DNA from: an uncultured Pelagibacteraceae bacterium
GTDB lineage: Bacteria; Pseudomonadota; Alphaproteobacteria; Pelagibacterales; Pelagibacteraceae
NCBI GenBank assembly: GCA_902545555.1
Contig: CACCGK010000001.1
Coordinates: 124,001 to 188,000 of the forward strand
Direction of reading: 5' to 3'
DNA: 64,000 nucleotides
The position numbers and the translations under genes are program-made. Each line of letters begins with the position of its first letter. Position 1 is the first letter of the stretch. The notes beneath the pieces are model-generated. The model saw nothing but the letters and a program-made list of their open reading frames with translations, searched no databases and was not told the DNA's origin. This document shows positions 1 through 64,000 of the stretch, piece by piece.

Positions 1-399
1 TCTTGTTCCAAAAGTTGCGTATTTTGCACATTTAATATCATGACCTCCAGCCATCGCGACCATATAATGAAACGGCGGTATTCCTCTCTTGTGAGTAGAA
101 ACTGCTGTAGCACACGTTGAGTGGGCATGAACAATTGCCTTTGCATCTTTTTTATTTTTATAGATATCTCGATGAAATCTCCATTCAGATGAAGGAATTC
201 CTTTTTTTTTATCAAAGTATCCATTTAGGGAAACAAAAACTATATCATTATTCTTTAATGCTGAGTATTTTTTTCCTGAAGGAGTAATTAAAAAACCATC
301 TTTGTACCTTGATGAAATATTACCAGATCTTAATGCTGATAATTTTTTCGAATTCAGCATTTTTGAATATTTTATTATTTCAGATCTTAAATTTTTCAT
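1..399 (-). CDS. Class II aldolase/adducin-family protein, partial (runs off the left edge)
   Basis: Reverse-strand translation from ATG at 399: MKNLRSEIIKYSKMLNSKKLSALRSGNISSRY...FLITPSGKKYS...AIVHAHSTCATAVS; GNxS and HAHS motifs typical of class II aldolases; not in ORF track because truncated. Confidence 0.8.
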   Translation of the reverse strand, partial: MKNLRSEIIKYSKMLNSKKLSALRSGNISSRYKDGFLITPSGKKYSALKNNDIVFVSLNGYFDKKKGIPSSEWRFHRDIYKNKKDAKAIVHAHSTCATAVSTHKRGIPPFHYMVAMAGGHDIKCAKYATFGTR

Positions 400-1466
400 T
401 TAAATAATTTATTTAAATTGTCAAAAGAAGCTTCGGAAATCCCTCTTTCTGTAATCAGACCTGTAATATATTTTGCAGGTGTAACATCAAAAGCTAAGTT
501 CATTGCTTTACTTTTAGTTGGGTATATCAAAACTCTCTTAATTTCGTTGTTCTCATCAATACCTTCAACGTAAGATAATTCCTCTGAATTTCTTTGTTCA
601 ATTGGAATATCTTTTGAATCTTTAATGTCCCAATCAATTGTTGAGCTTGGAAGAGCCACATAAAAAGGAACGTTGTTATCATAAGCAGCTAATGCTTTAA
701 GATAAGTTCCGATTTTATTACAAACGTCTCCATTGGATAAAGTCCTATCAGTACCTACAATACACATATCAACTTCACCCCTCTGCATTAAAATACCGCC
801 TGTATTGTCAGCAATAATTGTGTTTGGAATTTCCTCTTCGTTTAATTCGTATGATGTTAAGTTTGCACCTTGATTTCTTGGTCTTGTTTCATCTACCCAT
901 ACATGAACGGGTATTCCTTTTTTATGAGCATGGTAAATAGGTGATGTTGCTGTGCCCCAATTAATAGTTGCTAACCAACCTGCATTACAATGTGTTAATA
1001 TGTTTACTGTATCTTTCTTTTTATTATAAATTTCCTCAATTATTTTTAATCCATTAATACCAATATTTTCACAAAACTTTTCATCTTCATCACATATTTC
1101 TTTTGCCTCATTTAAAGCAATATTTAATAGTTGATCACTATTAATTCCTGTTAATTTTTTTATCATTCGGTCTACAGCCCACTTTAAATTAATTGCAGTA
1201 GGTCTTGATTGAATTAATTCTTGTGCGCTTTTTTTTATAAATTCTAGATCATTATTTTCTTGAACTGCCAAAGCTAGGCCATAAGCAGCTGTACCACCAA
1301 TTAGAGGTGCGCCTCTTACCTCCATTATTTTAATTGCATTTATTGCATCATTTACGGTTTTAAGTTCTTTAATTAAAAATTGGTGAGGAAGTTTTGTTTG
1401 ATCAATAATCTTAACAACATTATTTTCAAACCAGATAGTTCGGTACTCTTTTCCCTCTATTCTCAT
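396..1466 (-). CDS. mtnA: S-methyl-5-thioribose-1-phosphate isomerase
   Basis: RGAPLIGGTAAYG, LTHCNAGWLATINWGTATSPIY, VWVDETRPRNQGANLTSYEL, VGTDR motifs; next to mtnP. Confidence 0.95.
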   Translation of the reverse strand: MRIEGKEYRTIWFENNVVKIIDQTKLPHQFLIKELKTVNDAINAIKIMEVRGAPLIGGTAAYGLALAVQENNDLEFIKKSAQELIQSRPTAINLKWAVDRMIKKLTGINSDQLLNIALNEAKEICDEDEKFCENIGINGLKIIEEIYNKKKDTVNILTHCNAGWLATINWGTATSPIYHAHKKGIPVHVWVDETRPRNQGANLTSYELNEEEIPNTIIADNTGGILMQRGEVDMCIVGTDRTLSNGDVCNKIGTYLKALAAYDNNVPFYVALPSSTIDWDIKDSKDIPIEQRNSEELSYVEGIDENNEIKRVLIYPTKSKAMNLAFDVTPAKYITGLITERGISEASFDNLNKLFK

Positions 1467-2335
1467 TTATTTAAAACTCTACCAGCCACAGTTTTTAATT
1501 TCTCTATAGTCTTTTTTGTTCTTTTTTCTGGAGCAGTAATAATTGCTATATCTAAACAATTATTTGTGGGATCATTTGGATCAACATAACTCTCAAAATT
1601 ATCAATCAAATTTTTAATCATAATTTTTGCTTTTTCTGCGTTTCCTAATAGAACTTTAATAACTTGCTGAACATCAACATTTTCATGATCTGGATGCCAA
1701 CAATCAAAATCTGTAACCATAGAGACAGATGCATATCTAATTTCTGCTTCTCTTGCTAATTTTGCCTCAGGCATATTTGTCATTCCAATTACATCTGCTT
1801 TCCAAGATCTATATAAATTTGACTCTGCTAATGTAGAAAATTGAGGTCCTTCCATAACAACATAAGTTCCATTTCTTTGATAGTCTATATCTGATGTTTT
1901 AATTGCCTCTTCGCATGCATTCATTAAACCATTTGAAGTTGGATGAGCCATTGATACATGAGCTACTATCTCATCGTCAAAAAAAGTTTTATTTCTTGCA
2001 AAAGTCCTATCTATAAATTGATCTACAATTACAAATTTTCCAGGAGGTAAATTTTCTTTAAGAGAACCAACAGCTGACACAGAGACAATATCTGTTACCC
2101 CTAACTGTTTAAGTGCATCTATATTTGCTCTAAAATTTATATTCGAAGGAGAAACAAAATGCCCTCTTCCGTGTCTTGGTAAAAAATAAACTTCCTTACT
2201 ATTATATTTAGTTTTTAAAATCTGATCAGAAGGTTTTCCCCAGGGTGTTTGTAAATCAAGTAATTCTCTTTCTTTAAATTCCTCTACATCATAAAGGCCA
2301 CTGCCGCCAATTATTGCTAATTTATTAGTTGTCAT
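1463..2335 (-). CDS. mtnP: S-methyl-5'-thioadenosine phosphorylase
   Basis: IIGGSGLYD, PRHGRGHFVSPSNINFRANI, YVVMEGPQFSTLAES, DVIGMTNMPEAKLAREAEI. Confidence 0.95.
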   Translation of the reverse strand: MTTNKLAIIGGSGLYDVEEFKERELLDLQTPWGKPSDQILKTKYNSKEVYFLPRHGRGHFVSPSNINFRANIDALKQLGVTDIVSVSAVGSLKENLPPGKFVIVDQFIDRTFARNKTFFDDEIVAHVSMAHPTSNGLMNACEEAIKTSDIDYQRNGTYVVMEGPQFSTLAESNLYRSWKADVIGMTNMPEAKLAREAEIRYASVSMVTDFDCWHPDHENVDVQQVIKVLLGNAEKAKIMIKNLIDNFESYVDPNDPTNNCLDIAIITAPEKRTKKTIEKLKTVAGRVLNK

Positions 2336-2376
2336 AATTAAATATTTATTTATTTATACTTTTATATTTAACTATT

Positions 2377-2904
2377 ATGAATTTAAAAGATTATATTAGA
2401 TCTATTCCTGATTATCCAAAAAAAGGTATTTTATTTAGAGATATAACTACTTTAATCAAAGATGAAAATGCATTTACTGAAACAATTAATCAAATTATAG
2501 AGAGATCAAAAAAGTATAATTTTACAAAAATAGCAGCTATAGAGTCTAGAGGTTTTGTATTTGCTTCTGCTGTTTCATATATTCTAAAAAAACCATTTAT
2601 TATGTTGAGAAAAAAAAACAAATTACCTGCAGATGTTCATTCAATTGATTTTGAATTAGAGTATGGAAAAGCTACTATAGAAGTTCATAAAGACTCTATA
2701 AATGAGATGGACTCAGTTCTAATAATTGATGATTTAATAGCTACAGGTGGAACAGCTGAGGCAGCAGCTAAGTTAGTAGAAATTTCTAAAGGTAATGTAG
2801 CAGCATTTATATTTGTAATAAATTTATTTGATTTAGGTGGATCAGATAATTTAATGAAAAGTAATTATAAAGTAGAAAATTTGATAGATTTTCCAGGTCA
2901 TTAA
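2377..2904 (+). CDS. apt: Adenine phosphoribosyltransferase
   Basis: IRSIPDYPKKGILFRDITTLIKD; PRPP motif VLIIDDLIATGGTAEAA. Confidence 0.95.
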   Translation: MNLKDYIRSIPDYPKKGILFRDITTLIKDENAFTETINQIIERSKKYNFTKIAAIESRGFVFASAVSYILKKPFIMLRKKNKLPADVHSIDFELEYGKATIEVHKDSINEMDSVLIIDDLIATGGTAEAAAKLVEISKGNVAAFIFVINLFDLGGSDNLMKSNYKVENLIDFPGH

Positions 2905-2907
2905 TTT

Positions 2908-3627
2908 ATGAAAAAAAATAAGTTTAATATTCATTATTGGCTTAGAAAAATTTATACAACTAAATTTTTTCAATCATTAACAGGAAATAGAACACAAATA
3001 AAAAAAAAAATATTTACTTCAATTTACAAATCTAAACATTGGGTTCAAAACTCTGAAAGTTTGCCAGAAAGATTTATTTCTGTCTCTGGTCACGGATCAA
3101 ATATTAATACTGCGCAACATAAAAATTTAAACTTTAATTTTAATATAATGCTTGAAAAATATAATATTAATTCAATAATTGATATGCCATGTGGTGATTT
3201 TTTATGGATAAAAAATACTATTATAGAAAAAAAAATTAAATACCTTGGAATTGATATAGTTGACGAACTAATATCAGAAAATAATAAAACTTATAAAAAT
3301 AACCATATTGAATTTTTAGCTGAAGATATAGTGGATTTTAAAACCGATGAAAAATTCGATTTGGTGTTAATTAGAGATTTATTTATTCATATTAAAAACT
3401 TAGACATAAAAAAAATAATCAATAACCTCAAAAAAATGCAAATAAAATATATCGCTCTAAACAATTATGAAAAAATTCAAAATAAAGATGTTGTAGTTGG
3501 TCAACATAGAAAGGTTAATATTTTGAATGAGCCTTTTAATTTGCCTAAACCAATTTTTTCATTTAAGGATTTTGAGGAAGATAAGTTTATATACCTTTAT
3601 AAAATTGATCAAATAACTGCCTTATAA
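2908..3627 (+). CDS. Class I SAM-dependent methyltransferase-like protein
   Basis: IIDMPCGDFLWIKN...YLGIDIVDELI...DLVLIRDLFIHI, Rossmann/SAM motif. Confidence 0.65.
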   Translation: MKKNKFNIHYWLRKIYTTKFFQSLTGNRTQIKKKIFTSIYKSKHWVQNSESLPERFISVSGHGSNINTAQHKNLNFNFNIMLEKYNINSIIDMPCGDFLWIKNTIIEKKIKYLGIDIVDELISENNKTYKNNHIEFLAEDIVDFKTDEKFDLVLIRDLFIHIKNLDIKKIINNLKKMQIKYIALNNYEKIQNKDVVVGQHRKVNILNEPFNLPKPIFSFKDFEEDKFIYLYKIDQITAL

Positions 3628-3648
3628 TTATAATTTTATAAAAAAAAC

Positions 3649-3657
3649 TTATCCACA
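3649..3657 (+). promoter_or_regulatory. Single consensus DnaA-box-like 9-mer TTATCCACA
   Basis: Exact TTATCCACA in the gap between the methyltransferase and the GMP reductase-like gene. Confidence 0.3.
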
Positions 3658-3706
3658 GGGTATAAAATGTTTGAAATAAATTTTTATGATTATAACTTAA
3701 TAGCCA

Positions 3707-4741
3707 ATGAGAATTGAGGAAGAACTTAAATTAGATTATTCAGATGTACTTTTTAGGCCTAAAAGAAGTACTTTAAAAAGCCGTAAAGACGTTAATCTTC
3801 TAAGAACTTATAGATTCAAATATAGCAAAAATGAATGGTCAGGCATTCCAATAATGGCAGCAAATATGGATGGGGTCGGTGAACTAAGTGTTGCTGAAAT
3901 ATTAAACGATTATGGAATGATTACATCTTTAACAAAACAACACGATGTAAAAAAAATTAAACAAAACAAAAATATTAAAAAAATCTATTCTAATATTGCA
4001 CTTAGTGTAGGTATAAAAAAAGAAGATTTTAAAAATTTAGATAAAGTTTTAAAAGAATTTAGTTTTTTTAAATTTATTTGTATTGATGTTGCTAACGGGT
4101 ATACAGAGCATTTTACTAATTTCATTAAATCAGTAAGAGATAAATACCCAACTAAAACAATCATTGCTGGTAACGTAGTAACAGCTGATATGACTCAAGA
4201 ATTAGTTTTGAGTGGAGCAGATATTGTCAAAGTTGGAATTGGACCTGGAAGCGTTTGTACAACAAGAATACAAACCGGAGTTGGTTATCCGCAATTAAGT
4301 GCAGTAATTGAGTGTGCTGATGCAGCGCACGGACTTGGAGCGCATGTAATAGCAGATGGTGGATGCACATGTCCAGGAGATGTTGCTAAAGGTTTTGGTG
4401 GGGGTGCAGATTTTGTAATGCTTGGTGGTATGCTTGCTGGACATGATGAAGGAAATGGTAAAATTGTTAAAATTAACGGAGAAAAATATATTGAATTTTA
4501 TGGATCTAGTTCCGAAGTTGCTAATAAAAAGCACTATGGTGGACTATCGGATTATCGAAGTAGTGAAGGTAGAAAAGTTCGAGTTAAATATAGAGGGAAA
4601 ATAAACGATACAATTTTAAATATTCTTGGTGGTGTAAGAAGTAGTTGTACCTATGTTGGCGCACCTTCCCTTAAACAATTAAGTAAATGCACAACTTTCG
4701 TAAGAGTATCAAATCAGTTTAATGATAGTTTGATTAAATAA
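3707..4741 (+). CDS. GMP reductase / IMP dehydrogenase family protein
   Basis: YSDVLFRPKRSTLKSR, IPIMAANMDGVG, VKVGIGPGSVCTTRIQTGVGYPQLSA, IADGGC...GGGADFVMLGGMLAGHDE; no CBS domains, so GMP-reductase-like. Confidence 0.85.
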   Translation: MRIEEELKLDYSDVLFRPKRSTLKSRKDVNLLRTYRFKYSKNEWSGIPIMAANMDGVGELSVAEILNDYGMITSLTKQHDVKKIKQNKNIKKIYSNIALSVGIKKEDFKNLDKVLKEFSFFKFICIDVANGYTEHFTNFIKSVRDKYPTKTIIAGNVVTADMTQELVLSGADIVKVGIGPGSVCTTRIQTGVGYPQLSAVIECADAAHGLGAHVIADGGCTCPGDVAKGFGGGADFVMLGGMLAGHDEGNGKIVKINGEKYIEFYGSSSEVANKKHYGGLSDYRSSEGRKVRVKYRGKINDTILNILGGVRSSCTYVGAPSLKQLSKCTTFVRVSNQFNDSLIK

Positions 4742-4742
4742 T

Positions 4743-5261
4743 TTATTTTTCAAACTTAAAATCTTTAACATTTGTAGTTTCATATTTTTCAAAAGGCATA
4801 TGTATCCAAGGAGAGTCTTCTAAATAATCTACAGAATAATCAGGTTTAAATTTTGATGTTGATTTGTGCCAAATTACAGCTGTCTTTATTTTTTCATCTA
4901 AATAAAATCCATAAAAATGCTCCAACCATTTAATACTTTTTATTAAAGTTTTTCCAGAGTCTGCTAAATCATCAACCAATAAAACGTGTGAGCCTAAGTT
5001 TGGAGTAGTTTTTGCTAAATCTCTAGAAAAGGTAAATTGCCCTTGTTGGTTTTTAATATCATCACTATCACCATGGTAAGACTCAACAGATAAAATTGCT
5101 AAAGGCACATTAAAAAGTCTACTAAATACATCTCCTACTCTTAATCCACCTTTTGCAATGCAAATAATTTGATTAAATTTTAAATTATCATCATGAACTT
5201 TTTTGGCTAATTGCTCAATCTTTATATGATAATCTTCCCAAGTTATATATATATCTTTCAT
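4743..5261 (-). CDS. Phosphoribosyltransferase (xanthine/guanine-type)
   Basis: IICIAKGGLRVGDVFSRLF and VLLVDDLADSGKTL PRPP motif. Confidence 0.8.
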   Translation of the reverse strand: MKDIYITWEDYHIKIEQLAKKVHDDNLKFNQIICIAKGGLRVGDVFSRLFNVPLAILSVESYHGDSDDIKNQQGQFTFSRDLAKTTPNLGSHVLLVDDLADSGKTLIKSIKWLEHFYGFYLDEKIKTAVIWHKSTSKFKPDYSVDYLEDSPWIHMPFEKYETTNVKDFKFEK

Positions 5262-5267
5262 AAATTA

Positions 5268-5344
5268 TGGTAGCGGGAAGTGGGATCGAACCACTGACCT
5301 CGGGCTTATGAGTCCCGCGCTCTAACCAACTGAGCTACCCCGCC
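5268..5344 (-). tRNA. tRNA with CAT anticodon (tRNA-Met, elongator type most likely)
   Basis: Reverse complement GGCGGGGTAGCTCAGTTGGTTAGAGCGCGGGACTCATAAGCCCGAGGTCAGTGGTTCGATCCCACTTCCCGCTACCA; cloverleaf arms and encoded CCA visible. Confidence 0.95.
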
Positions 5345-5408
5345 TTAAAATAAAAGTTGGTTTATACTACTTTTAAATTTTGTTGCAAACAAGTTTTGAC
5401 TAAAATCA

Positions 5409-5861
5409 TTATTCTATAGGAATTTTAAAAGTTAAAAGCTCTGTATCATCTATACAGGTTTGTATCTGAAGCTCGTTATTCTTATTTTCAACTTTTGTTT
5501 CACCCATTACATTTTGTGAACAAGAAAATCCTAAACTTCCATGCTGAGGCATACCTTGACTAGTTTTGTATGGGTTTTTAAATTTACTATTTAATACTAA
5601 TTCTGCGCCTTGGGATATTTTGTAATTTGTGAATCTATCAGAACAATTTATAGAATTTTCAATAAATTTAGTTTCACCTAAATTACATTTCTGTAATTCA
5701 GCTGAAAAATATTTTATTAATGTTTGATGATTGCTTTTTGCAGCTTGTTTTTTAGCGCCAGAAGTGTAACCACTATAGGCAACCACTCCTACTGCAGCTA
5801 ATATTCCTATTATTGCGACAACGACTAGAAGTTCTATTAGGGTGAAGCCTTTATTTTTCAT
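5409..5861 (-). CDS. Type IV pilin-like prepilin (orphan, next to tRNA)
   Basis: MKNKGFTLIELLVVVAIIGILAAVGVVAYSGYTSGAKKQAA, class III prepilin signal; Cys pair CNLGE...NCSD shared with 27747..28214 and 49150..49632. Confidence 0.9.
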   Translation of the reverse strand: MKNKGFTLIELLVVVAIIGILAAVGVVAYSGYTSGAKKQAAKSNHQTLIKYFSAELQKCNLGETKFIENSINCSDRFTNYKISQGAELVLNSKFKNPYKTSQGMPQHGSLGFSCSQNVMGETKVENKNNELQIQTCIDDTELLTFKIPIE

Positions 5862-5895
5862 TAAACTATATATTAAAAATGTACTTATTAATTTA

Positions 5896-6099
5896 TTAAA
5901 TAAAAAAAATACCGATTAAACTTACGGTTACAGCTAAAACAAGTGTAAGTAATATTTTTTTTTGTAAGTTTTTTTTTCTGTCTAGTCTAACTCTGTTTAA
6001 TAATATGTTGATATTGGTAGTTTTAATTTTTTCTGACTTAATATTTTTTTTTTTAACAAAATCTTTTTTTAAAGCTATTTCGTCATCATAATTTTTCAT
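5896..6099 (-). CDS. Small protein with C-terminal transmembrane segment
   Basis: 67 aa, charged N-terminus then ILLTLVLAVTVSLIGIFFI. Confidence 0.55.
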   Translation of the reverse strand: MKNYDDEIALKKDFVKKKNIKSEKIKTTNINILLNRVRLDRKKNLQKKILLTLVLAVTVSLIGIFFI

Positions 6100-6150
6100 T
6101 TTGATATTTAATCAGGTAAAAATGAAAAGTTCAAACTATTTAAAACGGAA

Positions 6151-8592
6151 CTAAATATTTTTGTAATTACTTACTTTTAATGGTTCTTTAAGCATATCAG
6201 CCTGATACTTCTTTTTTTCAACCTCTATATAAATAGTTTTATGATTAAGTTCATTAATAGGTATATTTTTAATGTATCCAAAAGACAGATTTTTTTTAAA
6301 GTTGAATGAATAATTTCCAGATGTTGTTCTTCCTATAATTTCATTATCTAGATAAATAGGTTCATCATGAAGAAGAAGAGGTTTTCCTGGTTTATTCTCT
6401 CTAAGAGAAAACATGGCAAATCTAGTGGTTGGTTTTTTATTTTTTAATTTTTCCAAAGCTTCTTTACCAATAAAATCAATTTGTTTTTTAAAACTTATAG
6501 TAAAATCAAGACCAGCTTGATACTGGTTTTCTTCAGGAGATATATCATGTCCCAAATGCAAAAAACCATTTTCCATTCTCATTGTATCTAATGCATGCAT
6601 TCCACAATTAGAAATATTAAAATTTTTTCCCTCTTCTATAATTCTTTTATAGATATCTTTTGCATTTGACGATTTTACGTATAACTCATAACCCAGTTCA
6701 CCAACATATGATAATCTTTGAGCCCATATTTGCGTTTCATCAATTTTAATATATTTTGAGGTTGCAAATTTAAAATTTTCATTACTAAAGTCATCTTTAC
6801 TAAGTTTTTGCATTAATAATCTACTCTTAGGACCAAATATACCAAAAACACAATATTCATCTGTAACATCATTTAACTCTATCTCATCTGATAAATGTTT
6901 TCTAATATGGAATTTATCTCTTTCTCTAGTTGCCGCTGAACTAATAATTCTAAAATAATTTTCATTTAAACAAACTACAGTTAGATCTGTTTCTATTCCC
7001 CCATCTTTATTTAACATATGAGTATAAGTACATTTACCGACTTCATGTTTTATGTTTGATGTACAAATTTTTTGTAATTCTTCATGAGCCAAACTAGATT
7101 TAATTTCAAATTTAGAAAATGGAGTTAAATCAAATAAACCTACGTTGGTCATTGTATTATTAGTTTCATATTCAACAGATGGATACCAATTTTGATAGTT
7201 ATAACTATATTCGTATTGAGCTTTTTCACCATCGAGCGCAAACCACATTGGTCTTTCATAGCCAGCTGAAACACCAAAACATGCTCCAAACCCCTTTAGT
7301 AAATCGTGATGTGGTAAAGTTTTAATATTCCTTGAGGTTACATGTTGTTTATAAGGCCAGTGCATTCCATATAAATCCCCTAATGACTCTGTAATTCTCT
7401 CTTTTATAAAACCTAATTCTGAATGAAATTTTTGAAATCTTTTAATATCATAATTAAAAATATCTTCATTTATATGACCTGTCATTAACCACTCAGCAGT
7501 AACTTTTCCAACGCCTCCACCAGTACCAATTCCTACACTATTTAATCCACAGCTTAAAAATAAATTTTTAATTTCTGGGACTTCTCCTACTAGCGAGTTT
7601 GTATCAGGAGTAAAAGATTCTGGTCCTGCAAAAAACTTTCTTATTCCTATTTGTTCTAAAATTGGAAATCTTTTCATTGACTTTTCTAAATATGGCTCAA
7701 AGTGTTCAAAGTTTTCTGGAAACTCACCAAATGAAAAATCCTCTGGTACTTTGTTTGTTTTATCAAATGCAGGAATAGATTTACCCTCAAAAATTCCTAT
7801 CAAAAGCTTTCCTGCATCCTCTTTAAAATATACGCTGCTATCGAAATCTCTTATCACCGGCAGTGTTTTAGAGAGATTTTCAATTGGTTCTGTAATAACA
7901 TAAAAATGTTCTGCAGGATAAAGAGGAATGCTAACACCTATTTTTTCACCTATCTGCCTTGACCACATTCCAGTTGCCAAAACAACATATTCACACTCAA
8001 TTTCTTTGCCATTAACTCTTACACCGTGAACTTTTCTATTTTTGGTTAAAATTTTCTCAACTGGAGAATTTTCAAATATCTTAGCACCACCTTGTTTTGC
8101 TGCTTTAGCTAACATATGCGTAACACCGCTCGGATCAGCAGCCCCATCACCTGGCATTAAAACACCACCTTTTAAATCTTCAGTGTGCATCATAGGATAA
8201 TTTTTTTTAATAGTTTCTTTGTTTAAAATTTTTATATCAACATCGAATAGTTGTGCTGTAGTCGCTTGCCTTTGAAGCTCTTGCCACCTAGGTTCAGTTT
8301 GAGCAATAGAAAGTGCACCATTCAATCTTAAGCCAGCAGAGTGACCAACTTCTTTCTCTAGTTTTTTATAAAGATCCAGAGAATATTTTCTTATTTTAGT
8401 TATTGAAGCTGTTGGTCCTAATTGACTTACTAATCCTGCTGCATGCCAAGTAGTTCCAGATGTTAATTGGTCTCTTTCTAATAAAACTACATCATTCCAA
8501 CCAAATTTTGTTAAATGATAAGCAACTGAACAGCCTATAACACCGCCACCTATTACAACAACTTTTGAACTAGATGGATAATTTTTTTCCAT
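6151..8592 (-). CDS. FAD-dependent dimethylglycine/sarcosine dehydrogenase-like protein with C-terminal GcvT-type domain
   Basis: VVVIGGGVIGCSVAYHLTKFGW dinucleotide fold, TSGTTWHAAGLV, C-terminal aminomethyltransferase-like region (YVGELGYELYV...ALDTMRMENGFLHLGHDISPEENQYQAGL). Confidence 0.9.
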   Translation of the reverse strand: MEKNYPSSSKVVVIGGGVIGCSVAYHLTKFGWNDVVLLERDQLTSGTTWHAAGLVSQLGPTASITKIRKYSLDLYKKLEKEVGHSAGLRLNGALSIAQTEPRWQELQRQATTAQLFDVDIKILNKETIKKNYPMMHTEDLKGGVLMPGDGAADPSGVTHMLAKAAKQGGAKIFENSPVEKILTKNRKVHGVRVNGKEIECEYVVLATGMWSRQIGEKIGVSIPLYPAEHFYVITEPIENLSKTLPVIRDFDSSVYFKEDAGKLLIGIFEGKSIPAFDKTNKVPEDFSFGEFPENFEHFEPYLEKSMKRFPILEQIGIRKFFAGPESFTPDTNSLVGEVPEIKNLFLSCGLNSVGIGTGGGVGKVTAEWLMTGHINEDIFNYDIKRFQKFHSELGFIKERITESLGDLYGMHWPYKQHVTSRNIKTLPHHDLLKGFGACFGVSAGYERPMWFALDGEKAQYEYSYNYQNWYPSVEYETNNTMTNVGLFDLTPFSKFEIKSSLAHEELQKICTSNIKHEVGKCTYTHMLNKDGGIETDLTVVCLNENYFRIISSAATRERDKFHIRKHLSDEIELNDVTDEYCVFGIFGPKSRLLMQKLSKDDFSNENFKFATSKYIKIDETQIWAQRLSYVGELGYELYVKSSNAKDIYKRIIEEGKNFNISNCGMHALDTMRMENGFLHLGHDISPEENQYQAGLDFTISFKKQIDFIGKEALEKLKNKKPTTRFAMFSLRENKPGKPLLLHDEPIYLDNEIIGRTTSGNYSFNFKKNLSFGYIKNIPINELNHKTIYIEVEKKKYQADMLKEPLKVSNYKNI

Positions 8593-8594
8593 CT

Positions 8595-9713
8595 TTAATG
8601 TTTGATAGCTTCTCCAGGTTCTACAAAATTATGTCCAAAAACGTCAGCAACTGCTTTGTAAGTTACTTGACCTTTATGAACATTTAACCCTGCTAAAAAG
8701 TTTTTATCTTCACTTAATGCTTTTTGATAACCTTTATTAGCAAGCTTAACTAAGAAAGGTAAAGTTGCATTATTTAATGCCAATGTTGATGTTCTTGGTA
8801 CACCTCCTGGCATATTTGCCACACAATAATGAACTACATCATCCACTATATAAGTTGGATCACCGTGTGTTGTTGGTTTACTGGTTTCTACACAGCCACC
8901 TTGATCTATAGCAACATCAACAATTACAGAACCTCTTTTCATTGTTTTAATCATTTCTTTGGTAATTAATTTTGGTGCTTCAGCACCTGGAATTAATACT
9001 CCACCAACTAAAAGATCTGCTTCAGCAACTAATTTATCTAAATCAGTTTTATCACTTTGTTCTGGAATAATTTTATCTCCAAACATTTCAACAAGTTGTT
9101 TTAATCTAGCCTCAGATTTATCTACGATATGAACTTTTGCTTGCATGCCAGTTGCAATCACTGCAGCATTTTCTCCAACAACTCCTCCACCTAATATAAC
9201 CACAGTTCCACCTGTTACACCTGGGGCTCCTCCCAAAAGTAAGCCTCTGCCACTCTGGTTTTTCTCTAAGCAATGAGCACCTGCTTGTACAGACATTCTT
9301 CCTGCAACAGCACTCATAGGTGCAAGCAAAGGCAATCTTCCATTATCATCTGTTACTGTTTCGTAAGCAATATTAATACTTTTAGATTTAATTAATCCTT
9401 CAGTTAATTCTTTTGCAGCAGCTAAATGGAGATAAGTATATACGATTTGATTTTCTCTAATCATATCTACTTCTACATTTTGAGGTTCTTTAACTTTAAC
9501 AATTATTTCTGCATCATTAAATATGTCAGCTGCAGTATCAGCAATTTTAGCTCCTGCTTTTAAATATTGATCATTCTCAAAACCTGCTTCAAATCCACCA
9601 TTATTTTCAACTAAAACTTCATGTCCTTCTGAAACTAAAGTTTTAACACTATCAGGTGTTAAACCAATTCTATTTTCCTGAGGTTTTATTTCTTTAGGAA
9701 CTCCAATTTTCAT
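8595..9713 (-). CDS. ald: Alanine dehydrogenase
   Basis: MKIGVPKEIKPQENRIGLTPDSV, GGVVGENAAVIATGMQAKVHIVD, VDVAIDQGGCVETSKPTTH. Confidence 0.95.
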   Translation of the reverse strand: MKIGVPKEIKPQENRIGLTPDSVKTLVSEGHEVLVENNGGFEAGFENDQYLKAGAKIADTAADIFNDAEIIVKVKEPQNVEVDMIRENQIVYTYLHLAAAKELTEGLIKSKSINIAYETVTDDNGRLPLLAPMSAVAGRMSVQAGAHCLEKNQSGRGLLLGGAPGVTGGTVVILGGGVVGENAAVIATGMQAKVHIVDKSEARLKQLVEMFGDKIIPEQSDKTDLDKLVAEADLLVGGVLIPGAEAPKLITKEMIKTMKRGSVIVDVAIDQGGCVETSKPTTHGDPTYIVDDVVHYCVANMPGGVPRTSTLALNNATLPFLVKLANKGYQKALSEDKNFLAGLNVHKGQVTYKAVADVFGHNFVEPGEAIKH

Positions 9714-9722
9714 AAACGAAAA

Positions 9723-11069
9723 TTAATTCTTTTTACTTTTTGCGTAATTTGTTATTCCAGTTCGAAGTTTTTCAATAATTTCATCTATGTGTTTTTTTTC
9801 ACAAATAAACATTGGAGCAATGATTAAACAATCACCTGTAGCTTTAAAATTTACACCTGCTTCATAACAATGTTTGAAACAAGTAAATCCTGCTGCGCCT
9901 GGTTTTTTGTCCATAACAATATCTATACCACCCATCATTCCGTATCCTCTAATGTTATCAACAACATCGATATCTTTTAAAGACATTAAACCTTCTTGGA
10001 AATATGGTGCTAAATTTCTAGCTCTATTGAAAATATCATCTTTTTCAATGATGTCTTGTACTGCTAATCCGGCAGCTACAGAAATTGGAATTCCTGAATA
10101 AGTATATCCGTGGAATAATTCAATTGTTCCCTTGGGAGCATTTTCTGCAATAGCATCATAAATATCTTCTTTACATGCAACAACACCCATCGGACTAATT
10201 CCGTTCGTAGTAGCTTTTGCCATTGTCATCATGTCTGGAGTTACTCCATACTCTTGAGATGCAAATGGAGATCCTGTTCTTCCCCAACCCGTGATTACTT
10301 CATCAAAAATTAAAAGTATTCCGTGTTTGTCACAAATTTCTCTTAATCTTTGTAAGTATCCTTTTGGTGGAACTAATGTGCCTGTTGATCCTGCAATAGG
10401 TTCAACAATACAAGCTGCAATATTCTCAGCTCCAAAGTTCATACAAATTCTTTCTAAATCTTCTGCTAGCTCAACACCTGTTTCAGGTTGACCACTTACA
10501 AATTTGTGTTCTGGTAAATGTGTATGTCTCATATGAACAACACCTGGCATTAAAACACTTGCAAAAGTTTTTACGTTATTAACCATACCTCCAACAGAAG
10601 TCGCACCAATATTCATTCCATGGTAACCTCTTTCTCTACCAACAAATCTAAATCTTTGACTATCACCTCTTGCTCTATGATATGCAATTGCAATTTTTAT
10701 TGCTGTTTCTACTGCTGTTGAGCCACAAATTGTATAGAACATTCTATTTAAGTTTCCTGGAGTATGTTTTGAAATTCTAGTCGCTAATTCAAATGATCCA
10801 CCAAAACCTTGTTGGAAAGGTTGACAATAATCTAAAGTTTTTAATTGATTTGTTATTGATTCAATAATTTCTTCTCTACCATGTCCTAAAGGATTACAAA
10901 ATAATCCAGAGCTTGCATCAATTTGAGTTTGTCCTTGATGATTTTTTAAATACACACCTTTAGCTTCAACAATTAATCTTGGGTTCTCTTTAAAATCTTT
11001 GTTTGATGTAAATGGCATCCAGTGCTCATTTAAAGAATTTGGAATTGCTGTTTTATTTTGTGTGCTCAT
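9723..11069 (-). CDS. tpa: Class III aminotransferase, probable taurine:pyruvate aminotransferase
   Basis: Class III PLP fold (LIFDEVITGWGRTGSPFASQEYGVTPDMMTMAKATTNG); adjacent to ald and divergent from tauABC. Confidence 0.8.
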   Translation of the reverse strand: MSTQNKTAIPNSLNEHWMPFTSNKDFKENPRLIVEAKGVYLKNHQGQTQIDASSGLFCNPLGHGREEIIESITNQLKTLDYCQPFQQGFGGSFELATRISKHTPGNLNRMFYTICGSTAVETAIKIAIAYHRARGDSQRFRFVGRERGYHGMNIGATSVGGMVNNVKTFASVLMPGVVHMRHTHLPEHKFVSGQPETGVELAEDLERICMNFGAENIAACIVEPIAGSTGTLVPPKGYLQRLREICDKHGILLIFDEVITGWGRTGSPFASQEYGVTPDMMTMAKATTNGISPMGVVACKEDIYDAIAENAPKGTIELFHGYTYSGIPISVAAGLAVQDIIEKDDIFNRARNLAPYFQEGLMSLKDIDVVDNIRGYGMMGGIDIVMDKKPGAAGFTCFKHCYEAGVNFKATGDCLIIAPMFICEKKHIDEIIEKLRTGITNYAKSKKN

Positions 11070-11265
11070 AAAAATTTCTTTCTATAAAAAGTGTTATTAA
11101 TTTTCTAACTATTAGACTAAATCATATTCATTGCTAGAAATATTTTGTCTACCATATTTTGTATTAGATCTATACAACTTTTAATTGAATTATTTTTTTT
11201 GTTTTACATCCCTCTGAAATTGAATTTAAATGAGGTAATTTAATTAATTAAACATAGGGGAATAA

Positions 11266-12207
11266 ATGAAAAAAATATTAAGTTTTATTCTAGGATCTAT
11301 ATTCGCGCTTAACCTATCGATCTCAGTTGCAAATTCAGCTGCAAACGAAGTTAGAGTTGCATACTTTCTAGAATGGCCTAGCCCAAATTTAGAGGACATG
11401 CAGAAGAAAAATTTTGCTAAAGCTCTTGGTGTTCCAGTTAAATGGACAAACTTCACAAATGGTGGAGCCATGACTGATGCAATGTTAGCAGGAGATATTG
11501 ATATTTCTTACTCTCAAGGATTAGTACCTTTTATCAATGCTGTAAAATCTAATGCACCTATCAAATTAGTTGATATTGCTATGGAATACGGAATGGGTGG
11601 AACTACATGTGTTACATCTAACGCGTCTGGAATTACAAAAGCAAACGCTACTGAGTTAGAAGGTAAAAAAGTTGCTGTTCCATTAGGAACAATGGCTGAA
11701 TACGTTTTTGATGAAAGTATGAAAGTTGTTGGTGCTGACAGAGGTAAAATGGATATCATTCAAATGGACCCTGAAGAAGGTGCTGCTGCATTAGTGAGTG
11801 GCGATGTTGTAATGGCATGTTTATTTGGTGGTAACTCTATCAAAGCTGCAACTGCAGTTGGTTCAAGACTTTTAACAGTACAAGAAGCAAGAGATGCTGG
11901 TATTTTAGGTATAGATATTACTTCTGTAACTGACAAGTTTATGAAAGAGAATCCAGGAATGTTAAGAACTTTTATTGAGGTAACTCATGAAGCAAATGCT
12001 AGATACGCTGCAGGAAAAAGTGATATGAATGCAATGTCTAAAGCATCTGAAATGAAAGTTGCAGATATGAAAGACACTTTAAGTGGATTTAAATTCTTAA
12101 CTCCAGAAGAAACTAAAACATCTATGGAAAGTGGAAATCTACATAAGTTCCTAGAAGGAATGGGAACTCCAGGTGGAAACGTAGATACTAGTTTCTTACC
12201 TTTATAA
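11266..12207 (+). CDS. tauA: Taurine ABC transporter substrate-binding protein
   Basis: Signal peptide, VRVAYFLEWPSPN, GDIDISYSQGLVPFINAV, EGKKVAVPLGTMAEYVF; upstream of matching ATPase and permease. Confidence 0.85.
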   Translation: MKKILSFILGSIFALNLSISVANSAANEVRVAYFLEWPSPNLEDMQKKNFAKALGVPVKWTNFTNGGAMTDAMLAGDIDISYSQGLVPFINAVKSNAPIKLVDIAMEYGMGGTTCVTSNASGITKANATELEGKKVAVPLGTMAEYVFDESMKVVGADRGKMDIIQMDPEEGAAALVSGDVVMACLFGGNSIKAATAVGSRLLTVQEARDAGILGIDITSVTDKFMKENPGMLRTFIEVTHEANARYAAGKSDMNAMSKASEMKVADMKDTLSGFKFLTPEETKTSMESGNLHKFLEGMGTPGGNVDTSFLPL

Positions 12208-12230
12208 TTTCAAAGGTTTAAAACTTTTAA

Positions 12231-12268
12231 ATAGGCACTAATTTAAAAATTGGTGCCTATTTTTTTTT
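12231..12268 (+). terminator. Hairpin plus T-tract between tauA and tauB
   Basis: ATAGGCACTAATTTAAAAATTGGTGCCTATTTTTTTTT: long stem with one G-U wobble, then a T run. Confidence 0.8.
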
Positions 12269-12291
12269 AAAATTTCTAATATAAGACAGTT

Positions 12292-13089
12292 ATGAGTGAT
12301 CTAATTTCTCAAAATCTAAACATGATTTTTAAAACTCCGAAAGGAGAAACTGTTCATGCTTTAAAAGATGTAAGTTTTACCTTAAAAAAAGGAGAGTTAC
12401 TTACAGTGCTTGGTCCCTCTGGTTGTGGAAAAACAACTTTATTAAATATTACTGCAGGATTTTTAAGACCTACATCAGGAAAAATAACTCTTAACAATAA
12501 CGAAATTGATGGTCCTGGTGTTGAACGAGGAATGGTTTTTCAACAAGGCGCTTTGTTTGAATGGTTAACAGTTGCTGAAAATGTAAACTTTGGTCTTAGG
12601 ATGAAAAAAGAAGATCCTGAAGTTACAGCTAAAAAAGTTGACGAATGGTTGGATATAGTTGGCCTTAAAGGTTTTGGTAATACTCCTACTTATCAATTAT
12701 CTGGTGGTATGCAACAAAGAGTTGCTCTTGCAAGATGTCTAATAAACGATCCTGATTTAATTTTAATGGACGAACCATTAGGTGCTTTAGATGCATTAAC
12801 GAGAGAAAAAATGCAATCATTAGTTTTAAAAATTTGGAAAGAGACAGGAAAAACAATTATCTTAATTACACACTCTGTTGAAGAAGCATTATTACTTGGA
12901 GAAAGATTATATGTAATGGCACCAAGGCCAGGCAGGATACATAAAGAGTATAATCTTCCATTTGCAGAAATGGGTCTCACACAAGACTTAAGAGAAATTA
13001 AAAAGAACAAGGAATTCTCTTCAACTAGAGAGGAGATCTTATCAATGATTTGGAATATGGAAGAAGAAATTATGGGAAAAGATAATTAA
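12292..13089 (+). CDS. tauB: Taurine ABC transporter ATP-binding protein
   Basis: Walker A GPSGCGKTT, signature LSGGMQQRVALARCL, Walker B LILMDEP. Confidence 0.9.
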   Translation: MSDLISQNLNMIFKTPKGETVHALKDVSFTLKKGELLTVLGPSGCGKTTLLNITAGFLRPTSGKITLNNNEIDGPGVERGMVFQQGALFEWLTVAENVNFGLRMKKEDPEVTAKKVDEWLDIVGLKGFGNTPTYQLSGGMQQRVALARCLINDPDLILMDEPLGALDALTREKMQSLVLKIWKETGKTIILITHSVEEALLLGERLYVMAPRPGRIHKEYNLPFAEMGLTQDLREIKKNKEFSSTREEILSMIWNMEEEIMGKDN

Positions 13090-15015
13090 ATGTTAACCCA
13101 ATTTGTAACCATTTTAATATTTGTAGCTGTAATTGGATGTATTCTTTATGGAAGAAGATTAATCAGAACTGAAAAAGTGGATGCAGTCTTTGGTAATCCA
13201 GAAAGAGCTAGAGGTGGAACGCACTGGGTAATCGTTGGTAGCAGTGCAATTCTAATGCTGTGGCTTTATTATTCATGGGATATTGCAAAAGGTTTTTATC
13301 CAAAATCAGCAAATGAATTATGTCAAGTCGCTAAAATTAATGAGTCATTATTAGGTTTAAAATATCAGTTCCCAATTGAGGAAAGAGAATTTAAAAGTAC
13401 ATCCATTATTAAAATTGAAAATAAAAATCTTATAAAAGTTGCAAATGAAATAAAAGCATCTCCTGATCTAAATGACCAACAAAAAACAATCCTTGTAAGT
13501 TATATTGATAGAACTTCTAAATTAATTCCATTTTTAACAAGTGAAGAACTAATGGAAATGGATACCAAAATTAAACTTAAGGAAATAACTGAAGAAATAA
13601 AACTTCTAAGTTCAAATTTTCAAAAGAAAGATTATCCATTTGAGACAGATACACAAAAAATAGAGAGACAAAAACTTATTGATGAACAAGGTGGCTGGGG
13701 AATTACAACTATAGACTCTGGAACTGGTACAATTGAAAATACCATTGAAATACCTACTGCACCTCAAACAAATAAAGGTTTAAAATTTCATGCAGCTGCA
13801 GCAGAACTAAAAAAAATTGATGACAAATTTTTTAAATTAAAAAACCATAACCCACAATTTAAAAGCGCAATCAAACAACTTAAAGATGATATTAAAGCTT
13901 ACAGAAAAGAATTAGATGATAGTGAAGAAATAGCATCTGACTATGCAAAAAATATTGTTAAAATTGCAAGAAGAATAGAGTTTGCAAGCATCTATCCTCC
14001 TAATGCATTAAATGAAATGCAAGCAGCAATAATAGAGTTTGATGAATTACAAAATAAAGAGCAAGGTGGATTAAGATTAATTGATATTCTTCTATTTCCA
14101 GCAGGAACAATTGTAGCAAGTGGACCAACATGTTCTGAACAAGGTTCAGGTAGATGGTTACCTAAACCATCAGATACATTTAATAAGTTTGCATTGATGT
14201 CTAAACCAAGTGTTGGATACAAAAATATTCCTCTTTTATGGATTGAGATGGTTGACGTAAGTAAAATGATTGGATTTATTTTACCTGATTGGATAGCCGA
14301 TATGTTGCCTGGAGAATATCCAGTGCATACAAAAGATGGAATTGTAAAAGAAAACTTTAAAAGTAACGTTTTAAAAGTTGTTACTGGTGACTTTAAATTA
14401 TTTAAAGTTCCTGTTCCATATGGACACATATGGGACTCATTCTTAAGAGTATTTTTAGGTTTAGTATTTGGAATTCTTATTGGGGTGCCATTAGGGTTGT
14501 TTATGGGTTTAAATCGATTTGCTAAAGGCTTCTTTGATCCTTTAATAGAATTATACAGACCTGTTCCACCGTTAGCTTGGGCGCCATTGATTATTTCAGT
14601 TCTTGGAATAGATAATACGGGTAAAATATTTTTATTATTCATGGTCTCACTATCAATTATGATAATTTCTGCAAGAGCTGGTGCATCAGGAACACAGCTA
14701 TCAAAAATACATGCTGCACATTCGTTAGGAGCTACTAAAAAACAAATTTTAAGATATGTGATTTTTCCTAATTCACTTCCTGAAATTCTTACAGGAATTA
14801 GAGTTGCTGTTGGTATGTGCTGGGGAACACTTGTTGCTGCAGAGTTTCTAGCAGGTACAACTGGTATTGGTTTTGTTGAAAATGTTGCAAAAAAATACTT
14901 TCAGTATGAAGTTATTTGGATAACAATTTTCATAATGGGTCTGCTGGGTCTTTTATTTGATATATCTTTAAGAAAAATAATAGATAAGACTATTCCTTGG
15001 AGAGGCAAAGGTTAA
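13090..15015 (+). CDS. tauC: Taurine ABC transporter permease with a long N-terminal extension (641 aa)
   Basis: C-terminal permease domain with EAA-type loop (GASGTQLSKIHAAHSLGATKKQILRYVIFPNSLPEILTGIRVAVGMCWGTLVAAE); first ~430 aa include TM segments and a charged, helical extracytoplasmic-like region. Confidence 0.85.
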   Translation: MLTQFVTILIFVAVIGCILYGRRLIRTEKVDAVFGNPERARGGTHWVIVGSSAILMLWLYYSWDIAKGFYPKSANELCQVAKINESLLGLKYQFPIEEREFKSTSIIKIENKNLIKVANEIKASPDLNDQQKTILVSYIDRTSKLIPFLTSEELMEMDTKIKLKEITEEIKLLSSNFQKKDYPFETDTQKIERQKLIDEQGGWGITTIDSGTGTIENTIEIPTAPQTNKGLKFHAAAAELKKIDDKFFKLKNHNPQFKSAIKQLKDDIKAYRKELDDSEEIASDYAKNIVKIARRIEFASIYPPNALNEMQAAIIEFDELQNKEQGGLRLIDILLFPAGTIVASGPTCSEQGSGRWLPKPSDTFNKFALMSKPSVGYKNIPLLWIEMVDVSKMIGFILPDWIADMLPGEYPVHTKDGIVKENFKSNVLKVVTGDFKLFKVPVPYGHIWDSFLRVFLGLVFGILIGVPLGLFMGLNRFAKGFFDPLIELYRPVPPLAWAPLIISVLGIDNTGKIFLLFMVSLSIMIISARAGASGTQLSKIHAAHSLGATKKQILRYVIFPNSLPEILTGIRVAVGMCWGTLVAAEFLAGTTGIGFVENVAKKYFQYEVIWITIFIMGLLGLLFDISLRKIIDKTIPWRGKG

Positions 15016-15034
15016 GCATTCATTTTTTAATAAA

Positions 15035-15544
15035 TTACACTTTTTTTATAAATCCAATAGCAGCACCAATCGTAGTCAAAAATCCAGCTAAAGGGAGGAT
15101 AGCAACTGCATATTTTTTGGGCATATAATTAGGTTTGAACTCAATACCTTGCATACTAATTTCTAAGTACCACATTTCCCAATACTTCCCTCGCATACCC
15201 TCTACAAGTTCAATTCCATAAATTATTAAGACTACACCAATTATCATAATCATAATTTTCCAGAACTGACGTATGTATAATGAAACTCTCTCTGGTAATT
15301 TTTCATAAATTAAATTTAATGCTACATGTTCATTATCTCTTGCTGTTAGAGAAAGTGCTATAAACATCAACCAAATATTACTTAATACTGTTAGCAAATC
15401 TCCCCAAACAGGAGGATTATTAAAAACATATCGCATTGTAACATTGTAAAGAGTAAAACCAACCATAGCAGCTAACAAGAGTGAGCACATAGCTTCCAAC
15501 GTACGATGAATAAAACGATCAATACTGTTTAAAAATTTTATCAT
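15035..15544 (-). CDS. TRAP transporter small permease (DctQ-like)
   Basis: 4-TM profile, NVTMRYVFNNPPVWGDLL; overlaps the large permease. Confidence 0.85.
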   Translation of the reverse strand: MIKFLNSIDRFIHRTLEAMCSLLLAAMVGFTLYNVTMRYVFNNPPVWGDLLTVLSNIWLMFIALSLTARDNEHVALNLIYEKLPERVSLYIRQFWKIMIMIIGVVLIIYGIELVEGMRGKYWEMWYLEISMQGIEFKPNYMPKKYAVAILPLAGFLTTIGAAIGFIKKV

Positions 15545-16827
15545 TAATTACTCAATAAGTTTGGAAGAAACATTGTTAGTTCTGGTACAATAAGAATAAA
15601 AAATAAAAGTAAAAACAATCCAATCAAATAAGGAATTAACGCAATAGCAACCTTTTCAAGACGTACTTGCGCTATTGTTGCAGAGGTAAAATAGGCAACA
15701 CCAACAGGTGGTGTTACTGATCCTATCAAAAATCCTACTATTACAACCATAGCTGCTTGTACCTCGGGAAAGCCTGCTTGAGACATAACATTTACAAGCA
15801 CTGGACCAACAATAATAATGTTAACTGCTGAGTCCATTACCGTCCCAAGAAGAAAAATGAATAAGATTAAAGCTAAAATAAATAATATAGGTGAATCCGC
15901 TAAGCCTAAAAGCCAAGCTTCAAGATCACCAATTGCTCCAAGAGAAGTAAGTAACCAGCTAAAAGGTCCTGAAGCAGCTATTATAATAAAAACCATTGCT
16001 GAATTACGGAATGCTCGTCGAAAAGCTCCTGTACAATCTTTCCATTTGATAGTTCGATAAACAAATACACCTGTAAACAATGCAACCAAAGCAGTGATGG
16101 CTCCTGCTTCAACAACAGATGCGACACCTCCCATTACTGAACCTACTAAAACTAAAGGTATTAAAAGAGCAAACGAAGAACGATATAATTCTTTACCAGC
16201 TCGACGTACTGAGAATGGTTCATCGCTACGCTCGAAGTTATATTTAACTGCAAAATAATGGTTGATTACCATTATCACAACACCAATCAAAATCCCTGGT
16301 ATAATTCCAGCTGCAAATAATGCTGCAATCGAAATCTCAGTTGCATTAGCAAGAACAATCATCATGATACTAGGTGGAATAATCCCTCCTATAGTGGAAC
16401 TTACTCCTGTAACAGCAGCTGAAAATGCAGCGGGATAACCTGCTTTCTTCATTGCTGGTAAAACTAATGCTCCAACTGTTGCCGTATCTGCTACAACAGA
16501 CCCATTCATGCCAGCAAAAAACATACTTACCAAAACATTAACTTGGGCTAACCCTCCTCGTATACGTCCAATTAATGCCCTACTCAAAGCAACTAAGCGG
16601 TCAGTGATTGTTGCACTTGTCATTAACTCACCTGTTAACATAAAGAATGCAATGGCGGTCAATGGAACCGAATCTATGGCTGTAAACATCTGACTAGGAA
16701 TTAAAACAAGAGGAACAGCATCTGTTAACAGAATATAAACAAATGGTATAAGTATTAATATAAAACCAATAGGAGCTCCTAATAATATTAAAAAAAGGAG
16801 TACTACGAGTAAAATAATACTTTCCAT
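15544..16827 (-). CDS. TRAP transporter large permease (DctM-like)
   Basis: Polytopic; FFAGMNGSVVADTATVGALVLPAMKKAGYPAAFSAAVTGVSSTIGGIIPPSIMMIV typical of DctM. Confidence 0.92.
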   Translation of the reverse strand: MESIILLVVLLFLILLGAPIGFILILIPFVYILLTDAVPLVLIPSQMFTAIDSVPLTAIAFFMLTGELMTSATITDRLVALSRALIGRIRGGLAQVNVLVSMFFAGMNGSVVADTATVGALVLPAMKKAGYPAAFSAAVTGVSSTIGGIIPPSIMMIVLANATEISIAALFAAGIIPGILIGVVIMVINHYFAVKYNFERSDEPFSVRRAGKELYRSSFALLIPLVLVGSVMGGVASVVEAGAITALVALFTGVFVYRTIKWKDCTGAFRRAFRNSAMVFIIIAASGPFSWLLTSLGAIGDLEAWLLGLADSPILFILALILFIFLLGTVMDSAVNIIIVGPVLVNVMSQAGFPEVQAAMVVIVGFLIGSVTPPVGVAYFTSATIAQVRLEKVAIALIPYLIGLFLLLFFILIVPELTMFLPNLLSN

Positions 16828-16858
16828 AAATATTTATAAGTTATGATTTTTTTTTGAT

Positions 16859-16899
16859 AAAGACCATCTAATTCTAAAATAGAACTAAATGGTCTTTAC
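16859..16899 (-). terminator. Hairpin between dctP and dctM (minus-strand reading)
   Basis: AAAGACCATCTAATTCTAAAATAGAACTAAATGGTCTTT inverted repeat with a T tract on the minus-strand 3' side (ttttttttt at 16847-16855). Confidence 0.75.
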
Positions 16900-16917
16900 A
16901 TAGTTTTCTTTGAAGAT

Positions 16918-17958
16918 TTATAAAGCTCCAGCTGCTTCTAACTGAGCTACAAATCCATCCATACCTTGTTCAAGAAGTACTCTTTTAGCTACTTCTGGTT
17001 CAAAAGTACCCTTAGCGTCTAACCAAGCACCGATTGCACCTGCTCTCCACTTAGTCATTTCCGCTTCTGTTGGAACATACCACTCTTTAGCAGATGCTTT
17101 AATTGCATCTTCACCATTTTTAATCCAAGCGTTATCCAACTCGTTTACTTTTTCTCCATAAGCATCAGCTGCTTCGTGTAACCATTTTCTTTGTTGATCA
17201 GACAATGCATTGTACTGCTTAGCATCCATCGCTAAAATATTTCCAGACCACATTCCTCCGATCTCAGTGAAATATTTGGCAACTTCATGAAGTTTTGCTA
17301 CATGCTGCCATGGGCTAGCAACATACTGACCTTCAACTACACCTGATTGTAGACCTTGATATAATTGACTCCAGTCATAAGGTGTTGGTGTTGCACCCCA
17401 ATTTTTAACAAGCATGAACTCCACTGGACTTTTAGTAGTTCTCCACTTAAGTCCTTTCATGTCATCTGGTTCATGAACAGGTTTAGTTGCGTTTCCAAGC
17501 TGCCTAAATCCTCCACTTGAATATACAGAAAGGCAAATGTGACCAGCATTCTCAAGAGCTAGTTTACACTGTCTTTCAGCTAACCATTCATCTGAAATTC
17601 TTTTAGCATCCTCTAATGATTTAAAAATAAAAGGCAAATCGAAAATTGCTAATTCAGGCCCAAAGTTACCGTAGTTTGCGGTAGAACTAGTCCACAAAGC
17701 TATAAGTCCTTGGTTAGCTTGTTCACCACATTTTTGTTCTGCGCATAAGCTTCTTTGATAATGAGGTTCAATTTTCATCTTACCTCCAGATGCTTTCTCC
17801 ATAGCTGGTATAAGCGCCTGATCTATTGCGTCACCAATTGGCATACCCAATCTACCAGTAGTTCCAAGCTTAAGAGTTATTTCTGCATAAGCAGCTTGTG
17901 CAAAGAAAATAATCGCAACCACTTTGATAAGTGTTTTGCTAATTGTTTTAATAAACAT
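16918..17958 (-). CDS. TRAP transporter substrate-binding protein (DctP-like)
   Basis: Signal peptide, LPFIFKSLEDAKRI, MKGLKWRTTKSPVEFMLVKNWGATPTPYDWSQLYQGLQSGVVEGQ. Confidence 0.92.
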   Translation of the reverse strand: MFIKTISKTLIKVVAIIFFAQAAYAEITLKLGTTGRLGMPIGDAIDQALIPAMEKASGGKMKIEPHYQRSLCAEQKCGEQANQGLIALWTSSTANYGNFGPELAIFDLPFIFKSLEDAKRISDEWLAERQCKLALENAGHICLSVYSSGGFRQLGNATKPVHEPDDMKGLKWRTTKSPVEFMLVKNWGATPTPYDWSQLYQGLQSGVVEGQYVASPWQHVAKLHEVAKYFTEIGGMWSGNILAMDAKQYNALSDQQRKWLHEAADAYGEKVNELDNAWIKNGEDAIKASAKEWYVPTEAEMTKWRAGAIGAWLDAKGTFEPEVAKRVLLEQGMDGFVAQLEAAGAL

Positions 17959-18184
17959 TTTACTTTTCTCCTCTTAGTTAGTTTAAAGTATCAATTTAAA
18001 TTAATTTTAGCCTAATTAAGTTTCCAACGGAAGTACACACAAAAAAAACTTCTTTAATCAAAATGAGATTACAATTAAAAGTTGTATTAATAATTTAATA
18101 GTTAATCTATTTATTTTAATCTCAAGGTGTCTTAGATTAAAATTATAAAAAATAAAATAAATTACAATTTAGAGAAAGAAATTT

Positions 18185-19672
18185 ATGAGTTCAGGTAACA
18201 AATATAAATCAATAGCCAATAAACTTAAATTTGAAGGAAGAGCATTTATTAATGGGAAATATGTAAATGCTATTGATGGCAAAAAATTTGAAACAATAAA
18301 TCCAGCAACTGGTAAGAAACTATGTGCTGTTGCAAAATGTAATCACAAAGATGTTAACTTAGCAGTTAAGGTTTCAAGAAAAGCTTTTAATAGTGGAGTT
18401 TGGTCTAAAAGCTCACCTGAACATAGAAAAGAAGTTTTATTAAAATTTGCTGAATTACTTAGAAAACATGGTGAAGAAAATTCAGTTTTAGAAAGTGTTG
18501 ATACAGGTAAACTTATCACGGATTGTATTAATGAAGTTGCAAATGATGCCCCAATGCACTTTCAGTGGTATGGAGAATTAATTGATAAAGTATTTGGAAA
18601 AGTTGGTCCAACAGAACCTTCAATTACTAGTTTAATTGTTAAAGAACCTATTGGAGTTGTTGCTGGAATTGTTCCTTGGAACTTTCCTTTAATGATGGCG
18701 GTATGGAAAATGGCACCAGCTCTTGCAGCAGGCTGTTCAGTAATAATTAAACCAGCAGAAGACACGCCTCTCACTGCAATAAGAGTTGCTCAAATTGGGA
18801 AAGAGGCTGGTATACCAGATGGAGTTTTAAATGTACTTCCAGGTTATGGTGATGTTGGTGAAGCTTTAGGTCGACACAAAGATGTTGATGCAGTTTCGTT
18901 TACAGGTTCAACTGAAGTAGGTGGTTATTTTTTAAAATACGCAAGTGAAAGTAATTTAAAGCCAGTTGCATTAGAGATGGGAGGAAAAAGTCCATTTATA
19001 ATTTTAGAGGATGCTAAAATCACTGATGATTTGATTGATAATGCTATGAATTCTGCATTTTGGAACGGTGGACAGAACTGTTCAGCAAATATGAGACAGA
19101 TAGTTCATAAAAAAGTAAAAGATGAATTTTTAGATAAAATTTTTAAAAAAGTTAAAAAATTAAAAGTGGGAGATCCATTAGATCTAAAATCGAATATGGG
19201 ATCTATGATTTCAAAAGGACATTTACAAACTGTTGATGGATATATCCAAAAAGGAATCGATGAAGGGGCAAAACTTTTATCTGGAGGAGTTTCAGATAAT
19301 AAGCAAAAAGGTTTTTATGCAAAACCAACTTTATTTGATGGATTAAAAGAAAATATGACTATTGCTCAGGAAGAAATATTTGGACCAGTACTTGGTGTTT
19401 TAACAGTTAAAAATGATGAAGAAGCTTTAAAAATTGCAAGTAATTCTAAATATGGATTACATGCTAGTGTGTTTACTCAAGACATAAATAGAGCATTTCA
19501 TTTAGCTAAAAGTTTGCCTTGTGGAACGGTGTCGGTGAATACTTTTTCTGAAGGAGATATTAAAACTCCTTTTGGTGGATATAAACAATCTGGTTCACTA
19601 AGTAGAGATCAAGGTACTGAAGCTTTAAATTCATTTCTTCAAACAAAAACAATCTGGATAAGTCATAACTAA
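18185..19672 (+). CDS. NAD(P)-dependent aldehyde dehydrogenase
   Basis: PWNFPLMMAVWKMAPALAAGCSVIIKPAE, SFTGSTEVGGYF, LEMGGKSPFIILEDA, GQNCSAN (catalytic Cys). Confidence 0.95.
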   Translation: MSSGNKYKSIANKLKFEGRAFINGKYVNAIDGKKFETINPATGKKLCAVAKCNHKDVNLAVKVSRKAFNSGVWSKSSPEHRKEVLLKFAELLRKHGEENSVLESVDTGKLITDCINEVANDAPMHFQWYGELIDKVFGKVGPTEPSITSLIVKEPIGVVAGIVPWNFPLMMAVWKMAPALAAGCSVIIKPAEDTPLTAIRVAQIGKEAGIPDGVLNVLPGYGDVGEALGRHKDVDAVSFTGSTEVGGYFLKYASESNLKPVALEMGGKSPFIILEDAKITDDLIDNAMNSAFWNGGQNCSANMRQIVHKKVKDEFLDKIFKKVKKLKVGDPLDLKSNMGSMISKGHLQTVDGYIQKGIDEGAKLLSGGVSDNKQKGFYAKPTLFDGLKENMTIAQEEIFGPVLGVLTVKNDEEALKIASNSKYGLHASVFTQDINRAFHLAKSLPCGTVSVNTFSEGDIKTPFGGYKQSGSLSRDQGTEALNSFLQTKTIWISHN

Positions 19673-20830
19673 TTGATGATCAAACCTTACAAGATAAGTG
19701 TACCTAAAAGTACACTCAATAATATATATAAAAAAGTAAGATCCTATCCATGGAAGATGATGCAAAATGTAAATGGATGGGAGTATGGAACTAATTATAA
19801 TTATCTAAAAAAAATATCTAAGTATTGGGTTTCAAAATATAATTGGAAGAAATTTGAAAACAAAATTAATTCTTTTAAAAATTATAAGACTAATGTGGAT
19901 GGTATAAATCTGCATTTTATTATTGAAAAAAGTAAAAATACTAAATCAAGACCATTATTACTTTTGCACGGTTGGCCTGGGAGTGTAATTGAATTTTTTG
20001 ATATCATTCCAATGCTTGCTCACCCGGAACAATTTGGTGGAAAAATTGAAGATGGTTTTGATGTCATTGTGCCCTCTATACCAGGATTTGGTTTTTCAAC
20101 ACCTATTAAAAAAGCTTTAGGTCCAAGAAGGATTGGAAAAATTTTAAATAAATTTATGGTCAAAAATTTAGGTCATAAAAATTATATTGTACAAGGTGGG
20201 GACTGGGGAGCTACTATTGCTGCATGGATTGGTCTTGATAGTGCAAAAAATTGTAAAGGAATTCATATTAATTGCTTACCAATCAGGCATCCAAAGGGGC
20301 CAAAAAATAATAAAGAAAAAAAATGGGAAAAAAAATTCAATTTTGATCAAATAATGCAGGAAGGATACAGGACGCAACAAGCTACAAAACCACAAAGTTT
20401 ATCTTATGCAATGATAGATAGTCCAGTAGGAACAGCAGCATGGATTTTAGAAAAATTTCACGGTTGGTCTGACCTTAACAAAGGCAAAATAGAAAAAACA
20501 TTTTCAAAAGATGAATTAATTTCAAATATAATGATCTATATAATTACTAATAGTTTTAATACTGCTGCTTGGATATATTTTGGAAGAAGAAAAGAAGGAG
20601 GTCGATCTTTTCCAAAAAATTTCAAAAAAATAAAAGTTCCTACTGCTATAGCAGAATTTCCAAAAGAAATGCTTGAATGGCCACCAAAATCTTATGTGAA
20701 CAGAATTTTTAATATTAAAAGATGGAAAAAATTCCCTAAAGGCGGTCATTTTGCAGCTTTAGAGGTTCCAAATTTATTAATTAATGATATTAAAAATTTT
20801 TTTAATAAAGATATAAAAATATTCAAATAA
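19673..20830 (+). CDS. Epoxide hydrolase-like alpha/beta hydrolase
   Basis: N-terminal epoxide-hydrolase domain (WKMMQNVNGWEYGTNYNYLKKISKYW), LLLHGWPGSVIEFFDIIPML, QGGDWGATIAAWIG nucleophile elbow (Asp). Confidence 0.88.
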   Translation: MMIKPYKISVPKSTLNNIYKKVRSYPWKMMQNVNGWEYGTNYNYLKKISKYWVSKYNWKKFENKINSFKNYKTNVDGINLHFIIEKSKNTKSRPLLLLHGWPGSVIEFFDIIPMLAHPEQFGGKIEDGFDVIVPSIPGFGFSTPIKKALGPRRIGKILNKFMVKNLGHKNYIVQGGDWGATIAAWIGLDSAKNCKGIHINCLPIRHPKGPKNNKEKKWEKKFNFDQIMQEGYRTQQATKPQSLSYAMIDSPVGTAAWILEKFHGWSDLNKGKIEKTFSKDELISNIMIYIITNSFNTAAWIYFGRRKEGGRSFPKNFKKIKVPTAIAEFPKEMLEWPPKSYVNRIFNIKRWKKFPKGGHFAALEVPNLLINDIKNFFNKDIKIFK

Positions 20831-21835
20831 GTGAAAACACCTCTACTTAAAAAACAAATAATTAAGATTTTTCAAAAATTTGGTCTAAGTAAAGATCATG
20901 CTTTAGTTTCTACTAATGCATTAATTAATGCAGAATTAGTTGGTGCATATGGTCATGGTTTATCAAGACTTAAAATGTACTGTGATCGAATTTCTAAAAA
21001 AGTAATTAATCCAAAACCAAAAATTAAAATTAAAAAAATTTCCTCTTCTATTTCTCATATAGATGCAAATAATAGTATTGGTTTTGTTGCAGCTGATTTA
21101 GGAATTAAGACAGCAATTAAACATGCACAAAAAACTGGTATAGGAATGGTAGCGGTTAAAAACAGTGGTCACTATGGTTTATCTGGTTATTACGCAGAGC
21201 AAGCAGTAAAGAAAAATTTAATTACAATGATTTATACAAATGCTCCTCCAGCAGTTGCACCACATGGTGCATTAAAAACTTTATTTGGAACAAATCCAAT
21301 TTGTTTTGGGTCCCCTACTGGTTCTAAAATTCCATTTATTTTAGATACATCAATCTCAATGATTAATAGAGGAAAAATAAGAGTTGCAGCAAGAAACAAT
21401 CAATCAATTCCTGCAGGAGTTGCTTTAGATAAATTTGGCAAACCAACTACAGATGCAAAGAAAGCATTAGCAGGAGTACAATTACCAATTGCAGGTTTTA
21501 GAGGTTCAGGACTTGCTTGGATGGTAGATATATTAAGTGGAGTTTTAACTGGAGGAAATCACGCAGGAAGAGTTAAAGATCCATTTGATGATTTTTCAGG
21601 TCCACAAAATATAGGACATTTATTTATTACTTTTAAAGCAAATTTATTTCAAAAAAATTACAACCAAAGAATTAAAGATAATATTAAAACAATAAAAAAA
21701 CTTCCTAAGATAAAAGGTGTTAAGGAAATAATGTATCCAGGACAAAATAAATTTAACCGTTATAAAAATAACTCAAAAAAAGAAATTTCTGTACCAGATA
21801 TAATAAAGAAAGATTTGAAAACCTTAATAAGTTAA
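20831..21835 (+). CDS. Ldh family oxidoreductase (malate/L-lactate/sulfolactate dehydrogenase type)
   Basis: GTG start; AYGHGLSRLKMY, GMVAVKNSGHYGLSGYYAEQA, TNAPPAVAPHGALKTLFGTNPICFGSP. Confidence 0.88.
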   Translation: MKTPLLKKQIIKIFQKFGLSKDHALVSTNALINAELVGAYGHGLSRLKMYCDRISKKVINPKPKIKIKKISSSISHIDANNSIGFVAADLGIKTAIKHAQKTGIGMVAVKNSGHYGLSGYYAEQAVKKNLITMIYTNAPPAVAPHGALKTLFGTNPICFGSPTGSKIPFILDTSISMINRGKIRVAARNNQSIPAGVALDKFGKPTTDAKKALAGVQLPIAGFRGSGLAWMVDILSGVLTGGNHAGRVKDPFDDFSGPQNIGHLFITFKANLFQKNYNQRIKDNIKTIKKLPKIKGVKEIMYPGQNKFNRYKNNSKKEISVPDIIKKDLKTLIS

Positions 21836-22096
21836 CATTGTTAGAGCACCCAAAGAAACGATAACTGAAGATAAAATAATAGTTCTTTTAACCTTCTCTT
21901 TTTTTTTCTCTTCGTAAAGTCTTTGTTTTAAAATCTCAATGTTTACTCTTTTAGCTACTTTCGTAACTTTAGCTTGAACTTCAGGTGTATCAGATTTTTG
22001 CTTAAGAACATCCAATTTTACCACATTATTTAAATCAGCAGGTTGAGAGGGGTTCTCAATAACTTCGGATGTTCTATTTAAGCTTTCTGTACTCAT
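21824..22096 (-). CDS. Small protein with C-terminal transmembrane anchor
   Basis: 90 aa, charged coil then IILSSVIVSLGALTMLTY; overlaps the 3' end of the Ldh-family gene. Confidence 0.5.
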   Translation of the reverse strand: MSTESLNRTSEVIENPSQPADLNNVVKLDVLKQKSDTPEVQAKVTKVAKRVNIEILKQRLYEEKKKEKVKRTIILSSVIVSLGALTMLTY

Positions 22097-22143
22097 ACAT
22101 TTAATTAATCATGCTTCTATTCATTTATAAATATTTCTAATGT

Positions 22144-22183
22144 CCAAAATGGGTAATCTTAATGTGACATTTGGCCAAAATGG
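22144..22183. promoter_or_regulatory. Two copies of a CCAAAATGG(G) motif
   Basis: tgtCCAAAATGGGtaatc and tggCCAAAATGGtg, 31 nt apart start to start, upstream of 21824..22096. Confidence 0.35.
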
Positions 22184-22227
22184 TGTTTTATTGAACTAAA
22201 ACATTTTATTGATTCAAATATTCTATT

Positions 22228-24465
22228 TTAATATCCAATTCCAATAATAGTTAAATCATCATCAAGAATATCGTTATTTGCTTTTACCCCTGTCTCTTTG
22301 TAGTCTTTTTTGAGACTTTTAAGTCTTATTTCCTCAGTAGAATTTTCAAGTTCTTTTTGTAAAGAAGAATTTTGATGATTAAGTAAAAGTTTTTTAACTC
22401 CATCAATACCTATTTCATTTTTATTTTCGTCCATACATTCTGAAAAACCATCTGTAAAACAATAAATTCTACCTCCATCTAATTTAAAAGTATCTAGCTT
22501 ATAAACACTTTCATCTTTGTGTTTAACTATTGCAAGAGGAGTAGAAGAGGATGGATACTCAATAAATTCCTTTGCTTTTCTAAACAAAGCAGGTTGATGA
22601 CCTGCGTTTGCTATTTCAACAATATCTGTTTTAATATTATAACATCCCACTATAGATGTAACAAATGTACCAGGGGGATTAGTTTCTTTTAAATCATTAT
22701 TCATTTCAAGTAAGATTTCATTTGGTTTAAATTTCAATCTTGAAAAAATTTTAAATAAAGTAATAGCCTTAGCCATAACCATACCAGCATTTACTCCTTT
22801 GCCAGAAACATCTGATAATGTAAAATAAACAACATCATCATGTAAATAAAAATCATAAAAATCTCCTGAAATTTCTCTGGCTGGAATATTAAGTCCATAA
22901 ATTGGATAATTAGACAAATCTCTATTTGGCATTAAACGTTTTTGAACATTCATTGCTAGTTTAATTTCAGATGAAACTCTGTTTTTCCATTTGTTTTTTT
23001 GTTTTTCGCTTTGTTCCAATTTGTCCATTAAAAAATTGTATTGTGTACCAATAATCCCACTATCAGTGAATGGATCTTGAGGCGCCCTTAATGAATAATC
23101 CTCAGTTTTTGCTTGATTGGTTAATACTTCGAGCAATTCATGAGTATCTGTTGATGCGTTGTGTTCTGATATATTTAAACCAAGCTCTTCCTGGATTTTT
23201 CCCACTCGAAGTGGAAAAATATAATTTATAGATTTAAAAATAATAAAAGCTGCAATAAAACAAAATCCGCCAATGCTAAATGTTCCTATAATCTGAATTG
23301 TTAATTGCTCTAATCTTGTTTTATCTAATCCCATCATTTCAAAATCGCCAAATATAGCGACCGATAAAGTTCCCCATATACCTCCTACTAAGTGAACAGG
23401 TATTGCGCTAACAACATCGTCGATTTTTAATTTTTCTAATAAAATAATTGTTGAGCCTGATAAAATTCCTCCAATTGCTCCAATGTATATTGCTTCAGAT
23501 GGATTAACATAAGCACAACTTGCTGTAATAGAAACTAAACCAGCCAAAGGTCCTGTGATCATAAATAATGGCTCTGGTTTTTTCATTACGATAATTCCCA
23601 TTGCACTAGAAAAAATTAAACCAAATGATGCTGATAAAAAGGTATTAATTAATATTAATGGAATTTTTAAATCCATTGCCCCATTGGCACCTCCATTAAA
23701 TCCAAACCATCCAAACCATAAAATTAAAGCACCAAGAGCAGCAATTGGTGTATTACTTCCTTGAAACAATTTTTTATCTTTATCTTTTCTAAATCTGCCT
23801 GTTCTGCTTCCAATAATAAGTAATATCGCTAATGCTACCCAGCCTCCAACTGAATGAACAACGGAAGCTCCCGCAAAATCCAAATAACCCATCTTACCTA
23901 GCCATCCAAATTTAACTGTTGGATCAGTAAAATCAAAAGCCCAAGCCCAATGACCTACTATCGGGTATAAAATTCCTGAAGTTACAAAAGTAATTATGAC
24001 ATATGAGAAAAACCTAAGTCTTTCAGCAACAGCCCCTGATATGATAGTTGCTGCAGTTGCAACAAACATTGCCTGAAACACAAAATATGTCTGATAACCA
24101 GCAACTTTGGTTGTGAAAAAATAAAACTTATTTCCAAACAAACCCATAACACTAGTTCCATACATCAACGCAAAACCAAAGGCCCAAAAAGTAACTACAG
24201 CTATTCCAAAATCTGTAATATTTTTTAATGCTACGTTAATACTATTTTTATTTCTTGATAAACCAGATTCTAAACACATAAATCCTGCTTGCATCAAGAA
24301 AACTAAAATAGCGCAGACTAATAACCAAAATGTATCTAAATTTGCCTGAAGAACTGCCTCAAGTCTAAACTCTGTTGCTTTGATTGCTCCTTTACTTGTG
24401 AGCTCTAACTGACTTATTTTAGACTGTAGCTTATCAACCAAAATTTGGAGTTCAGCTACAGTCAT
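22228..24465 (-). CDS. Ammonium transporter (Amt) fused to C-terminal SpoIIE/PP2C-type serine phosphatase (copy 1, with N-terminal coiled coil)
   Basis: Amt: LVFLMQAGFMCLESGLSRNKNSINVALKN, DFAGASVVHSVGGW, DDVVSAIPVHLVGGIWGTL (both pore-His regions). SpoIIE: REISGDFYDFY, LSDVSGKGVNAGMVMAKA, YCFTDGFSE, DDDLTIIGI. Confidence 0.95.
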   Translation of the reverse strand: MTVAELQILVDKLQSKISQLELTSKGAIKATEFRLEAVLQANLDTFWLLVCAILVFLMQAGFMCLESGLSRNKNSINVALKNITDFGIAVVTFWAFGFALMYGTSVMGLFGNKFYFFTTKVAGYQTYFVFQAMFVATAATIISGAVAERLRFFSYVIITFVTSGILYPIVGHWAWAFDFTDPTVKFGWLGKMGYLDFAGASVVHSVGGWVALAILLIIGSRTGRFRKDKDKKLFQGSNTPIAALGALILWFGWFGFNGGANGAMDLKIPLILINTFLSASFGLIFSSAMGIIVMKKPEPLFMITGPLAGLVSITASCAYVNPSEAIYIGAIGGILSGSTIILLEKLKIDDVVSAIPVHLVGGIWGTLSVAIFGDFEMMGLDKTRLEQLTIQIIGTFSIGGFCFIAAFIIFKSINYIFPLRVGKIQEELGLNISEHNASTDTHELLEVLTNQAKTEDYSLRAPQDPFTDSGIIGTQYNFLMDKLEQSEKQKNKWKNRVSSEIKLAMNVQKRLMPNRDLSNYPIYGLNIPAREISGDFYDFYLHDDVVYFTLSDVSGKGVNAGMVMAKAITLFKIFSRLKFKPNEILLEMNNDLKETNPPGTFVTSIVGCYNIKTDIVEIANAGHQPALFRKAKEFIEYPSSSTPLAIVKHKDESVYKLDTFKLDGGRIYCFTDGFSECMDENKNEIGIDGVKKLLLNHQNSSLQKELENSTEEIRLKSLKKDYKETGVKANNDILDDDLTIIGIGY

Positions 24466-24475
24466 AAAATTTTTT

Positions 24476-24838
24476 TTAATCTACAAGTTTTCTTGCTTCC
24501 TCAGCGTCAGTAATAATGCCATCAACACTAATTACTTTAACAACCTCGAATCCGGTTCCTAAAATTGCATTCTTGTATTCATCCTCAGATAAATTTGATT
24601 TATCAGCGAAAGAAGATACAGCAACACCTTCTGGCCAAGAAACTTTTACTGTAGCATCAGGACAAGCCTTTTGTAATGCTTCAGTAACCATCTTTTGACA
24701 CTTAATACACATCATACCATTTACTTGTGCGATCTGAGTTTGAGCTGCAAACAAATTAGTACTAAATAAAAGAAAACCTAATATTAACATTATTTTTTTA
24801 AACATAAATTCCTCTTTATTTTTTAAAAAATCTACCAT
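24476..24838 (-). CDS. Secreted heavy-metal-associated (HMA/MerP-like) domain protein; start more likely the internal MFKKIMLILG
   Basis: Signal peptide MFKKIMLILGFLLFSTNLFA then VNGMMCIKCQKMVTEAL (CxxC metal site). Confidence 0.8.
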   Translation of the reverse strand: MVDFLKNKEEFMFKKIMLILGFLLFSTNLFAAQTQIAQVNGMMCIKCQKMVTEALQKACPDATVKVSWPEGVAVSSFADKSNLSEDEYKNAILGTGFEVVKVISVDGIITDAEEARKLVD

Positions 24839-24869
24839 TTAAAATTTAAACTTGCATTATAAATTAGAT

Positions 24870-24879
24870 CAAAATGGGG
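24870..24879. promoter_or_regulatory. CAAAATGGGG motif copy
   Basis: tagatCAAAATGGGGaaaa between the Amt-SpoIIE copy 2 stop and the HMA gene. Confidence 0.35.
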
Positions 24880-24888
24880 AAAAAAATA

Positions 24889-27039
24889 TTATTTTCCAAT
24901 TGAAATCAACGTTAAATCGTCACTTAGTTTATTATCACCTGCGGCTTTAACAACATCCTTTGTAATTTCAGAAAGTTGTTTTTTAATATCTTTATTGAAA
25001 TTTTTCTCAATCATTTGAATTGAACCCTCTATTCCTATTTCTTGCCCGCTTTCATTTTCACTTTCGGATAATCCGTCTGTAAAAGCATAAAACCTATGTC
25101 CATTTAATTTTGTTTTATGTGTCTGGTATGCCGATTTATCTTTTTGAGGAACAACACCCATCGGAGGTGAGTTACTCTCAAATTGTTCGTATTCACCATT
25201 TTCATTTCTAATGACTGCTGGTTGATGTCCTCCATTAACCCATCTTATTTCATCTGTGATTGTATTATATTCACCAAGTATGCAAGTTACAAACATTCCA
25301 CCTGTTTTTGTTAAAAACAAGTCATTATTCATATGAAACATCATTTCATCAGGGTCCACTTTATCTCTAGACATGATTTCAAATAAAGTTGACGCCTTAG
25401 CCATAACCATTCCTGCATGAATACCTTTTCCAGCGACATCAGCAATTATAAAATAAACACTATCATTATGAGGATAAAAACTAAAAAAGTCTCCTGACAC
25501 TTCTCTCGCTGCTAAATTAATTCCATGAACAGGATAATTTTCTAAATTTCTTTTTGGTAAAAAGTTTTCTTGAACCTTAACTGCAAGTTTGACTTCATTT
25601 GAAATTCTATCACTCCATATTTTTCTATCAGATTCACTTTTTTCTAACTTGTTCATCAGCTTATTATAATAAAGTCCAATCACGCCACCTGCTGTAAATG
25701 GATCTTGTGGTCCCCTAATTGTTAAATCTCCACTGTCTGATTGTTTTTCTAAAATTTTGATTAAATCATGTTCAACAGATGTTGCATTATGTTCTGCAAT
25801 ATTTAATCCCAACTCTTCATGTAAAGGACTTACTCTTAAAGGATAAAAATAATTTAAAATTTTTAATAAAATATATGCTCCAAAAAAAGAAAAGGCGCCA
25901 ATCGAAACTACTCCTATAAATTGAACTTCAATTTGCTCCAATCTTGTAAGTCCAGTGTCTAATAATTCCAAATCACTAAACAAACCAACTGCTAAAGTTC
26001 CCCATATACCTGCTGCTAGATGAACAGGCACTGCACCAACAACGTCGTCTATTTCATACTTGTTTAATATTTCATTTACAAAAATAGATATAATTGCGCC
26101 AATAATTCCAACGAAGATAGCTGTAACTGATGTCATCGAGTTACATCCAGCTGTAATTGCTACTAACCCAGCAAGCGGACCCAATATAACATAATAGGGA
26201 TCTGGTTTTTTAAAAAAAGCGAATGAAATTCCAAGACCTGTTAACAAACCAAATGCAGCAGCAAGAAATGTATTAATTAAAATCAATGGTACAGTTTCAT
26301 CCATTGCACCATTGCTTCCACCATTAAACCCAAACCATCCAAACCATAAAATTAAAGTCCCTAATACGGCTAAAGGGAAACTAGATCCTGTAAATTTTCC
26401 TTTATTTGCCTCTGAATATTTACCTATCCTAGGACCTAAAATTAATACAGCTGCTAAAGCAATCCATCCTCCTACTGAGTGAACAATGGTACTCCCAGCA
26501 AAATCAACAAAACCCATATCTGTTAACCATCCAGTTTCCTTAAGATTTCCTGTGACGGCTAATAATTGTCTAACAGCATCAACATTATTTAAGTAACTAG
26601 ACGACCATGCCCAATGCCCGACTATTGGATAAATTATACCCGTTGCAAGGATTGTTATGATTAAATATCCATTAAATTTCATTCTCTCTGCTACCGCACC
26701 AGAAACAATCGTTGCAGCAGTAGCTACAAACATTGCTTGGAACACAAAATAAGTCATATATTCAGCATTTTCTGTTTTAAAAAAGAAAAGATCGGTTCCT
26801 ATAATTCCATTCCAACTAGTTCCAAACATAAGTCCGAAACCAAAAATCCAGAAAATTACCACTGCTACACCAAAGTCAGCAGCATTTTTAAGAGCAACGT
26901 TTATACTATTTTTGTGTCTTGATAGACCGGTTTCCATGCACATGAAACCAGCTTGCATAATAAATACTAAAATAGCACAATCTATGACCCAAAGAGTGTC
27001 AACAAATGACTTTACTGATTCCAAATCTACATTGTCCAT
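24889..27039 (-). CDS. Ammonium transporter (Amt) fused to C-terminal SpoIIE/PP2C-type serine phosphatase (copy 2)
   Basis: Amt: FIMQAGFMCMETGLSRHKNSINVALKN, DFAGSTIVHSVGGW, DDVVGAVPVHLAAGIWGTL. SpoIIE: REVSGDFFSFY, IADVAGKGIHAGMVMAKA, YAFTDGLSE, SDDLTLISIG. Confidence 0.95.
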   Translation of the reverse strand: MDNVDLESVKSFVDTLWVIDCAILVFIMQAGFMCMETGLSRHKNSINVALKNAADFGVAVVIFWIFGFGLMFGTSWNGIIGTDLFFFKTENAEYMTYFVFQAMFVATAATIVSGAVAERMKFNGYLIITILATGIIYPIVGHWAWSSSYLNNVDAVRQLLAVTGNLKETGWLTDMGFVDFAGSTIVHSVGGWIALAAVLILGPRIGKYSEANKGKFTGSSFPLAVLGTLILWFGWFGFNGGSNGAMDETVPLILINTFLAAAFGLLTGLGISFAFFKKPDPYYVILGPLAGLVAITAGCNSMTSVTAIFVGIIGAIISIFVNEILNKYEIDDVVGAVPVHLAAGIWGTLAVGLFSDLELLDTGLTRLEQIEVQFIGVVSIGAFSFFGAYILLKILNYFYPLRVSPLHEELGLNIAEHNATSVEHDLIKILEKQSDSGDLTIRGPQDPFTAGGVIGLYYNKLMNKLEKSESDRKIWSDRISNEVKLAVKVQENFLPKRNLENYPVHGINLAAREVSGDFFSFYPHNDSVYFIIADVAGKGIHAGMVMAKASTLFEIMSRDKVDPDEMMFHMNNDLFLTKTGGMFVTCILGEYNTITDEIRWVNGGHQPAVIRNENGEYEQFESNSPPMGVVPQKDKSAYQTHKTKLNGHRFYAFTDGLSESENESGQEIGIEGSIQMIEKNFNKDIKKQLSEITKDVVKAAGDNKLSDDLTLISIGK

Positions 27040-27042
27040 AAT

Positions 27043-27339
27043 TTACTCATCTTTTTTTCTCCAGATAAAGTAAAAAATATAAGGTACTAAAGCTGGAACT
27101 ATTCCAAACCAAAACCACTCATCCCATCTAAAACTTTTGTCTAATGCTAGGCTTTTTAAACCATTCCACCAAGTCAGATATCCTATAAATATTATCCAAC
27201 TCAAACTTATAGTTGCAAATATCTTTGCTTTATTTGAAAGATCTATATTTGATATTTTAGAAATATAATTTTTAATATTGTCTAAATTCATGATGATTAA
27301 ATTAACAGTTTTTGCCTTCAGGAGGTGTAAATCTTCCAT
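27043..27339 (-). CDS. Small membrane protein; start likely internal (MNLDNIKNYIS...)
   Basis: Two hydrophobic segments (IFATISLSWIIFIGYLTWW; FWFGIVPALVPYIFYFIW); ends 3 nt before Amt-SpoIIE copy 2. Confidence 0.55.
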   Translation of the reverse strand: MEDLHLLKAKTVNLIIMNLDNIKNYISKISNIDLSNKAKIFATISLSWIIFIGYLTWWNGLKSLALDKSFRWDEWFWFGIVPALVPYIFYFIWRKKDE

Positions 27340-27724
27340 TTGCTAATAGTGTTAATTCGCAGGTACCACCAACTTCTTTTGCAAATATTTTGTAATTTGA
27401 TGCATCAGCAGCAACACAAATATTATAACCAACTTCTTCAGTAATACTATCCGAACCACCTAATAAGTTTGTTTCAATTGCATTCGATGTTGAATCTGAT
27501 GGGCTACATGAAGATGAGTTATTTGGCACATAATAAGATCCATTATCAGAGTAATGTTCAGTTTGACCTAAAGAGATTTGTTGCATTATATTTTTTGCAG
27601 AAGTTTTTTTGGCTGATGCTACGTAACCGTTGTAGCTTACAATTCCAACGGCAGCTATAATTCCTAGAATTGCAACAACCACCAAAAGCTCAATGAGTGT
27701 AAACCCTGAGCTTTTGGTGGTCAT
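27302..27724 (-). CDS. Type IV pilin-like prepilin
   Basis: MTTKSSGFTLIELLVVVAILGIIAAVGIVSYNGYVASAKKTSA. Confidence 0.9.
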   Translation of the reverse strand: MTTKSSGFTLIELLVVVAILGIIAAVGIVSYNGYVASAKKTSAKNIMQQISLGQTEHYSDNGSYYVPNNSSSCSPSDSTSNAIETNLLGGSDSITEEVGYNICVAADASNYKIFAKEVGGTCELTLLANGRFTPPEGKNC

Positions 27725-27746
27725 AAAATAAAAGAGTTTTAAATTA

Positions 27747-28214
27747 TTACTCTATTGTAATTTCGTTAGAAGTTACGTTACTACTAGTACCGCATGAAGT
27801 TGCAAAACATGTTGATACCGTAACTTTGCCTGTTCCCTGAATTACCCTTGTGTAACCAACATCTGAGTCATTATTTGTTGTTGTTGGGGTATGTGTTACA
27901 GCCGCATTGCTAGTAGAGTAAGGATTTTTAAAATCAGCTAGAGCTTTAGCTGCAGCCTCTGCAACATTCTTTGGTGTTTTTGCACTACAATCAAGTTCAT
28001 CACTCATTGCTTTGCTCTCACCTAAATTACATTTTTGTAATTCAGCAGCTACGTATTTTGCTACAGCAGCTTGGTTTGATTTAGCTGCTTGTTTTTTTGC
28101 ACCTGCTGTGTATCCTGAGTAAGCAACAACACCCACAGCTGCAAGAATTCCTATAATAGCTACAACAACTAGTAGCTCAATTAATGTAAAACCTTTATTT
28201 TTTTTATTTCTCAT
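27747..28214 (-). CDS. Type IV pilin-like prepilin
   Basis: MRNKKNKGFTLIELLVVVAIIGILAAVGVVAYSGYTAGAKKQAAKSNQ; AELQKCNLGE...LDCSAK. Confidence 0.92.
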   Translation of the reverse strand: MRNKKNKGFTLIELLVVVAIIGILAAVGVVAYSGYTAGAKKQAAKSNQAAVAKYVAAELQKCNLGESKAMSDELDCSAKTPKNVAEAAAKALADFKNPYSTSNAAVTHTPTTTNNDSDVGYTRVIQGTGKVTVSTCFATSCGTSSNVTSNEITIE

Positions 28215-28275
28215 ATTTAAAACCTCTTTTATTTTATAATAATTTTAAACTGTATATATTTTAATATTATTTAAT

Positions 28276-28305
28276 AATATAATGCAATTAATCATTTTGG
28301 GTCAA
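28276..28305 (-). promoter_or_regulatory. Candidate sigma70-like promoter for the pilin -> Amt-SpoIIE gene string
   Basis: Minus strand TTGACC-N18-TATATT upstream of the 28214 pilin start; overlaps a CCAAAATGA motif variant. Confidence 0.4.
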
Positions 28306-28359
28306 TCATAGATTGTATTTTTATTGATTTTATTAAAAAATTGTTAAATAAAGGCATTT

Positions 28360-28659
28360 ATGACTTACAAAGTTACAGAAGAGGGAAATATATCTACAGT
28401 TCATCTAGATGGTGAAATAGACATGGATGTAACTGAAAAAGCAAAAGAGGTTATAATGCCTCTTATAGAAGCAAAAAAAGAAGTTCACTTAAATTTAAAG
28501 GAAGTTCAATACATGGACTCCTCAGGAATATCAGTTTTGATTGAAAGTCATCAAAAAGCTATGGAGCTAGGAACCAAAGTTACTTTAAAAGAAATAAGCA
28601 AATCAGTTCTTAAAGTAATAATGATGGCTAAACTAGAACAAATCTTAAATTTGGATTAA
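28360..28659 (+). CDS. STAS-domain anti-sigma-factor-antagonist-like protein
   Basis: 99 aa, VTEEGNISTVHLDGEIDM...VQYMDSSGISVLIE with conserved Ser of the SpoIIAA/RsbV phosphosite. Confidence 0.92.
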   Translation: MTYKVTEEGNISTVHLDGEIDMDVTEKAKEVIMPLIEAKKEVHLNLKEVQYMDSSGISVLIESHQKAMELGTKVTLKEISKSVLKVIMMAKLEQILNLD

Positions 28660-29093
28660 TGGAACAAACAAATATTATTGACTTAGACGAAAAGAGAGAT
28701 TTTGAAGTAAATTCCTCAAATCTTAAACACGTTAGATCTTTCTGCAGAGAGGTTTTTGAAAAGTTAAACATCAATCAAGAACTTAAAGATGAATTAGTTT
28801 TAGCCATTGCAGAAGCTGCGCAAAACATTGTTAAGCACGCTTACAATAATGAACAAACTGAAGATAAAATGGAAATAAAAATATCTGTTAGTGATGGTCA
28901 TCTTGAAATAGGATTTTTTGACAAAGGAAGACCAGTAGAAAAAGATAAAATTAGACACCGAAAAATTGATGATATAAAACCAGGTGGATTAGGAACTTTT
29001 TTTATACAACAAATAATGGATGCAGTTGTTTTTAAAGAGGGTGAAAAACCTTGGATCAACCATCTAATACTTTCTAAAAATTTAAATAATTAA
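28659..29093 (+). CDS. RsbW-like anti-sigma/serine kinase (HATPase_c)
   Basis: N-box ELVLAIAEAAQNIVKHAYN, G1 DKGRPV, G2 PGGLGTFFIQQIMD; ATG overlaps the STAS stop (ttaatgg). Confidence 0.9.
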   Translation: MEQTNIIDLDEKRDFEVNSSNLKHVRSFCREVFEKLNINQELKDELVLAIAEAAQNIVKHAYNNEQTEDKMEIKISVSDGHLEIGFFDKGRPVEKDKIRHRKIDDIKPGGLGTFFIQQIMDAVVFKEGEKPWINHLILSKNLNN

Positions 29094-29383
29094 TTCTTTT
29101 CTACGTAACAATCTAAATTATTGTAATCGTCAAAAAAAATTTCAGCTAATTCATTGCTACTAGTTACAGGACAAACTAATGGCTGATTAAAAGACTGAAC
29201 CATGTGCTCACTGACATTTTTTCCTGTTTTATGTTTGATACCCGTATTTATTGTTCCTGATAAAAATGCTTGATTAACCTTACCAGTCGTAACAACAGTT
29301 ACTGCTGGACCCAAAACTGCTACATTCTGTGCACATCCAGAGAGTAATATTAAAACAACTAAAAAGTGTAAATTTTTAATCAC
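29090..29383 (-). CDS. Small lipoprotein
   Basis: Signal and lipobox LVVLILLSGCAQN. Confidence 0.7.
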   Translation of the reverse strand: MIKNLHFLVVLILLSGCAQNVAVLGPAVTVVTTGKVNQAFLSGTINTGIKHKTGKNVSEHMVQSFNQPLVCPVTSSNELAEIFFDDYNNLDCYVEKN

Positions 29384-29466
29384 AACAAGGTGTTTAACTA
29401 AAGTTAATAAAAATGAAAGTTTTTTTTTAATAAAAGGGTTACAGATGTGTCCGATTTGATTTAATT

Positions 29467-30705
29467 TTAACCACCAATAATTGCACCAACGTTAAAGATT
29501 GGTGAGTACATTGCAATCATTAAACCACCAATCATAATACCCATAAATACAATCATGATAGGTTCAATTAGACTGGACATATTGTCCACAGCTGTGTCAA
29601 ACTCTTCTTCATAGTAATTTGATACTGAAGTAAACATTTCGTCTAAATTTCCTGTTTGCTCTCCTACAGAAATTAACTGACTAAAAGTAGGTGGAAATAT
29701 TGGTTCTTTTAAAAATAGTTTTGTAAGTGTGTCTCCTGAAAAAACTCCTTTTTTAACATTTTCTAAAGCAAGGGTAACCACATCGTTATTACTTACTGCT
29801 TTTGCAATTTCAATACTCTCAAGTAAATTTACACCAGCAGAACTTAAGTTACCCATAATTAATGAAATTCTAGCAATCAATGACTTTAAAATCATGTCAC
29901 CAAACACTGGCATTTTTAAAACTCTTTGATGCCATTTGTATCTAATTGCTGGAATTTTTGTTGTGGTATATTTAAAGATTACAAATAGTATAACAGTGAC
30001 AATTCCTAACGTTAAACCTCCTGAACCTCTCATAAAATTACTTGCTGTCATTATAACAGCCGTAGGTGTAGGAAGAGCAACACCCATACCTTCATACATC
30101 TCTGCAAAAACAGGAACTACTTTGATTAGCATGAAAACCATTACAGTAATGGCAACTGTAAACATAACCACTGGATAAGTTAGTGCACTTTTGATTTTCT
30201 TTTTAACTTTTTCTCTTTTTTCTAATGATTCTACCAATTTCATTAAAAAAACATCAAGTTTACCACTAGCCTCACCCGCTTTAATTAAGTTAATGTAAAT
30301 ACTATCAAAAATTTGTGGATATTTTTCAAAACATTTCGAAAGTGTTATTCCACCTTCTAAACTTTTTCTAATATCTTCAATAATTTCTTTCATTGTTGGA
30401 TGTTCAATTTGATCTCTTAACATACTAAGTACATTAAGAATTGGTAGACCAGCCTTTACCATAGTTGCAAATTGTTTTGAAAAAATTACAACATCTTGAG
30501 GTTTTACTTTTTTCTTTCCAAAAGAAAATCCGCCACTTTTTTTTTTATCTTTAGTAACTTTTTTTTTTGTTTTAACTAAATTTGTGATGATAATTTTTTG
30601 CTCTTTTAATTTAAATGATGCTTCTTCTTGATTTAATGCCTCTATAGATCCTTCAACATATTTACCTGCTGAAATACCTTTGTAAGAAAAAGTTTCTGAA
30701 GACAT
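29467..30705 (-). CDS. pilC: Type IV pilus inner-membrane platform protein (PilC/GspF)
   Basis: FSKQFATMVKAGLPILNVLSMLRDQ...GGITLSKCFEKYPQIFDSIYINLIKAGEASGKLD; repeated GspF domain, SVGEQTGNLDEM. Confidence 0.95.
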   Translation of the reverse strand: MSSETFSYKGISAGKYVEGSIEALNQEEASFKLKEQKIIITNLVKTKKKVTKDKKKSGGFSFGKKKVKPQDVVIFSKQFATMVKAGLPILNVLSMLRDQIEHPTMKEIIEDIRKSLEGGITLSKCFEKYPQIFDSIYINLIKAGEASGKLDVFLMKLVESLEKREKVKKKIKSALTYPVVMFTVAITVMVFMLIKVVPVFAEMYEGMGVALPTPTAVIMTASNFMRGSGGLTLGIVTVILFVIFKYTTTKIPAIRYKWHQRVLKMPVFGDMILKSLIARISLIMGNLSSAGVNLLESIEIAKAVSNNDVVTLALENVKKGVFSGDTLTKLFLKEPIFPPTFSQLISVGEQTGNLDEMFTSVSNYYEEEFDTAVDNMSSLIEPIMIVFMGIMIGGLMIAMYSPIFNVGAIIGG

Positions 30706-30710
30706 TCAAT

Positions 30711-32459
30711 TTAATCCCCTGATAAAACACGATCGTATTCTCTGAAATTTAAATCTCCTGTTAAAATCATTTCACGACCCATATCTTGCATTGTTCTAAA
30801 ACCTTCATTAGTTGCTATTTCTTTAAGTTCAGGTGTAGTAGCCTGTCTTAAGATCGCTTCTTTAATTGGTTTTGTAACATTTAAAATTTCATAGATACCC
30901 ATTCTTCCTTTATATCCAGTATCTTTGCATTTTGGACACCCCTTACCCTTTTGAACTTTTGCTCTTGAAGCTTGTTCAACTGTAAATCCAAGATCAGCTA
31001 AAGCTTTTGGAGTAATATCATCATCAGGAACTCTGCAATCTGGACATGTTTTTCTGGCAAGTCTTTGCGCTAAAACCAATGTGACAGCAGCACTAATTAA
31101 ATAATCAGGTGTTCCCATATTTTGTAATCTTGTGATTGTACTTGGCGCATCATTTGTGTGGAGTGTGCTAAATACCAAGTGGCCTGTTAATGCGGCTTTT
31201 AAACCTATGTCTACTGTTTCTTTATCCCTCATCTCTCCAACAAGAATAATTTCAGGATCTTGTCTTAAAAAGGATCTTAATGCAGTTGAAAAATTAAAAC
31301 CAATGTCATCTTTTATCTGAACCTGACCTACTCCATCTAATTCATACTCAACAGGATCTTCTGCAGTTAAAATATTCAAATTAGGTTTAGAAACTTCTTT
31401 TAGAATACTGTATAACGTAGTTGTTTTTCCAGATCCTGTAGGACCAGTTACTAAAACTAAACCTTGAGTACCATGTATTGCTTTTCTCAAATTTTTTAAA
31501 TCAGTTTCTTCAAAATTTAATTGCTCTAGACTAATATCACCTGCATCTTTGTTTAAAACCCGCATAACAATTCTCTCATTGTTTGCTGTAGGTAAAATTG
31601 ATAGACGCAAATCAACAACTTTACCATCTATTTTAAACGGAATTGCTCCGTCTTGAGGAAGTCTTCTCTCAGCAATATCAAGCTTACCCATTATTTTAAA
31701 ACGAGTAACCACTGCACCATAGTTTGAATGTAAAAACTTAGAAAATTGTTCTTGCTCTTGTAAAATACCATCTAGTCGATATCTAACTCTAGAGTTAAAT
31801 CTATAAGGTTCAATATGAATATCAGAAACTCCAGATTTAATTGCCTCTGCAACAACTGCTGTTGAAAATTTAATTACTTCAGATTCATTTTCTAAAGCCT
31901 CAATATCTTCTTCGGGTTTTTCATCTAAAACTTCTGTGTTATCATCTACGTCATAATCAAACGTTTGAATTTTTTCTTTATTTTTTTGTTGAATAGATTG
32001 CATTGTTGTTTCGCCATCTGCATGAAGTTTTTTAATAAAATCTGAAATCTCACTAATCTTAGCAGCATGTAATTCTATATCCATTTTGGTAATTGTTTTA
32101 AGATTTCTCATTAAACTAAGTTTAGAACTATCAGGAATAGCTATATGTAAAACTTTACCTTCTACTTTAAATGGTGCTATAAAATTCATATTAATATAAT
32201 TTGATGGTAGAACTGATTTAATCTCATCAGTTACAGACAAAGATGTTAAATCTACTACCTCTAATGATTGTTCTTTAACTAATAAATCTAAGATTTTATT
32301 TTCATCAGTAAGGTTAAGTTCAAAGACCGCATCCAATTGGGACTTTTGTCCTTCGGTTGATACTTTTTTGATATTGATTAAATCTTTTCCAGAAATAATA
32401 TCTTGATCAATCAAAATATTAATTAAATTTATTTCAGACTCTCTACTAATATTAATCAT
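30711..32459 (-). CDS. pilB: Type IV pilus extension ATPase (PilB/GspE)
   Basis: GPTGSGKTTTLYSILKE, DPEIILVGEMRDKETVDIGLKAALTGHLVFSTLHTNDAPSTITRL, CPDC...CPKC zinc site. Confidence 0.95.
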   Translation of the reverse strand: MINISRESEINLINILIDQDIISGKDLINIKKVSTEGQKSQLDAVFELNLTDENKILDLLVKEQSLEVVDLTSLSVTDEIKSVLPSNYINMNFIAPFKVEGKVLHIAIPDSSKLSLMRNLKTITKMDIELHAAKISEISDFIKKLHADGETTMQSIQQKNKEKIQTFDYDVDDNTEVLDEKPEEDIEALENESEVIKFSTAVVAEAIKSGVSDIHIEPYRFNSRVRYRLDGILQEQEQFSKFLHSNYGAVVTRFKIMGKLDIAERRLPQDGAIPFKIDGKVVDLRLSILPTANNERIVMRVLNKDAGDISLEQLNFEETDLKNLRKAIHGTQGLVLVTGPTGSGKTTTLYSILKEVSKPNLNILTAEDPVEYELDGVGQVQIKDDIGFNFSTALRSFLRQDPEIILVGEMRDKETVDIGLKAALTGHLVFSTLHTNDAPSTITRLQNMGTPDYLISAAVTLVLAQRLARKTCPDCRVPDDDITPKALADLGFTVEQASRAKVQKGKGCPKCKDTGYKGRMGIYEILNVTKPIKEAILRQATTPELKEIATNEGFRTMQDMGREMILTGDLNFREYDRVLSGD

Positions 32460-34018
32460 TACAAAATTCTTGGTGCAATAAACACCAATAATTCATCTAG
32501 ATTATCAGAATTAGCCTTACCTTTAAAGAGATTACCTATCACAGGCATATTTCCTATACCTGGTGTTTGGTTTTTGCTATTAGATTGTACATTTTTCTTA
32601 ATTCCGCCAATAACCACTATATCACCATCAGCAACTAATAATTTTGTGACTATTTCCATTTTATTTATCGGTGGCTCATCTGATGCAGCAGCTCTGTTAG
32701 GTGTGTCATTGTTTACTTTGATCGTTAATAAAACATTTCCATCACCAATTATGCTTGGAGTGACCTCTAACTTTAATGCTGCCTCTTTAAATGACGTTGA
32801 GGTAGTTCCGTCGGATGTAGTTTGATAAGGAATTTCCTCACCTTGAGTAACTGTCGCCAATTGGTTATCTAGAGTGAAAACTTTTGGATTAGATATAGTT
32901 TTACCCATACCCATGCTTTCAAGTGCTGTAATTTCAGCTTTTAAAACTCCAGTTGTGGTTCTTCTAAGTAATCCAATACCACTAGTTGCTCCAGTTACAG
33001 GAAAATTAGAAAAGCTATCTGTAGCAGAGCCTAAGTTACCCGTATCATTTAGACTTGTTCCTGTTGCACTTCCACTACTAGTGGCTCCTGTTCCTCCAAT
33101 AACATTTCCAGCTTTTTGATAATAACCACCTAATCTTGTGCCTAAAGCTCTTTCAAAATCTGAGTTTGCTTCAACTATAAATGCTTCAATTAAAACTTGC
33201 TTAGTTCTTATATCAATTTCCTTAATTACTTTATCAACTACATCTAAATCTTTTTCTTTTCCTCTTACTATTATAGATCTTGTAGTCACTTCCTCTGTGA
33301 TTTGAATTGGAGTAAATGAACTATCGCCTGATTGTTGTGTGAACAATTCTTCAATTGTTGCTTTAGCTTGTGCTGGAGAAATATAATATAATCTGAATAT
33401 TTCAGAATATATTGGTTCAACACTATCTTCTAATTCTACTTTTTTCTTAACTGCTTGAGCTCTTTCAGATTTATAATTTTCTTGAGAAGTTAAAGTTTCT
33501 GGTGAATGAACTCGTATCAAATTACTTGACACATCAACATCGGATGCATAATTTTTCATATCTAATAAAGCTTGGAATGCCTTATCCCAAGGAACATCAA
33601 TTAACTCAGCTGAAATTACTCCGGCAACTTCATCACCAACTAAAACATTAATTTCCCCAATTTTACCCATTAACTGCATTGTCTCTTTAAAGTCTAAATT
33701 TTTAAATTTTAAAGTTACTCTTTGCTTAAGTAGCGGGAAATTGTCAGAAATAATTAAATAATTTCTTTGAGCTTCTGAAGAAATTTTTTTTCTTTTACCT
33801 AATTTTCTAGTATCCCCTTCAACTGGCTTTGGCCCCATATCTAAAGTTTTAGAAATTTCAGATTTACCTGCTTTAGTAATATCGTTACTTTTAATTAATG
33901 GAGTGTTATGTTTAAAAGGTTTGTTATATTTTTTTGCAAACTGTGAATTGGCACATCCACTTAAAATAAAACCTAAAATCAGAACAACTGATAAATTAAA
34001 TATTTTTTTAATAATCAT
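32459..34018 (-). CDS. pilQ: Type IV pilus secretin (PilQ/MshL-like)
   Basis: Lipobox LSGCA; VLIEAFIVEANSDFERALGTRLGG; IPYQTTSDGTTSTSFKEAALKLEVTPSIIGDGNVLLTIKVNNDTPN; VIGGI...TPGIGNMPVIGNLFKG. Confidence 0.93.
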   Translation of the reverse strand: MIIKKIFNLSVVLILGFILSGCANSQFAKKYNKPFKHNTPLIKSNDITKAGKSEISKTLDMGPKPVEGDTRKLGKRKKISSEAQRNYLIISDNFPLLKQRVTLKFKNLDFKETMQLMGKIGEINVLVGDEVAGVISAELIDVPWDKAFQALLDMKNYASDVDVSSNLIRVHSPETLTSQENYKSERAQAVKKKVELEDSVEPIYSEIFRLYYISPAQAKATIEELFTQQSGDSSFTPIQITEEVTTRSIIVRGKEKDLDVVDKVIKEIDIRTKQVLIEAFIVEANSDFERALGTRLGGYYQKAGNVIGGTGATSSGSATGTSLNDTGNLGSATDSFSNFPVTGATSGIGLLRRTTTGVLKAEITALESMGMGKTISNPKVFTLDNQLATVTQGEEIPYQTTSDGTTSTSFKEAALKLEVTPSIIGDGNVLLTIKVNNDTPNRAAASDEPPINKMEIVTKLLVADGDIVVIGGIKKNVQSNSKNQTPGIGNMPVIGNLFKGKANSDNLDELLVFIAPRIL

Positions 34019-34454
34019 CAGCCTCTCTAATTTGATTGTTAAAATCTAAAATTAAATATTTACCATCTTCTTTTTTAAAAATGGCTTCTGTAAGTCTTAA
34101 ATCTATAAATTGATTTTTTCCTAAATATTGACCTAATGTTAGAGTGATTGCCTCTCCTGCAGAGCTAACAACTGAAATATAACTATGATCTTTTCCTGAA
34201 ATTAAACCTGCAAGTTTAAAATTATATAAACTCATTTCATCTTCTTGTTCACCTTCTGGCATATTTGTCATTGAATTTGTACCTTCATTTCCAGCAAACG
34301 GATCATTTAGAGGTACTTCATCATCATCAGCTAATTCTTTTGTGATTTCTTTTACTTGCTCTATGAGTTCTTCTTTTTGATCGTGATTATCTGCCAAAGA
34401 TATTTTGGCAAACGTCATTATAACTATAACCAATAAAATTTTAAAAAAATTCAT
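34008..34454 (-). CDS. PilP-like pilus assembly protein
   Basis: Secreted, MSLYNFKLAGLISGKDHSYISVVSSAGEAITLTLGQYLGKN; between PilO-like and secretin. Confidence 0.65.
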   Translation of the reverse strand: MNFFKILLVIVIMTFAKISLADNHDQKEELIEQVKEITKELADDDEVPLNDPFAGNEGTNSMTNMPEGEQEDEMSLYNFKLAGLISGKDHSYISVVSSAGEAITLTLGQYLGKNQFIDLRLTEAIFKKEDGKYLILDFNNQIREADDY

Positions 34455-35103
34455 TTGGTAATCCTACTATTGTTAATACTCCTGTAGCGACTATCGCTCC
34501 AGTTGAATCGTTTTGTACTACACTTATAGTCTCTTTGTCAAAGTTAAGCATTTTCTTTTGCTTGGATACTGCTCTTTTGAACTTTATATAGCCAAGAAAT
34601 TTACCTTTTATCTCAAAATCAACAGGTATTTTATAATATGACACCATATCTTGAGTTAAGTTATTTTCTGATTGATTGGCTATTCCCTCTTTCATAACTG
34701 CAATTGGTTCTTTCTTTTCAATTTTTGAAATTACCAATCCATTTACACCTGCATGTCTACTTAAACTTTGATAAAGATCTTCTACCTCAGCTTTAGAATG
34801 AAATAATGTAGAGCTTTCTTCAAATTCGGGTTTTAATTTTTTTATCCTAGCTTTAAATTGAATTATTTCATTTTCAAATTGAGAAATTTCGTTTTCTTTT
34901 AATAGTTTATCTTCATATTTTGCTTTTCTCTCTTTAACCATTGGGTTTAAGATTGCATAATAAATTATTAAGAAGATTATTATTGCACCAAATCCTATAC
35001 CAAATTTTATTAGTGTTTTTTTATCTGCGGCTCCAGAAAACTTGGCTTTCAAATCTGACATTGTTATATTTTTAAGATCCATTAAGCGCTCCCCAATATG
35101 CAA
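34441..35103 (-). CDS. PilO-like pilus assembly protein
   Basis: Single TM, coiled coil, YQSLSRHAGVNGLVISKI...YYKIPVDFEIKGKFLGYIKFKRAVSKQKKMLNFDKETI. Confidence 0.8.
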   Translation of the reverse strand: MHIGERLMDLKNITMSDLKAKFSGAADKKTLIKFGIGFGAIIIFLIIYYAILNPMVKERKAKYEDKLLKENEISQFENEIIQFKARIKKLKPEFEESSTLFHSKAEVEDLYQSLSRHAGVNGLVISKIEKKEPIAVMKEGIANQSENNLTQDMVSYYKIPVDFEIKGKFLGYIKFKRAVSKQKKMLNFDKETISVVQNDSTGAIVATGVLTIVGLPNEFF

Positions 35104-36791
35104 GCTATTTTAAAGCCTTTCATTTTTTGTGATCCCTGCTGTTCACCCTCAGGCAGTGTCATGCTTGCTAAAGATGCTTGAGATATCAGTTTTTTATTGT
35201 TCAAATTACTTATTAATTTAAGAATGTCTTGATCGCTAAATGCTGATCCTTCAATTACTATCTGATCAACCCCATTATATTCAATCGATTTAAACTTGAC
35301 TCTTTTAGGTACGGCAGAAGCAATTTGTGCAAGCACTCTAAAACTTACTGTTTTGTTTGACTCGATTGATTGACTTAATTTTAATGATTTATTCATTACT
35401 CCAATCTCTTTAGCATACTTATTTTTTTCTAAAGTTTTAAGCTCGTGTGTTTGAACAACCTGATCATAACCAACAATTTTTTTATTTAGTTCTGTAATTT
35501 GCCAAAATGAAAATCCAAATAAAGTTATATAAATAATAGCAACTACACCAACTACCCCTTTGAAAGCAAAACTTGAAACAGCTTTTGCTTTTTTTTGCGC
35601 AATCATGTTGTCCCTATTTGGAAGTAAGTTTATGTTTTTTACTGCTGTTACAAATTTATAATAACCAAATACATCTAATTTTCTAAAAGCTAAACCCATG
35701 ACAGTTGAAAAATACGATCGATTTTTCATATTGATTTCATTTTCAAGTTGAGCAGGAACTTTGATTCCATCAAAAGGATCAAAAAGTTGATAACCTGTGT
35801 TAGTCATATTTTTTCTAAAACTTCCTAAATATTCTTCAACATTAGGTAAGTTTGAAGTTACTCTTAAATTTCTAATTCTTTTTTCGTATTTTGTTTCAAA
35901 ATCCTGGATGGCTTGCTTAACTTGCGTCATGTATCTTCTAACTAACGCATCCATTTCTTCTTGATTATTACTTTCTTCTAAAGTTTTTCTATCTTGGCTT
36001 CTAATAAATATATCAGTTATGATTGGATTGTTTTCATATAAAATCATTACATAATTTTCATCTAAACCAAATTCTAAAACAGCTGTTAAATTACTTTCTT
36101 CAATTGAACCTGCTATTTGATTTATTTGGTCTACTGCAGATTTTAACGCAAAACATTTAACATCGATGATAACAGCGTTAAGTCCACCCTTCTTTATTAT
36201 ATCTGTATAATTATTGATGTCTGAAAGCTTGGAGGCAACGAATAAAATATCCATCGTATTTCCAGTGGTGTCTTTATTTATCACTTGATGAAAAATTGAA
36301 TAATCAGCTAAATTATCAGTTAGTTGAACTAAGTTTTCCCATAAAGAATCTGTATCAATTGCTTTTTTTAATTCCTCATCTGTCATTAGAGGAGCTGTAA
36401 CAACTCTTATAATCGCACTGGTAACTGGTATTGCTATTGCAGCATTTGTTGTGTTTATTTTTAATTTTTGTAATGCAATTTTTAATTCATCAGCAACTTT
36501 ATCAGGGTTTTCTAATACTGTTCCCCCTGATGGAATTCCCTCAAACTTATGCACATGAAATTTATCTAAAACCCACTGATTAGACTTGTTGTTTGAAACT
36601 TGAGATAGTCTTATTTCGTTAGGTGTAAGTTCAACACCAATTATCTCTTCTCCTTTTGCGGTTGATTTTCCTAATCTGTTTTTTAGAAACTTACTAAAGA
36701 AACTCTCTTTTTTATTCCCTGCCTCTGGTTTTGGAACAGGTGCATCACTTTTTGCTTTTTTTTTAAAAAGATTTGCAAATGGATTTTTCAT
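35082..36791 (-). CDS. Fused PilM-PilN protein
   Basis: N-terminal PilM-like ATPase fold (IIGVELTPNEIRLSQVS) followed by PilN-like VKNINLLPNRDN + TM + RVLAQIASAVPKRVKFKSIEYNG. Confidence 0.85.
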   Translation of the reverse strand: MKNPFANLFKKKAKSDAPVPKPEAGNKKESFFSKFLKNRLGKSTAKGEEIIGVELTPNEIRLSQVSNNKSNQWVLDKFHVHKFEGIPSGGTVLENPDKVADELKIALQKLKINTTNAAIAIPVTSAIIRVVTAPLMTDEELKKAIDTDSLWENLVQLTDNLADYSIFHQVINKDTTGNTMDILFVASKLSDINNYTDIIKKGGLNAVIIDVKCFALKSAVDQINQIAGSIEESNLTAVLEFGLDENYVMILYENNPIITDIFIRSQDRKTLEESNNQEEMDALVRRYMTQVKQAIQDFETKYEKRIRNLRVTSNLPNVEEYLGSFRKNMTNTGYQLFDPFDGIKVPAQLENEINMKNRSYFSTVMGLAFRKLDVFGYYKFVTAVKNINLLPNRDNMIAQKKAKAVSSFAFKGVVGVVAIIYITLFGFSFWQITELNKKIVGYDQVVQTHELKTLEKNKYAKEIGVMNKSLKLSQSIESNKTVSFRVLAQIASAVPKRVKFKSIEYNGVDQIVIEGSAFSDQDILKLISNLNNKKLISQASLASMTLPEGEQQGSQKMKGFKIACILGSA

Positions 36792-36849
36792 AATTAGCTC
36801 TTACTTCAGCTTATACTCAACTTTTACTAGAATAAAAATAATTTTTATT

Positions 36850-36859
36850 CAAAATGGGT
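36850..36859. promoter_or_regulatory. CAAAATGGGT motif copy in the divergent pilMN/pilT intergenic region
   Basis: tttattCAAAATGGGTttttataag. Confidence 0.4.
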
Positions 36860-36912
36860 TTTTATAAGAAATAAAGTGACAAAAAATGCTCAATTTATAT
36901 TATTAGTTCACA

Positions 36913-37929
36913 ATGTTTGAAAAATTAGAAGATCTAGCAAAGAATAATAAAAAAATATCAGACTTTCACATTAGGGCTGGATCGCCTCTAGCTTACAGAG
37001 CAACAGGTGAAATTATAAAAGTTCAAGAAGTTATTGTTACAGCTCAAGATTTAAAAGATCTTTTATCAATGAACTGTAATGAAGAGGAGTTAGAAAAATT
37101 TGAAAGAACTCATGAACTTGATACAGCAGTAAGTTTAAGTGGATTAAGGTTTAGAGCAAACTTTTATAAAACAATCAATGGTCCTGCATGCGTTTGTAGA
37201 AGAGTAGAAAGTAAAATTCCTGATATGGATCAATTTAATTTACCACAAGCTCTTTATGATATTGTAGACTTTCATAAAGGTTTAGTTTTAGTGACAGGTC
37301 CTACAGGTTCAGGGAAGTCAACTACGCTAGCTGCGATTGTAAATGAAATTAATAAAACTAGAACTTCAAATATTATAACTGTTGAAGATCCAGTTGAATT
37401 TATTCACACTGACAATCAAAGTATTGTTTCTCATCGAGAAGTTGGAAAACAAACTCAATCATTTGCAGCAGCATTAAAAGCAGCTTTAAGAGAAGATCCT
37501 GATGTAATTCTTGTTGGAGAGATGAGAGATTTAGAAACAATTAGTTTAGCACTTACTGCTGCTGAAACAGGTCACTTAGTTTTTGGTACATTGCATACAA
37601 GTGGTGCACCAAGTACGATTAATAGAATTATTGATGTGTTCCCTCCTGAACAACAAGAACAAATTCGTGCACAAATTTCAACTTCATTAAAAATGGTAGT
37701 TACGCAAAGATTATTAAAAACAAAAGATGGTCAAGGACGAGTGGGAGCATTTGAAATAATGAAATGTACTCCACCAATTCAAAACTTAATCCGTGAAGCT
37801 AAAATTCACCAAATTCCCAGTATCATGCAAACTGCAGTAAGAGATGGTATGATTACAATGGATAAATCTTTAGAGGAATTGGTTAAGTCAGGAAAAATAG
37901 ATCCAGGTGCAGCAAAAGCAGGACATTAA
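36913..37929 (+). CDS. pilT: Type IV pilus retraction ATPase
   Basis: SDFHIRAGSPLAYRATGEI, GPTGSGKSTTLAAIVNEIN, AALREDPDVILVGEMRDLETISLALTAAETGHLVFGTLHTSGA. Confidence 0.93.
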   Translation: MFEKLEDLAKNNKKISDFHIRAGSPLAYRATGEIIKVQEVIVTAQDLKDLLSMNCNEEELEKFERTHELDTAVSLSGLRFRANFYKTINGPACVCRRVESKIPDMDQFNLPQALYDIVDFHKGLVLVTGPTGSGKSTTLAAIVNEINKTRTSNIITVEDPVEFIHTDNQSIVSHREVGKQTQSFAAALKAALREDPDVILVGEMRDLETISLALTAAETGHLVFGTLHTSGAPSTINRIIDVFPPEQQEQIRAQISTSLKMVVTQRLLKTKDGQGRVGAFEIMKCTPPIQNLIREAKIHQIPSIMQTAVRDGMITMDKSLEELVKSGKIDPGAAKAGH

Positions 37930-38560
37930 GGGTTTTACAATTTTAGAACTACTAGTTGTTATTACTATAGTAGCTATCGTCTCTGCTGTTGGTTATCCAA
38001 ATTTTATGGAGTGGAGTGAAGATAGAAAAGTTAGAAAAGCCTCTGAACAAATTGCGTCAATGCTTACAAATATTAACACTCAACTTCAAAGAGGTAATTT
38101 TCAGTATGTTCAGTTTCAAATAATTCCCGGAGGTACCTCATCAACAACAATCAGAACTAAAGGAATTTATCAAGATAGTTATTCAGAAAAAATTAATTCA
38201 GGAGGTATAAAATGTAGTAACAATAATAATTATTGGGACGAAACTGTGCAGGAAATAGTGATTGATACTCCAGTCCATACAGACAAGCAAGGTTCAGTAT
38301 GTTTTTCAAAAGATGGAACTAAGTTCTTACAAAATGGATCATTAGAAAATCAATATGGATTTTTTGTTAATGGTGAGGAGGTAAAAGATTATGCGCTTGT
38401 TTGTAGCGAAAGTAACGCAAAACAAATTGGTGGAAAATGTGATCTGAAAACTCTTGGTAAAAATGGTGGTTTGACAAAACCTGCTTATTTGGTTCTATGG
38501 TCAAGATTTGGTACAGTTACTAAATATAAAAGAGGTAAAAGTGATTGGACAATTAGATAA
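37907..38560 (+). CDS. Minor pseudopilin (GspH/FimT-like)
   Basis: KGFTILELLVVITIVAIVSAVGYPNFMEWSEDRKVRKASEQIASML. Confidence 0.85.
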   Translation: MQQKQDIKGFTILELLVVITIVAIVSAVGYPNFMEWSEDRKVRKASEQIASMLTNINTQLQRGNFQYVQFQIIPGGTSSTTIRTKGIYQDSYSEKINSGGIKCSNNNNYWDETVQEIVIDTPVHTDKQGSVCFSKDGTKFLQNGSLENQYGFFVNGEEVKDYALVCSESNAKQIGGKCDLKTLGKNGGLTKPAYLVLWSRFGTVTKYKRGKSDWTIR

Positions 38561-39131
38561 AAGAATTTACGAAAAAGGGATAACATTACTAGAAGCACTA
38601 GTTTCCACAGCTATTATTGGTATTGGCTTTGTTGCAATATTTCAAATGGTTAATTATTCCGTTCAATCTATCGATACTTCAGGTGAGAGAACAAAATCTA
38701 ATTATTTAGTAGGGATGGTAGCAGAAGACTTAATTGCTGAAAAAAACTCAACTTCCCCTACAAAAGATGTTAAATTAATGGATTATTTAGTTTCAAATAA
38801 AATATCAGGTACTAAATCATCTTGGAGAATGGGTAGCTGCTCAACTGGAACCTCAACAACAGGTTCATTTACTAATACTGCTCAAAATAAATTTAAAAAA
38901 TGGGATGACAGATTTTCTAAAAGAAGAATTAAATGTAAAGGATCACAAGATATAAAATTTTTAAAGGTTTTCGATATCTGTAACAACGGTGCATCTGGAA
39001 ATAATTGTACTTATAATAACACGCAGCGTTATCAAAACACTGGAATTTATGAAAAATGGTATTTAGGAAAAATGGAAGTAAACATGAATGATGGTAGCAA
39101 GAAAAAATATCTTTATTTTCAAATTCATTAA
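38508..39131 (+). CDS. Minor pilin (PilV-like)
   Basis: EKGITLLEALVSTAIIGIGFVAIFQMVNYSVQ; between FimT-like and PilW-like genes. Confidence 0.8.
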   Translation: MVQLLNIKEVKVIGQLDKRIYEKGITLLEALVSTAIIGIGFVAIFQMVNYSVQSIDTSGERTKSNYLVGMVAEDLIAEKNSTSPTKDVKLMDYLVSNKISGTKSSWRMGSCSTGTSTTGSFTNTAQNKFKKWDDRFSKRRIKCKGSQDIKFLKVFDICNNGASGNNCTYNNTQRYQNTGIYEKWYLGKMEVNMNDGSKKKYLYFQIH

Positions 39132-39971
39132 ATGAAAAAAAAATTAAGTACAATTGCTGGTGTAACTTTAATTGAAATTTTAATTGGTATTTTAATTTCT
39201 GTGGTGATGATGGCAGCAATGTTTACATCATATACAGTTGTTAATAACTCTTACTCTCAAGTTGCTGATCGAGCAAAAATTTCTACAGCTGGGAGAGATG
39301 TTATAGGAATGTTATTAAGAGATATACGACTTGCTGGATTTAAATATCATAATGATAATATTCCCACATCAAACGAACATGCTCCTATCGTTATTACCAA
39401 ATCAAGTAACTTTGCTCAGTCATGTGATAAAATAGAAATAGTTTTTGGAACTATAGCAGGTAAACCAACTGGCAATCCTTTAAAGTACGAATATGAAAGA
39501 TATAAAATTACTTATGAGTGTAAAAAATCAAAAATTCCAAATAAGTCTGCTCCACCCTTGCCAGGAAATAAGTATCCTCCAATTGATGCATTTGCAATTT
39601 ATAAATCAAAAGAAAAATGGAACACTTCAAGAAATAATTGGGACAATGGTAGCACTGATAGTAATCCTAAAACTTACGGACCATCATTAGTTGCAGATTA
39701 TATCAGTGATTTAGTTTTTAATGCAATTGATGACAAAGGTTTGTTAATCAAACCGCCTCCTACACCAACGAATGCAACAAAAGATAAATTATATAAAATT
39801 AAAACTATTGATATTGCTTTAACTGTAAGATCGACAAAAGATTTTTTTAGAACTTCAAAATTAAGAGAAATTCTTGCAATGACGGACACATCAAGAAATA
39901 TAAAAAAAACTGATAAATTTTTAAGAGATACAATTGTTGTAACTGCTCACGCTAGGAATATTGGTCTATGA
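39132..39971 (+). CDS. Minor pilin (PilW-like)
   Basis: AGVTLIEILIGILISVVMMAAMFTSYTVVNNSYSQVADRAKISTAGRDVIGMLLRDIRLAGF. Confidence 0.87.
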   Translation: MKKKLSTIAGVTLIEILIGILISVVMMAAMFTSYTVVNNSYSQVADRAKISTAGRDVIGMLLRDIRLAGFKYHNDNIPTSNEHAPIVITKSSNFAQSCDKIEIVFGTIAGKPTGNPLKYEYERYKITYECKKSKIPNKSAPPLPGNKYPPIDAFAIYKSKEKWNTSRNNWDNGSTDSNPKTYGPSLVADYISDLVFNAIDDKGLLIKPPPTPTNATKDKLYKIKTIDIALTVRSTKDFFRTSKLREILAMTDTSRNIKKTDKFLRDTIVVTAHARNIGL

Positions 39972-40693
39972 TTAAAAAAAATGAAAAAGGTTTTGCGTTA
40001 GTCCTCTCTTTAGTTTTAATGCTAGCAATGTCTTTAATGGGTGGAGCGCTTATTGTTATGTCTGCAAGTGACCATCAAAGCAATAATAAGAGTGATGAGT
40101 ATCAACAAACTTTTTATGTAGCAGAAACTGCTTTGTTAGAAGGTGAAAAATATGTGGTCAATCAATTTTTAGGTCCTTGGAATCCTTCCAATCATAAAAG
40201 AAATGTTGGAAGTAGAAATTTACCTACTAATCAGAAATCTACTTTTAATGGTCAAATGACAAAAGTTAATTACAGTTCATCTGATAAATATTATTTTAAT
40301 ACTTCAAATTATTGTTTTAATAGTTTTCCAGATAAACCAGACAATCTTAAAGTTGTTGTTGGTGAAAGTTGGAATTTTGGTGATGTCATTCGAGATAGTT
40401 TTAATAACAATGCTTCTCAAGCAGAGAAGGATGAGGCTGAAAGATTAAAGGGTTATTATTATGAATACTTTATTACCAATATAGGAGCTGCTCCATTTAA
40501 AGGATCAGGATCTAGTGTTAAAAAACAAGCAGGAAATAGCGGTCTAAATGGTATGGCTTATAGGATATTTGGCTGTGGAATAAAGGCTGAAGAGCATGGA
40601 TTTAACAAAAATAACCAAAAACACTCTATTAATTCTGGGTCTAAAAAAAGAATAATTGTAGCCCTAGAAAGTGTAGTTGTTTTACCAAAATAG
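39968..40693 (+). CDS. Minor pilin / pilus assembly protein (PilX-like)
   Basis: EKGFALVLSLVLMLAMSLMGGALIVMSASDHQSNNKSDEYQQTFYVAETALLEGE. Confidence 0.85.
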   Translation: MIKKNEKGFALVLSLVLMLAMSLMGGALIVMSASDHQSNNKSDEYQQTFYVAETALLEGEKYVVNQFLGPWNPSNHKRNVGSRNLPTNQKSTFNGQMTKVNYSSSDKYYFNTSNYCFNSFPDKPDNLKVVVGESWNFGDVIRDSFNNNASQAEKDEAERLKGYYYEYFITNIGAAPFKGSGSSVKKQAGNSGLNGMAYRIFGCGIKAEEHGFNKNNQKHSINSGSKKRIIVALESVVVLPK

Positions 40694-40749
40694 ACCAATT
40701 TGAACGGTTTTAAAGTCTAATTAAATTTTGTTATATTATAAATTAAAGA

Positions 40750-41289
40750 ATGAAAATTTTAATAAAATCTTTTTTAATTATAATTTTATCAATTAATCTT
40801 GCCTATTCAGCTTGCGATCTAATAGCAGAATTTGGGGAAAAAAAAGAAGTTTTTGAGAAAAGAGAAATTGCTACAAGACCATTTCCAATGGAATATGCTG
40901 AATTAGATGTTTATCCTATTTTAGCAAATGATGTTTGCCCTAACCAAAAATTAAACGATGTAGGCATTGAATATAGATTTTTAAATGACGAATTGGTTGC
41001 AGTTAATTTTGTTGCTTTAAATGATGATCGAAATTTAGTAACTGAAAAATTGACATTAATGAATTATGTAAAAAAAAATTATCAAAAGTTTGATACTGGA
41101 AACAATCCAAACTCTTATGAAGGAGTGGAGGTAATTGAAAAATCAAATTTATTTATTGTATATCAAAGATTAACTGGTGATGACGGGATTAAAAATGAGC
41201 AGATCTATATTTCAACACCTAAGCTAGATGAAAAATTGTCAAAATTCTATGCTAAAAAAGAAATTGAAGATTTGAAGAATTCACAATGA
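40750..41289 (+). CDS. Secreted hypothetical protein in the minor-pilin/PilY1 string
   Basis: Signal peptide MKILIKSFLIIILSINLAYSAC; stop overlaps PilY1 start. Confidence 0.75.
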   Translation: MKILIKSFLIIILSINLAYSACDLIAEFGEKKEVFEKREIATRPFPMEYAELDVYPILANDVCPNQKLNDVGIEYRFLNDELVAVNFVALNDDRNLVTEKLTLMNYVKKNYQKFDTGNNPNSYEGVEVIEKSNLFIVYQRLTGDDGIKNEQIYISTPKLDEKLSKFYAKKEIEDLKNSQ

Positions 41290-44200
41290 AATTAAAAAAA
41301 ATAATATTTAGTTTTTTATTTATATTTTTAACAACTGAAAATTTATTTGCTAAAGCACTGCCTCCTGGAACTGGTATTGGAGATGTTCCTGCAAACGTAT
41401 TAATCTTACTTGATAAATCTGGAAGTATGGGTTGGCGAATGAGTGGGGGAACCGCAAGTATGAGATATCCTTATGATACAGATGCGGATAGTAATGGTGA
41501 CATTCTTGTTTCACAATATAATAGAGATGGTGTTAAAAAGTTTTTATACAATACAGCCACAACAGATAGTGGATTTGGAAATAATGGAGTTTCAGGAAAA
41601 GGAAATCAAAAGTATGAAGGCAATAGGAATTGTAGAACCTCCTATTCTTATAGCGGTGAAACACATAACGATATTTATTACACAACCGCTCTTTATGAAA
41701 GAGCTGTTGTTGGAATAAGAGCTAGTGATGGAAGGTGTATGGTTAAGTATAACGTGGGTGGTTATCCTTATAATATGACAATAGACTCTGGAAAGATATT
41801 TGTGGGGGGTTCATTTGGCTTTAAGGTTATAGATATAAATTCTGGCTCAATAAGAAATTGTAATGCTAATTATCAATTAAGGTATAGTTACGGAACCACA
41901 ATTGATGCTGGAAATATATTTTCATACAGAGGTAATAGAATTTATAAATTCCCATTAAATCAATCTGGAATGTGTCCTTCAACATCTGGTCAAAGTTTTT
42001 ATTATCCTGGAGGCAGTTATGTTGGATTGCAACATGTTGGGGGAAATCAGATATGGACTCTTTCATGGAACGGTAGCTGGATAAGAAAAATTCAAGTTAA
42101 TAATTCAGGGACTGGATATAGTATTTTAATAAATAAAGGTAAGAGAAGTAGATCAGCATCATCTACTAGCAACTTGTATTTTTACTATCCGTGGGGATTA
42201 GGATATGATGATACAAATAATAGATTACTTGGTGCAAACTTAAATAATGGTCAAGTTCATGTGATGGATCAAAATGCTGGTTGGATTAAGTCTATCGGTG
42301 GAGCTCCAAAAACAAGAATGCAAGCAGCGTATGAAGCTATTGAAGCAATAGTAAAAGACTCTTCATTAACCTCTGGGGTAGATTTTGGATTTGCTTACTG
42401 GTCTGCCGGAGCTTCTGGTTTTAATAGATGGCATGGAGACCATAAAACAGGGCAAGGATATTCAACACCTTGTAACTATTATAATTGTCTTAAAGTCCCT
42501 ATTTATAAAGGCGGTGCTGCTCAAATTGCTAAAATGATAAGGACAGTTAATCCGGGTGGAGGTACGCACTTAGACTCAGCAATGAGAATTGCATCAAGGT
42601 ATTATAAAAATACTACTTATTCACCTATAGATAAAAATCTAGATTGTCAAAATTCTTATGTAATTTTAATTGGTGATGGAGATTGGTTCAGTCATACTCA
42701 TAAAAGAGGTTTAAAAATAGTTAAAGATCTTTACAGTACTAATAAGATTAAAACTTTCGCAATTGCATTTGGTACCGGTATCAGTGCAAATGGATACAGA
42801 TATTTCCAAGACGTTGCAAAAGCAGGCGGCACAGGTAAGTCAATTGTAGCTACGACTGGAGCTGCATTAACTTCTCAACTTAAAGCTAAAATTGGAGAAA
42901 TCATTGCTGAAAAACTTTCGTTTACTGCTCCTGCAATTACAGCAACAATTGAAAAAGGTGGATCTTTATACCAAGCTCAATTTGATTACCAACAAAATAA
43001 AGAATGGATAGGAACACTTACCAGAACAAAAATAAATCCAGATGGAAGTATTGATGAAAATCACGTTGATAACTGGTCTGCGGCTGATGTAGTTCCACAA
43101 CCAAGCTCAAGAAAAATCTGGAGCATAATTCCAGGTACTGATTATAAAGCAGATTATAATAACTTTAGAGATACATATGCTACAGAAATTGGAAATGTAT
43201 TATCATTATATGAAAATGATATTCAAGATTACCATAGAAAAACAGATTCTCCTGGTGGGTCAAGTTTAAATAGAAGGTGTGCAAGTTCTGCTGGAGTTCT
43301 AGATGGAACAGATGATGATTTAAAAGGATTAATAAATTTTATAAGAGGAACAGACTATTTTGACTACGATGGGGATTGCAATCTTACTGAAAAGAGAACA
43401 CAAGACGGAAAAAATATTTATCTAGGTGATATTTATCACTCACAGTTAATTGTAATAGGTGCGCCTTCTGCAGAAACGCAATTTCAAAATATAAATCAAG
43501 AAGCTTACTTTAGAAATGTAAATGGATATACTGCATGGAAAGACTCTCTAAAAGCAAGAGATAATAATCCTGTTATTTATGCTGGCTCTAATAGTGGAAT
43601 TCTTCATGCATTTGATGCAAACACTGGAAAAGAAAAATGGGGATTTGTTCCACCATTAGTTGCTCCATATTTGCCTTTGGTTATGAATAACAATTTAAAT
43701 CTTGCAAAAGGGGGAGGATCAAACGCAATCTTTGGAGTTGACGGTTCAATTGTTGCACACGATATGTATTTTAAATCTCCATTAGATACTTCTAAAAAAT
43801 GGCACACAATTTTGTTTGTTCCTTATGGACGAGGTGGTGCTGGAATGAGTGTATTAGATGTAACTAATCCAGACAAACCTTTACACTTATGGTCAATTTT
43901 TAATGATAAAATTAATCATAGAGTATACAGAGTAGATCATAATCAAGTTATTTATAATTATGATTATATTGGTAAATCGTATTCTCTTGCTTCATTTGCT
44001 GAAGCTATAGAAGTTACAGATAAATATAATGATAACAATAGTGTATCTAATACATGTAACACATCGCTAACGACATCATGTTATAAGGGGAAAAAATGGA
44101 CTTTCCCAGTTCAAGGAATTAAGAAAAGCGATATTACAGTCACCTTTAACGATAAAAATTATACTAATTTTAATGTAACAACGAATTCAAGTGGTGATAC

Positions 44201-45446
44201 GGAAATCACTTTTGGAACTGACATGACCTACTCAGCAGATCCTGGGGATACAAATACAAGTTCTATGCTTGGTGTGTTTATAAAAGCAGGATCAAAGGCT
44301 ACAGGTGTACAAACAAATCCAGAGTTTGATTATAGTGAGTTAGGTGAAACATGGTCAGATCCAAGAATATTCAGAATTCCAAATAATGGTGCTGGAGATA
44401 ATAATATTCTTGATGATGTATATGTGGCTGCTATGGGTGGTGGTTACGGAACTCAGTTCGAGGGTGTTGGATCTAATTTAACTTTAATAAATTTAGAAGA
44501 TGAAACAAACCCTGGAAGTTTATATAAAAGAATACAAATAGAAGACACTGACGCTAGTGATATTGTAAATTCAGTTCCTTCATCTATAGTTTTAGTAACA
44601 CCTGATACAGCATCTGGAGTTAATTATTCTGGAGGTTTAGCTTATGTTAGTGATCTAGAGGGAAAGATAACTAAAGTGAATCTAACTAATATGAGTGATG
44701 ATAATAGTGGAAATCCAATTAAAATTTATGACACTACAACATTGTTTAACGCTGGTTCAACAAAAGCAAACGGAAGATATATGTATCACGCTATGGATGC
44801 AACCATTGGGGATACGACAAATTCCATGTGGTTGTTTGCTGGAACTGGTGATTACGAAAGAATAAATGATACTACTTCTGGAGTACAAAACTTCATGCTA
44901 GGAATTAAAGATCAAAATTATCCATTCTTTAAAGATGTAGCAGTGCCAGCAAAAGCTGATACCATTACAAAATGTAAAAATACCACTGATGATACATCAG
45001 GAGCTAATTGTCCTCAAAATGCTGACAAAGGTTGGTATATAAATTTAAAAGATTACGCGAAAGTTTCTGCTGAACCGACTGTATATCGGGGTCAAGTCTA
45101 CTTTCCAATATATGAACCAACAAAATCTGTAAACAAATGTAGCTTAGGTGACGCTTATATCTGTGGTGTTGACGATGAATGTGGAACAAATATTTCATCT
45201 GAGCTTGGACAAAGTTTGGGTAAAAAGAATAAATGTGCGTGGGTTGGGCAAGGAGTATTATCTAAAATCGTAACATTTGGAGATACTCTTTTTGCTAACA
45301 TAGCAGGTAAAGTAGATTGTAGTAAAATAACAGATCAAAAGAAAAAGAAAGAATGTGAAGACAGTAAAAAGAAAGATTTAATAAGTATTAAAGCTGGTTC
45401 AGGCCAGGTTAGTACTTATCGAAATTCTTGGAGACATAACTTTTAG
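41286..45446 (+). CDS. pilY1: PilY1-like pilus tip/adhesin protein, 1386 aa, with vWA MIDAS and C-terminal propeller
   Basis: NVLILLDKSGSMG MIDAS; PVIYAGSNSGILHAFDANTGKEKWGFVPPLVAPYLPLV and VDGSIVAHDMYF...GRGGAGMSVLDVTNPDKPLHLW typical of PilY1. Confidence 0.93.
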   Translation: MKLKKIIFSFLFIFLTTENLFAKALPPGTGIGDVPANVLILLDKSGSMGWRMSGGTASMRYPYDTDADSNGDILVSQYNRDGVKKFLYNTATTDSGFGNNGVSGKGNQKYEGNRNCRTSYSYSGETHNDIYYTTALYERAVVGIRASDGRCMVKYNVGGYPYNMTIDSGKIFVGGSFGFKVIDINSGSIRNCNANYQLRYSYGTTIDAGNIFSYRGNRIYKFPLNQSGMCPSTSGQSFYYPGGSYVGLQHVGGNQIWTLSWNGSWIRKIQVNNSGTGYSILINKGKRSRSASSTSNLYFYYPWGLGYDDTNNRLLGANLNNGQVHVMDQNAGWIKSIGGAPKTRMQAAYEAIEAIVKDSSLTSGVDFGFAYWSAGASGFNRWHGDHKTGQGYSTPCNYYNCLKVPIYKGGAAQIAKMIRTVNPGGGTHLDSAMRIASRYYKNTTYSPIDKNLDCQNSYVILIGDGDWFSHTHKRGLKIVKDLYSTNKIKTFAIAFGTGISANGYRYFQDVAKAGGTGKSIVATTGAALTSQLKAKIGEIIAEKLSFTAPAITATIEKGGSLYQAQFDYQQNKEWIGTLTRTKINPDGSIDENHVDNWSAADVVPQPSSRKIWSIIPGTDYKADYNNFRDTYATEIGNVLSLYENDIQDYHRKTDSPGGSSLNRRCASSAGVLDGTDDDLKGLINFIRGTDYFDYDGDCNLTEKRTQDGKNIYLGDIYHSQLIVIGAPSAETQFQNINQEAYFRNVNGYTAWKDSLKARDNNPVIYAGSNSGILHAFDANTGKEKWGFVPPLVAPYLPLVMNNNLNLAKGGGSNAIFGVDGSIVAHDMYFKSPLDTSKKWHTILFVPYGRGGAGMSVLDVTNPDKPLHLWSIFNDKINHRVYRVDHNQVIYNYDYIGKSYSLASFAEAIEVTDKYNDNNSVSNTCNTSLTTSCYKGKKWTFPVQGIKKSDITVTFNDKNYTNFNVTTNSSGDTEITFGTDMTYSADPGDTNTSSMLGVFIKAGSKATGVQTNPEFDYSELGETWSDPRIFRIPNNGAGDNNILDDVYVAAMGGGYGTQFEGVGSNLTLINLEDETNPGSLYKRIQIEDTDASDIVNSVPSSIVLVTPDTASGVNYSGGLAYVSDLEGKITKVNLTNMSDDNSGNPIKIYDTTTLFNAGSTKANGRYMYHAMDATIGDTTNSMWLFAGTGDYERINDTTSGVQNFMLGIKDQNYPFFKDVAVPAKADTITKCKNTTDDTSGANCPQNADKGWYINLKDYAKVSAEPTVYRGQVYFPIYEPTKSVNKCSLGDAYICGVDDECGTNISSELGQSLGKKNKCAWVGQGVLSKIVTFGDTLFANIAGKVDCSKITDQKKKKECEDSKKKDLISIKAGSGQVSTYRNSWRHNF

Positions 45447-45474
45447 TAAAAGTTAATTTTTACACCAACCGTCT

Positions 45475-45951
45475 TTATTGAATAATAGACTCTATAACTT
45501 TACCATCACAAAGAGTTCTTATTCTAAATTGTGTTGCGGAAATATCATGATAAAAAGTTTGACCCTCAGTGGTTGGTGATGAACTATTACCCATCCAATC
45601 ATAACCCCAATGATTATTTGGCGTATAGGGATTTTTTAAAATATTAGTCATGTGAATTCCTACTTTTTGAGCTAAAGATATGAATGTTCCTGAACAATTA
45701 AAATCATACTCCGCTCCTTCTTTAAATCCAGAATACCAATTTTTTAATTTGATGGTTTGATTGAATTCGCAAAATGCACTTTTTTCTAATATAGTTTTTA
45801 CAATTTTTTTATGATTATCTCTGCACGCATTATGTTTAGCACTACTCGTATATCCACTATAAGCAACTACTCCAACTGCAGCTAGAATACCGATGATTGC
45901 TACTACGACTAGGAGTTCTATTAAGGTGAAGCCTTTTAACTTGCTTGGCAT
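45475..45951 (-). CDS. Type IV pilin-like prepilin
   Basis: KLKGFTLIELLVVVAIIGILAAVGVVAYSGYTSSAKHNACRDNHKKIV. Confidence 0.9.
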   Translation of the reverse strand: MPSKLKGFTLIELLVVVAIIGILAAVGVVAYSGYTSSAKHNACRDNHKKIVKTILEKSAFCEFNQTIKLKNWYSGFKEGAEYDFNCSGTFISLAQKVGIHMTNILKNPYTPNNHWGYDWMGNSSSPTTEGQTFYHDISATQFRIRTLCDGKVIESIIQ

Positions 45952-46460
45952 ATTTCTTCCTTTAAAACTAAAGTGTCAATATTCATTGATAAAGTTATAC
46001 AACCATTTCCTGTTTGATTTTTTCCCTTTAAATGAACTACGCCTTTTGTTGAATTTGATGTTGCAATAGAACCACTTCTACAAGTGGTATCACCCATTGT
46101 TAAATTTTTTGTTGAACTAATATACGGTGATACATACTTGTCTCCATAATATAAATCTGAACACTTTCCTTTATCAAACCAACCATCCATCATATTTCCC
46201 TCATTAAATTGGAAGCAAGATAAATTATATATGGGACCTCCATTATAACTAGCAAACTTTAATCTATCTGATGACTCCGTTTCACATTTTATGTAAGTTA
46301 ATTTTATTGATTTAGATACGTTTTTAAATTGTAGCTCTGATGATGTCCTTTTTGCCGATGCTGTATACCCATTATAAGCAACTACTCCTACTGCAGCTAA
46401 AATACCTATGATTGCTACTACGACTAGGAGTTCTATAAGGGTGAAGCCTTTTTGTTTCAT
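45936..46460 (-). CDS. Type IV pilin-like prepilin
   Basis: MKQKGFTLIELLVVVAIIGILAAVGVVAYNGYTASAKRTSSELQFKNVSKSIK; stop overlaps the next pilin start. Confidence 0.9.
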   Translation of the reverse strand: MKQKGFTLIELLVVVAIIGILAAVGVVAYNGYTASAKRTSSELQFKNVSKSIKLTYIKCETESSDRLKFASYNGGPIYNLSCFQFNEGNMMDGWFDKGKCSDLYYGDKYVSPYISSTKNLTMGDTTCRSGSIATSNSTKGVVHLKGKNQTGNGCITLSMNIDTLVLKEEICQAS

Positions 46461-46522
46461 TCGAAATTATAATTCTAACTTAATCTTATTGAAATTCTAT
46501 TTGCAATATTAAATAATTAATT

Positions 46523-46978
46523 ATGAAATTTAAAATTAGTATTCAACCAAAAATTGCATATTATTTATCAATAGTTTTAACTTTAATTTTATTTTTTTAT
46601 TTTTCATACAAAGGTGTAATTGCATATTTTATTCACAAAGAGCTCTATGGAGGTGGAATAGATATTCTCGTAACCTTAAGGGCAACACTGGCAGGAGTAA
46701 TGTTGTTTTTATCTTTATTACTTTTACAATTTTCTAAAATCAAAGATTTAAAAAGTCATAGAACAATTTTAAATGGAATTTTTATTGGTTGGTCTACAAT
46801 AATTATTTTATTAATAATATTAAATCCCAATTTAATCTATTTTATAATTATGAGTGGACTTGGATCAATTTTTTCATTGATAACTTTATTAAGTTTAGCC
46901 GACCAAATTAAAGAAGAAAAAAATTCTCTTACAGATAAAGAGATATATCTTTTGCAAAAACTAGCTAATAAAAAATAA
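46523..46978 (+). CDS. Integral membrane protein, about 4 TM, unknown function
   Basis: Multiple hydrophobic segments; DUF4345-like organisation possible but not established. Confidence 0.65.
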   Translation: MKFKISIQPKIAYYLSIVLTLILFFYFSYKGVIAYFIHKELYGGGIDILVTLRATLAGVMLFLSLLLLQFSKIKDLKSHRTILNGIFIGWSTIIILLIILNPNLIYFIIMSGLGSIFSLITLLSLADQIKEEKNSLTDKEIYLLQKLANKK

Positions 46979-47052
46979 GTTAAGTTAAAATTTAAATAAC
47001 TTTAAAAAGCTTAAATATTTATTAATAAAAATTGATCCATTATTTAATCAAT

Positions 47053-49107
47053 TTAATTCATGTTTTTAATTAATAACTTATTTTCAGTTTTTATTTTTTG
47101 ATTTTCTTTTATCAATTGAATAATTAAGTCTTTCATTGCCTGATTTTCTTTATTTAATTTGTTAGCAACCAATGCAAGTCTTTCGTTTTCTCTTACAACC
47201 TGAAGCTGATCAAAGAGGCTCTCAAGTTCAGGATCTAATTTTTCATCTTCTTTTCTTTGCATTGCTCTTTTTTTAGCAACTCTTTGAAGCTTTTTACTAA
47301 TAGATAAATTTAAATTATTATTAATTATTTTATCCATATTACTATGTTCAAAATTTAGGCTTAAACTAATATCCTCTGTATTTTTAGTTAAAGAAAATCC
47401 AATTTTTTTTGTAACAGCTCCATTCATTGTATGATTTTGCGATATATCTTCTTTTAATCCTGCACCATTAATATCATTTATTTTAATTTTACCACTCAAT
47501 GTTTTATTAAATGCTAAACCAGCATATGGTTTTAAAATAAAGCCATTCTGGTTATTTATTGAAAACTCAACATCAAAACCAGCACCTAATACTTGATCAA
47601 TTGCTTCATCAACTGATAAATCTCCATGGGTAAAATTTGATATATATTTTGGTAGTCGATGAGCACCATATTCACCAATTATTGTTAATGATAAATCATT
47701 ATTATTTTGAATTTTTCTATTTAATTTATAATTAGAATGCAAAGCAAAAAACTGACTTAAAAAATTATTTCTTATTATTTGATCAGACTCAGTTTCTACA
47801 TCAGTAATTTTATTACTAGAAATACCAATCAATGGCTTGATTGAAAGATTGCTAAAATTTGTTTTTATATCATAACCAAAGGCTAAGTGTTCACTTTTAC
47901 TTTTTTCCTTACTATTAAACTTAGCATTTTGCTCAAAATAAGTTAAAAAAGTTCTTGTCTTTTCTTCCTCGTATTCGTTTTTTAAAAAATAGCCAGAAAC
48001 ACCCTTTGTGGAATTTTGATAAATATTGTTTCTTTTCGATTGAGTATAAAATATTGATCTTTCTTTTATATCACTTAATGACTTAAAAATGTTATTTAAA
48101 GTATTGCTAAAAATTTCTGTTCTGTATTTTTTGTTATTACTAACAACATCTAATTCTTCTCCATAAATTCTTAAATATCCATTTGTTTCAGAATTATCTG
48201 GATCTGGATTTAAATTTGAGTCTAGAATTTCATAAGTATCGTTTCCACATAGGTTATTAATTACCCTCACATTTTGTTTCTCATGAATTTCTATGGTTTG
48301 ATCTCTTGAAATACTACAATCTAAAGTAAAGTCGAAAAATGTTACACCGGTTGTTTCGTTTTGATCACTAAGTAGAATTTTACCATCATAATATCCTTCT
48401 CCTTTTGTTATTAAATTAAATCCTGAAGTTACATTGTTATCATCGCTAATATATATTGAATTTCTATCGTTATGAGTTGTGCCAGCAATCAAACCAGAAT
48501 TAATAATTGTAGCATTATTTAATGAGCCATGACCTTTACCAAGTCTAATTCCATGTCTTAAATTTGTAATTGTTCCAGTGTTTGTTATTGTTGCATTTGT
48601 ACCATTGGTAAGGTAAATGGCAGCAGCAGATGTATTATTTGCAGAAATAGTACCACTGTTTGTAATGGTTATATCGCTAGTTTCTAGACCTTGTATAGCA
48701 TATTTTCCACCATGAATAGTTCCACTATTAACAATCTCAGTGTCATCAGTTTTCTGAACTAAAACAGCAATGCTACTGCTAGCATTTTCATTTTGAGCTG
48801 TATTTATTGTACCTGAATTAGTAATTTTATTTGTTCCAGGGGCGCTTTTCATATTTATGGTATCACCCGTTGCACTTATCAAACCATGGTTGATTACGGT
48901 TGTATTTGATGCACCAACACCATTATTTGCGCGGACTGCTTTACTTCCACTAAATACTATTGAACCAGTTGACTCAACAGTCAAGGTTTCACTTGCTCCA
49001 CAAGTTTGCTCATTAGTTATTGCGGTAGTTATTGTTGTATTACAAGTAGCATGACCTAAAGATCCGAGTGAAAAAAGAAAGAATATAATGAATAAAATCT
49101 GTTTCAT
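47053..49107 (-). CDS. Autotransporter-like protein: signal peptide, beta-helix repeats, barrel-like region, C-terminal coiled coil
   Basis: Repeated ITNSGTI/IVNSGTIHGG units; alternating strands in the second half; C-term ESLFDQLQVVRENERLALVANKLNKENQAMKDLIIQLIKENQKIKTENKLLIKN. Confidence 0.75.
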   Translation of the reverse strand: MKQILFIIFFLFSLGSLGHATCNTTITTAITNEQTCGASETLTVESTGSIVFSGSKAVRANNGVGASNTTVINHGLISATGDTINMKSAPGTNKITNSGTINTAQNENASSSIAVLVQKTDDTEIVNSGTIHGGKYAIQGLETSDITITNSGTISANNTSAAAIYLTNGTNATITNTGTITNLRHGIRLGKGHGSLNNATIINSGLIAGTTHNDRNSIYISDDNNVTSGFNLITKGEGYYDGKILLSDQNETTGVTFFDFTLDCSISRDQTIEIHEKQNVRVINNLCGNDTYEILDSNLNPDPDNSETNGYLRIYGEELDVVSNNKKYRTEIFSNTLNNIFKSLSDIKERSIFYTQSKRNNIYQNSTKGVSGYFLKNEYEEEKTRTFLTYFEQNAKFNSKEKSKSEHLAFGYDIKTNFSNLSIKPLIGISSNKITDVETESDQIIRNNFLSQFFALHSNYKLNRKIQNNNDLSLTIIGEYGAHRLPKYISNFTHGDLSVDEAIDQVLGAGFDVEFSINNQNGFILKPYAGLAFNKTLSGKIKINDINGAGLKEDISQNHTMNGAVTKKIGFSLTKNTEDISLSLNFEHSNMDKIINNNLNLSISKKLQRVAKKRAMQRKEDEKLDPELESLFDQLQVVRENERLALVANKLNKENQAMKDLIIQLIKENQKIKTENKLLIKNMN

Positions 49108-49149
49108 AAAATGTCTATAAAAGTTTTTTTATTTACATATATTTTTAAA

Positions 49150-49632
49150 TTAATTCAAATTAATTTCCTCACTGCAGACATGATTAGGCATTGTGCATTG
49201 GGTACCAGAACATGGAGTTTTGACACATGTCATTACTTTAATTTTATTTTGTGGAGATCTCATTCTGATATGACCAACATCTTCGTCTCTAATAATATCA
49301 CCTCCGTGTGTTAAAGCTATTTTTGATGGGAAATACGGATTTTTAAAATCTTTTAGTGCTTCAATTGCTGCATCTGCTACTACATCTTTCCAGGTATTTA
49401 AATTTTGTTTACTACAATCTAATTCATCGTTCATTGCTTTTTCGTTACCCATTGAACATTTCATTGTTTCTGAAATTATATATTTTACTACAGCTTTATG
49501 ATTTGAAATGGCAGCTTGTTTTTTAGCACCGCTTGTATACCCACTATAAGCAACAACACCTACAGCTGCTAGAATACCAATAATCGCCACAACTACTAGA
49601 AGTTCTATTAGAGTAAAACCTTTTGTGTTCAT
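49150..49632 (-). CDS. Type IV pilin-like prepilin
   Basis: MNTKGFTLIELLVVVAIIGILAAVGVVAYSGYTSGAKKQAAISNHKAVVKYI. Confidence 0.92.
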   Translation of the reverse strand: MNTKGFTLIELLVVVAIIGILAAVGVVAYSGYTSGAKKQAAISNHKAVVKYIISETMKCSMGNEKAMNDELDCSKQNLNTWKDVVADAAIEALKDFKNPYFPSKIALTHGGDIIRDEDVGHIRMRSPQNKIKVMTCVKTPCSGTQCTMPNHVCSEEINLN

Positions 49633-49658
49633 AATGGTAGATAATATCTAAATAATTT

Positions 49659-51557
49659 TTAAATTAAAGATTTAAATATCAATGAATATCTTATTTCATT
49701 ATTTGAATATTTTACAATTTCAAAAATTTCAAATAGATTTTTGTATTTATTTTGTTCTCTTACTGATAGCTTGTTTAATATTTGTTGATGAGTATCTGAA
49801 TAGAGTAAATTATATTTTTTTCTTAACCTCCAAATCACAAAATTAATTACTAATTTAATAAATTTTTTTTTATTAAATAAAAATAAAAATCTTACAAATA
49901 AAATTGATAAAATAGGAATAAATATCCAATAAAATGTTTTGGAGAATGTAAAATTTGTTAAATCTTTTATAAAAGATTTTCTTTGTGCATTGTCATACGA
50001 TAAAAGATGTTGTGTCCAAACAAAATCAGTATAATTTAAATAATAACCAACATATTTAAAAATTTTCAAACGTATAGGACTATCTGATGTATTTTTTTTA
50101 TAATTAAATAAATCGTTTAATGTATTTCTAACATTTTCTTGAGGAATATACTTTGTAGGATCCACCCTAACCCATCCTTCTTCTTCAAACCATACTTCAG
50201 CCCAGGCATGAGTATCTTTTTGTCTAAACACATAAAAATCACCAATATCATTTAAGTCTCCGCCTAAGTAACCAGAAACAATTCTACTAGGTATCCCCCC
50301 TAATCTTGCAAGTAAAACAAAAGTACCTGCAAAGTATTCGCAATAACCCTCTTTGCTTTTAAAGAAAAAGTCAGCGTAGTTATTCCCAGATAAATTTTTA
50401 GGACTTAAATTGTAAAAGTAACTACCATTTGCAAAAGTTTTAATAATGGTATTTAAATATTCTTTGTCTGTTTTATTTTTTTTATTTTTAGTTGACCAAT
50501 CTACCAAATCTTTAGAGATAGTATTTGGTAATAGCGTATAGTAATCTATTAATCGATCATATATTTCTTGATTATTGTTATACCTAAAGAACTCTACTTT
50601 TTTCTTTCTATCAATTAAATTTTTAATTGTGTAAGTTTGATTAAATAAATTTTCCTCGATCTTGCTATCAATTGTTTTAAGTTTAGAATTATCTAATGAA
50701 GGTATCCACTTACCTTTATGAGGTTCTAGGATTATTTCATAAGTTTCCCCTAGGTTTTGCCCTTTGTAAACTTTGGTATGATTTTTAAAAGTATTATACA
50801 TATATATATTTGAAGTAGGTCTCCAGGATCTGTTCTTTTCCATGTAATCAAATACTTTCACTCGAAAATAAAGTTGATCTTTTTTATAATTTTTATTTAT
50901 TAATGTGAAAACTGGCTCCTCAGAATTTGAAAATTCTCTGAACGAACCAAGATTAATATTGTCAGGTATACCTAAAGAACTTGCAGAAGGATCAAAAATT
51001 CTAAAATTTATGTCTGCTCGTGGAAAAACTAAATAAAAAATAATAATTATTGGAAAAATGCTAAAGCTAAAAGCTAAATATTTAAAAATGTTTTTTAAGT
51101 TAAAATCCATTAGCTCTTTTTGTTGAACCAAATACATATAAACAACTGATAAAATAATAATTGTTAAAGAGGTAATTGAACTAAATAGATCCTGACCTTT
51201 TATTAAACTTGCTACTGCTATAATCATAGAAATCATTGAAAAAGATAATTGATTATTTTTTGTTAATAACTCTGAATATTTTGCAATAATTAAGATAGCT
51301 AAACAGTTTAAGAAAAATTCTTCTGAAAAAACAAATTGATCAAATCTTAGCTGAATGTAAATAGCAATTAGAGCATAACCACCTATTAATAAATTTTTAA
51401 ATTTAAAATTAAATTTTAATAAAAAATAACTTATGAAGACTAAAGTTATCCAAAAAATTTTGTTTAAAAATGTTATTTCACTACCAATTGAAACTAAACA
51501 TAAAATCAATATTAAAATTGGAAGATTTTTTATATTTAAAATTTTAAGACTTAACAT
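49659..51557 (-). CDS. Membrane transglutaminase-like protease/enzyme (TgpA-like)
   Basis: Multiple N-terminal TMs; transglutaminase core SKEGYCEYFAGTFVLLARLGGIPSRIVSGYLGG...FRQKDTHAWAEVWFEEEGWVRVDPT (Cys-His-Asp). Confidence 0.9.
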   Translation of the reverse strand: MLSLKILNIKNLPILILILCLVSIGSEITFLNKIFWITLVFISYFLLKFNFKFKNLLIGGYALIAIYIQLRFDQFVFSEEFFLNCLAILIIAKYSELLTKNNQLSFSMISMIIAVASLIKGQDLFSSITSLTIIILSVVYMYLVQQKELMDFNLKNIFKYLAFSFSIFPIIIIFYLVFPRADINFRIFDPSASSLGIPDNINLGSFREFSNSEEPVFTLINKNYKKDQLYFRVKVFDYMEKNRSWRPTSNIYMYNTFKNHTKVYKGQNLGETYEIILEPHKGKWIPSLDNSKLKTIDSKIEENLFNQTYTIKNLIDRKKKVEFFRYNNNQEIYDRLIDYYTLLPNTISKDLVDWSTKNKKNKTDKEYLNTIIKTFANGSYFYNLSPKNLSGNNYADFFFKSKEGYCEYFAGTFVLLARLGGIPSRIVSGYLGGDLNDIGDFYVFRQKDTHAWAEVWFEEEGWVRVDPTKYIPQENVRNTLNDLFNYKKNTSDSPIRLKIFKYVGYYLNYTDFVWTQHLLSYDNAQRKSFIKDLTNFTFSKTFYWIFIPILSILFVRFLFLFNKKKFIKLVINFVIWRLRKKYNLLYSDTHQQILNKLSVREQNKYKNLFEIFEIVKYSNNEIRYSLIFKSLI

Positions 51558-52467
51558 TAGAAAAATATTTTAAAATTTCATTTAGAGAACTTTGATTTGA
51601 ACTAAGATGAAAGCTATTTTCATTATGCTTTAAAATTAGATGTATTTTTTTTTGAAAAAAATATTTAATTATATAAATGGAATAACTTAATAGTAGCTCA
51701 AAAGGTATATTTTGATATCTATTTAGGTCTAATATAAAATTTTGATGCTTTTTAGGTTCTTTGAATTTTTTTACATTTTTTTTTTCATTAATTGTTGATT
51801 TTTTCCAAGCTATCTTTGATAAACTATCTCCTCTCCTGAATTCCTCAATTCCATCAAAGTCATCATTCGCACTATTGGTGTTTGAAATATTAAATTCATA
51901 CAATAAATTTTCAGGGGGTCTTATTGCTTTTGGGTATACATAAATTAAACTTCTTAAATGAAAATAAATTTTAGTTCTTATTATACCAAAAGGATAAATA
52001 GATTTGATACAGAGTCTTTTGAATGCAAATACACCACGATCTTTAAATTTCATTGGATGAGAAAAATTATTATATTTGTTAGTAAAATTAAAATTTCCAA
52101 TTGTTTTGTTATCGTAATCGATATCAATATTTAACTTTTTGTCATTTGATGAATTAATAATAATTATGTCTATATTTTCATTTTTTTCAGACTGAATGAA
52201 ATATTCTGCATTCTCGTTAATATAAAGATTATTCAGATTTTGATGAGAAATAAAAATAGAAATAAAAAAAATAAAAAATATTATTATCGATAATAAAAGC
52301 CCAAAATTATTTTCATAAAAAACAGCAATTAAAAAATTAAAAAAAATAAATAAAGCTAGTCCTAAACCATTGAAATTTGGATAAATATATATTTTGGTTT
52401 GATTTTTATTCTTTAGGTTTTGAGTTAATTTACTATTAAAAAAATCTACAAAAGCTTTTGCTATCAT
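51544..52467 (-). CDS. DUF58-domain protein
   Basis: Two N-terminal TMs, DDFDGIEEFRRGDSLSKIAWKKSTINEKKNVKKF. Confidence 0.85.
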   Translation of the reverse strand: MIAKAFVDFFNSKLTQNLKNKNQTKIYIYPNFNGLGLALFIFFNFLIAVFYENNFGLLLSIIIFFIFFISIFISHQNLNNLYINENAEYFIQSEKNENIDIIIINSSNDKKLNIDIDYDNKTIGNFNFTNKYNNFSHPMKFKDRGVFAFKRLCIKSIYPFGIIRTKIYFHLRSLIYVYPKAIRPPENLLYEFNISNTNSANDDFDGIEEFRRGDSLSKIAWKKSTINEKKNVKKFKEPKKHQNFILDLNRYQNIPFELLLSYSIYIIKYFFQKKIHLILKHNENSFHLSSNQSSLNEILKYFSNVKS

Positions 52468-53345
52468 TTCTTAATTGCAATTTTTTCTAATATTTCTTTT
52501 TTAATAAAATCAAATTTTTCATCTTGATTTAAAAACTTTATTCGATGTCTTAAGATAAAAGGTAGTATTTCTTTAATATCTTGATGTGTAACATATTCTT
52601 TATCATTGATCATTGCCCACCCTTTAGAAAGATCAATTATTTGTTTCAAACACCTTGCAGAAATATATATGTCTTGCTCAAGAGATTTAATTGTTTGTTC
52701 TATTTCAATTATATATTGATAAATTTCATCATTAATATTTATTTTCATTCTTTTGTTTTTTAGATTATCCCAATTTAAAGGATTTGAATTATTTTCATTA
52801 AAATTAATATTATTTTTCAACATTTTGATCTTTTCATTATCTTGGAGATCTGACAAAGAAAATGAAATCATAAATCTGTCTAATTGTGAGTCTGGTAAAC
52901 TGCTAGTACCAGATGCATCCATTGGATTTTGTGTTGCTATTACAAAAAAAGGTTCGGGTAATTTGTATGTAGTTCCATCAATCGATACATTTTTTTCTTC
53001 CATTGCCTCTAAAAATGCACTTTGAGATTTTGGACTACCTCTATTTAATTCATCAGCTAAAACAATATTAGTAAAAATGGGTCCTTTTTGAAAAGAAAGT
53101 TTATCTTTAGAAAAAATATTAAACCCTAAAATATCGCTTGGTAATAAATCAGAGGTAAATTGAATACGTTTAAAATTAAATCCTAAATTATTAGTTATTG
53201 ATTTTGCAAAAGTTGTTTTCCCTGAGCCTGGGAAATCTTCTATTAAAATACTTCCTTCAGAAATAATTGCAGCTAAAGTTATTTTTATTTTTTCCTTATT
53301 TCCTATTATTACTTTAGATATATTCTCAATTATTTTGTTAAACAT
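52464..53345 (-). CDS. MoxR-family AAA+ ATPase
   Basis: IIGNKEKIKITLAAIISEGSILIEDFPGSGKTTFAKSI; FTNIVLADELNRGSPKSQSAFLEAMEEKNVSIDG; FFVIATQNPMDASGTSSLPDSQLDRF. Confidence 0.93.
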   Translation of the reverse strand: MFNKIIENISKVIIGNKEKIKITLAAIISEGSILIEDFPGSGKTTFAKSITNNLGFNFKRIQFTSDLLPSDILGFNIFSKDKLSFQKGPIFTNIVLADELNRGSPKSQSAFLEAMEEKNVSIDGTTYKLPEPFFVIATQNPMDASGTSSLPDSQLDRFMISFSLSDLQDNEKIKMLKNNINFNENNSNPLNWDNLKNKRMKININDEIYQYIIEIEQTIKSLEQDIYISARCLKQIIDLSKGWAMINDKEYVTHQDIKEILPFILRHRIKFLNQDEKFDFIKKEILEKIAIKK

Positions 53346-53353
53346 ATTTTTAA

Positions 53354-55915
53354 TTATAAAGGTTTTCTTAAGTAAATTGAAAAATTATTATTAAAAGCAT
53401 CATCAGTACTTCTATAATGCTCATATGATGTATTTATGGTTAATTCATTTTTAAATTTTGCACCCATTCCTAAATTAAATAATAGATGTCCTGAACTTTG
53501 GTCGCCTATGGCATTATTATAAATTTCAGATATGTTATTTACATAATATGCCTCTGATACTGAATTAATTGTTTTATCTTTCCCTAATTCAAATTTTATT
53601 GATGGTTCTAATATAGCTTTGTTAGTTTCTATAATTTTACTTAAATTAAAACCTGCAGATAATGATGCACTTTTAACATTTTGCTTTTTATAACTTACAG
53701 CTGTACCATCACCAGTTTCTGTATATGCCTTTAGTTGAGTAAAGCCTAAATCAAGTCTCGTATAATAATTTAAATTTCTGCCTACGATTTCGACATCAGG
53801 TTCTAATAAATAAGTAAAGCTTCCAAAAAGTTGATTCCCTTTTCTTTTACCAGTATTTTTCCCACCTGTAACATCTCTACTTAAATCAATATCCATTTCT
53901 CCAATTCCAGCGACCATTTCAAAATATCTTTTGTCCTCAATTTTAAAACTTGTATAATTCATGACACTTATTGCTTTAGCGTCCATATTTGCTTCATTGC
54001 TTCCTACTTCTGTATCTTGCCAAGATTTATTGACTGCAAATCCAATGGTCTTATCTTCATTTATTCTCTTATCTATTCCAAAAGTTATTCCATCACTATG
54101 AATATCCTGACCTAAATTTCCATCTTGCTGACCTATCCTACCGAATGATATATTTCCTTCACTCCATACTCCCCATTTTTCTGTTTCTTTTTGCTTATTA
54201 ATGAGTTTTGCTGAAAGTGAATTTAACATTTCAGTTACTAAAGGATTATCAAAATTCATTGCTAATCTAATATTTTGATTTGAGAAATTGTTATTTGTAG
54301 ATCTAATATAATTCATACGTCCAGAAATTCTATTTAACGATTGATTTAAAGAATTTATTGCAGCTACGGTTTGATTTTTTGTAAGAGTTTTAACAGTCTC
54401 GTTAAAAACTTCACCTGGTTTTGTTGAAAAATTTAAAGCAGTTGTACTTGAAATACCTGCATAAGAATTCCCAGCAGTATCATCAAAAGCAGTAGCGTCT
54501 ATTAAGATATAATAATCAATATCAGCTGTTAAATCTGTATCAGGATTAATAGTAATTTCTGTTGAACCACTACCACTAACTTTAGCTCCTGTTACATCAA
54601 TTGTTTCAATGGTACTATCATCAGAAGTTTTTTTAATTGTAATATTTCCACTTTCAGCATCAACAGCCTCACTAAAAGTTAAAACTATATTTGAATTTAT
54701 TGCAACCTCTGACGCATTATCGGATGGACTTGAAGATGATAAAGTTGGAGCATCATTATCAAAATTTGTAACAACTAAATTCCAATTTGTACTTCCTGAG
54801 GATGTCTCAGTTAGTGTCCAATTAAATTTTCCATTTGTTACAGTTACTGTACCTGTTGATCCAGCAGTAAATCTACTAGACGATACACCAGTTATAATAC
54901 TAGAATAAGTTCCTGCTGATAAAGAGGAGTCTGTGCTAATACTAAAAGTAGTTGCACCATTTTGATTATCTACGGCAAGTTTTCCATAATCAGTTGTACT
55001 GTTTGCAAGAAATACATAATTAACAGGAAGATAACCATCTAATTTTAAAGCATCATTTCCTCCTTGATCATTTGTTAGTGACTCAAGACCTACATTTGAT
55101 GTCACTTCTAAATCATGGTTGCTTGATCCGCTAGATATGGTTCCTTTATTTACAATTATGTTTCCATTAGAACCATTGTGGCCAATATTAAAAATTGCAT
55201 CCCCTGTAGCAGATATAGTACCAGTGTTAGTAATAGTGACATCGTTTACATTATTAATTTCAAAGCCATCTCCACCTGTTGCACTAATTGTTCCAGAGTT
55301 TGTAATAGTACCAGCTGAATAGTCTGTTCCTGATGAATATATATAAAGAGTGTTTGCTCTACCCGAAATAGTGCCAGAATTTATTATTGTTCCAGCATTA
55401 GCTTGTTGACCAAAATTGATTGTTCTATCTTTGGAGGAAGTAATACTTCCAGAATTATTAATTGTTACTGTTCCAAAGGAAGGATGTAATTTAATAGTAT
55501 CTGCACGTTCAGATTCTAAAGTACCACTATTTACAATTGATACAGTTCCCCTAGATTGTAGTAACGAAAGTGCTGAACCAGGACTGTTAGCGTTGTCAGT
55601 CACTGATACGGTACCGGAATTATTTATGCTAAAATCTGTAGTTTTATCAGCCTCAATTCCTTTAGTTGTTCCAATAATTGTACCATTGTTTGTAATAGTA
55701 GTTGAGCCAGTGGTAAAGGTATGGCTTTCTAATTCTACTGGTTCTGCAGCACTGGTATCAACTGTAACACCACTTTCAACTGTAAGTGTATCGTTATTTG
55801 ACATTACAATTTGACTAGAGTGATTAGAAGAAATAGTTATATCTTCAGTTTTTGCAATATTTAAAAATATTTGATTGTAAATAATTAAAAATAAAAATAT
55901 TAATAAATATCTCAT
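53354..55915 (-). CDS. Autotransporter-like adhesin with beta-helix repeats, an Ig-like (SbsA_Ig type) domain and a C-terminal barrel
   Basis: ITNSGTISATGD repeats; DNDAPTLSSSSPSDNASEVAINSNIVLTFSEAVDAESGNITIKKTSDD; C-terminal GVWSEGNISFGRIG...NFSIYLRKPL. Confidence 0.85.
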   Translation of the reverse strand: MRYLLIFLFLIIYNQIFLNIAKTEDITISSNHSSQIVMSNNDTLTVESGVTVDTSAAEPVELESHTFTTGSTTITNNGTIIGTTKGIEADKTTDFSINNSGTVSVTDNANSPGSALSLLQSRGTVSIVNSGTLESERADTIKLHPSFGTVTINNSGSITSSKDRTINFGQQANAGTIINSGTISGRANTLYIYSSGTDYSAGTITNSGTISATGGDGFEINNVNDVTITNTGTISATGDAIFNIGHNGSNGNIIVNKGTISSGSSNHDLEVTSNVGLESLTNDQGGNDALKLDGYLPVNYVFLANSTTDYGKLAVDNQNGATTFSISTDSSLSAGTYSSIITGVSSSRFTAGSTGTVTVTNGKFNWTLTETSSGSTNWNLVVTNFDNDAPTLSSSSPSDNASEVAINSNIVLTFSEAVDAESGNITIKKTSDDSTIETIDVTGAKVSGSGSTEITINPDTDLTADIDYYILIDATAFDDTAGNSYAGISSTTALNFSTKPGEVFNETVKTLTKNQTVAAINSLNQSLNRISGRMNYIRSTNNNFSNQNIRLAMNFDNPLVTEMLNSLSAKLINKQKETEKWGVWSEGNISFGRIGQQDGNLGQDIHSDGITFGIDKRINEDKTIGFAVNKSWQDTEVGSNEANMDAKAISVMNYTSFKIEDKRYFEMVAGIGEMDIDLSRDVTGGKNTGKRKGNQLFGSFTYLLEPDVEIVGRNLNYYTRLDLGFTQLKAYTETGDGTAVSYKKQNVKSASLSAGFNLSKIIETNKAILEPSIKFELGKDKTINSVSEAYYVNNISEIYNNAIGDQSSGHLLFNLGMGAKFKNELTINTSYEHYRSTDDAFNNNFSIYLRKPL

Positions 55916-55973
55916 ATATAAATACTAAACATTTTTAAAAGAATAGTTCTATAGACTGTTTGTCTTCAAATCT

Positions 55974-56735
55974 TTAAAAAAGTACTAATTTAAAGCTGTT
56001 TTCAAAAAAAAGATAAATTAGAGTACCTATAATAATATAGGGTCCAAAAGGAATTTGAGAAGACATTGTTCTTGAATTTTTTAACAAACTTGGAACTACA
56101 CTTAATAATGCTATGACAGATGATAAAAAGATAATAAATGGTATAGCTAACCAACCAAACCAGAAACCTATAACAGCAAAAAGTTTCGCATCCCCTAAGC
56201 CCATTCCTTCTTTTTTTCTAACTTGTTTATAAAAATAAATTATTGACCAAATTATTCCATATCCTAACAAACCTCCAATTAATGAATTAATATAATTTGG
56301 AAAGATAGAATTTAAATTTGGATCAAAAGATTTTAAAAATCCTAAAACCATCATAGAAAATGTAATTTCATTTGGAATAATGAAATGTTTTAGATCAATA
56401 AAAAATATGATGATGAATGATAAACTTAATATCATTAATAAAAGAGTGGTTAAAGTTATTCCGTATAGAAAATAAATAATTGTAAAAAAAAAAATACTTA
56501 AAAACTCTACTAGAGCATATTGAGAAGAAATTGGTTTTTTACATTTTCTACATTTTCCACTTAGCAATAAATAGGAGATTATAGGTATATTATCTTTCCA
56601 AGTAATTTGTTTTTTGCATTTGGGGCAATACGATCTTCCAGAAACTACACCTCTGTCTAAAGGCAGACGATAAATACAAACATTTGCAAAACTGCCCCAT
56701 AAACCTCCTAAAATGATTACAAATAAATAATCCAC
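55974..56735 (-). CDS. pilD: Prepilin peptidase
   Basis: GGLWGSFANVCIYRLPLDRGVVSGRSYCPKCKKQITWKDNIPIISYLLLSGKCRKC; GMGLGDAKLFAVIGFWFGW. Confidence 0.95.
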   Translation of the reverse strand: MDYLFVIILGGLWGSFANVCIYRLPLDRGVVSGRSYCPKCKKQITWKDNIPIISYLLLSGKCRKCKKPISSQYALVEFLSIFFFTIIYFLYGITLTTLLLMILSLSFIIIFFIDLKHFIIPNEITFSMMVLGFLKSFDPNLNSIFPNYINSLIGGLLGYGIIWSIIYFYKQVRKKEGMGLGDAKLFAVIGFWFGWLAIPFIIFLSSVIALLSVVPSLLKNSRTMSSQIPFGPYIIIGTLIYLFFENSFKLVLF

Positions 56736-56903
56736 TAATGAAAAAATTATATTTTAAAATTTGATGTCACTTGAATAATGCCATCAATTAAGAACTGAAC
56801 CATTAATACAGCATCTTGAAGATGTAAGTAAAAATTTGGACTATTAATTATAATCTCCATAGTTGTAAAATTATATAAAATCAGGATAAAATACTAGATA
56901 TAA

Positions 56904-58196
56904 ATGTTCTTATTTAAACCCAAAAAACCAGAAGAAGAAAAAAAACCAGAGGTATCTCAAGCAAACATTGATCTTGAAATCATTACAAACATGAATCAAG
57001 AGTTTGCTTTATCTCTTGAGCTTAAAGAAACTTTAAATACGGCACTTAAAGTAATTATTAATAGAATAAATGCTCAAGCTGCAAATATATTTCTAATTAA
57101 TGATCAAAAGAAAAAATTTGAGTGTATTGCATCCATTAATCAAGATTATCTAGATGAATATGAATTAGATTTAACTGATGGAGTAATGGCAAAAGCAGTA
57201 GAGCAAAAAAAATGTATCAGAGTTGGAAATGTTCGAAAAGATGTTAGAGAAATTGCAGAATTTTATTTTGATTTAGATAACAAAACAAACTTTACAACTT
57301 ATTCAGTTTTATGCTCTCCACTTATAGCAGCAAATGAATGCATTGGGGTTATTCACTGCTTAAATAAAAAAACTAATGATAAATTATTTATCGAAGAGGA
57401 TAGAAAATTACTTGAAACTTTATCTGCACCTGCGGCACTTGCAATCAGAAATGCAAAAATGGCAAAAGAAATGGTAGAAAAGAATAAAATTCAAAAAGAA
57501 GTAGAGATTGTTGGAGAGATTCAAAAATCTCTTTTATCTCAAAATAAAAATGAAGATTTTCCAATTGCGGGAATAAATATACCTGCAAAAGTAGTTTCTG
57601 GAGATTTTTATAATTTTTCAGATTTAGGTGATGGAAAATATGGTTTTGGTGTTGCAGATGTATCTGGAAAAGGAATTAAATCATCATTATTAATGTCTAA
57701 AGCATCAAGTCTTTATCGTTGCTTAAGTAAAACTAATTTTTCTGCTGCTGATTTATTAATACAACTCAATAATGAAATTTGTGAAACTATTTCAAGAGGA
57801 ATGTTTGTAACTATGTTGGTTGGTATTTATGATAGTAATAAAAAAGAATTATTACTGTCAAGTGCAGGTCATGAGCCTCCTATTATTTTTTCAAAAGATG
57901 GTTCATTTACAAATTTTAACGAGGCAGGTCCTCCTTTGGGGATTATGCCTAATACAAAATATACGGAGCATACAATTCCTTTTGTAGACAGTTCAATGTA
58001 TATTTTTACAGATGGTATAACAGAAATTAAAAATCCTAATGGAGAAATGTTGGGTTCAGAAGGGTTTCAAAATTATATAAAACAGTATCAATCAACAGTT
58101 AACAATGAAAGATTAAAAGCAATGATTGATGATATATTAAATAAAGGTCATATTCAAAAAGATGATCTAACAATAGTTGTAATTGATTCAAGATAA
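56904..58196 (+). CDS. GAF-domain SpoIIE/PP2C-type serine phosphatase
   Basis: N-terminal GAF-like region (LELKETLNTALKVIINRINAQAANIFLI); SpoIIE: KVVSGDFYNFS, VADVSGKGIKSSLLMSKA, YIFTDGITEI, KDDLTIVVID. Confidence 0.93.
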   Translation: MFLFKPKKPEEEKKPEVSQANIDLEIITNMNQEFALSLELKETLNTALKVIINRINAQAANIFLINDQKKKFECIASINQDYLDEYELDLTDGVMAKAVEQKKCIRVGNVRKDVREIAEFYFDLDNKTNFTTYSVLCSPLIAANECIGVIHCLNKKTNDKLFIEEDRKLLETLSAPAALAIRNAKMAKEMVEKNKIQKEVEIVGEIQKSLLSQNKNEDFPIAGINIPAKVVSGDFYNFSDLGDGKYGFGVADVSGKGIKSSLLMSKASSLYRCLSKTNFSAADLLIQLNNEICETISRGMFVTMLVGIYDSNKKELLLSSAGHEPPIIFSKDGSFTNFNEAGPPLGIMPNTKYTEHTIPFVDSSMYIFTDGITEIKNPNGEMLGSEGFQNYIKQYQSTVNNERLKAMIDDILNKGHIQKDDLTIVVIDSR

Positions 58197-58242
58197 TTTG
58201 TCAGATGATTTAAATTTATAAATTTTATGCTAAAATAATGTT

Positions 58243-58512
58243 ATGCTTATAAATGAAAATATAAAATCTATTTCCTGTACTGACTTTAGAATTTTTTTAA
58301 AAAAATTAGTTAAAGATAAAATAGAGAAAGAATGGACTGAAGATTTCGTTGATCAAATAAATTTTATAAATATTCCAAGAATGACTATTAGAAGAAGATA
58401 TGAAAACAAAGGTATTGACCTTATAAAGTTAATCAAAGATATCAGTTACTACAAACACGTAAAAGATAATGTAAATTCTAGAGGAAGTTTAGAATTTGAT
58501 AAAAAAAAGTAA
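58243..58512 (+). CDS. Small unknown protein (89 aa)
   Basis: ATG-initiated ORF in the gap between the GAF-SpoIIE and double-HTH genes, same strand. Confidence 0.55.
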   Translation: MLINENIKSISCTDFRIFLKKLVKDKIEKEWTEDFVDQINFINIPRMTIRRRYENKGIDLIKLIKDISYYKHVKDNVNSRGSLEFDKKK

Positions 58513-58541
58513 TTTATTCTCAAGAAAAAATTAAAAGATTG

Positions 58542-58559
58542 ACAAATAAAAATATTTGT
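58542..58559. promoter_or_regulatory. Perfect 7-bp inverted repeat ACAAATA-AAAA-TATTTGT upstream of the double-HTH gene
   Basis: Read directly from sequence; TTGACA at 58539-58544 overlaps its left arm. Confidence 0.4.
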
Positions 58560-58580
58560 TCAGATTGGGTTTTTTTAAAT

Positions 58581-58590
58581 CAAAATGGGT
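58581..58590. promoter_or_regulatory. CAAAATGGGT motif copy just upstream of the double-HTH gene
   Basis: ttaaatCAAAATGGGTttgttt, about 14 nt before the likely ATG at 58604; a partial GATTGGGTTTTTTT lies at 58563. Confidence 0.4.
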
Positions 58591-58603
58591 TTGTTTAAAA
58601 AGC

Positions 58604-59566
58604 ATGAAAACCTTACCTAGTATATCAGCACACATTGACGAGAAGGTAATTAATAAAGTAATTAAAGATAATTTTGCTGCACTGGCACCGGCTTATTTTA
58701 CTTTAACAAGCAACTGGTTTATAAGAGCCTATGATCATTATAAAGATATAGATAAGTTTGTCCTCATTATATATTTGATACATCAAGACCTTATATATTT
58801 CAGACAAAATGGTGTAAAAATTGACTACGACACCTTCTATAAAAATAAACCAATCGAAATTGATAAAATTAATATTTCAGACATCTCAAAAGATCTAGGG
58901 GTGCCTAAAGAGAGTATTAGAAGAAAAGTTTTAGAATTAGAAAAAAAAGGAGTAATTAAAAGAACTGGTAAGAAAATCTTTGTTGTTCGAGATACGCTTT
59001 ACAAAGCTAAAGCGGTCGATACTCTTACAGAGGTTGCAAATATCTTACACGAATTTAATAAAATTTTAAAAAAGGAAAAATTGGTAAATGAAGTTTATTC
59101 TCTGAAAGAAATAATATTAGCAATAAAAGAAAATTTTTCTTATTGCCTATATCAGTTTAATAAATATTGGTTTATTTATATTAAAAGTTGGAGAGAAGAA
59201 TTAAAAGATTTAGAAGTTTTTGCAATCGGCATGGTTGTACTGATAAATACAATTAAAAATCCAAAATTTACTCCGAAAAAACTAAATTTAGATTCATATG
59301 TAAAAGAGATTCAGGGATCGGATAAAAGAGGAGTTAATGCCATGTCAATTTCTGAGATAACAGGTATTCCAAGACCAACAGTTGTTAGAAAACTAAAATA
59401 TTTAATTGATAGAAAATATCTTCGTATAAATGAAAAAAAATTAATTACATTCGATGCTAAAGATAGTGCGTTTCAAAAAACAGGTAAAATGGTAAATCAA
59501 AATATGCTCAGCTTAAGCCATTTTATCTATAAAGTTTTTAATCAAATAAGAATAATCAATCCTTAA
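58604..59566 (+). CDS. Transcriptional regulator-like protein with two winged-HTH segments
   Basis: HTH 1 INISDISKDLGVPKESIRRKVLELEKKGVIKR; HTH 2 MSISEITGIPRPTVVRKLKYLIDRKYLRI; ATG at 58604 preferred over the track start at 58556 (TTG). Confidence 0.8.
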   Translation: MKTLPSISAHIDEKVINKVIKDNFAALAPAYFTLTSNWFIRAYDHYKDIDKFVLIIYLIHQDLIYFRQNGVKIDYDTFYKNKPIEIDKINISDISKDLGVPKESIRRKVLELEKKGVIKRTGKKIFVVRDTLYKAKAVDTLTEVANILHEFNKILKKEKLVNEVYSLKEIILAIKENFSYCLYQFNKYWFIYIKSWREELKDLEVFAIGMVVLINTIKNPKFTPKKLNLDSYVKEIQGSDKRGVNAMSISEITGIPRPTVVRKLKYLIDRKYLRINEKKLITFDAKDSAFQKTGKMVNQNMLSLSHFIYKVFNQIRIINP

Positions 59567-60414
59567 TTAGATTTTTTTAAAAAATAAATAAAAATAAATC
59601 CTGTTATATACATGATCAGCGCATAAGCACCTGTTGGTAATGCATATAATATATCCGTACCGAATATTTGCGTAGAAACAAATAATGCTAAAGTACCATT
59701 TTGCAGTCCACATTCTAAAGCAATACACTTCATTTGTTTAACGCCCGAAGTAAAAGCTTTTGCAATGTAATATGCAATAACCATCATCGATATATTTAAT
59801 ATTAAAGAAATTAAACCTGCTTGTTTTATAAAGCTTAGAATATTTTCTCTTTCTTCATAAAACGCTGCTACGAAAAAAATAGCAAACAAAACTATGTTAA
59901 GTTTATTAAATATTTCAACTTTAGAGGATATGAAATTTTCAGCAAATTTTCTGATAATCATTCCTACTATTACAGGTACCGTTACCACTAAAAACATTTT
60001 TAGTGCTATTCCAGTCATTGAAATATTTCGAGAAACTTCTGTTATCCCTAACATGTCTGCAGAATTAAAGATTATTAAAGGAACTGTAATTATACTTAAT
60101 AAACTAATAACAGCAGTTAAAGATATAGATAATGCAACATCACCATCAGCAAATTTAGTCATTACATTGGATGTTACTCCCCCAGGTGCTGCAGCTATGA
60201 TCATAACCCCTATTGCTATTTCAGGCGGTGTTTTTAAAATTAAAATTAATATGTATGCTACAATTGGAAGAATTATTAATTGAGAAATAAAACCAACTAT
60301 AAAATCTTTTGGTGCTTTGAATACTCTTCCAAAATCTTCTAGTTTTAATCCTAGGCCTAAGCCTAACATTATCAAGGCCAATATAATTGGTGCTATCTTT
60401 GTTACTATCTCCAT
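59563..60414 (-). CDS. Bile acid:sodium symporter (BASS) family transporter
   Basis: AIGVMIIAAAPGGVTSNVMTKFADGDVALSISLTAVISLLSIITVPLI; ALECGLQNGTLALFVSTQIFG. Confidence 0.9.
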   Translation of the reverse strand: MEIVTKIAPIILALIMLGLGLGLKLEDFGRVFKAPKDFIVGFISQLIILPIVAYILILILKTPPEIAIGVMIIAAAPGGVTSNVMTKFADGDVALSISLTAVISLLSIITVPLIIFNSADMLGITEVSRNISMTGIALKMFLVVTVPVIVGMIIRKFAENFISSKVEIFNKLNIVLFAIFFVAAFYEERENILSFIKQAGLISLILNISMMVIAYYIAKAFTSGVKQMKCIALECGLQNGTLALFVSTQIFGTDILYALPTGAYALIMYITGFIFIYFLKKSN

Positions 60415-60508
60415 ATTAATGAAAGTTATAAACCTATAAAATTATTATATCTATATTTTATGGTAATTTTCTATGTACATGATCATTTTTTTCACATATT
60501 TGTAACAA

Positions 60509-61420
60509 ATGCTTTCAAACAAAGAAATTATCTGTCCAAACAACTTATTAGATTTAGCTCATAAAAAAAAAGGAGTTAAAGTTGCAGTTGTAAATGCTGG
60601 TAAACCTTTACCCATGTTATCAGTTCAAGATGCGGTAAATGAAAATTTAATTGAGCCAATATTTATAGGTCATGAAGTAGAAATTCAAAAATGTGCTGAA
60701 GATATTAAATGGGATATTTCTAAATATGAGCTTATCCATGAACCTATAGAAAATGATACTGCTAAAATTGCAGCTAAATTAGCAAGCGAAGGTAAGGTGC
60801 AAATAATTGTGAAAGGTCATATTCATACTGATGTACTTATGAAAGAGGTGCTTAAACGTGAATATAATTTGTTGGGAAAAAAAAGGTTGAGTCACATATG
60901 GCATATGACTATTGATAAAGATGATAAACCACTAATAATCACTGATGGAGCATTAAATGTTTTACCAAATGTTAAAACAAAAATGCACATTCTTAAAAAT
61001 GTAGTTAATTTTTCAAATAGAATAGGAATAGAAAGACCAAAAGTATCTATATTATCTGCAACTGAAGAGGTTTTAGAAAGTGTACCTAGCTCTATTGAGG
61101 CTGCAGAAATAACAAAATTAGCCAAAGAAGAAAGTTTAAATGCCGATGTTTTTGGTCCTTTGGCTTTTGATAATAGTATTTCAAAAAAATCAGCAGCTAT
61201 AAAAGGAATTAAAAATTTAGTTGCAGGTGAGGCAGATGTTTTATTGGTACCAAGTGTTGAGACTGGTAATGCTTTGGTTAAAATGCTTATATATTTTAGT
61301 GGAGCATGTGCCGCAGGAATTGTTGTCGGAGGAAAAGTACCTGTGGTAATTACTAGTAGATCTGACGAGGCTCAGGCACGATTGGCCTCTATTGCTGCAG
61401 CAGTAGTCGCTTTGGACTAA
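60509..61420 (+). CDS. Phosphate acetyl/butyryltransferase family protein
   Basis: KVAVVNAGKP, IIVKGHIHTDVLM, ITDGALNVLPN, VFGPLAFDNSIS, GEADVLLVPSVETGNALVKMLIYFSGACAAGIVVGGKVPVVITSRSD. Confidence 0.88.
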   Translation: MLSNKEIICPNNLLDLAHKKKGVKVAVVNAGKPLPMLSVQDAVNENLIEPIFIGHEVEIQKCAEDIKWDISKYELIHEPIENDTAKIAAKLASEGKVQIIVKGHIHTDVLMKEVLKREYNLLGKKRLSHIWHMTIDKDDKPLIITDGALNVLPNVKTKMHILKNVVNFSNRIGIERPKVSILSATEEVLESVPSSIEAAEITKLAKEESLNADVFGPLAFDNSISKKSAAIKGIKNLVAGEADVLLVPSVETGNALVKMLIYFSGACAAGIVVGGKVPVVITSRSDEAQARLASIAAAVVALD

Positions 61421-61480
61421 ATGATTCATTGAATTTCAAAAAAAATTCATTTAAATAATCTGAAATTTTAAAGGAGAGAA

Positions 61481-62767
61481 ATGGCAATAACATATCTTAA
61501 AAGATCACCTAAAACCTCATCTACAGATGATACTAAAACAAGAGAAATAGTTGAAAATATTTTAAAAGACATTGAGAAAACTAAAGAAGAAGGATGTAAA
61601 GAGCTTTCTAAAAAATTTGATAAATATGAAGGTGATGTAATTGTTTCTAAAGAAAAAATAGAGGAAATTAAAAAAAATTTAGATCAAAAAACAAAAGATG
61701 ATATTCAATTTTCCCATGAAAGAGTAAGAAAATTTGCAGAAGCACAATTAAAAAATTATGGGCAAGATTTTGAGGTTGAATTATCTGATGGTTTGTTCGC
61801 AGGTCAAAAACTAATTCCAGTTAATACAGCAGGTTGTTATGTGCCTGCAGGAAGGTATGCCCATATAGCTTCAGCCGTTATGAGTGTGACAACAGCAAAA
61901 GTTGCAGGGGTTAAAAATATAATAGTCTGCAGTTCTCCTAAACCTGGTGTTGGTGTACATCCATCAATTGTTTATACAGCAGATTTATGTGGTGCAGATG
62001 TAATTATGAATTTAGGTGGTGTTCAAGCTATTGCAGCAATGACTAACGGATTATTTGGAAATGCACCAGCTGATATTTTAGTCGGTCCTGGAAATCAATT
62101 TGTTGCAGAAGCAAAAAGACTTTTATTTGGAAAAGTTGGTATTGATTTATTTGCAGGACCTACAGAAATTGCAGTAATTGCAGATGAAACAGCTGATCCT
62201 GAAATGGTTGCCTACGATTTAGTTGGACAAGCTGAGCATGGTTACAATTCTCCAGCATGGTTATTTACAAAAAGCAAAAAAATTGCTGATTATGTATTGC
62301 AAAGGGTTCCAGAATTAATTGAGGATCTACCAGACTTGCCTAGAGAAAATTCTGGGGCAGCATGGAGAGATTATGGTGAGGTAATATTATGTGATACTGA
62401 TGAAGAAATCGCAAAAGTAAGTGACGATTATGCACCGGAGCATTTAGAAGTGCAGACAAAAAATTTACAGTGGTATCATGATAGACTTAAAAATTATGGT
62501 TCTTTATTTATCGGAGAAGAAACAACTGTAGCTTACGGGGATAAATGTTCAGGTACAAATCATATTTTGCCAACTAAAGGTGCTGGAAAATATACGGGTG
62601 GTTTATTTGTAGGAAAATTTATCAAAACACTTAGCTTCCAAAGAATGAGTAAAGAAGCAACTAAAGAAGTGGGAGCAGCTTGTGCTAGAATTTCTAGATA
62701 CGAGGGCATGGAAGCGCACGCTCGAACAGGTGATGTTAGATTAAGAAAATACGGTTTTTCAAACTAA
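61481..62767 (+). CDS. Histidinol dehydrogenase-family protein, probably sulfopropanediol dehydrogenase (HpsN)-like rather than HisD
   Basis: HisD-family motifs (VPAGRYAHIASAVMSVTTAKVAGVKNIIVCSSP, VGPGNQFVAEAKRLLFGKVGIDLFAGPTEIAVIAD, GQAEHGYNSPAWLFT, SGTNHILPTKGAGKYTGGLFVGKFIKTLSFQ); RBS aaaggagag; no other his genes nearby. Confidence 0.88.
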   Translation: MAITYLKRSPKTSSTDDTKTREIVENILKDIEKTKEEGCKELSKKFDKYEGDVIVSKEKIEEIKKNLDQKTKDDIQFSHERVRKFAEAQLKNYGQDFEVELSDGLFAGQKLIPVNTAGCYVPAGRYAHIASAVMSVTTAKVAGVKNIIVCSSPKPGVGVHPSIVYTADLCGADVIMNLGGVQAIAAMTNGLFGNAPADILVGPGNQFVAEAKRLLFGKVGIDLFAGPTEIAVIADETADPEMVAYDLVGQAEHGYNSPAWLFTKSKKIADYVLQRVPELIEDLPDLPRENSGAAWRDYGEVILCDTDEEIAKVSDDYAPEHLEVQTKNLQWYHDRLKNYGSLFIGEETTVAYGDKCSGTNHILPTKGAGKYTGGLFVGKFIKTLSFQRMSKEATKEVGAACARISRYEGMEAHARTGDVRLRKYGFSN

Positions 62768-64000
62768 TTTTTATTAAGTTTTAAGTCTAAGTATAGAGCT
62801 GCTGACCAAGAAAAATTTTTTGCCCCCATTGGTTGACCGCTCTTACAGCTAAAATATTCAAAAAATCCTTTTTTTTCAAGTATTTGGATAGTTTTGTTTT
62901 TTATTTTGTCAGAAAATAACCTATCTTTATTTTTTAATCCTTTATAAATAAACCAATTGCAATTAATCCAAACAGGGCCACGCCAATATCTTTTCTCCTC
63001 AAAACTTTTGTGGTTTGATTTGATTGACGAAAAAAAATATTTTTCTTTTAAGTTATGTTTTTTAAGATTTTGAATTAGTCTTTTATTAATTTTATCATTA
63101 TTTAAATCAGCAAATAATAAAAAATAATTGGTTATTGATGGAATATAGATCTTTTTATTATTTTTTATATCTTTTGAAAAAAAAGTTTTTCTTTTTTTAT
63201 CATATAATTTAAGAAAATTTTTTTCTGTCACTTTGATGTAATTATCAATTTTTATTTTGTTTAATCCAAATGTATCCAATAATTCAACGAGATCTTTGTT
63301 TGCTTTTAAAAAAATTGAATTAAAACCAACATCTACAACATTAAAAAATGAGGATTTATAAACCTTTTTTGGATTATATTTCAATTTTCTTAAATTGTTT
63401 TTGATTGTTACATACCTATCATAATCAATATCTAGTGGTCTAAAATCTGGATTTACAACTTTATTATCAGCTCTTTTATATTTTATATTTTTCTCAATTT
63501 TTACTTTATTCATAGGTTCATCCCATATAGGAGAATTATCATATCCGCTTTCCCAAGGATGTAAAATAGATACTAAACCAGTTTTTTTTGGATCTCTAAA
63601 TTGAATAAACCATTCATGAAATTTTTTAATTTTTTTAGTTATTTTTTTAATATTTAACAATTGTTTTTTATTGATTTTATTTTTATTTAAAATTTCTTTT
63701 AAAATTGTTGCTAATATTGGTGGTTGAGTTATTCCAGATGAGTGGATTTTATTACCACAATTCCATGCTGTATAATTTGGGTAATAATTTGTTTTTGTGT
63801 TATGAAATAAAATGTGAGGAACCATTCCATCCCTCCATTGTCCATCTAACAATGTATTTATTTCTTTTAATGCAAAGTTTAAATTAAAATAAGAATACCC
63901 TAAAGCTATAAAGCCAGAATCCCAATTCCACTGAGCAGGATAAAGTTTGTTGTTGGTTGGTAAAGTATAACCCTTTCTTCTATTACCAATTAAAGTTTTT
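62764..64000 (-). CDS. GH63-like glycoside hydrolase (glucosylglycerate/mannosylglycerate hydrolase or trehalase-like), partial at the right edge
   Basis: Open frame continues past the track start to 64000: TNNKLYPAQWNWDSGFIALGYSYFN; also LDGQWRDGMVPHILFH, EEKRYWRGPVWINCNWFIYKGL, FSWSAALYLDL. Confidence 0.8.
   Translation of the reverse strand, partial: KTLIGNRRKGYTLPTNNKLYPAQWNWDSGFIALGYSYFNLNFALKEINTLLDGQWRDGMVPHILFHNTKTNYYPNYTAWNCGNKIHSSGITQPPILATILKEILNKNKINKKQLLNIKKITKKIKKFHEWFIQFRDPKKTGLVSILHPWESGYDNSPIWDEPMNKVKIEKNIKYKRADNKVVNPDFRPLDIDYDRYVTIKNNLRKLKYNPKKVYKSSFFNVVDVGFNSIFLKANKDLVELLDTFGLNKIKIDNYIKVTEKNFLKLYDKKRKTFFSKDIKNNKKIYIPSITNYFLLFADLNNDKINKRLIQNLKKHNLKEKYFFSSIKSNHKSFEEKRYWRGPVWINCNWFIYKGLKNKDRLFSDKIKNKTIQILEKKGFFEYFSCKSGQPMGAKNFSWSAALYLDLKLNKN

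Follow-up and report, generated by a model that had tools for sequence, protein, structure and literature searches.

We have found that a 64,000-nucleotide stretch of an uncultured Pelagibacteraceae genome of the SAR11 group, referred to below as the window, encodes a STAS protein, an RsbW-type kinase and three SpoIIE-type phosphatases, which together make a well-supported partner-switching module, and that this module is linked to a type IV pilus locus in the window and across the genus. Judging from this linkage, the output of the module is likely directed to the pilus. On balance we favour the view that the type IV pilus of SAR11 has a partner switch of its own, with sensor-bearing SpoIIE proteins as its inputs and a pilus output at the protein level.

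The core of the module is a pair of genes on the plus strand, namely an RsbV/SpoIIAA-like STAS antagonist of 99 aa (28360..28659) and an RsbW/SpoIIAB-type serine kinase of 144 aa (28659..29093), whose frames overlap by one base at the STAS stop and the kinase start (..TTAATGG) and are intact in relatives. The STAS protein matches PF01740 (58.5 bits, E 6.5e-16) and exceeds the curated cutoff of the NCBIfam anti-sigma antagonist profile TIGR00377 (71.4 bits), and B. subtilis RsbV and SpoIIAA, with which it aligns, are its nearest solved structures. It is a STAS-only protein with a Ser in the DSSG/DSTG loop; the DSSG is kept across all orthologues listed, and Ser55 of the motif YMDSSGIS aligns with SpoIIAA Ser58. 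Ser55, or else Ser54, is therefore a candidate phosphoserine. The kinase matches PF13581 (HATPase_c_2) above cutoff, with 72.8 bits and an E value of 3.3e-20, and a comparison with the PDB places it nearest to B. subtilis RsbW (6m36) and SpoIIAB (1til/1l0o). In 10 diverse relatives the residues of its N box (E52, N56), G1 box (D88, G90) and G2 box (GGLG, G109-G112) are invariant, and the same holds for R26, which aligns with SpoIIAB Arg20, a residue with a role in partner binding. For the RsbW equivalog profiles of NCBIfam, PRK04069/TIGR01924, the kinase stays below the cutoffs (55.6 vs 145 and 46.0 vs 155.05 bits). The initial annotation had proposed the overlapping STAS/RsbW-like pair, its phosphorylatable Ser and the three kinase boxes, and these proposals have all held up.

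As had also been described there, the pair is placed between the pilin/Amt-SpoIIE genes and pilC/pilB. On one side, two type IV pilin-like genes on the minus strand (27302-27724 and 27747-28214; PF07963, ComP_DUS, TIGR02532) diverge from it, and a conserved small protein with hydrophobic segments and no Pfam match (27043..27339, minus strand) separates the pilins from Amt-SpoIIE. On the other side lies the pilus core of pilC, pilB, pilQ, pilP, pilO and pilMN (29467..36791, minus strand), assigned by profile matches and synteny, and the same locus continues with pilT, minor pilins and pilY1-like genes (36913..45446, plus strand). A scan for sigma-70-like promoters around the pair returned sites no commoner than in shuffles. 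In the divergent intergenic region between the pilin and STAS genes (28215-28359), the block GGGTCAATCATAGATTG is kept in close relatives and is possibly a regulatory site.

Some further features have been observed. More pilin-like genes are scattered over the window, at 5409-5861, 45475-46460 and 49150-49632, apart from the main pilin pair, and the stretch 49659-53345 within the pilus region encodes a trio of transglutaminase-like, DUF58-like and MoxR-like proteins, named by sequence appearance. The PilMN proteins of many relatives (L053:1642-4065, L056, L055:15855-18098) have an additional N-terminal stretch of ~200-280 aa with the conserved segment HIYxRQDKYKGELKSKN..RLY.DGKQKISSSGTPNLEEAIPILEKWFDD, and this stretch is missing from the PilMN of the window.

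Three SpoIIE phosphatases, two Amt fusions and one GAF fusion, had been noted initially in the window, and all of them are verified by Pfam. Amt-SpoIIE fusion 1 (716 aa, 24889..27039, minus strand) scores 377 bits for PF00909 and 131 bits for PF07228, fusion 2 (745 aa, 22228..24465, minus strand) scores 359 and 96 bits, respectively, and the GAF-SpoIIE phosphatase (430 aa, 56904..58196, plus strand), which adjoins a prepilin peptidase, scores 141 bits for PF07228 and 44 bits for GAF_2. The SpoIIE domains align with SpoIIE-type phosphatase domains in the PDB, and all three sequences contain the SGDF, DVxGKG, TDG and DD motifs that a PPM phosphatase should have if it is active; in fusion 1 these metal-site motifs are SGDFF, DVAGKG, TDG and DD. 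The Amt part and linker of fusion 1 align with PDB 8qj3/8qpf up to residue 483, and the protein also aligns with Ks-Amt5 (6eu6), with the pore Asp and twin His retained. By these alignments it has the structural traits of a sensor Amt, i.e., a C-terminal signalling domain together with a conserved pore and linker. Between the two fusions lies a small heavy-metal-associated-like protein without Pfam match (24476..24838, minus strand), which is often kept beside Amt-SpoIIE in many relatives and corresponds in position to SAR11_0051, a 'metal ion transporter'.

Amt-SpoIIE fusions were also sought outside SAR11. Among 387 Alphaproteobacterial genomes, a sample that contained few SAR11 genomes, the two fusions of the window alone were matched through the SpoIIE part (E 1e-60) and none was found beyond SAR11. 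Six of the other long Alphaproteobacterial Amt fusions were checked, and all six carry HisKA-HATPase_c histidine-kinase domains.

The module also stands alone in its genome. The assembly of the window (1.05 Mb, 77% complete) is closely related to genomes of Pelagibacteraceae obtained from single cells and metagenomes. In total it gives a single match to STAS, a single one to HATPase_c_2 and three to SpoIIE, all of them inside the window in a span of ~36 kb. Since these are the only members of their families in the genome, such a grouping exceeds chance. No sigma factor is encoded in the 64 kb of the window, in agreement with the initial annotation; the genome has two, and both are found on contigs other than this one. 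Thirteen relatives, all but one of them assembled in 1-5 contigs, have exactly two sigma frames each, of 610-631 aa and 299-310 aa, i.e., of RpoD and RpoH size. This rules out a dedicated distant sigma factor, one of the outputs considered at first: the cognate alternative sigma factor of a canonical anti-sigma-B or anti-sigma-F system is lacking in the window genome and in all 13 relatives, and any sigma output must be the housekeeping or the heat-shock one. With no dedicated sigma factor at hand, the output is most likely at the protein level.

We have further surveyed 201 genomes of the genus, many of which are incomplete, so that the counts of presence and absence reflect incompleteness: the kinase is found in 69, PilC in 78 and SpoIIE in 87. 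All of the 69 kinase genomes have PilC (Fisher 2e-44) and all have SpoIIE (Fisher 2e-37), with p-values that ignore kinship and common assembly gaps, and with counts affected by the fact that clustered genes drop out together in incomplete assemblies. Loss of conservation between the pair and the phosphatase genes, which had been named as an argument against the circuit, is thus not what we see. The kinase lies no more than 2.5 kb from PilC on the same contig in 61 of 69 cases, and it is present in 14 of the 29 good-quality genomes. In 80 named loci, classified by BLAST against the proteins of the window, by which diverged small proteins may escape, PilC is beside the kinase without exception (80/80); where the flank is sufficient, STAS adjoins the kinase in 73/73 and a pilin is present in 69/69, and a SpoIIE protein lies within ~10 kb in 42 of the 46 loci with full flanks. 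In another genus (G004, L072), where the locus is rearranged, relatives of the kinase (39% identity), STAS protein (37%) and Amt-SpoIIE (50%) still have pilus genes as neighbours.

Nine genomes have PilC and no kinase match. Three belong to the main pilus lineage: in one (G249) a kinase fragment of 60 aa lies where a contig ends, and in the others (G426, G428) PilC is incomplete or close to the start of a contig. The other six (G330, G331, G344, G358, G384, G386) form a divergent pilus lineage with PilB ~56% identical, where pilC directly adjoins the pilins and neither a kinase nor a SpoIIE match was found, which indicates that the switch is not essential for having a pilus.

In terms of divergence, the STAS protein (17.5%) is comparable to PilB/PilC (16.5 and 18.3%), while the kinase has diverged about twice as fast (34.4%). 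The slow divergence of STAS would fit conserved partners besides the kinase. The mirror-tree correlation is 0.71 between STAS and PilB/PilC, 0.45-0.52 between the kinase and PilB/PilC, and 0.46 between STAS and the kinase; since the common species tree contributes to these values, they point to no particular target.

The sensors, on the other hand, vary while the linkage of kinase, STAS and pilus stays constant, which bears out the early notion of multiple inputs to one core. CHASE2-SpoIIE proteins are found in L053, L058, L075 and L076, of which L058 has an Amt fusion and the other three have none in the stretch seen. In these loci (L053:12389-17231, L075, L076, L058), CHASE2-SpoIIE occurs with FecR-like and outer-membrane-like proteins as a sensor cassette replacing or accompanying Amt-SpoIIE. 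In several relatives GAF-SpoIIE directly precedes pilMN. In G026, a 288-aa SpoIIE protein is flanked by a pilin gene on each side, and its coordinates fit SAR11_1218, which adjoins a globin and pilins according to PMC2217521. As separate observations, some SAR11 genomes have a second, divergent type IV pilus locus (L060, L061, L063, L064, L066; PilC ~45% identical) in which an RsbW-like kinase adjoins pilT and no STAS lies beside it, and in the second pilus locus of G078 STAS and CHASE2-SpoIIE lie 26-40 kb from the kinase.

The cultured strain Ca. Pelagibacter ubique HTCC1062 has an orthologous gene order from SAR11_0049 to SAR11_0057. Actually, the order of genes in the G026 locus (L054) equals the published order of SAR11_0047-0054, which puts the kinase at SAR11_0057, a gene named rsbW and the sole Ser/Thr kinase listed for HTCC1062 (PMC13198564). 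Unlike the window, with its single STAS, HTCC1062 has a second tandem STAS, the two genes being SAR11_0055/0056; in the HTCC1062-like clade (L040-L044, L049, L051-L054) this second protein is of 94 aa. The genes SAR11_0049/0050 are annotated as ammonium transporters (PMC2217521), and according to PMC13198564 none of the phosphatases annotated in HTCC1062 is predicted to have proteins as its substrates. Both Amt fusions of L054 match those of the window over essentially their full length, SpoIIE part included, and SAR11_0049/0050 are on this ground candidate protein phosphatases. It is plausible that they supply the protein phosphatases reported missing in the strain. In the accessible text of PMC13198564 and PMC2217521, the SpoIIE domains and the circuit go unmentioned.

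Taken as a mechanism, the module would work as follows. The kinase would transfer phosphate to Ser55 or Ser54 of the STAS protein, and the sensor-bearing SpoIIE phosphatases (two of Amt type and one of GAF type in the window; CHASE2 types and one with a globin neighbour in relatives) would dephosphorylate it. Considering the Amt domains, ammonium is the putative signal, whose occupancy of or flux through these domains may set the fraction of unphosphorylated STAS; the response might be of either sign. A pilus component, our best output candidate, would then be acted on by the freed kinase or, in the manner of HmpV and SypA, by unphosphorylated STAS, and pilus assembly or retraction might be controlled thereby. 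The most specific version, in which Amt-SpoIIE switches the pilus at the protein level, STAS binds the pilus machinery without any sigma factor, and the fusions are the missing phosphatases, is one that we put forward tentatively, with somewhat less than even confidence.

The main rival to a protein-level pilus output is an output through a housekeeping sigma factor, which we regard as unlikely. In a classical anti-sigma circuit of this kind, the kinase would sequester RpoD or RpoH until unphosphorylated STAS frees the sigma factor, and several transcriptional outputs would result, the pilus genes among them. The kinase is indeed nearest to RsbW and SpoIIAB, its invariant R26 stands opposite SpoIIAB Arg20, and RpoD and RpoH are the only sigmas that it could meet. 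RsbW-type anti-sigmas bind sigma and are not known to phosphorylate it, a point against the circuit. There is a reported precedent in RsbW/sigma-66 of Chlamydia (PMC8256260), and since both RpoD and RpoH of HTCC1062 bear phosphosites (PMC13198564), a housekeeping sigma is a conceivable target. Yet two sigmas are present in 13/13 relatives checked while the kinase is present in about half of the good-quality genomes, and it invariably accompanies the pilus. Two proteins encoded just downstream of GAF-SpoIIE, the double-HTH protein (58556-59566) and the 89-aa protein (58243-58512), had been suggested in the initial annotation, but a transcriptional output via either of them is highly improbable. 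An HTH relative lies near the G026 locus too, but such relatives occur in 145/201 genomes, show no tendency to accompany the kinase (OR 1.02, p = 1) and are lacking in 19 kinase genomes, and this genus profile rules out the double-HTH protein as a dedicated output. The 89-aa protein has lost a little ground: two relatives (L074, L085) show no such protein next to GAF-SpoIIE, which is weak evidence since small proteins can be missed.

RsbW-type kinases are normally specific for STAS proteins, which counts against a general Ser/Thr kinase whose position beside the pilus is incidental. PMC13198564 suggests such a kinase behind much of the SAR11 phosphoproteome, and a single listed Ser/Thr kinase does face 1014 phosphosites on 555 proteins in HTCC1062. 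As roughly half of the good-quality genomes of the genus are without it, the kinase is an accessory trait, which argues against a universal SAR11 kinase; considering also its strict linkage with STAS and the pilus, we find this explanation very unlikely. Finally, the Amt fusions might mainly transport ammonium, with STAS and kinase feeding back on uptake in a module of nitrogen economy and the pili as bystanders. The retained pore residues and the position of the fusions beside the pair would agree with this, but the linkage to the pilus persists where Amt is replaced or accompanied by phosphatases of the CHASE2, GAF or globin-linked type, and we hold such a module to be improbable.

SAR11 bacteria, which rank with the most abundant heterotrophs of the ocean, possess very few regulators. 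If our proposal is true, transporter-like sensors let them read ammonium and pass the signal to a surface pilus by way of a circuit, a phosphatase output is present in genes so far annotated as ammonium transporters, and candidates are at hand for the protein phosphatases reported absent in PMC13198564. Direct tests are feasible in HTCC1062.

Sensor Amts are already known, and so is partner switching, including the kind linked to pili. What appears to be new is the fusion of Amt with a Ser/Thr phosphatase tied to a pilus, of which we have found no description in the openly accessible literature, subscription papers being mostly outside this scope, and no case in the 387 Alphaproteobacterial genomes outside the window. 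The RsbU/RsbV/RsbW (sigma-B) and SpoIIE/SpoIIAA/SpoIIAB (sigma-F) systems of Bacillus share the same three families and the predicted chemistry, whereas SAR11 is without a cognate sigma-B or sigma-F and its kinase falls well short of the score required for the RsbW equivalog. In Ks-Amt5, an Amt-histidine kinase (PMC5764959), and in 8qj3/8qpf, the Amt with its C-terminal linker is repurposed for signalling as in the fusions of the window, whose output domain, unlike the histidine kinase of Ks-Amt5, is a Ser/Thr phosphatase. In SypE/SypA of Vibrio fischeri, STAS is reported to act on its target in biofilm control; SypE is a single dual-function protein, and neither a pilus locus nor Amt is mentioned for Syp in the accessible text of PMC8256260. 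The closest known system is Hmp (HmpU/HmpV/HmpW) of Nostoc punctiforme, which likewise combines a SpoIIE phosphatase, STAS and an RsbW-type kinase and acts on type IV pilus motility, with the STAS protein HmpV reported as its output (PMC8256260; PMC6495340). Hmp is cyanobacterial, the accessible parts of these papers mention no Amt-fused phosphatase, and Nostoc has several alternative sigma factors where SAR11 has two; in SAR11 a functional tie to the pilus is suggested by the strong genomic linkage.
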